Virus record (IMG/VR): IMGVR_UViG_3300042863_000853
Coordinates: 1-20,923 of that record
Strand: one strand, 5' to 3'
DNA length: 20,923 bases
Origin: a virus
Shown: positions 1-20,923 of the stretch, in pieces
How the letters are laid out: the number at the start of each line of letters is the position of its first letter
Numbering within the stretch: the first letter of the stretch is position 1
The notes under the pieces: generated by a model
Told to the model about the DNA's origin: nothing
Seen by the model: only the letters and a program-made list of their open reading frames with translations
The model's database searches: none
Made by a program: the position numbers and the translations under genes

Positions 1-16
1 CACTGTTGGCGCAACT

Positions 17-157
17 TTAGTTTTTATACTCCTCTAATCCTCTCCACAGCATCCGGGCTTCGTTCCATCCGTGCCCGCATCGCTCATATTTGCCTTCTGC
101 CGCGCTTTTCCTGTCCCTCCTCACCCTATACACCATTTTCAATTTTCGCGCCCGCAT
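17..157 (-). CDS. possible 46-aa basic small protein
   Basis: This is a weak candidate. The frame opens with ATG at 157, seven bases after the palindromic site at 165-180, and reads MRARKLKMVYRV before ending in TAA. It is rich in Arg and Lys and has no recognisable domain. A frame on the opposite strand also stays open here, so coding is not proved. If the window continues beyond position 1, this would be a short gene in the divergent region upstream of the + strand small genes. An inner start at 136 is also possible. Confidence 0.2.
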   Translation of the reverse strand: MRARKLKMVYRVRRDRKSAAEGKYERCGHGWNEARMLWRGLEEYKN

Positions 158-164
158 ACAGCCT

Positions 165-180
165 TGATCGTTTACGATAA
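165..180. promoter_or_regulatory. palindromic site 1 (TGATCG-TTTA-CGATAA)
   Basis: One of nine copies of the dispersed palindrome TTATCG-N4-CGATAA; one base in the left arm differs. It is intergenic, ahead of the + strand gene at 237 and just upstream of a possible - strand ATG at 157. The likely role is a protein-binding site (inference). Confidence 0.6.
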
Positions 181-182
181 TA

Positions 183-206
183 TTCCCCTCCACTTTCCCC
201 TCCACT
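183..206 (+). repeat. 12-bp perfect tandem repeat in the leader of the first + gene
   Basis: TTCCCCTCCACT occurs twice head to tail (183-194 and 195-206), followed by ACAAACC and an A-rich stretch up to the ATG at 237. A near copy, TTCCCTCCACTACACCC, starts at 2019 in the leader of the second + operon. The shared leader element may help transcription or translation of the + strand operons, but no consensus -35/-10 pair is visible beside it. Confidence 0.5.
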
Positions 207-236
207 ACAAACCAAACACAAAACACATAAATACAT

Positions 237-638
237 ATGGAAATCGACATTACAACATTAGCAAAAATGAATTGCTTCACCCTCTCACATTCAGTTGCGG
301 AGGGCGGAGAAAATGCAGGTCAAAACACTTGGAATGCCTCAAAGAAGAAGGCTTTAAATTCCTCTCCACTCCTCAACACTCCCGAAAGGTTGCAAGCTAT
401 GCGGGACTTTGCGCGTGAAAGTGGGGGGTGGGATAGGGAAGAGATTGCGGCATGGAGCGATAATGAATTGAACGCTCTTTTCTTGCAATGGGTTTCCGGC
501 GATGTTCGAGAGATCGGAGCGGATTCTTTAGGTCAAATCAATTGGGAGGAAGCTGAGGAATTGCAACGCGAGGGACAAGCCCCCTCAAACATATTCAAAG
601 GGGATGATGAAAAGATTTATTTCTACCTTGGAAACTAA
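237..638 (+). CDS. small phage protein of unknown function (133 aa)
   Basis: The C-terminal two thirds look like a recurring small phage protein. A segment of the form RDFARESGGW..EEIAAWSDNELNALFLQWVSGD is followed by a closing IFKGDDEKIYFYLGN. From memory this layout (acidic helix, then an IF.GDDG.IYFYLG tail) is common in phage accessory regions, with no known function. No catalytic residues, signal peptide or membrane segment are seen. The ATG at 237 follows an A-rich leader like those of other genes here. The first ~45 residues are less protein-like, so an inner start (267 or 396) is possible. It is the first gene of a four-gene + strand cluster, with 22 bases before the next start. Confidence 0.65.
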   Translation: MEIDITTLAKMNCFTLSHSVAEGGENAGQNTWNASKKKALNSSPLLNTPERLQAMRDFARESGGWDREEIAAWSDNELNALFLQWVSGDVREIGADSLGQINWEEAEELQREGQAPSNIFKGDDEKIYFYLGN

Positions 639-660
639 ACACTCAACACCTAAAAAACTA

Positions 661-960
661 ATGAATAACACACTCCACACTCCCGCACCTTGGAAACCTG
701 ACCTCGTATCGCTCAGAATATGGGCGAATGATGGTAACATTGAAATAGCCCGCACGTCTTCGGATGTCGGAATACAAGAGGAGGAGGCTAACACTCGTTT
801 GATCTCCGCCGCTCCTGATTTACTCTCCGCACTTGAAAATCTTATGGCAAGATGCGTTAAAGATGCTGAAAACTATGCGCCAGATGGAAATGAACCAATA
901 TGGGCCTTCATTTCCGACGCGTCCGACGCAATATCTAAAGCAAAAGGGAGGGCAAAATGA
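661..960 (+). CDS. small phage protein with TRLISAAPDLLSALE motif (99 aa)
   Basis: The product starts MNNTLHTPAPWK and contains TRLISAAPDLLSALENL around residues 48-64. This matches a very common small-phage-protein pattern (N..LI..AP.LL.AL..L) of unknown function. The frame is open from 604, but the ATG at 661 is preferred: it is preceded by AAAAAACTA like other starts here, follows the upstream stop after a short spacer, and begins where the family usually begins. The 3' end overlaps the next gene by an ATGA junction, implying translational coupling. It is probably a cytoplasmic early protein; the role is not known. Confidence 0.75.
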   Translation: MNNTLHTPAPWKPDLVSLRIWANDGNIEIARTSSDVGIQEEEANTRLISAAPDLLSALENLMARCVKDAENYAPDGNEPIWAFISDASDAISKAKGRAK

Positions 961-1190
961 TTCAGAAACTAATCTTTCCCGGTGGTATCTTCTCTCCCGG
1001 CACGTTTGTTCTCCACAAGATCAAAGGTAAATTTACGGGAAAATGCTCCGCTTGGTATGACTCAGAAGGAAAACTAACAGACTGCGAGTGGATTCGCAAA
1101 GATGGAAGGGTCTGTCTCATCCCTCCACACAAGCCAATGTATCGGTTTCTTGAATCCTTGGGTCCAATCTGGAAAGGGGGTGCAAAATGA
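957..1190 (+). CDS. hypothetical phage protein (77 aa)
   Basis: I do not recognise this protein. It opens MIQKLIFPGGIFSPGTFVLH and has a basic middle (KIKGKFTGKCSAWYDSEGK) with scattered aromatics and two Cys in a short SAWYDSEGKLTDCEW segment. This is compatible with a small beta-rich fold. There is no signal peptide or membrane helix. The start overlaps the previous stop (ATGA at 957-960) and its own stop overlaps the next start (ATGA at 1187-1190). This arrangement is the best evidence that it is a real gene in a coupled operon. Confidence 0.68.
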   Translation: MIQKLIFPGGIFSPGTFVLHKIKGKFTGKCSAWYDSEGKLTDCEWIRKDGRVCLIPPHKPMYRFLESLGPIWKGGAK

Positions 1191-1357
1191 GCTTAGAATA
1201 TAAAGAGCTTTCCAAACGCATTAAATCCGCAAAGGATTTAAAATCCCTCCACAGGCTCGAAATATCCTGCCAGCGTATTTACTCAGCCGGATTCTTAACG
1301 CCCCGCGAGCTTGTCATTTTAGACACGATGCTCATGGATAGGGTAGCAAAATTCTGA
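1187..1357 (+). CDS. hypothetical helical phage protein (56 aa)
   Basis: This short gene was read directly. It starts at an ATGA overlap with the preceding stop and runs MSLEYKELSKRIKSAKDLKS through a helix-rich middle to LTPRELVILDTMLMDRVAKF. The heptad-like spacing of Leu and Ile suggests two amphipathic helices. No family is recognised. It is the last gene of the left + strand cluster and is followed within 13 bases by a GC-rich hairpin that could end transcription. Confidence 0.6.
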   Translation: MSLEYKELSKRIKSAKDLKSLHRLEISCQRIYSAGFLTPRELVILDTMLMDRVAKF

Positions 1358-1369
1358 CTCTCCACAAAT

Positions 1370-1394
1370 GCGGGGGAGGTCTATCCTTCCCCGC
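1370..1394 (+). terminator. GC-rich hairpin between convergent genes
   Basis: A 10-bp stem (1370-1379 with 1385-1394) closes a 5-nt loop. The single non-Watson-Crick pair (1376/1388) is G.U on the + strand and A.C on the - strand, so it fits + strand RNA better. It lies just after the 56-aa gene and overlaps the 3' end of the convergent - strand gene. No T-tract follows, so termination is only likely. Confidence 0.4.
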
Positions 1395-1977
1395 CTTCCA
1401 CTATGGTTGCCAATTCTGATTCATTTTCCGACCCCTCCGCACTCTGGACATATTCAGCGGATACAATCTCGATTTTATCGGCTTTCGTTGGGCCTGTCAC
1501 ATGAAGATTAATCATCGCATTTACGGATAACCCTTTCTTATCGTGCATATTATTTTCATCCAATCCCAATGCCCTCGTTGCCAACTTCTCGTATTCTGCG
1601 AGGACATCCAGCCGCTGCGATTGCTCTTTAATGTTCCCCGTCTTGTGTCTCTCCTCAATCTGTTTTCTCTCCGCTGCAATCTCTCGCAGCATAAACGTGT
1701 AATGGTTAGCGGTTTCCACTACCATCAAGTCCTCAAGCTTAGGAGCAACCACATTCGCCACTTGCTCACGCAGGCGTTTCCTTTTCTCAATCCACTTGTT
1801 TTTGACCATGCAATTCTTGAGATAAAATCGGCTCATCTGAGCGAACTCAGGCAGCTTCAGAATGTCCGACATCTCCGCTCCACCCATGAATAAGGTTTCA
1901 ATCTTCTCCATGTCCCACTTCTTCCTGCCTTTCCCTCGGCCTAACTTTTCGACTGGCGTTTCTGGCGTTTTGTTCAT
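1381..1977 (-). CDS. terminase small subunit-like DNA-binding protein (198 aa)
   Basis: The N-terminus is basic (GRGKGRKKWDMEKIETLFMGG) and continues into a likely helix-turn-helix (residues ~20-60). A long charged helical stretch follows (KNKWIEKRKRLREQVANVV, then LREIAAERKQIEERHK and LDVLAEYEKLATRALGLDE). The C-terminus is acidic and probably disordered. This order of HTH, central oligomerisation helices and variable tail is typical of phage small terminases, which recognise packaging sites and deliver them to the large subunit. The call rests on architecture, not a diagnostic motif; a regulator or other HTH protein is possible. The gene is alone on the - strand, divergent from the helicase operon. 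No large terminase is visible in the window. Confidence 0.55.
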   Translation of the reverse strand: MNKTPETPVEKLGRGKGRKKWDMEKIETLFMGGAEMSDILKLPEFAQMSRFYLKNCMVKNKWIEKRKRLREQVANVVAPKLEDLMVVETANHYTFMLREIAAERKQIEERHKTGNIKEQSQRLDVLAEYEKLATRALGLDENNMHDKKGLSVNAMINLHVTGPTKADKIEIVSAEYVQSAEGSENESELATIVEGGEG

Positions 1978-1983
1978 AGTTTT

Positions 1984-2012
1984 ATATTGTCAAAACCCTG
2001 ATAAATTGTCAA
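1984..2012 (-). promoter_or_regulatory. weak candidate promoter for the terminase-like gene
   Basis: On the - strand a perfect TTGACA (2012-2007) is followed after 17 bases by CAATAT (1989-1984). The predicted start falls almost at the ATG at 1977, so the transcript would be nearly leaderless. A direct repeat ATTGTCAAA (1986-1994 and 2005-2013, 19 bp apart) may alternatively be a pair of operator half-sites in this divergent region. Confidence 0.25.
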
Positions 2013-2043
2013 ATGATTTTCCCTCCACTACACCCAAACTAAA

Positions 2044-2181
2044 ATGAAAACAACACCACACATAACAAAAACGCAATCCACTTGCCTGCCTCCCGAAGCT
2101 TATATTCGCCTCTGGAAGTCTGCCGCAACTGAAACCTACACTCCTAAATTCAAATCCACATTCATTCCAAAAAAGAAATGA
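2044..2181 (+). CDS. hypothetical small protein (45 aa)
   Basis: This short gene was read directly. The ATG at 2044 follows ACACCCAAACTAAA, the same style of leader as the gene at 237, and the TGA overlaps the next ATG (2178-2181). The product is MKTTPHITKTQSTCLPPEAY followed by a short basic tail ending PKKK. It is small, basic and probably unstructured at both ends; no family is recognised. Its leader and coupling to the next two genes are the main support. It would be the first gene of the helicase operon. Confidence 0.55.
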   Translation: MKTTPHITKTQSTCLPPEAYIRLWKSAATETYTPKFKSTFIPKKK

Positions 2182-2366
2182 GAACTTTTACACTACACAA
2201 ACAGAAACCAGTCTTTCGTATCAAGAACACTCACCTCTCTGGCGAGTCAGTTAAACGCGAACTCATGGAAGCATTGGAAGCGGTATTAGACTGCTATGGT
2301 GATTCCGACTCTTTGATTATGATGCAGTGCCGGGCGGCTCTTGATCGCGCAAGGAGGAATCCATGA
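2178..2366 (+). CDS. hypothetical small phage protein (62 aa)
   Basis: The product is MRTFTLHKQKPVFRIKNTHL, then a helical C-terminal half with LMEALEAVLDCYGDSDSL and a final basic helix (CRAALDRARRNP). The pattern AL.A+L...GDS......CRAALD.AR resembles small helical phage proteins of unknown function. It is joined by ATGA overlaps to the genes on both sides, so it is probably co-translated with the helicase. No membrane segment, metal site or enzyme motif is seen. Confidence 0.68.
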   Translation: MRTFTLHKQKPVFRIKNTHLSGESVKRELMEALEAVLDCYGDSDSLIMMQCRAALDRARRNP

Positions 2367-3988
2367 ATATAAATGACCTCATGGCCGTAGTTGAGTGGTC
2401 GCAACCCATTCAACTCAATACAAAGCGAGGAGTTCGACTCCTCAAGAAAGCACCCATTGAACAGGCATTCTGGAAAGTTTATGCAGAAGATAAAGAACTA
2501 TTCAAAAAGCAGATGGGTGACGCTGGCATTCAACTCGGCAAGTTCCGCGATGAGTGGCAGTTAACTTGGTGGTCGGGAGATGATCTAAAATTTAAGCAGA
2601 TTATCGTAACCGATACTCAGGCCGAAGCTATTGCTGAATTAGATTTAGTTCCTCTGCTTCACCCCGAAGGCTTGTTAGAGTATCAGATTACCTCTGTCCA
2701 GATGGGCGTTGCCTCGATGAATAAGTATAATCGCGCCCTGCTTGGGCATTCAACGGGTGTTGGTAAAACATTCTGTGCTTTAGGTATTGCAAGAGAGTTA
2801 GGAAAACGTATTGCGGTCATCTGCCCCAAGCCGATTACCACAGACTGGCATCGTGCCGCGAAGATGATGGGTGTTGAGGTATTCGAGATTTGCGGGTGGG
2901 AGTTTTGTAAAACCGGAAAATCCAAAATCGGAAAATGGACTTGTGATTCTAAAAAGAAATTTGAATATCAACTCCCCGCTGATGTTCTTCTCGTATTCGA
3001 TGAGGTTCACAGAGGAAAAGGTGAAGCCACCCAAAACGCCTATCTTGTCAGGGATTCAGTAAATCAGAATATCCCCGCCATTGCCTTGTCTGCTACCATA
3101 GCGGATGATCCCACTAAGTTGTGGGCATTAGGTCAGTTCCTCGGTCTGCACCAAGGCGGCAAAGATTATTTCCGATTCCTCAGTCAAAACGGATGCAGGA
3201 AGACCCGATTCGGAATGCAGTTCACAGGCGGGCATTCAGTCCTTAAGAAACTCCATAGCCGCATCTACCCAGAGCGAGGCAATCGACTCAGGCACTCTGA
3301 TCTCGGTGATGCTTTCCCTGAGACTCTGATAAAGGCAAAGGCATTTGACATGGACAACGCCAAGAAGATTGCCAATGAATACGATGACTTGTGCAACCGA
3401 ATCGAGGAGTTGCGTATGCAGGAAAACTTCTCAGCCAATGTTTTGGCAGAACAGACTCGCGCTCGCCAAAGAATTGAAATGTTAAAAGCTCCCGCTGTAG
3501 CAGCAATGACACGCGATTTACTGGAAGAGGGTCATAGTATTTTCATTGCAGTCAACTACACCGAGAGTCGCCAATGGTTGATGGAAGAGTTGAAAACCGA
3601 TTGCGCTATCTATGGCGGACAGTCCGATATGGAACGCCGAGGCAAAATTGACTCGTTCCAGAATGATAAAAGCCGAGTCATAATTGGACAAATTCAAGCG
3701 TGTCGGGAAGGATTAAACCTGCACGATCTTAATGGTAATCACTCACGCGTTTCTCTAATAATGCCAAGTCCAAGCATTTACGACACCAAGCAGGTATTGG
3801 GTCGGGTGCATAGGTCAGGCGGGAAAACCAAATCAATCCAGTTTTTGGTATACGCAGCGGGTGTTCCTATCGAAGAAAATATCTGTGAGAAGCTGGATGT
3901 TAAACTGAAGAGACTCGATGTCTTAGCCGATGGTGAATGCGATCCAACGATTTCACTACTTCCAAAAGATGAAGAAAAACTAATCTAA
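2363..3988 (+). CDS. SNF2/DEAD-like superfamily 2 helicase (541 aa)
   Basis: An ATP-dependent SF2 helicase or translocase, most like phage SNF2-type proteins acting in DNA replication or recombination. Lobe 1 has Walker A GHSTGVGKT (128-136), the DEVH box (213-216) and motif III SAT (243-245). Lobe 2 has motif V around QACREGLNLHD (445-455) and motif VI QVLGRVHR (477-484). The set is complete, so the enzyme should be active. A 100-residue N-terminal region precedes the core. The start at 2363 overlaps the previous stop (ATGA). The gene carries palindromic site 2 near codon 82 and a perfect 7-bp-arm inverted repeat at 2427-2443. It ends before a strong terminator. The nuclease, SSB and ParB-like genes on the other strand complete a replication/recombination set. 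Confidence 0.93.
   Translation: MNINDLMAVVEWSQPIQLNTKRGVRLLKKAPIEQAFWKVYAEDKELFKKQMGDAGIQLGKFRDEWQLTWWSGDDLKFKQIIVTDTQAEAIAELDLVPLLHPEGLLEYQITSVQMGVASMNKYNRALLGHSTGVGKTFCALGIARELGKRIAVICPKPITTDWHRAAKMMGVEVFEICGWEFCKTGKSKIGKWTCDSKKKFEYQLPADVLLVFDEVHRGKGEATQNAYLVRDSVNQNIPAIALSATIADDPTKLWALGQFLGLHQGGKDYFRFLSQNGCRKTRFGMQFTGGHSVLKKLHSRIYPERGNRLRHSDLGDAFPETLIKAKAFDMDNAKKIANEYDDLCNRIEELRMQENFSANVLAEQTRARQRIEMLKAPAVAAMTRDLLEEGHSIFIAVNYTESRQWLMEELKTDCAIYGGQSDMERRGKIDSFQNDKSRVIIGQIQACREGLNLHDLNGNHSRVSLIMPSPSIYDTKQVLGRVHRSGGKTKSIQFLVYAAGVPIEENICEKLDVKLKRLDVLADGECDPTISLLPKDEEKLI
2601..2616. promoter_or_regulatory. palindromic site 2 (TTATCG-TAAC-CGATAC)
   Basis: A copy of the dispersed palindrome with one arm base changed. 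It lies inside the helicase gene (about codons 80-85), so if bound it acts like a stoperator or DNA-organising site rather than a promoter operator. Confidence 0.6.
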
Positions 3989-4007
3989 ATCCAGTTTCAC
4001 TCAAACT

Positions 4008-4510
4008 TAAAAACCAGATTGGAAGAAATTCCTTTCTGGTTTTTTTGTTTTCTAAACTAATCTGAAACTATTCAGAATATATTCTACTCGGAGATCAATG
4101 AATCTCCTGCGTTTCTGGCGGGGCAGAACCAGAGCGACAAGTCTCCCAAGAAATTTGGGAAAACTTGCCGAATGAATCATACGTTTCAGTATGGGTGTTG
4201 TCACCTTTCGCTTAACAATCCACGCCCAGCGGTCTTCCTTTACCTAGGCTAGTCTAATCTCGTTGACTAATTGCAAGTCGTCCCGAAGGACAGCATTAAG
4301 TTGGCAGGATAACAGTCTCGGCAGCCAGTCCAACTCCACTCCTTCACCAGTATTTAGCAGACTACTCTCGGTGCGTCCTACACGCATCCCCGCTGGCTAC
4401 ACGATCCAATGGTGGCAAAAAATAGGGCCTGTCGTAGCTTGCGGACTACAACAGACCCATTTTATTGACTCAAAATTGATCTCCAAAGTCCGCAAGAACT
4501 CGTATTGGAT
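4008..4510 (-). ncRNA. large structured noncoding RNA candidate (~500 nt)
   Basis: No convincing gene lies between 3989 and 4570. Read as - strand RNA, the region folds into a nested structure. A 13-bp closing helix joins 4475-4487 to 4087-4099. A 13-bp hairpin pairs 4446-4458 with 4425-4437, and its 8-nt loop can pair with 4488-4496 (9-bp pseudoknot). A 7-bp helix (4390-4396 with 4226-4232) encloses hairpins at 4371-4387, 4299-4335, 4280-4291 (C-UUCG-G loop) and 4250-4269. Further hairpins are at 4194-4205, 4178-4193, 4138-4167 and 4114-4133. Interior G.U pairs in the two 13-bp helices are C.A mismatches on the + strand, which fixes the strand. A promoter (4517-4544) and the terminator at 4011-4042 bracket it. 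It does not match tmRNA, RNase P, group I intron or 6S RNA as I know them. It recalls phage ornate RNAs such as GOLLD or ROOL in size and setting, but I cannot assign it. Confidence 0.75.
4011..4046 (+). terminator. rho-independent terminator, usable on both strands
   Basis: The stem AAACCAGA (4011-4018) pairs with TCTGGTTT (4035-4042). Inside it GGAA (4021-4024) pairs with TTCC (4029-4032) around a GAAA loop. On the + strand a run of seven T (4040-4046) follows, ending the helicase operon. On the - strand five T follow (4013-4009), so it can also end the convergent RNA. Confidence 0.88.
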
Positions 4511-4515
4511 ACGAG
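4499..4515. promoter_or_regulatory. perfect inverted repeat at the ncRNA start site
   Basis: CTCGTAT-TGG-ATACGAG has 7-bp arms and lies directly downstream of the -10 element, covering the expected start of the - strand RNA (~4510). It may be an operator of a second type, or a 5' hairpin if transcription begins further upstream. It differs in sequence from the dispersed palindrome. Confidence 0.4.
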
Positions 4516-4516
4516 G

Positions 4517-4544
4517 AATCTAACAGAGCAAAGATCAATGTCAA
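4517..4544 (-). promoter_or_regulatory. sigma70-like promoter for the ncRNA
   Basis: TTGACA (4544-4539), 16-bp spacer, TAGATT (4522-4517). The hexamers and spacing are identical to the early-operon promoter at 8468-8495. Palindromic site 3 begins 9 bp upstream of the -35. The expected start is near 4510, inside an inverted repeat. Confidence 0.65.
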
Positions 4545-4553
4545 ATACTTTTT

Positions 4554-4569
4554 TTATCGGTTACGATAA
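4554..4569. promoter_or_regulatory. palindromic site 3 (TTATCG-GTTA-CGATAA)
   Basis: Both 6-bp arms are perfect. It sits between the stop of the 93-aa gene (4571) and the -35 of the ncRNA promoter. A bound protein here could activate or block that promoter, or stop transcription arriving from the early operon. Confidence 0.7.
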
Positions 4570-4570
4570 T

Positions 4571-4852
4571 TCAGCTAATGATCCGAGAAGGTTCCTCTTT
4601 CTCCTCTTCCTTATCAAAACGCTTTCGGAATTGCGCTTGAGTATAGAAAAGGAATGCCAGTTCCAAGTAGCGGATAGCTTCAAATCCCTCACCCTTACGG
4701 GATTCTGATTTGATAACCATCATGCTTGCTGTATGAAGAAGGCTTGCCATTGCATGGACTCGTTCGTTTAGTGTCTCGTCTGCTGATTTGATGAAAGTGA
4801 AAGCTTCCATTACAGATTTCGAGGTTTCGTTTTGTGGTGTTTGTTCTGACAT
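4571..4852 (-). CDS. small helical protein, possible Acb2-like cyclic-oligonucleotide sponge (93 aa)
   Basis: The start at 4852 (MSEQTPQNETSKSVMEAF) is chosen over a longer reading to 4957. It follows an AAAATAATT leader two bases after the upstream stop. Residues 18-76 share a pattern that I recall from Acb2/Vs.4-like (DUF7681) proteins: FTF at 18-20, R31, a long hydrophobic helix to ~47, SR at 51-52, then LE.A (63-66), A73 and R76. Those proteins are ~90-aa helical oligomers that bind cyclic nucleotides and block CBASS defence. The length matches and the LE.A......A..R spacing is exact, but the tail is more acidic and typical aromatics (WANA) are replaced by FYTQ. This is a similarity noted by eye; an unrelated helical protein is quite possible. 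Confidence 0.45.
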   Translation of the reverse strand: MSEQTPQNETSKSVMEAFTFIKSADETLNERVHAMASLLHTASMMVIKSESRKGEGFEAIRYLELAFLFYTQAQFRKRFDKEEEKEEPSRIIS

Positions 4853-4854
4853 AA

Positions 4855-5025
4855 TTATTTTTGTTTTAGGTAAATGTGATTGTTTCTGAATGCTCTTAAT
4901 GAATTTACATGAGATTTGATTCTTTTTCTCCAATATAAATCTGATCTCCATGACCAACGCTTATTGATCTCCAACTGCAATAAGGATTGAATGTTTATAC
5001 TTACTTCGATGGGAATCTCTTTCAT
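4855..5025 (-). CDS. hypothetical basic small protein (56 aa)
   Basis: The ATG at 5025-5023 overlaps the stop of the ParB-like gene (ATGA), and the stop lies two bases before the start of the 93-aa gene. The product begins MKEIPIEVSINIQSLLQLEI and continues into a strongly basic, aromatic stretch (NKRWSWRSDLYWRKRIKSHV). It may bind nucleic acid, but no fold is recognised. Support comes from the tight operon fit rather than from similarity. Confidence 0.5.
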   Translation of the reverse strand: MKEIPIEVSINIQSLLQLEINKRWSWRSDLYWRKRIKSHVNSLRAFRNNHIYLKQK

Positions 5026-6008
5026 TGTTCTTTCAAGAACCTCAACCATGCGTTCTCTGCTGGATCAAACCATGACTTGTCGCCAAGGTCGATGAGTAGT
5101 TGGTGTTCTTGCACTTCATCTGGCATACTACGGAGGACTTCCGAGTTAGAGAAGTTGCCAACATTGAGGAGAAGGAAGCGATGACCAGATGGTTTGTCGT
5201 CTTTACCTTGCTCACTACGCACTCGGTTCCTTACCTCAGTAGAGGATAGTTTCTCGTTCTTCGCGGCCTCAAGAAGTTCACTTTGCTTCTTAGCGTTGGT
5301 CTTCTCATCCCCGAAGTTCGCGTTTCCAATCTCTCGATAGACTGTGAACGGAAGCATTGGATCACGTTTAGCAGCGGGGAATGCTTTGCAAGCACGGGCA
5401 TAACCTGACACGGTAGGGTAACTTTTCTTAAAATTAGAACAGAGTTGATTGACTACATCGTCATGTCCAGCCGCTTCCAAGGCTACCACTGAGTCACCAA
5501 TGATCCATTGCGCTCCGCTTTCCAAGGTAAGACCGAAGGCAAATGCTGCCACCCAGTCTTTCATATCTACATCACCTTTGGGCACACACTGAGTCATTCC
5601 CGCGCCAATGTCGAACTTCTTAGTGAATGAAGAGAGTTCCAATCCATTCTTAACGCTCTCCACAAGGGCCAAGGATTCATTGACTGGTTCTTCGATTGGC
5701 TCATCTTTGGTCAGCTCAACCTCCGCTTCGACTACAGGATTGTCCAAGCGTTCCTCTTCCATTTCCTCGGCCATTTCCAAGTCAGCACTCATCCTCTCAT
5801 ACATTTCCAGCATCTCATCTGGTGCATCATCCTCAAGGTATTCGTTCTTCTTGAGTTTCGCCCATGCTTTTTTGATATGGGTTTCAGTGATGTTGATGCC
5901 CGGCCATTCGGTTTTGACATACTCACCCATCTGAGTGAGGTATTTTGACAGAGGGACAAGAACGCCCTCTTGAGTTGGACTGAATAGTTCTAATTCTTTC
6001 TTTTTCAT
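5022..6008 (-). CDS. ParB/KorB-like DNA-binding protein (328 aa)
   Basis: Residues 1-60 contain a short helical region (ITETHIKKAWAKLKKNEYL). Residues 61-115 are very acidic and probably disordered. Residues ~150-266 have W-I-I-G-D (168-172), an amphipathic stretch, KKSYPTVSGYARACKAFPAAKRD (194-216), a FTVYREI strand or helix and LLEAAKNEKLSSTEVRNRV (245-263). This resembles the helical DNA-binding region of KorB/ParB-type and related phage proteins: W.IGD, then SY.T...YA..A+.FP...R, then LL..A.....S..E.R. The likely role is sequence-specific DNA binding, and it is the best local candidate to bind the nine palindromes (inference). The start follows CACTAAA; the stop overlaps the next gene. 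Confidence 0.55.
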   Translation of the reverse strand: MKKKELELFSPTQEGVLVPLSKYLTQMGEYVKTEWPGINITETHIKKAWAKLKKNEYLEDDAPDEMLEMYERMSADLEMAEEMEEERLDNPVVEAEVELTKDEPIEEPVNESLALVESVKNGLELSSFTKKFDIGAGMTQCVPKGDVDMKDWVAAFAFGLTLESGAQWIIGDSVVALEAAGHDDVVNQLCSNFKKSYPTVSGYARACKAFPAAKRDPMLPFTVYREIGNANFGDEKTNAKKQSELLEAAKNEKLSSTEVRNRVRSEQGKDDKPSGHRFLLLNVGNFSNSEVLRSMPDEVQEHQLLIDLGDKSWFDPAENAWLRFLKEQ

Positions 6009-6047
6009 TTTAGTGTTATTAGGTTAGGTGTTCTGGGGAGAACAGAA

Positions 6048-6869
6048 TTAATATGGAATCTCGTCTACGTCTTCTTCAATAGGAGCATCGAGGTTGAAGT
6101 CTATCGCGGCCTGCTCTACGCACTTGGCGAATGGAGTTGTGAATCCCTTCTCCAAGTAATACTGGTAGAGTTTAGTGAGTGCAGGTTTTCCAATCTCTCC
6201 AAGCTTCTTGTCCTTCTGTGATCCACTTGGAACGATGGCAGATGCCCAATCTTTGGGATCAAGTTCTGCTGGTTTAGGCTCCTCCACTTTAGGTTCAGAC
6301 TTTGGTTCTGACTTGGAGATAGAGATACCTTTCCGGTTAGCTTCGATGAAGATTGACGAGACATACGCCCGAAGAGTCTCTTCATCTGTGACTTTGCCGA
6401 GATAGGCCATGCGAACCAAGGAGTCGATATAGAGGTGAGTCTCTACGATTTGATCGAGTGCCTGCTCTGGATTATCGGTTACGATACTCTTTGGTGTTGA
6501 TGCAACACGGGGCGGTTCCTCATCTTGCTTTTCAAACTCAACCTTACCTGTAGCAGTTACCTTGATGATGTCACGATCCACTTTCCCGTTCTTACCATCG
6601 TAGGTTTCATGCTCAAGTGATACACCTGTCATGCCATGCTTGCCTCGGACTGAAGAGAGCGTTACTACATTTCCTTTCAATGATTGCTCTTGATTATTGT
6701 TGAAGAACTTGAGTCCGTAAGTTTGCCCGTCGATCTCAATGTCTCCACCTTGGATCACGAACTCGCCTTTCGGGCCAGTAAATGTCTTCGGTTCCCACAA
6801 TTTAGTGACCTTTCCAGTCACTCGCTTGATGATGTCTTTCTGTTCGATTCCTTCTAATTGGTTACTCAT
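6048..6869 (-). CDS. OB-fold single-stranded DNA-binding protein-like (273 aa)
   Basis: Residues ~10-115 have a beta-rich pattern typical of an OB fold (GKVTKLWEPKTF, GEFVIQGGDIEIDGQTYGLK, NVVTLSSVRGK, RDIIKVTATGKVEFE). A Pro/Glu/Lys-rich linker follows and then a helical C-terminal part. The protein ends EEDVDEIPY, closely resembling the acidic tip of bacterial SSB (DDDIPF) that recruits repair proteins. The likely role is to coat ssDNA during phage replication or recombination alongside the helicase and RecB-like nuclease. The start at 6869 (MSNQLEGIEQ) is chosen over a 13-residue longer reading because it forms an ATGA overlap with the 36-aa gene. Palindromic site 4 lies inside. Confidence 0.6.
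   Translation of the reverse strand: MSNQLEGIEQKDIIKRVTGKVTKLWEPKTFTGPKGEFVIQGGDIEIDGQTYGLKFFNNNQEQSLKGNVVTLSSVRGKHGMTGVSLEHETYDGKNGKVDRDIIKVTATGKVEFEKQDEEPPRVASTPKSIVTDNPEQALDQIVETHLYIDSLVRMAYLGKVTDEETLRAYVSSIFIEANRKGISISKSEPKSEPKVEEPKPAELDPKDWASAIVPSGSQKDKKLGEIGKPALTKLYQYYLEKGFTTPFAKCVEQAAIDFNLDAPIEEDVDEIPY
6472..6487. promoter_or_regulatory. palindromic site 4 (TTATCG-GTTA-CGATAC)
   Basis: A copy of the dispersed palindrome inside the SSB-like gene. Its spacer is identical to that of site 3; one base of the right arm differs. Confidence 0.6.
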
Positions 6870-6976
6870 TTTAATATTAATGTCATTGTTGCGGATAATG
6901 CTCCACAAATTATACCTGCTGTGAATCCTAATATAATACCTATTAAGGCAAATTTGGTTGTAGGATTAATTCTCAT
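6866..6976 (-). CDS. 36-aa single-span membrane protein
   Basis: This gene was read directly. The ATG at 6976 overlaps the upstream stop (TAATG) and the TGA overlaps the next ATG (6869). The product is MRINPTTK followed by one continuous hydrophobic, Gly-rich segment of about 26 residues (FALIGIILGFTAGIICGALS and on) and a final Lys. It should insert once in the inner membrane. The short basic N-terminus and glycine motifs would permit helix packing or oligomerisation. Its place in an early replication operon argues against a classical holin. Possible roles are a replication membrane anchor, superinfection exclusion or a host-directed toxin-like peptide; none is shown. Confidence 0.6.
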   Translation of the reverse strand: MRINPTTKFALIGIILGFTAGIICGALSATMTLILK

Positions 6977-7209
6977 TACCAGTTGTCAATATTTACTTCC
7001 AGTTCTTTGATTTCTTTAGTTGCTTTGTCGTAGATGCGATAGAAGTCCGCTAACCCACCGAGGGAGATTCGGATTTCCCATCGACTGATCGGATCAACAG
7101 TTTCGTCTATCCTTGCTGGTGGTTGATTTTCCATCCAGTCTAATGCTTCTTGCTTGTTCTCTTCTGGCAGCATCGCCAGTCTTTCAATAGGTGGTAGTCT
7201 CTTACTCAT
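6976..7209 (-). CDS. hypothetical protein (77 aa)
   Basis: The product begins MSKRLPPIERLAMLPEENKQ, with a helical acidic N-terminal half. It continues into a likely beta-rich or mixed C-terminus (RWEIRISLGGLADFYRIYDK, then KEIKELEVNIDNW). No known domain is recognised. The start at 7209 follows ACAAAACTA and overlaps the end of the RecB-like gene by 8 bases; its stop overlaps the 36-aa gene. The coupling suggests a function linked to the nuclease or SSB, but nothing in the sequence proves it. Confidence 0.65.
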   Translation of the reverse strand: MSKRLPPIERLAMLPEENKQEALDWMENQPPARIDETVDPISRWEIRISLGGLADFYRIYDKATKEIKELEVNIDNW

Positions 7210-8071
7210 TAGTTTTGTATGTTAATTTATAGTAGTTGCAGAAGGGTGCTACTGAGCAATAACGCTCGCAACGAATATCCCCTCCGTTTCGTTTTTCGAT
7301 TGAGTGTTTCGCGCCATAGGTAGGAAGTAAGTTTTGTGCTTCCTCGAATGTCTCGCACACTTTTGCTGCTCGTTTGTTTCCGTCTTTCTTGATCGCAAAG
7401 GTATCTGGTTTCGCCCATCTTTCCTTTGGTTCACAGATAGGAATGGTATCATCTGGCATTACCGCCGCTGCTTGGTGAAGTTTGATTCTCTCCGCTGCGT
7501 ATCGGACTACTTCGCAGGCATCCCAGAGTGGAATGTCAACGATGTGAACCGCACACTGTGGATACTCTTTGTCAAACTCAGCCTTGCTCGCCTGCCAATC
7601 ACGAAGGATAGCGACGATCTGACCTTTCTTGACTTGGTATCCATACTCTCTCCAGAGCATGGCATTTAGATTAATCTGTGCTTCCCACTCTGCTTTTCCT
7701 CCGAGAAGGAATGAGAAGACTGAGGTTACTTTGAAGTCTGAGATAGTTTGATTGCCTGTCTCATACAAGTCAGTCTGACCTGTGAGTGTCCAACCATTGA
7801 TCTCTTTGTAAAGACGCTTCTCAGTCATCTCTTCTTCCCCGCCTGCCAATTCAAGAACCTTGTGAACTGACTGACCGAGCAATGCCCACACCCTGTCGGA
7901 TGCGTCTTCTACAATCTGGTCGTTATACCTTTTCTTAAGTTGGTTGATCTTCGGTGGGCCGATTAAAGTAGTCACCGATATATCTGCCTTCCTTTGTCCT
8001 GCCATATAACCATCATGGGACAAGGCACGAAACATTGGAGCCGGAAGATCGTGATTATTCGTTATCGTCAT
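7202..8071 (-). CDS. RecB/Cas4-like PD-(D/E)XK nuclease (289 aa)
   Basis: Catalytic residues fit the RecB/Cas4-type PD-(D/E)XK nuclease: H70 in GQSVHKVLE, D101 in TGQTDLYE, the D-F-K triad at 112-114 (SDFKVTS) and Q132 in AQINLNAML. Four Cys are placed as in iron-sulfur versions: C213 (PICEPKERW) and a C-terminal cluster C268, C272, C278 (RCERYCSVAPFC). The protein probably degrades or resects DNA ends, working with the SNF2-like helicase and SSB-like protein in phage recombination. Metal and Fe-S binding are inferred from residue placement. The ATG at 8071 overlaps the preceding gene by 17 bases. Length is normal for the family. Confidence 0.85.
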   Translation of the reverse strand: MTITNNHDLPAPMFRALSHDGYMAGQRKADISVTTLIGPPKINQLKKRYNDQIVEDASDRVWALLGQSVHKVLELAGGEEEMTEKRLYKEINGWTLTGQTDLYETGNQTISDFKVTSVFSFLLGGKAEWEAQINLNAMLWREYGYQVKKGQIVAILRDWQASKAEFDKEYPQCAVHIVDIPLWDACEVVRYAAERIKLHQAAAVMPDDTIPICEPKERWAKPDTFAIKKDGNKRAAKVCETFEEAQNLLPTYGAKHSIEKRNGGDIRCERYCSVAPFCNYYKLTYKTNE

Positions 8072-8210
8072 AGTTTCTCGGATTAGGGTCTATGCCATCC
8101 TGCATATCGCGGCGAGCGCAAGCATAGAGAAAGTCTTCCTCTCTCTCTTCCTCAATCTCACCGCTAAGATCGTAGGGTTCTTCTTCCCCATCGTTACAAG
8201 CGAGACTCAT
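8055..8210 (-). CDS. hypothetical acidic small protein (51 aa)
   Basis: This gene was read directly. ATG at 8210 overlaps the stop of the 72-aa gene (TAATG), and the frame ends in TAA at 8055, inside the start of the nuclease gene. The product begins MSLACNDGEEEPYDLSGEIE and continues with a run of Glu/Arg, LYACARRDMQDGIDPNP and an acidic end. It is strongly acidic, so a DNA mimic or a small accessory protein is conceivable. No family is recognised. Confidence 0.6.
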   Translation of the reverse strand: MSLACNDGEEEPYDLSGEIEEEREEDFLYACARRDMQDGIDPNPRNYDDNE

Positions 8211-8428
8211 TATTCGGTAACTGCTGGAAGTTTCTCTTCAAACGAAGCTGCCAGAATTTCCGATACACCGCGAAGGTGATCGCCAGTTTTAACCAGAGTT
8301 GCTGCACTGGTCAGGTTGCCGAGGTCGAACTTGCCATCCGCTGCTGTAGCGGTAATCAGGCGAAGGTAGATTTCTTTTTGAAGCTCACTTGGAGCGGTTG
8401 TTCTTGTAGGTGTAGGTTTATCTTTCAT
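8210..8428 (-). CDS. hypothetical protein, first gene of the early operon (72 aa)
   Basis: The frame is open from 8461, but the ATG at 8428 (MKDKPTPTRTTAPSEL) is preferred. The promoter at 8468-8495 would start transcription near 8461, and the leader AAAACTCTA before 8428 matches other starts here. The product has a Thr/Pro-rich N-terminus and a helical C-terminal part (LQKEIYLRLITATAAD, then SAATLVKTGDHLRGVSEILA). No family is recognised. It is the promoter-proximal gene of a nine-gene operon running to 4571. Confidence 0.65.
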   Translation of the reverse strand: MKDKPTPTRTTAPSELQKEIYLRLITATAADGKFDLGNLTSAATLVKTGDHLRGVSEILAASFEEKLPAVTE

Positions 8429-8467
8429 TAGAGTTTTATGGACGGATGTTGTGCCGTTCACAAGGCC

Positions 8468-8495
8468 AATCTACACACTCCGATTATCGTGTCAA
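8468..8495 (-). promoter_or_regulatory. sigma70-like promoter of the early operon
   Basis: TTGACA (8495-8490), 16-bp spacer, TAGATT (8473-8468). This is the same pair and spacing as the ncRNA promoter at 4517-4544. The start is expected near 8461, giving a ~33-nt leader to the ATG at 8428. The first spacer bases (CGATAA) form a half-site of the palindrome, and a full copy lies 22 bp upstream. Confidence 0.7.
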
Positions 8496-8517
8496 CATTT
8501 TTTTGTAGTTATTTTTA

Positions 8518-8533
8518 TTATCGTTTCCGATAA
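8518..8533. promoter_or_regulatory. palindromic site 5 (TTATCG-TTTC-CGATAA)
   Basis: Both arms are perfect. It is intergenic, between the terminator of the virion operon and the early promoter at 8468-8495. It is well placed as an operator for that promoter. Confidence 0.75.
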
Positions 8534-8568
8534 CAGAAAACGCACCTCAGATTTCTCCAAGGTGCGTT
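8534..8568 (-). terminator. terminator after the virion operon
   Basis: AACGCACCT (8539-8547) pairs with AGGTGCGTT (8560-8568) over a 12-nt loop. On the - strand the stem is followed by TTTTCTGTT. It lies about 75 bases past the stop of the 1859-aa gene and before the early promoter. Confidence 0.65.
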
Positions 8569-8611
8569 CCCTAATGAATAACACGAAACAACAGCAACAA
8601 GCTGCGGAGGT

Positions 8612-8639
8612 AGATTACATGAGCCTCTGCGGATGTCAA
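8612..8639 (-). promoter_or_regulatory. possible promoter for a very short RNA
   Basis: TTGACA (8639-8634), 16-bp spacer, TAATCT (8617-8612), just past the end of the 1859-aa gene. Transcription would start near 8605 and end at the hairpin 8539-8568, giving an RNA of ~70 nt. The -10 is poor, so this is tentative. Confidence 0.25.
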
Positions 8640-8641
8640 CC

Positions 8642-11600
8642 TTATTTATTCGGAAGCTTGTTCAAAAATATATTGTAGTTCTTTTGATATTGGCTTTCGA
8701 GCTTCTGAATCTCATCAAATTTTTCTTTGCTCACTTTTTCTTTTAGCCATTTCTTGAATGCTGTTTTCTCCGCTTGATCCATTGGCCCACTTCCAAGTCG
8801 CAATGGTTGACGATTCCTTGCGCCCGATTGCATACTTTGAATTGCGTTCGCTCGCTCACTTTTCGGAAGGGAATTCAAATACTCTTTTGCATATGCTACC
8901 GCTGCTCCGGGTTCACCGCGCTGGAGATAACTTGCAATCTCTCGATTGATTGGTGTCATTTTACCGGGGGCAATGTCCATCGGTCGTTTAGTCCTGTATT
9001 CCAACCCTGCACTTGATGCCCATCTGCGAGCATACTTATTGATCGAAGCAACCTCTCTTCTGAACATTTCTTCTGCAACTGTTGGAGCTTTGGAATATCC
9101 CAATCCACTCGCGGCGGTTTGATATAAGCGTTGTGAAACTCGGTATCCAGAGAATGTTCTGTTAAGGTAGTTGTTAATATCTCCAAGTGTAATCTTACCT
9201 TGGTCTGCTGCATTCTGAATAAATGTTGCAGTCTCTTTGAAGATACTGAGAGCAGGAGGATCGAGGGGATTCTTTACTCGTTCACGATCCTGCCAGTCCA
9301 TAAAGAATTGGCCGTAATTTCCTATGAGTCCAAGCGCACCCATGCCAATCAGATTATACCATGCGCGTTCAAGGGATAGATAGAGTTCATCGTCATCCTC
9401 GTCATCTTCAAATGCCTTAATAATATCTTCGTAACTCGGCCCCTTCATCAGCACACCGAAAAGCATATCACGCAAACGGAGGATTACTTCACCACCAACA
9501 TATGAAGCTCCAAGCCACATCATCACAGGAATAATAGTGAGTGCCTTGCCTTCGGCTTTCGTTACTTTTTTAGGTATCTCATCCAATGTAATCTTACGAT
9601 TGTCACCAAGCTCTTTTGCTTCTGCCAACCTCAAACGATACAGCAGTTGGCGAGTTTGGTCTGGAAGTTGAAGGGTTTCATTCTTGTTGGTTACTGCCCT
9701 CCAAGCTGGCTCAAATGTATTCTTCCAGCTTTGACGCATTACTTGAGTCGAGAACTTCTGATACTTAAACAAGAACCTTCCGATAGGTGTATCTGTAAAG
9801 ATTGGAGTTTGAGCAATCGTGTAGCTTCCTTGTGAGATGTTGGCGAAGTAGCGGAGTAACTTGTCAGTCTCTGGGCCAGTGCCTTGTTCAACGATTAGTT
9901 TATCAGCATCAATGTTGTTTCGGTTCAACCATGTTAATGCTCGTTTAGAAAATGAACTATTTGGATTCTTCGATAGACTTGAAAGTGTTTTCCTCAAGAA
10001 TGATTTTCCAATAATCATACTTTGAGTTCTGACCATTTGCTCTACTGGTGTGAATCCAGACCACTTCAACAAGAAGTCAGTTGTTTTCTGTCCTGCTTTA
10101 GCGAGTCCACTTGATTCAAGAACAACTTGATGGTCGCCAACAATGTTCATCAAGTCGCGGGATACGATACCTTTTTCTCTCGCGTCTTTAAGTTCTCTTC
10201 CAAGTTTGCGAAGTTCTGCAAAGGATGAAACGTAACTTGAAAGCGCACCCGGTTGTCCAACCATCGCATTGAGGGTTGTTCCACCAAAGAAGTTCAGCAT
10301 GGATGAGGCAGGATTTCCAAGCTGAAGTCCAGATGACCAGATGTTCAGCGTTGCCATTCCTTTTACAATCGGATCATTTGGATAAGCTCCTTCGACTCGT
10401 TCTTGTGCTGATGTGATATAATCAATTGTCCTGCGATCTCTGGTTGATTCCCTTGATCTATCCCAAAGGGTCTTTGAGTTCTCTCCAAGTTTCTGACCGA
10501 ATTGCTCAATTCGACTGCTATGTTGCGCCCATCGTGCAACGTAATCTGTCATCACTTGCGTAGAGTAATCGTAAAGTTCTTCTGGGAATGCTTGTCCACG
10601 GGCGGCTTCGATTCCAGAAAAGTAATCGTTCTGACTTCCTGTTCCTTGGTAGTCGGAGATAAATACCTCTGCTTCCTCTGGAGTTTGAATCCTTCCAGAC
10701 TTCATCAATGCTTCTACAATTTCGTTGTATTCCTTCTGATATTTGTCTGGTTCCATCAATGCTCTCTTATACTCAGGCTTGAAAACTCGCGGCCAAAACT
10801 TTTCTACCCTTCCGATTGGTCGCCATCTTTGTAGCCCTTTATCAAAAACTTTGATTCCGATCTTTTGGTTTTCATTTCCAGATTCTTCACCAAACTTTTG
10901 CCAAGCAGTAACAATCTTCTGAGTGATTGGATTTAGTTCATCAAAAAACTCAGCGGTGTCTCGCTTATTCTCTTGTGCCGCAAAGAACCTTTTAACTTCT
11001 TCATCAATCTTTTTCTTGGTTGATTTAGATTGTTTAGAATACTCATCAAATGCTGGCAGTAGAATCTTATTAGCGAATCCAAGTCGGCGTTGAGCTTGAT
11101 CGTAGTAATCATCAATAGCTGTAGCCAGCTTGGTAAATTTAGCCCTACGCAACCTATCACTTGCCGATTCAAAAATACCACGCACAAAAGCGAAGTTCTT
11201 AATATGACTCTCAATCTTATTGTTGATTGGCATATTATCTTCTTTGCCAATATCCAGACCTTGAGCCATTGCTTCGGTGATTGTCTCTGCTTCTGGTTCT
11301 ATTGGGGTTTGTTCTGGTATTGACTCTAGCAGTTTTGCTTTTTCTGTTGGAAGAGTAAAATCGGTTTTTGATGGAGAAACAGTAGTTATCGAATCAAGCC
11401 AAATCGCAAGCGTTTCATCTGGAGAAAAGTTTTCGGATATTGCATTCCAAAGTTTTTTTAATTTTGCTCCAATTTCTGTAAAAAATTTATCAACTAAAGA
11501 TTTAGGTTTTTCTCTTGTCGTTGCCCATTTTGCAACCTCATCGCCAAACCATTCATCAAATGAACTCCGATATTGTTCCCATTCTGCAACCCTGAGTTCT

Positions 11601-14221
11601 TTAGGAAATGGAGCTTTAGGATCAAGCCAATCTGCATCAGTCATCCATTCCCATATTCTACGTTGATCAGCAATAGACGGAACTCCATCCTTACTATACT
11701 TTAATGCAAACCATTTATTATATTGTGCAACGATTTCATCTTTGGTTTTTTGATCTGCATTAGCAAATTCTATTTCTTGTATTGCATGACCTATTTCATG
11801 GGACATTGCAGATGGCGTTGCTTTTGGAGATACCGCTACCGTTTTATTTGCCTTTGACCACATTCCAGCAACATTTTTTCCAGATAATGCTTTTTGTGCA
11901 TTTTTCTTGTTAGCTAGATAAACAAGTTGATCTAATCTTGTGGCCTTTCCAGACTTTCTTTTATCTTCCCAATTTTTTTCTATTGCATTAAGTGACTCCT
12001 CCATAGTTATCACTTTAACTCCAGCGGACTTTAACCCCGGAAATAAATCTATTAAAGCATTTCCATATCCAATCGGGTCAAGAACGGGGGATTGTGGTTT
12101 TATTTTTGGTTTTGCTTTACCTGCGGACGTAGTAGCTGGTGTTATCGTTTCCGATACTGCGGGTTGGTAAACATACAAATCACCTTGCTTGGTGTAGCCT
12201 TCTGGCAGTGTGATGTTGTAGGCATCTACAGCAGCAGCAGATACTGGATTACTGTCTGAAATAGCTCTATTTATCTCCCCGTAGTGATCTGATGCACCTC
12301 TTTTAATGTCTGCCTCAGTTGGTTGAGACACACGTTCAAATGTGCTTTTAGTATCCTTAATAGCAGCAGCTTTTGATTTGTAAGTTTGACCTCCACTAAA
12401 ACCAAATGTTTGCCCTGTTTTCGCTAACTCAAAGTCTTGTTTTGCTTGTTCAATAACTGATTTGTGGCCTTGAGTTCCACGCTCCTCTGGAGTCATCTGC
12501 TCTGGTTTATTCACATCACGCTGGATAGTTACAACCTCTGCGGCGGGTGCTTCTGTTACAGCAGGAGTCTCGGCTACGGGTGCGGGAATAGCTCTACCAA
12601 CTTGCTTGCCTTGCTGCATCGCCATGATGTCTTCAGTGGGATAACCAAAGATCGTGGATTTATTTCTCTCTTCAAGATAGGCTTTAGATTCCTCAACTGA
12701 CATCCCGCTTGGTTTGGAAGCAGGAGTCTCTTTAACCACTGGTGCAATTTCAGCTACTGGAGTTATCTCTTTACCAACGGAATCGAGGATTACATTTTGT
12801 GCTGTTTCAATGTCTGGCAGTCCAATTTGAATATCTTCTTTTTGTCCATTTACGATTCGTTCAGCCCTAAATGTTCCATTAGAAGATTGCTGGACAGAAT
12901 ACCTTGTGTCTCCATCATAGGCAACTCCAGACATTTCAAGCTCGTCTTTAAATTCTTGGTTTACTACTGGTGTAGATACGGGTGTTGCAGCTTCTGCGAC
13001 TGCTACTTCAGTTGGGGTAACTTCGGTAGGTGCTGGAGCGGCAACTGGTGTGACTGGAGCGGCAACTTCGGGTGCAGCAATCTCTTTGGCTAACTCAATC
13101 TGTTGCTTCTCTGCTTCTACTACTGGATCGTTAGAATCTACTATGCTATCAACTTGTCCTTGTGCAGCGGCAAGGATAGCTTCTTTCTCTTTAAGTTCTA
13201 ACTTGAGCTTCTGTGCAACGGGATCAGTTGATTCAATAGCCGATAGCACTTGCTTTGCATCGGCAATTTCTTGCTCAAGTTTCTGCTTGTTTGCCAGCAC
13301 AGCCTTGCCTTGAGGATTATCGTTACCGATAAAAAGGTTCTCAGCTTCTTTGTTTGCGCTCTCAGTAATCTTAGCTTCTGCAATTTGCTCTGGTGTAAAT
13401 GGTGCGGCGATAACAGTAGCCGCCGCGCCTGCGCCACCACCGATCAATGCTTCACCTACTGCTTGTTTGGCATTAACCTGTATTCCTTTCTTGGTTTCTA
13501 CAGTCTCGCCAACTTGTTGAGTCAAGGACTGCAAGCCTTCTGGAATACCTTCTCCAATGAAGGAAGCGGCAAGGCGTTTAGAAAATGAACCAACTGCCTT
13601 CTCTCCACCCGGAAGATATTTGGCTCCAAAAGCATTTAGTAAACCAGAACCAGCAGCGGTTGTTATAGCATAAGCCATATCCTCATCAGTTGGTTCTGTG
13701 TAACCATTATTCTTGGCTCGTTCTAAAGCAACTGGCCCCACGATCTGCGCTGCTTCAAACAATGCTGGCCCTGCAAATGAACCTGCCGCTGCGCCAGCAA
13801 CCCCAGTAGCGGGACTTATCAATGCACCAAGACCACCGCCAGCTACTGCGCCCGCAAGACGAGTTCCAATGCTGCCAAGAATTTGACCAGTCTGTTCTGC
13901 AATAGCTCTTGGAGCATACTGAGGAGCGAAGCCAGCAACTTGAAACTCACCCTCTTTAGGAGCCATGAAGCGTTCACCAGCGGAAACATAACCTTCTGGT
14001 TCTTGAATCGCACCCTTTAATGCTGCGCCCACTGCGGGAAATCCAGCAACTTGTGCCGTCTCACCAATAGCTTCAAGTGGTTGACCAAACGATTGCTTGA
14101 GTGCTGCTGGAAGCTGAGAGATTTCTTGACCAATAGAAGTGCCTACTGGTTTTTGTGTTTCTTCATCAAGAAATGTGATCTTTCTTCCCGTTGGTTCTTC
14201 ATCTAAGAATGTAATAGCCAT
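8642..14221 (-). CDS. giant polyvalent virion protein with zincin (HEIGH) domain (1859 aa)
   Basis: By length and position this is the large internal (ejected) virion protein of a podovirus, analogous to T7 gp16, and of the large polyvalent protein type. The N-terminus has ITFLDEE twice (3-9 and 15-21), then Gly/Ala-rich hydrophobic segments (residues ~100-290) and a Pro/Ala/Glu-rich linker. Around 808-812 is HEIGH in SHEIGHAIQE, the zinc-metallopeptidase signature, followed downstream by acidic helices (WFGDEVAKW) that could give the third ligand. The C-terminal half is largely helical, with hydrophobic stretches (PVMMWLGASYVGG; LIGMGALGLIG). It may cross the host envelope during DNA ejection, with the peptidase cutting a host or phage protein; that role is inferred. 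No lysozyme-like site was seen. Its start overlaps the upstream stop (TAATG). Confidence 0.8.
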   Translation of the reverse strand: MAITFLDEEPTGRKITFLDEETQKPVGTSIGQEISQLPAALKQSFGQPLEAIGETAQVAGFPAVGAALKGAIQEPEGYVSAGERFMAPKEGEFQVAGFAPQYAPRAIAEQTGQILGSIGTRLAGAVAGGGLGALISPATGVAGAAAGSFAGPALFEAAQIVGPVALERAKNNGYTEPTDEDMAYAITTAAGSGLLNAFGAKYLPGGEKAVGSFSKRLAASFIGEGIPEGLQSLTQQVGETVETKKGIQVNAKQAVGEALIGGGAGAAATVIAAPFTPEQIAEAKITESANKEAENLFIGNDNPQGKAVLANKQKLEQEIADAKQVLSAIESTDPVAQKLKLELKEKEAILAAAQGQVDSIVDSNDPVVEAEKQQIELAKEIAAPEVAAPVTPVAAPAPTEVTPTEVAVAEAATPVSTPVVNQEFKDELEMSGVAYDGDTRYSVQQSSNGTFRAERIVNGQKEDIQIGLPDIETAQNVILDSVGKEITPVAEIAPVVKETPASKPSGMSVEESKAYLEERNKSTIFGYPTEDIMAMQQGKQVGRAIPAPVAETPAVTEAPAAEVVTIQRDVNKPEQMTPEERGTQGHKSVIEQAKQDFELAKTGQTFGFSGGQTYKSKAAAIKDTKSTFERVSQPTEADIKRGASDHYGEINRAISDSNPVSAAAVDAYNITLPEGYTKQGDLYVYQPAVSETITPATTSAGKAKPKIKPQSPVLDPIGYGNALIDLFPGLKSAGVKVITMEESLNAIEKNWEDKRKSGKATRLDQLVYLANKKNAQKALSGKNVAGMWSKANKTVAVSPKATPSAMSHEIGHAIQEIEFANADQKTKDEIVAQYNKWFALKYSKDGVPSIADQRRIWEWMTDADWLDPKAPFPKELRVAEWEQYRSSFDEWFGDEVAKWATTREKPKSLVDKFFTEIGAKLKKLWNAISENFSPDETLAIWLDSITTVSPSKTDFTLPTEKAKLLESIPEQTPIEPEAETITEAMAQGLDIGKEDNMPINNKIESHIKNFAFVRGIFESASDRLRRAKFTKLATAIDDYYDQAQRRLGFANKILLPAFDEYSKQSKSTKKKIDEEVKRFFAAQENKRDTAEFFDELNPITQKIVTAWQKFGEESGNENQKIGIKVFDKGLQRWRPIGRVEKFWPRVFKPEYKRALMEPDKYQKEYNEIVEALMKSGRIQTPEEAEVFISDYQGTGSQNDYFSGIEAARGQAFPEELYDYSTQVMTDYVARWAQHSSRIEQFGQKLGENSKTLWDRSRESTRDRRTIDYITSAQERVEGAYPNDPIVKGMATLNIWSSGLQLGNPASSMLNFFGGTTLNAMVGQPGALSSYVSSFAELRKLGRELKDAREKGIVSRDLMNIVGDHQVVLESSGLAKAGQKTTDFLLKWSGFTPVEQMVRTQSMIIGKSFLRKTLSSLSKNPNSSFSKRALTWLNRNNIDADKLIVEQGTGPETDKLLRYFANISQGSYTIAQTPIFTDTPIGRFLFKYQKFSTQVMRQSWKNTFEPAWRAVTNKNETLQLPDQTRQLLYRLRLAEAKELGDNRKITLDEIPKKVTKAEGKALTIIPVMMWLGASYVGGEVILRLRDMLFGVLMKGPSYEDIIKAFEDDEDDDELYLSLERAWYNLIGMGALGLIGNYGQFFMDWQDRERVKNPLDPPALSIFKETATFIQNAADQGKITLGDINNYLNRTFSGYRVSQRLYQTAASGLGYSKAPTVAEEMFRREVASINKYARRWASSAGLEYRTKRPMDIAPGKMTPINREIASYLQRGEPGAAVAYAKEYLNSLPKSERANAIQSMQSGARNRQPLRLGSGPMDQAEKTAFKKWLKEKVSKEKFDEIQKLESQYQKNYNIFLNKLPNK
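12142..12157. promoter_or_regulatory. palindromic site 6 (TTATCG-TTTC-CGATAC)
   Basis: A copy of the dispersed palindrome inside the 1859-aa gene. Its spacer is identical to that of site 5. Confidence 0.6.
13317..13332. promoter_or_regulatory. palindromic site 7 (TTATCG-TTAC-CGATAA)
   Basis: Perfect arms, inside the 1859-aa gene. It is identical over all 16 bases to site 8, which is almost 5 kb away. Confidence 0.65.
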
Positions 14222-15690
14222 TAGTCGATCCTTGCTTTACGACCATTTATAGTAACAATTGTTCCCTTTGGCAAGCCAGAAGCCTCTGCTTCTGCTACAG
14301 ATTTAAATGAAGTATTTGGCGCAGGAATCATTTTAGTTCCCTCTTTAGTTGGGCCAGATGGTGCAATGCGAACGAATGCGGAATTACTATTGCCTGCCCT
14401 CAATTGCTGTAGCCTACTTGGAGAGTTTTGAATTGTTTTAAATGCAGCAACTTGACCTTCAGTTAATTCTATTACTGGAGTTTTTTCGTTGTTTGGATCA
14501 AGATTCTTTTGATACAAGATAACACTTTTAGGAACTTTTCTTGTTTCTCCAGTTTCTTCATCAGTAACTTCTTTTACTCCCGTTTCTGTATATGTTGTGT
14601 TGAATACACCACCATTTTCTTTCAAAAACTTCCCAAGTTTTCCTTGGCTCAATTCAGTAGCGGCAGAAGTAAATAAAGTTTGATAGGCATCAATATCATT
14701 TTTGTTTGTTCCAAAAGTAACTGAGTCGGATTTTGCGCCAGCAGTCATTGACTTTGCTTCAGTTGTAGGCTCAAGAACTATTCCAGTAATATTATTTCCA
14801 ATTACAGCACTTTGCTCAGGTTTAAGAGGATAAAAATTCTTTCCTAATTGCGGCTTAGTTTTTTCAAAGTTTTTATCTGAATCAAAAACAATGGACAAGT
14901 CTTGCATGACTGCCATCTTGCCGTCTTCTGGAAGTGAATTGTATTGATTTGAAAATTGTTTAAATGAAGCAACTTGTTCTGGAGGTGCTGGATTCTTGAT
15001 AGAATTTAAAAGAGCCTTCTTGTATTGTGGCGATTGAACAGACGCAGCAATATTTTCTACTGCCTTCAATTGCGGCCCCTTATATGTCATTTCGGAATCT
15101 CCACCATTTTCTGGAAGTGGGACTTCTACAACTTGTGGAGAACCGCCTTGCATTGCTGGCATTCCCGTTTGCTGTTGAGATGTAGGTTGAGATACTGCTG
15201 TGGTATCAGAAATAACATTTTGATCTTCATATACCACATTAGGTTCTTGACCTAACAATGTCATTTTAGCCCGTTCCTCTGGAGTATAAACCTGTCTACT
15301 ATCCATACCTTGACTGGCTTTTTCAGTGGTGCGTGTATTGTAAGCTTCAATCTGACTCTTGCGTAGATAGTCATCAGCAAATTGTTTAGACATTGATGCC
15401 ATCTGCTGATTCATGTTTTGGATAAATGGATTGTTCGATGCTCCAAATTGGAGTTGAGCATTCATCAAATCACCATATCCCTCACTCAGTTTTCCTTGGC
15501 CGATTTTATCAAACGCACTTTTATATGTGGCTTGCAATACTGGTAGCACAGCTTGAGCTTGGCTTTGCGCTTCTTTCTGTGCCAACGCTGCACCTACATT
15601 CTGACCAAGTTTAGCCAAAGATTCTCCAACCCATGCGGTAGATTCCGATGAGCGTTTGGTTCCCTGCATTATGAGTTCTGCGATAGACAT
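14221..15690 (-). CDS. internal virion protein-like (489 aa)
   Basis: The product starts MSIAELIMQGTKRSSESTAW and has a long Ala/Gln-rich helical N-terminal half (LAQKEAQSQAQAVLPVLQAT). A low-complexity middle (SQPTSQQQTG) and a mixed C-terminal half follow, ending in an SH3-like short stretch (EASGLPKGTIVTINGRKARID). By order, between a ~350-aa Ala-rich protein and the giant protein, it corresponds to T7 gp15, an ejected core protein. I see no enzyme motif. It lies 3 bases after the upstream gene and overlaps the giant gene by TAATG, which fits coordinated synthesis. The C-terminal residues resemble the last strands of KOW/SH3-type modules, but this is weak. Confidence 0.6.
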   Translation of the reverse strand: MSIAELIMQGTKRSSESTAWVGESLAKLGQNVGAALAQKEAQSQAQAVLPVLQATYKSAFDKIGQGKLSEGYGDLMNAQLQFGASNNPFIQNMNQQMASMSKQFADDYLRKSQIEAYNTRTTEKASQGMDSRQVYTPEERAKMTLLGQEPNVVYEDQNVISDTTAVSQPTSQQQTGMPAMQGGSPQVVEVPLPENGGDSEMTYKGPQLKAVENIAASVQSPQYKKALLNSIKNPAPPEQVASFKQFSNQYNSLPEDGKMAVMQDLSIVFDSDKNFEKTKPQLGKNFYPLKPEQSAVIGNNITGIVLEPTTEAKSMTAGAKSDSVTFGTNKNDIDAYQTLFTSAATELSQGKLGKFLKENGGVFNTTYTETGVKEVTDEETGETRKVPKSVILYQKNLDPNNEKTPVIELTEGQVAAFKTIQNSPSRLQQLRAGNSNSAFVRIAPSGPTKEGTKMIPAPNTSFKSVAEAEASGLPKGTIVTINGRKARID

Positions 15691-15693
15691 AAA

Positions 15694-16752
15694 TTATGCT
15701 CCTGTTCCTGATCCGTAACTAAAATTACTGCCAGCACCATAAGTTGCAGGCCCATAAGCTTCTTCGTAATTAAATCCACCAGCATATCCGCCTCCTCCTC
15801 CGCCACCCATTCCTCCACCTTGCATTGCTCCGATTTGTCTGGTTGCATTGGCGTATCCAGACAACGCACCAGAGGTAGCTTGTCCAATGTCAGATACACC
15901 TTGGCCTACTGCTTGTTGTGCGGCGTAACTTGCGGCGGCATTCTCTTTGTTTGCTCCATAGATTTGAGAAGCCAATCCAGATTGTGCATTGTAGATATTA
16001 GAGAACATATCAGATGTGAGTTTGGCTTTTTGCAATCCGATTTCTGCTTGAGCTGTTCCATAGCCAAGTTGTAGTCTTCCTACATCCAATGGTTCTGCTG
16101 TGAATGCCCTTGCTAATTGCTGCCAGTTTTGCGCTGTGCCTTGGACTGATGGGATTGCCGCGAGTCCTTGTCTTTGAATATCAAGAGAGGTTAGTCCAAG
16201 GTTACGGGCAAATTGTCCCTGCGCTGCTTGGAATCCTCCAGCTTGTCCTGCCGTTGCTGGATTGAACCCTGCGCCTGCACTCTCAGCGACATTACGCATG
16301 ATCTGTTCTTTAACATCTTGTGGCACTTCTCCCTTAAGGTATTGAGAAATAACATCCATTGCTTGCCCAATTTGTGTTTGAGCTTGTTGGCGTTGTTGTG
16401 CTGCTCCGGGCTGGAATGTTTCAAGTTGTTGACGATAGTAATCTGAAATCTGACCAGCATCGCCTATCATTGCTCCAAGGTTATACTCTGGAGCTTTGAC
16501 TTCACTGATCATTCCTTGGACTTGTTGCTGTCCTTTTTCAAATCCTTTTACAGCTTTTCTCTGTTGCTTTTTAAATTGTCCTGCCGCTGCACCTTGAGCT
16601 TTCTTTGCACGATCTGCTGCTGACATTGAGATAGCCGCCGACCCTGCCGCCGCACCTACAGCAACTACACCAGCAGCAATAGCAAATGCGCTCGTATGAA
16701 ACATCATTGAATGTTTATCGTTGCCTAAGTGGTCTGGTAAAAGAAATCTCAT
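15694..16752 (-). CDS. Ala/Gly-rich internal virion protein-like (352 aa)
   Basis: A hydrophobic Ala-rich segment (residues ~21-44, FAIAAGVVAVGAAAGSAAIS) is followed by basic helices (FKKQQRKAVKGFEKGQQQVQ). Long Gln/Ala helices come next, and a Gly-rich end contains a run of seven Gly. The layout of one membrane-active segment, a helical coil and a Gly-rich tail fits T7 gp14-like ejected proteins that form a pore in the host envelope. Alternatives are a DNA-injection pilot or a tail scaffold. The ATG at 16752 overlaps the upstream stop (ATGA); a later start (MMFHTSAF) is also possible. A candidate promoter lies at 16818-16846, inside the preceding gene. Confidence 0.6.
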   Translation of the reverse strand: MRFLLPDHLGNDKHSMMFHTSAFAIAAGVVAVGAAAGSAAISMSAADRAKKAQGAAAGQFKKQQRKAVKGFEKGQQQVQGMISEVKAPEYNLGAMIGDAGQISDYYRQQLETFQPGAAQQRQQAQTQIGQAMDVISQYLKGEVPQDVKEQIMRNVAESAGAGFNPATAGQAGGFQAAQGQFARNLGLTSLDIQRQGLAAIPSVQGTAQNWQQLARAFTAEPLDVGRLQLGYGTAQAEIGLQKAKLTSDMFSNIYNAQSGLASQIYGANKENAAASYAAQQAVGQGVSDIGQATSGALSGYANATRQIGAMQGGGMGGGGGGGYAGGFNYEEAYGPATYGAGSNFSYGSGTGA

Positions 16753-17237
16753 TTGATTAAGTCAGTTCGGTTATGCCGCCATTTTTGAACCCTTGGGTCT
16801 TCTTTGGCGATATGGGGATTAAAGTCTCTTGAAGTGATCGTGTCAATAATTTCGTCTGGATCAGTCAAGTCTGTGACATGGCAAGTAATCCAAATTGTAT
16901 CCTTGTGAGTAGCAAGCATACGCCTTGTTCCTGCTTCTGTAATGCCGCTGTAGCCTGTTTTGTAGCGGTGGGCGGGGATGCCATGATACCAGACAGTCAC
17001 ATCGCCTTTCATGATGAAAAACGGATGCGTAGTCAGGTGGAGTAGAGTTGTGAGAATCGTATCCTTCGGCATATAGATTTCCCGAATATACATACCCGGA
17101 GTAAACCTATGAATCAACGGACATTCCCGTGGAGGTAACTTTAGAATCTCCAAATCCATCAAGTTGAGTTCGTAGTCAGGATCACCATATCCAACTACAT
17201 TCCTCGCATCAATCTTGTCTGGAATAGTTAAAGTCAT
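16749..17237 (-). CDS. cupin-like small phage protein (162 aa)
   Basis: Residues ~45-135 have a cupin-like beta-barrel pattern: GMYIREIYMPKDTIL, LLHLTTHPFFIMKGDVTVWY, then GYSGITEAGTRRML and a closing TIWITCHVTD. The set REI.MP, H..T.HPF.I..G, TG....GTRR and W.T.H recurs in small phage proteins encoded near tail and internal-virion genes. The His residues could bind metal as in cupins, but no activity is known. It may be a minor virion or assembly protein. The gene overlaps the adaptor gene (ATGA at 17237) and the 352-aa gene (ATGA at 16752), so it is firmly in the virion operon. Confidence 0.65.
   Translation of the reverse strand: MTLTIPDKIDARNVVGYGDPDYELNLMDLEILKLPPRECPLIHRFTPGMYIREIYMPKDTILTTLLHLTTHPFFIMKGDVTVWYHGIPAHRYKTGYSGITEAGTRRMLATHKDTIWITCHVTDLTDPDEIIDTITSRDFNPHIAKEDPRVQKWRHNRTDLIK
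16818..16846 (-). promoter_or_regulatory. possible internal promoter ahead of the internal-virion genes
   Basis: TTGACA (16846-16841), 17-bp spacer, TTTAAT (16823-16818; five of six consensus bases). It lies in the 3' half of the cupin-like gene, ~66 bases before the 352-aa gene. The first bases after the -35, CACGAT, resemble those of the early promoter (TTGACACGATAA at 8495). Confidence 0.35.
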
Positions 17238-18196
17238 CGGTATAGAAAGTAGTCGTTCGGTGATGGTGACAATAGATCAGACCCGATTAGGTTATCTGCC
17301 CGACTATAGTTTGAGAACCGGATTGGAGCGCAAGTAGGTATTTCTGTTCCCTCCATTTCCTTCTCTTGCTCCTGCACGGCCAATGCTAAGTTAGACATGA
17401 ACTCTTGCGCCTTACGATTCTCACGCGAGTTCAATGCAAGAACCGCATAGATCATCGCATCTGGAATGAACTCTACCAGTTCCTTTGGGTCGGTTAGGTC
17501 GAAGTATTTTTTCGATGCGTAAAGTGTAATGCACTCGCAAGTTTTCGGTGCTTTGAACCTACGGAATGTCGGGTTGGCATCGTTCGGTTGATAGATAGCA
17601 ATCAGCGTTTTTGCTTCCAATGCCGTGTCGTAGGCATACACCCGAATCCTACCTTTAGTAATCGGCTTGGTTACCCCCCGAATTCCTTTTACAAGAAGGT
17701 CGGATTTCGCCAGCGTTGGAGGATTGGCAGTAGTTACCTTGACCTTATGGTAGGTGTCATACTGGTCTTGTGCTTCAAACATCAACTCTACGCCAATGTC
17801 TTCAGCCTCCTCTGCCATCACACCAATTTGATATGGATGCGTAGTGTAATCTCGGAAGAGAACGTGGAGTCCTCCTACTTCAGTAATTCCTCTATGGCAT
17901 GAGTTACCTGCTTGCAGAGCAAAAGCATTGGTCGCGTTGAACCACTCATCTGCGAGAGATGCAGTGTCATTGCCAATCCATGCGAGTTTGATTTGCTCAT
18001 AACGAGACGGCAGCGTGAAGCAATCGTTCACGCAACAAATCTGGACATATTCCTCTTGGCTTGTCCAAGCTTTCTTATTCCAGAGCAGTCGTCTCGCTTG
18101 GTTTACGGCTTTGACGGCTCTGTCATAAGAACATACGCCACTATCACCGACGAACCCTTTGACGACTTCAACCATCTCTTCGAGGGTATCAGCCAT
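17234..18196 (-). CDS. head-to-tail adaptor / tail-tube A-like protein (320 aa)
   Basis: The N-terminal part is helical (SYDRAVKAVNQARRLLWNKKAW), followed by beta-rich stretches (CVNDCFTLPSRYEQIKLAWI, HKVKVTTANPP). A helical C-terminal region follows (FIPDAMIYAVLALNSRENRK, then MSNLALAVQEQEKEME). The helix-beta-helix order and the place before the internal-virion genes resemble T7 gp11-type tail adaptor proteins, which join portal and nozzle. It is longer than T7 gp11 (~196 aa). Cys pairs (ICCVNDC; TCEC) are unusual. Palindromic site 8 lies 3 bases upstream of the ATG. The stop overlaps the next gene. Adaptor assignment is by architecture only. Confidence 0.5.
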   Translation of the reverse strand: MADTLEEMVEVVKGFVGDSGVCSYDRAVKAVNQARRLLWNKKAWTSQEEYVQICCVNDCFTLPSRYEQIKLAWIGNDTASLADEWFNATNAFALQAGNSCHRGITEVGGLHVLFRDYTTHPYQIGVMAEEAEDIGVELMFEAQDQYDTYHKVKVTTANPPTLAKSDLLVKGIRGVTKPITKGRIRVYAYDTALEAKTLIAIYQPNDANPTFRRFKAPKTCECITLYASKKYFDLTDPKELVEFIPDAMIYAVLALNSRENRKAQEFMSNLALAVQEQEKEMEGTEIPTCAPIRFSNYSRADNLIGSDLLSPSPNDYFLYR

Positions 18197-18199
18197 AGG

Positions 18200-18215
18200 T
18201 TATCGTTACCGATAA
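18200..18215. promoter_or_regulatory. palindromic site 8 (TTATCG-TTAC-CGATAA)
   Basis: Perfect arms. It fills almost the whole gap between the stop of the 52-aa gene (18216) and the ATG at 18196. A bound protein could block the leader or act as a stoperator; no -35/-10 pair is beside it. Confidence 0.7.
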
Positions 18216-18374
18216 TTACTTTTGGTAACCTTGCTTTGGAGTGCCAGCGGTCGTATAGATGCTTGGCTTCTTAGCACCAAGGTTGGGCATATTCCCCATA
18301 CCTTCACGGATGCTTCCGCGAGTTGGCGATCCACCAGAAACAAGCTTTGGGTCGGTTCCTTTTAGTGTTGTCAT
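18216..18374 (-). CDS. hypothetical small protein (52 aa)
   Basis: This short gene was read directly. It begins MTTLKGTDPKLVSGGSPTRG after an AACTAAATAT leader, continues SIREGMGNMPNLGAKKP and ends TAGTPKQGYQK. It is basic and rich in Gly, Pro and Thr, so likely flexible. It fills the otherwise empty space between the 172-aa and 320-aa genes, directly before palindromic site 8. A small linker or decoration protein is conceivable; no family is recognised. Confidence 0.6.
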   Translation of the reverse strand: MTTLKGTDPKLVSGGSPTRGSIREGMGNMPNLGAKKPSIYTTAGTPKQGYQK

Positions 18375-18403
18375 ATATTTAGTTTTCTTTATGGCTTTGT
18401 TTA

Positions 18404-18922
18404 TTACGAAGTGTGAACCGCCATCCAGTCAACACTTGTGATCTCGGCAATGTTATTTTCAATGCGGATCGAAAATCCTGTAGTTGTTTTGCTTCCAGCA
18501 ACCAAAGAGAACAATGGTGTAGGCTGAACAAGAATAGTAGCATTACAAATTGGAGTAATAGAAACCCCATAAGTTGCAGTTGGCAATGCAGTAAATGATA
18601 CTGTTTGAATAGAATCTCCAATTGGAACTCCAGTAACAGTTCCATATTTTACTTTGACAGTAGGGATTGCAGCAACAGTTGTTTCTAAAGTATCTACTCG
18701 CGTATCAAGTGCGCTTATTTGAGTCTGCTGGTCAGCGAGGTCTTCGTTGATTTGTTGAATTTGTTGCGGAGTTACATCGCCAAGGCCGGGAACATTGATA
18801 GTTCCATTAGATAAAACTTCATCAATAAATATTTGAAATATATTCTGCCAGTTACCAGCGGGACAAAAGTCATCTGGAACATTTGGAAATGTAAGTGCAG
18901 GAGATGAATCTTGATTGTCCAT
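18404..18922 (-). CDS. fibre/spike-like virion protein (172 aa)
   Basis: The N-terminal ~50 residues (FPNVPDDFCPAGNWQNIFQI) could be an attachment segment. Residues ~60-92 form a coiled coil (VTPQQIQQINEDLADQQTQI, then SALDTRVDTLETTVAAI). The remaining ~80 residues look beta-rich and Thr/Ser-rich (KVKYGTVTGVPIGDSIQTVS and so on). Attachment, trimeric coil and small beta domain together fit a short tail fibre, collar or head-decoration protein. Length is short for a receptor-binding protein, so a co-fibre or adaptor is likely. It lies 5 bases after the 664-aa gene in the virion operon. Confidence 0.55.
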   Translation of the reverse strand: MDNQDSSPALTFPNVPDDFCPAGNWQNIFQIFIDEVLSNGTINVPGLGDVTPQQIQQINEDLADQQTQISALDTRVDTLETTVAAIPTVKVKYGTVTGVPIGDSIQTVSFTALPTATYGVSITPICNATILVQPTPLFSLVAGSKTTTGFSIRIENNIAEITSVDWMAVHTS

Positions 18923-18927
18923 TTGAT

Positions 18928-20922
18928 TTAATTTACGATATTATATTCCCAATACTTCTCTTGGCAACACAAAAATGGTTCACATTCCTCATTTTCTTCT
19001 GGGCAGTCACCTACTGGTGAATCATCGTTGTTCTTGATGTTTGCCATTAGTCTTACTCGGTCAACAGTAGCCGCACCAGTAAGGTTTACTTTGATTTGAA
19101 ACTCTGATCCTTCTACAGATGGAATTCCAGCCAAGTCATTGCACTCGCTTGGGTCAGGCGTATTGAACTTGTAGCGTTTGTAGCGATTGCCATTTTTCTG
19201 TGGGATGCATTCAGTTACTTTAGGTAAACATGGATTACATCCATAGCTTGTGGGAACCTTTAGTTCTGACCAGCATGGATTGGAATCGGCGCGAAACTCA
19301 ACGTCACTATCGACTACTCCTTTAATTTCACTCATCCACATTTCTCCACCAGTAATCTTTTTACGGAGGAACTTGTTTGTCGCCCCACTTCGGTTGAAGT
19401 CATATCTACCAGTCGTAAAAAACGAATCAATCTGCCTTGTTCCATTAGGCCCGTAATCGTCGCCTTGGCTCGTTGTAAATTCGTAGAGTCGGTTCTTGTT
19501 GTCTTTATCAAACGAGAATCCAAATCCGCGTTTCTCACCTTGAATTAGTGCTGTGAGTAGCTGGGTTGGTCTAAAGCCCGTCCAGATGCCGTTCCAGCGA
19601 AAAGAAAGCTGTGCGTCTGGTGCGGGTGAAGATGATTGGTCAAGGTCAAGAACTACCATTCCGCGATGATACCTGTTCAATCCTTCTACCCCTGCCGCTC
19701 GATAGGTCTGTGGAGCTACTGTGCTAATGAGGTAGTTGTCGAAGAACATCGTAGAGGCGAACTGCTTCAGCCAAGGTGTATCGTTCGTAACCCACTTGTT
19801 TACTTCCCTCGATAGTTTACGAAGTGAGAAGTATCGTGCGAATTCAGATTGGCTATTGGAGTAGAATGCCCAACCATCGTGTGACCTAAACCAAAGTTCA
19901 GAGTTGGCCAATCCTAAATATGGACTTGTGCATCCTCGTCCAAGTAATGAAATGCGTTGAATGTTTGATGTATTCCACTGGCTTCTTGGTATAGAGACAT
20001 CCATTGAGAATGCTCCGTTACCAGTTAGAATAACAAGTTCACCTTGGCCGCGCAGGTTGGTTCCAATCTGCGGCATTACTTTCATGCCAGTGATATTTCC
20101 CATCATTGCTGGAGTGGAAAACGCTCCACCTTCTGCCCAGTATCCAATCTCTGTAAAGTTTTCTGTATTCTTGGTGTTGGTAAACCCGCCGCCATAAATA
20201 ATGTCAGAAGCGTAGATTTGGTTGAACCTATCAGAAACAAATACTCGTCCGAAAGCATACTCCATTACAGTTCCAATCGGCATCTTGGCGAGGTATGGAT
20301 TTAAACGGTAGGCAGGTATTTTAACTGTGCCATCTCCAACCCCGCTTCCAGTTGCCGTGAACTTTACTCCGACTGTATTTGATGGCGCACCAATTAAGGT
20401 AAAGTCAGTAGTGCCAATCGAAACGATCTCGCAGTAGTCTTCGTTTTGAATTTCAGAAGCAGTCAGCGTTCCCAATACCCCGTCCCATGCTATCGCATTC
20501 TGGTATCCATTTTGGATGTATGCCCGATCTTCTGCTTGCACAAAAAATGTGTGCATCATACCCGGATCATTGCCTTCGATGATCTTGTAAGCAAATGCCC
20601 GGTTGTTTACTATCTTTAAAAAATAGATAACTCCAGATACTGAAATCAAAAATCCATCACTGGTTCTGTAGTTGGTTGCACGATATGGATACGCACCTTG
20701 GAAACTACCGCCAAGAATATCGTTAACGATAATCTCGTCTTGTCCTGCTCCAGCAACTATATTTATATTCCGAATGCTTGGTCTTGTTCGGTTGATGCCA
20801 CCTCGGAATGTCCTATTAACCGATTCTGCTACTACAGACTCTGGCAAATACGATGGGTGAGTATCTGCGTCTTGCGCGATGATACTTGTGAATCCATCAA
20901 AGACTGATCCTTCTGCTGGCAT
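18928..20922 (-). CDS. tail nozzle / tail-tube B-like protein (664 aa, possibly incomplete at 5' end)
   Basis: A large beta-rich protein with features I recall from podovirus nozzle proteins (T7 gp12-like). The N-terminus describes a target list (VFDGFTSIIAQDADTHPSYL, ESVNRTFRGGINRTRPSIRN). Propeller-like repeats follow (DGFLISVSGVIYFLKI; AYIQNGYQNAIAWDG; YAFGRVFVSDRFNQIYASDI), then LWFRSHDGWAFYS. The C-terminal 118 residues hold nine Cys (for example YGCNPC and CEPFLCC), unusual for this class. The ATG is one base from the end of the window, so an upstream start cannot be excluded. It is the most upstream visible gene of the virion operon; its promoter lies outside. Palindromic site 9 lies within its first 70 codons. 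Confidence 0.65.
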   Translation of the reverse strand: MPAEGSVFDGFTSIIAQDADTHPSYLPESVVAESVNRTFRGGINRTRPSIRNINIVAGAGQDEIIVNDILGGSFQGAYPYRATNYRTSDGFLISVSGVIYFLKIVNNRAFAYKIIEGNDPGMMHTFFVQAEDRAYIQNGYQNAIAWDGVLGTLTASEIQNEDYCEIVSIGTTDFTLIGAPSNTVGVKFTATGSGVGDGTVKIPAYRLNPYLAKMPIGTVMEYAFGRVFVSDRFNQIYASDIIYGGGFTNTKNTENFTEIGYWAEGGAFSTPAMMGNITGMKVMPQIGTNLRGQGELVILTGNGAFSMDVSIPRSQWNTSNIQRISLLGRGCTSPYLGLANSELWFRSHDGWAFYSNSQSEFARYFSLRKLSREVNKWVTNDTPWLKQFASTMFFDNYLISTVAPQTYRAAGVEGLNRYHRGMVVLDLDQSSSPAPDAQLSFRWNGIWTGFRPTQLLTALIQGEKRGFGFSFDKDNKNRLYEFTTSQGDDYGPNGTRQIDSFFTTGRYDFNRSGATNKFLRKKITGGEMWMSEIKGVVDSDVEFRADSNPCWSELKVPTSYGCNPCLPKVTECIPQKNGNRYKRYKFNTPDPSECNDLAGIPSVEGSEFQIKVNLTGAATVDRVRLMANIKNNDDSPVGDCPEENEECEPFLCCQEKYWEYNIVN
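20717..20732. promoter_or_regulatory. palindromic site 9 (ATATCG-TTAA-CGATAA)
   Basis: The central 14 bases (TATCGTTAACGATA) are a perfect palindrome. The site is inside the nozzle-like gene near its 5' end. Confidence 0.65.
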
Positions 20923-20923
20923 T

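Follow-up and report, generated by a model that had tools for sequence, protein, structure and literature searches.

The window analysed here, a 20,923-nucleotide stretch of viral DNA that makes up a virus record of its own, carries a 93-aa reading frame, cand93, that closes a replication/recombination module (Table 1), and raises the question of whether this small protein is a divergent nucleotide sponge of the Acb2 type. An earlier note on the same DNA had proposed so from a motif, its spacing and the protein length. The motif is present in the sequence in all its parts (FTF at 18–20, SR at 51–52 and L63-E64-x-A66-(6)-A73-xx-R76), and the length is that of Acb2 proteins (93 aa vs 88–94 aa). 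The spacing agrees only in part, with 12 residues from SR to LE against 10 in siphophage Acb2. The aromatics are changed, as had been claimed: WANA is not kept in cand93, and F69/Y70 replace WA.

Table 1. Position of cand93 and of the surrounding features in the window
Feature	Positions	Strand	Remarks
541-aa DNA helicase	2363–3988	plus	phrog_62; convergent with the module
Non-coding element, 582 nt	3989–4570	minus	between cand93 and the helicase
Terminator-like stem	4425–4458	minus	14 pairs then TATTTTTT; downstream of cand93
cand93	4571–4852	minus	93 aa, predicted three-helix protein; ATG start
cand93 residues 18–77	4622–4801	minus	colinear with the hairpin of Acb2/Tad1 over FTF, SR and LE.A......A..R
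p328	5022–6008	minus	conserved; always immediately upstream of cand93; no Pfam match
p286	6048–6869	minus	conserved; N-terminus resembles an OB-fold/SSB, by eye only; not confidently matched to a family
p77	6976–7209	minus	small gene, in 18 of 47 relatives
exo289	7202–8071	minus	PD-(D/E)XK / Cas4-type exonuclease; phrog_2139, E 5.7e-52
p51 and p83	8055–8461	minus	two small genes, variable, that begin the module on its upstream side
Promoter-like TTGACA-16-TAGATT	8468–8495	minus	consensus match only; just upstream of p83

cand93 is a previously unnamed core phage protein family

Relatives of cand93 numbered 41 in a protein scan of IMG/VR and 47 in an alignment-based scan, with 73–90% identity, almost all over the full length, and more than half of the columns of the family alignment are invariant. 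When cand93 was compared with its relatives, dN was 0.08–0.16 and dS 0.6–2.1; it is therefore a real gene under purifying selection. Twelve positions (F18, N29, E30, V32, S37, L39, H40, M45, E55, G56, Y70 and Q74) are invariant in 23 diverse members, and mostly differ from those of Acb2. More distant homologues, 34–45% identical (L093, L096/L152, L154, L099, L100, L101 and L157), came from divergent genomes in which p328 is 51–60% identical. Nothing significant was retrieved for cand93 from Pfam, PHROG, PDB-sequence or isolate-phage searches, and a host search of 84,980 genomes with cand93 and with p328 gave no match. Weak matches to PHROG 37732 (E 0.03–0.09) and to the Pfam families DUF1101, MapZ and HAD_PNKP were taken as chance. 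In SPbeta-type phages, tblastn gave a match (E 0.7) that was rejected because it runs antisense to the annotated genes. Folds of the MazG and FliS kind were dropped, as neither motif nor profile supported them.

cand93 is tightly linked to p328 in a replication/recombination module

On the minus strand the module runs p83, p51, exo289, p77, p286, p328, cand93 and then the terminator-like stem, and it is syntenic across the 47 cand93 loci wherever the contig reaches. As a guard against circularity, loci were also sought via p328 or the exonuclease instead of cand93. Of the loci found through p328 that have 600 b or more on the downstream side, 35/35 carried cand93 directly after p328, and 36/36 with L099 included; downstream of the exonuclease it was present in all 39 loci having at least 4.5 kb on that side. 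In the deep branches L093, L099, L100 and L101 the gap between cand93 and p328 is a few nucleotides. Given this strict linkage cand93 behaves as a core gene, and the linkage to p328 is itself evidence of co-expression, not of partnership. cand93 is about as conserved as the core genes around it: median identity is 80% for cand93, 84% for p328, 80% for p286 and 88% for the exonuclease, while the variable p83 reaches 58%. p328 is strongly conserved although it lacks a family match. Inspection by eye suggests a helix-turn-helix of the ParB/KorB DNA-binding kind in the middle of the protein (W..GD...Y.TVSGYAR..R.F...R....F..YREIGNA...VR..V).

The earlier note had assigned cand93 to an early operon. 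The gene order does not show this: cand93 is the last gene of a minus-strand run that also includes the long genes at 8642–20922. Within this run, the promoter-like site before p83 (8495–8468) and the terminator-like stem (4458–4425) could bound a sub-operon.

We tentatively favour, over a divergent sponge, the reading that cand93 serves the replication/recombination module as a core accessory protein and is perhaps a remote hairpin relative. It would be a helical hairpin of small size, probably oligomeric, that is produced alongside the exonuclease and the p328 and p286 proteins, and would most likely act by binding p328 or the DNA machinery of the module. It may also share a very remote ancestry with the Acb2/Tad1 hairpin, with a ligand pocket that would not be that of Acb2. 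We infer the oligomer, the partner and the role, the last from the neighbouring genes only. Against this accessory role stands a faint similarity to Acb2, which is unexplained if cand93 is unrelated.

The resemblance to Acb2 exceeds null expectations but not database significance

That similarity is at the centre of the competing reading, in which cand93 would be a divergent Acb2-type sponge, an oligomeric hairpin with a remodelled pocket where the aromatic F69/Y70 replace WA. The family model PF24729 counts against it, having no cand93 match at E up to 5–10 (37 + 14 members, 9 virus records; cut-off 27 bits, positive control T4 Vs.4 71.4 bits). Phage records and IMG/VR also supplied sequences for Acb2 alignments of our own. 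The siphophage Acb2-like set was first found with a consensus query and then read from the records, and its standing as PF24729 members rests on this retrieval and on how closely it resembles T4 Vs.4 and two PDB entries, Acb2 homolog 43 and Tad1. With an HMM made from siphophage Acb2 only, p26, a proven Acb2, scores no higher than cand93. A low score therefore does not exclude membership, a point in favour of a sponge.

Profile comparison with hhalign aligned the whole hairpin of cand93 with siphophage Acb2, pairing FTF with FTY and LE.A with LEEA but needing a gap of two residues on the way from SR to LE. The score of the cand93 profile A5 was 23.5, above 300 column shuffles (mean 10.5, sd 2.1, maximum 17.5) and above 55 other protein segments of the same phages (maximum 15.6), in support of a sponge. 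The cand93 profiles nevertheless reached P 0.001–0.005 and a probability of 7–25% against Acb2; the profile similarity over the hairpin stands above the nulls and below database significance. With a deeper Acb2 profile of 91 sequences the cand93 score falls to 18.9 (7%) whereas the T4 Vs.4 control rises to 89%; the distant subclade alone aligned over 16 columns with no full-length signal, and T4-type Vs.4 profiles gave no alignment signal with cand93 (P 0.09). All three results weigh against a sponge.

Single-sequence scores gave a similar picture. On 75 non-redundant Acb2-like proteins the A5 HMM of cand93 averaged 3.6 bits (maximum 14.6), against −0.5 on shuffled and −0.7 on reversed sequences, while 101 HMMs of other proteins of the same phages averaged −0.83 on the Acb2-like set, with a highest mean of 0.54 and a maximum of 8.5 bits. 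In the reciprocal direction, the siphophage Acb2 HMM placed the cand93 homologue L157 (9.8 bits) among T4-type proteins, between T4 Vs.4 (13.1) and Klebsiella Vs.4 (8.4). Both observations argue for a sponge. As judged from these profiles, the resemblance is real as a pattern, beyond the shuffle and real-protein nulls, and below blind-search significance.

The same scores bear on chance, that is, on cand93 being a small helical phage protein of whatever function, without kinship to Acb2, in which an amphipathic hairpin matches the Acb2 spacing by accident. Extrapolation from the hhalign P of ~1e-3 (per comparison) and the HMMER P of ~2e-6 (best of 91 sequences) gives E ~10 or more for a blind search of Pfam or of all phage proteins, and such per-comparison P-values would not stand up if 25,000 families were searched blindly. 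Besides, DUF1101 and MapZ beat PF24729 in single-member E-values, and an ORF unrelated to Acb2, from a fetched phage genome, reached 15.9 bits with the same A5 HMM. We consider chance rather unlikely, if slightly likelier than the sponge. Against chance, the similarity extends through the whole family, stays colinear for ~60 residues and does not appear in the reversed, shuffled and real-segment nulls. If cand93 is not a sponge, it shows how easily a short helical hairpin can be mistaken by eye for Acb2, while remaining the founder of a core phage protein family that had no name.

The predicted helix plan agrees with Acb2 while the key residues do not

AlphaFold2 predicted, with moderate confidence, an all-helical cand93 with helices at 6–19, 26–48 and 53–79 (pLDDT 74), and adding the distant homologues brought no gain in confidence (75 to 74). 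Acb2 has been described as a short helix followed by two long ones (PMC12043709). The modelled plan fits this description, as a sponge would, yet the plan is common. Foldseek against PDB and viral models, followed by VIA re-alignment of the cand93 model, returned generic helical matches and no Acb2 chain; this counts against a sponge, although absence from these matches does not exclude an Acb2 fold.

In T4 Vs.4, cGAMP is held by Y8, H11, K23, R79 and F82, and the hexamer is broken by mutations at L29, A66, A73 and A77; A77I, which came from a loss-of-function screen, destroys the hexamer and kills function (PMC10097602). With the register set by LE.A, the cand93 equivalent of A77 is Tyr70, invariant in 23/23 diverse members, while the equivalents of A66 and A73 (A59 and A66) are mostly small. 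Because T4 and cand93 profiles do not align directly, the ligand residues were mapped via siphophage Acb2; conserved equivalents of K23 and R79 were absent, and position 20 varies among F, Y and V. Nor do cand93 members keep the WANA motif or the conserved His and Arg that mark siphophage Acb2. Together with the tyrosine at A77, this speaks against a sponge. The conserved polar residues N29, E30, H40, E55, Y70 and Q74 point instead to a putative interface other than that of Acb2.

We did not file cand93 as Acb2 because two defining features, when tested, were not found. As for the divergent member that had been proposed, a faint pattern and a helix plan survived the nulls, whereas a PF24729 match, Acb2 structure matches and an alanine at the A77 position were missing. 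An Acb2-type sponge thus appears unlikely to us, and its strongest form, in which cand93 founds a deeply divergent Acb2/Tad1 branch of core, p328-linked nucleotide sponges with an invariant-aromatic pocket unlike known sponges, is improbable. Were cand93 a sponge, a widespread uncultured phage group would have built its defence against nucleotide-signalling immunity firmly into the replication module, and current PF24729 models would be capturing far too little of their superfamily.

A probable structured RNA element lies next to cand93

The non-coding element beside cand93 has homologues in other loci of the group (L024:6290-6868, L030, L025, L013, L018, L011, L032, L023:7457-8032, L034, L006, L050, L045 and L046). 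In several relatives it is conserved above the adjacent proteins, with 94–97% identity where cand93 is 77–85% identical. It carries a promoter-like TTGACA box that is invariant, and two parts that covary, a terminator-like stem and a multi-branched domain. Twenty of the 130 predicted pairs changed on both sides, compared with 7.8 in shuffles (0/500 reaching this value) and 1–7 in slid controls. Rfam, tRNA/tmRNA and isolate-phage searches gave no match, and the 14 IMG/VR contigs that contain the core motif all belong to this phage group. The element is probably an unreported structured phage RNA, and perhaps a more novel feature than cand93.

Some relatives (L014, L015, L016, L020, L009; L001, L003) have only one or both ends of the element (~166 and ~65 nt) around other sequence, or a gap of ~75 nt to the helicase. 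The middle domain is therefore variably present, like a cassette. The hexamers and spacing found before p83 (TTGACA-16-TAGATT, 8495–8468) recur on the same strand at 4544–4517, at the head of the element, a pairing of promoter-like sites that suggests co-regulation.

Comparison with known systems

The nearest known system is Acb2/Vs.4 (PF24729 Acb2_Tad1_hairpin; T4 Vs.4 7UQ2, Pseudomonas phage p26 8H2J). It has in common with cand93 the length, the predicted helix plan, the aromatic F18/F20, SR before the last helix and LE.A. cand93 differs in having no family-model match, Tyr at A77, two more residues between SR and LE, and no WANA, His or Arg, and in being a core gene tied to p328. T4 Vs.4, found in 1213 records, is itself widespread within its phage group, and core status therefore does not exclude a counter-defence role. 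Tad1 (Thoeris anti-defence 1) has a C-terminal helical hairpin with SRE...VEEA.MW and belongs by name to the same Pfam hairpin family. Its N-terminal antiparallel beta-sheet (PMC12043709) has no counterpart in the 93 aa of cand93, predicted to be all-helical. In cyanophage S-2L (L055:121-324) we observed an unannotated reading frame for an Acb2-like protein, flanked by genes for a tail protein and for tail assembly.

Among siphophage Acb2-like proteins, the best scores with the cand93 HMM were those of Gordonia phage Remus gp51 (14.6 bits) and Lactococcus phage 1706 orf70 (13.6 bits). cand93 shares with these proteins a colinear LxxxFsf ... re..ai..LeeA; identity is low, and their conserved YHP, IR, REK and WANA are not kept. 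In agreement with a sponge, 1706 orf70 also adjoins a module, one of exonuclease/annealing/helicase type.
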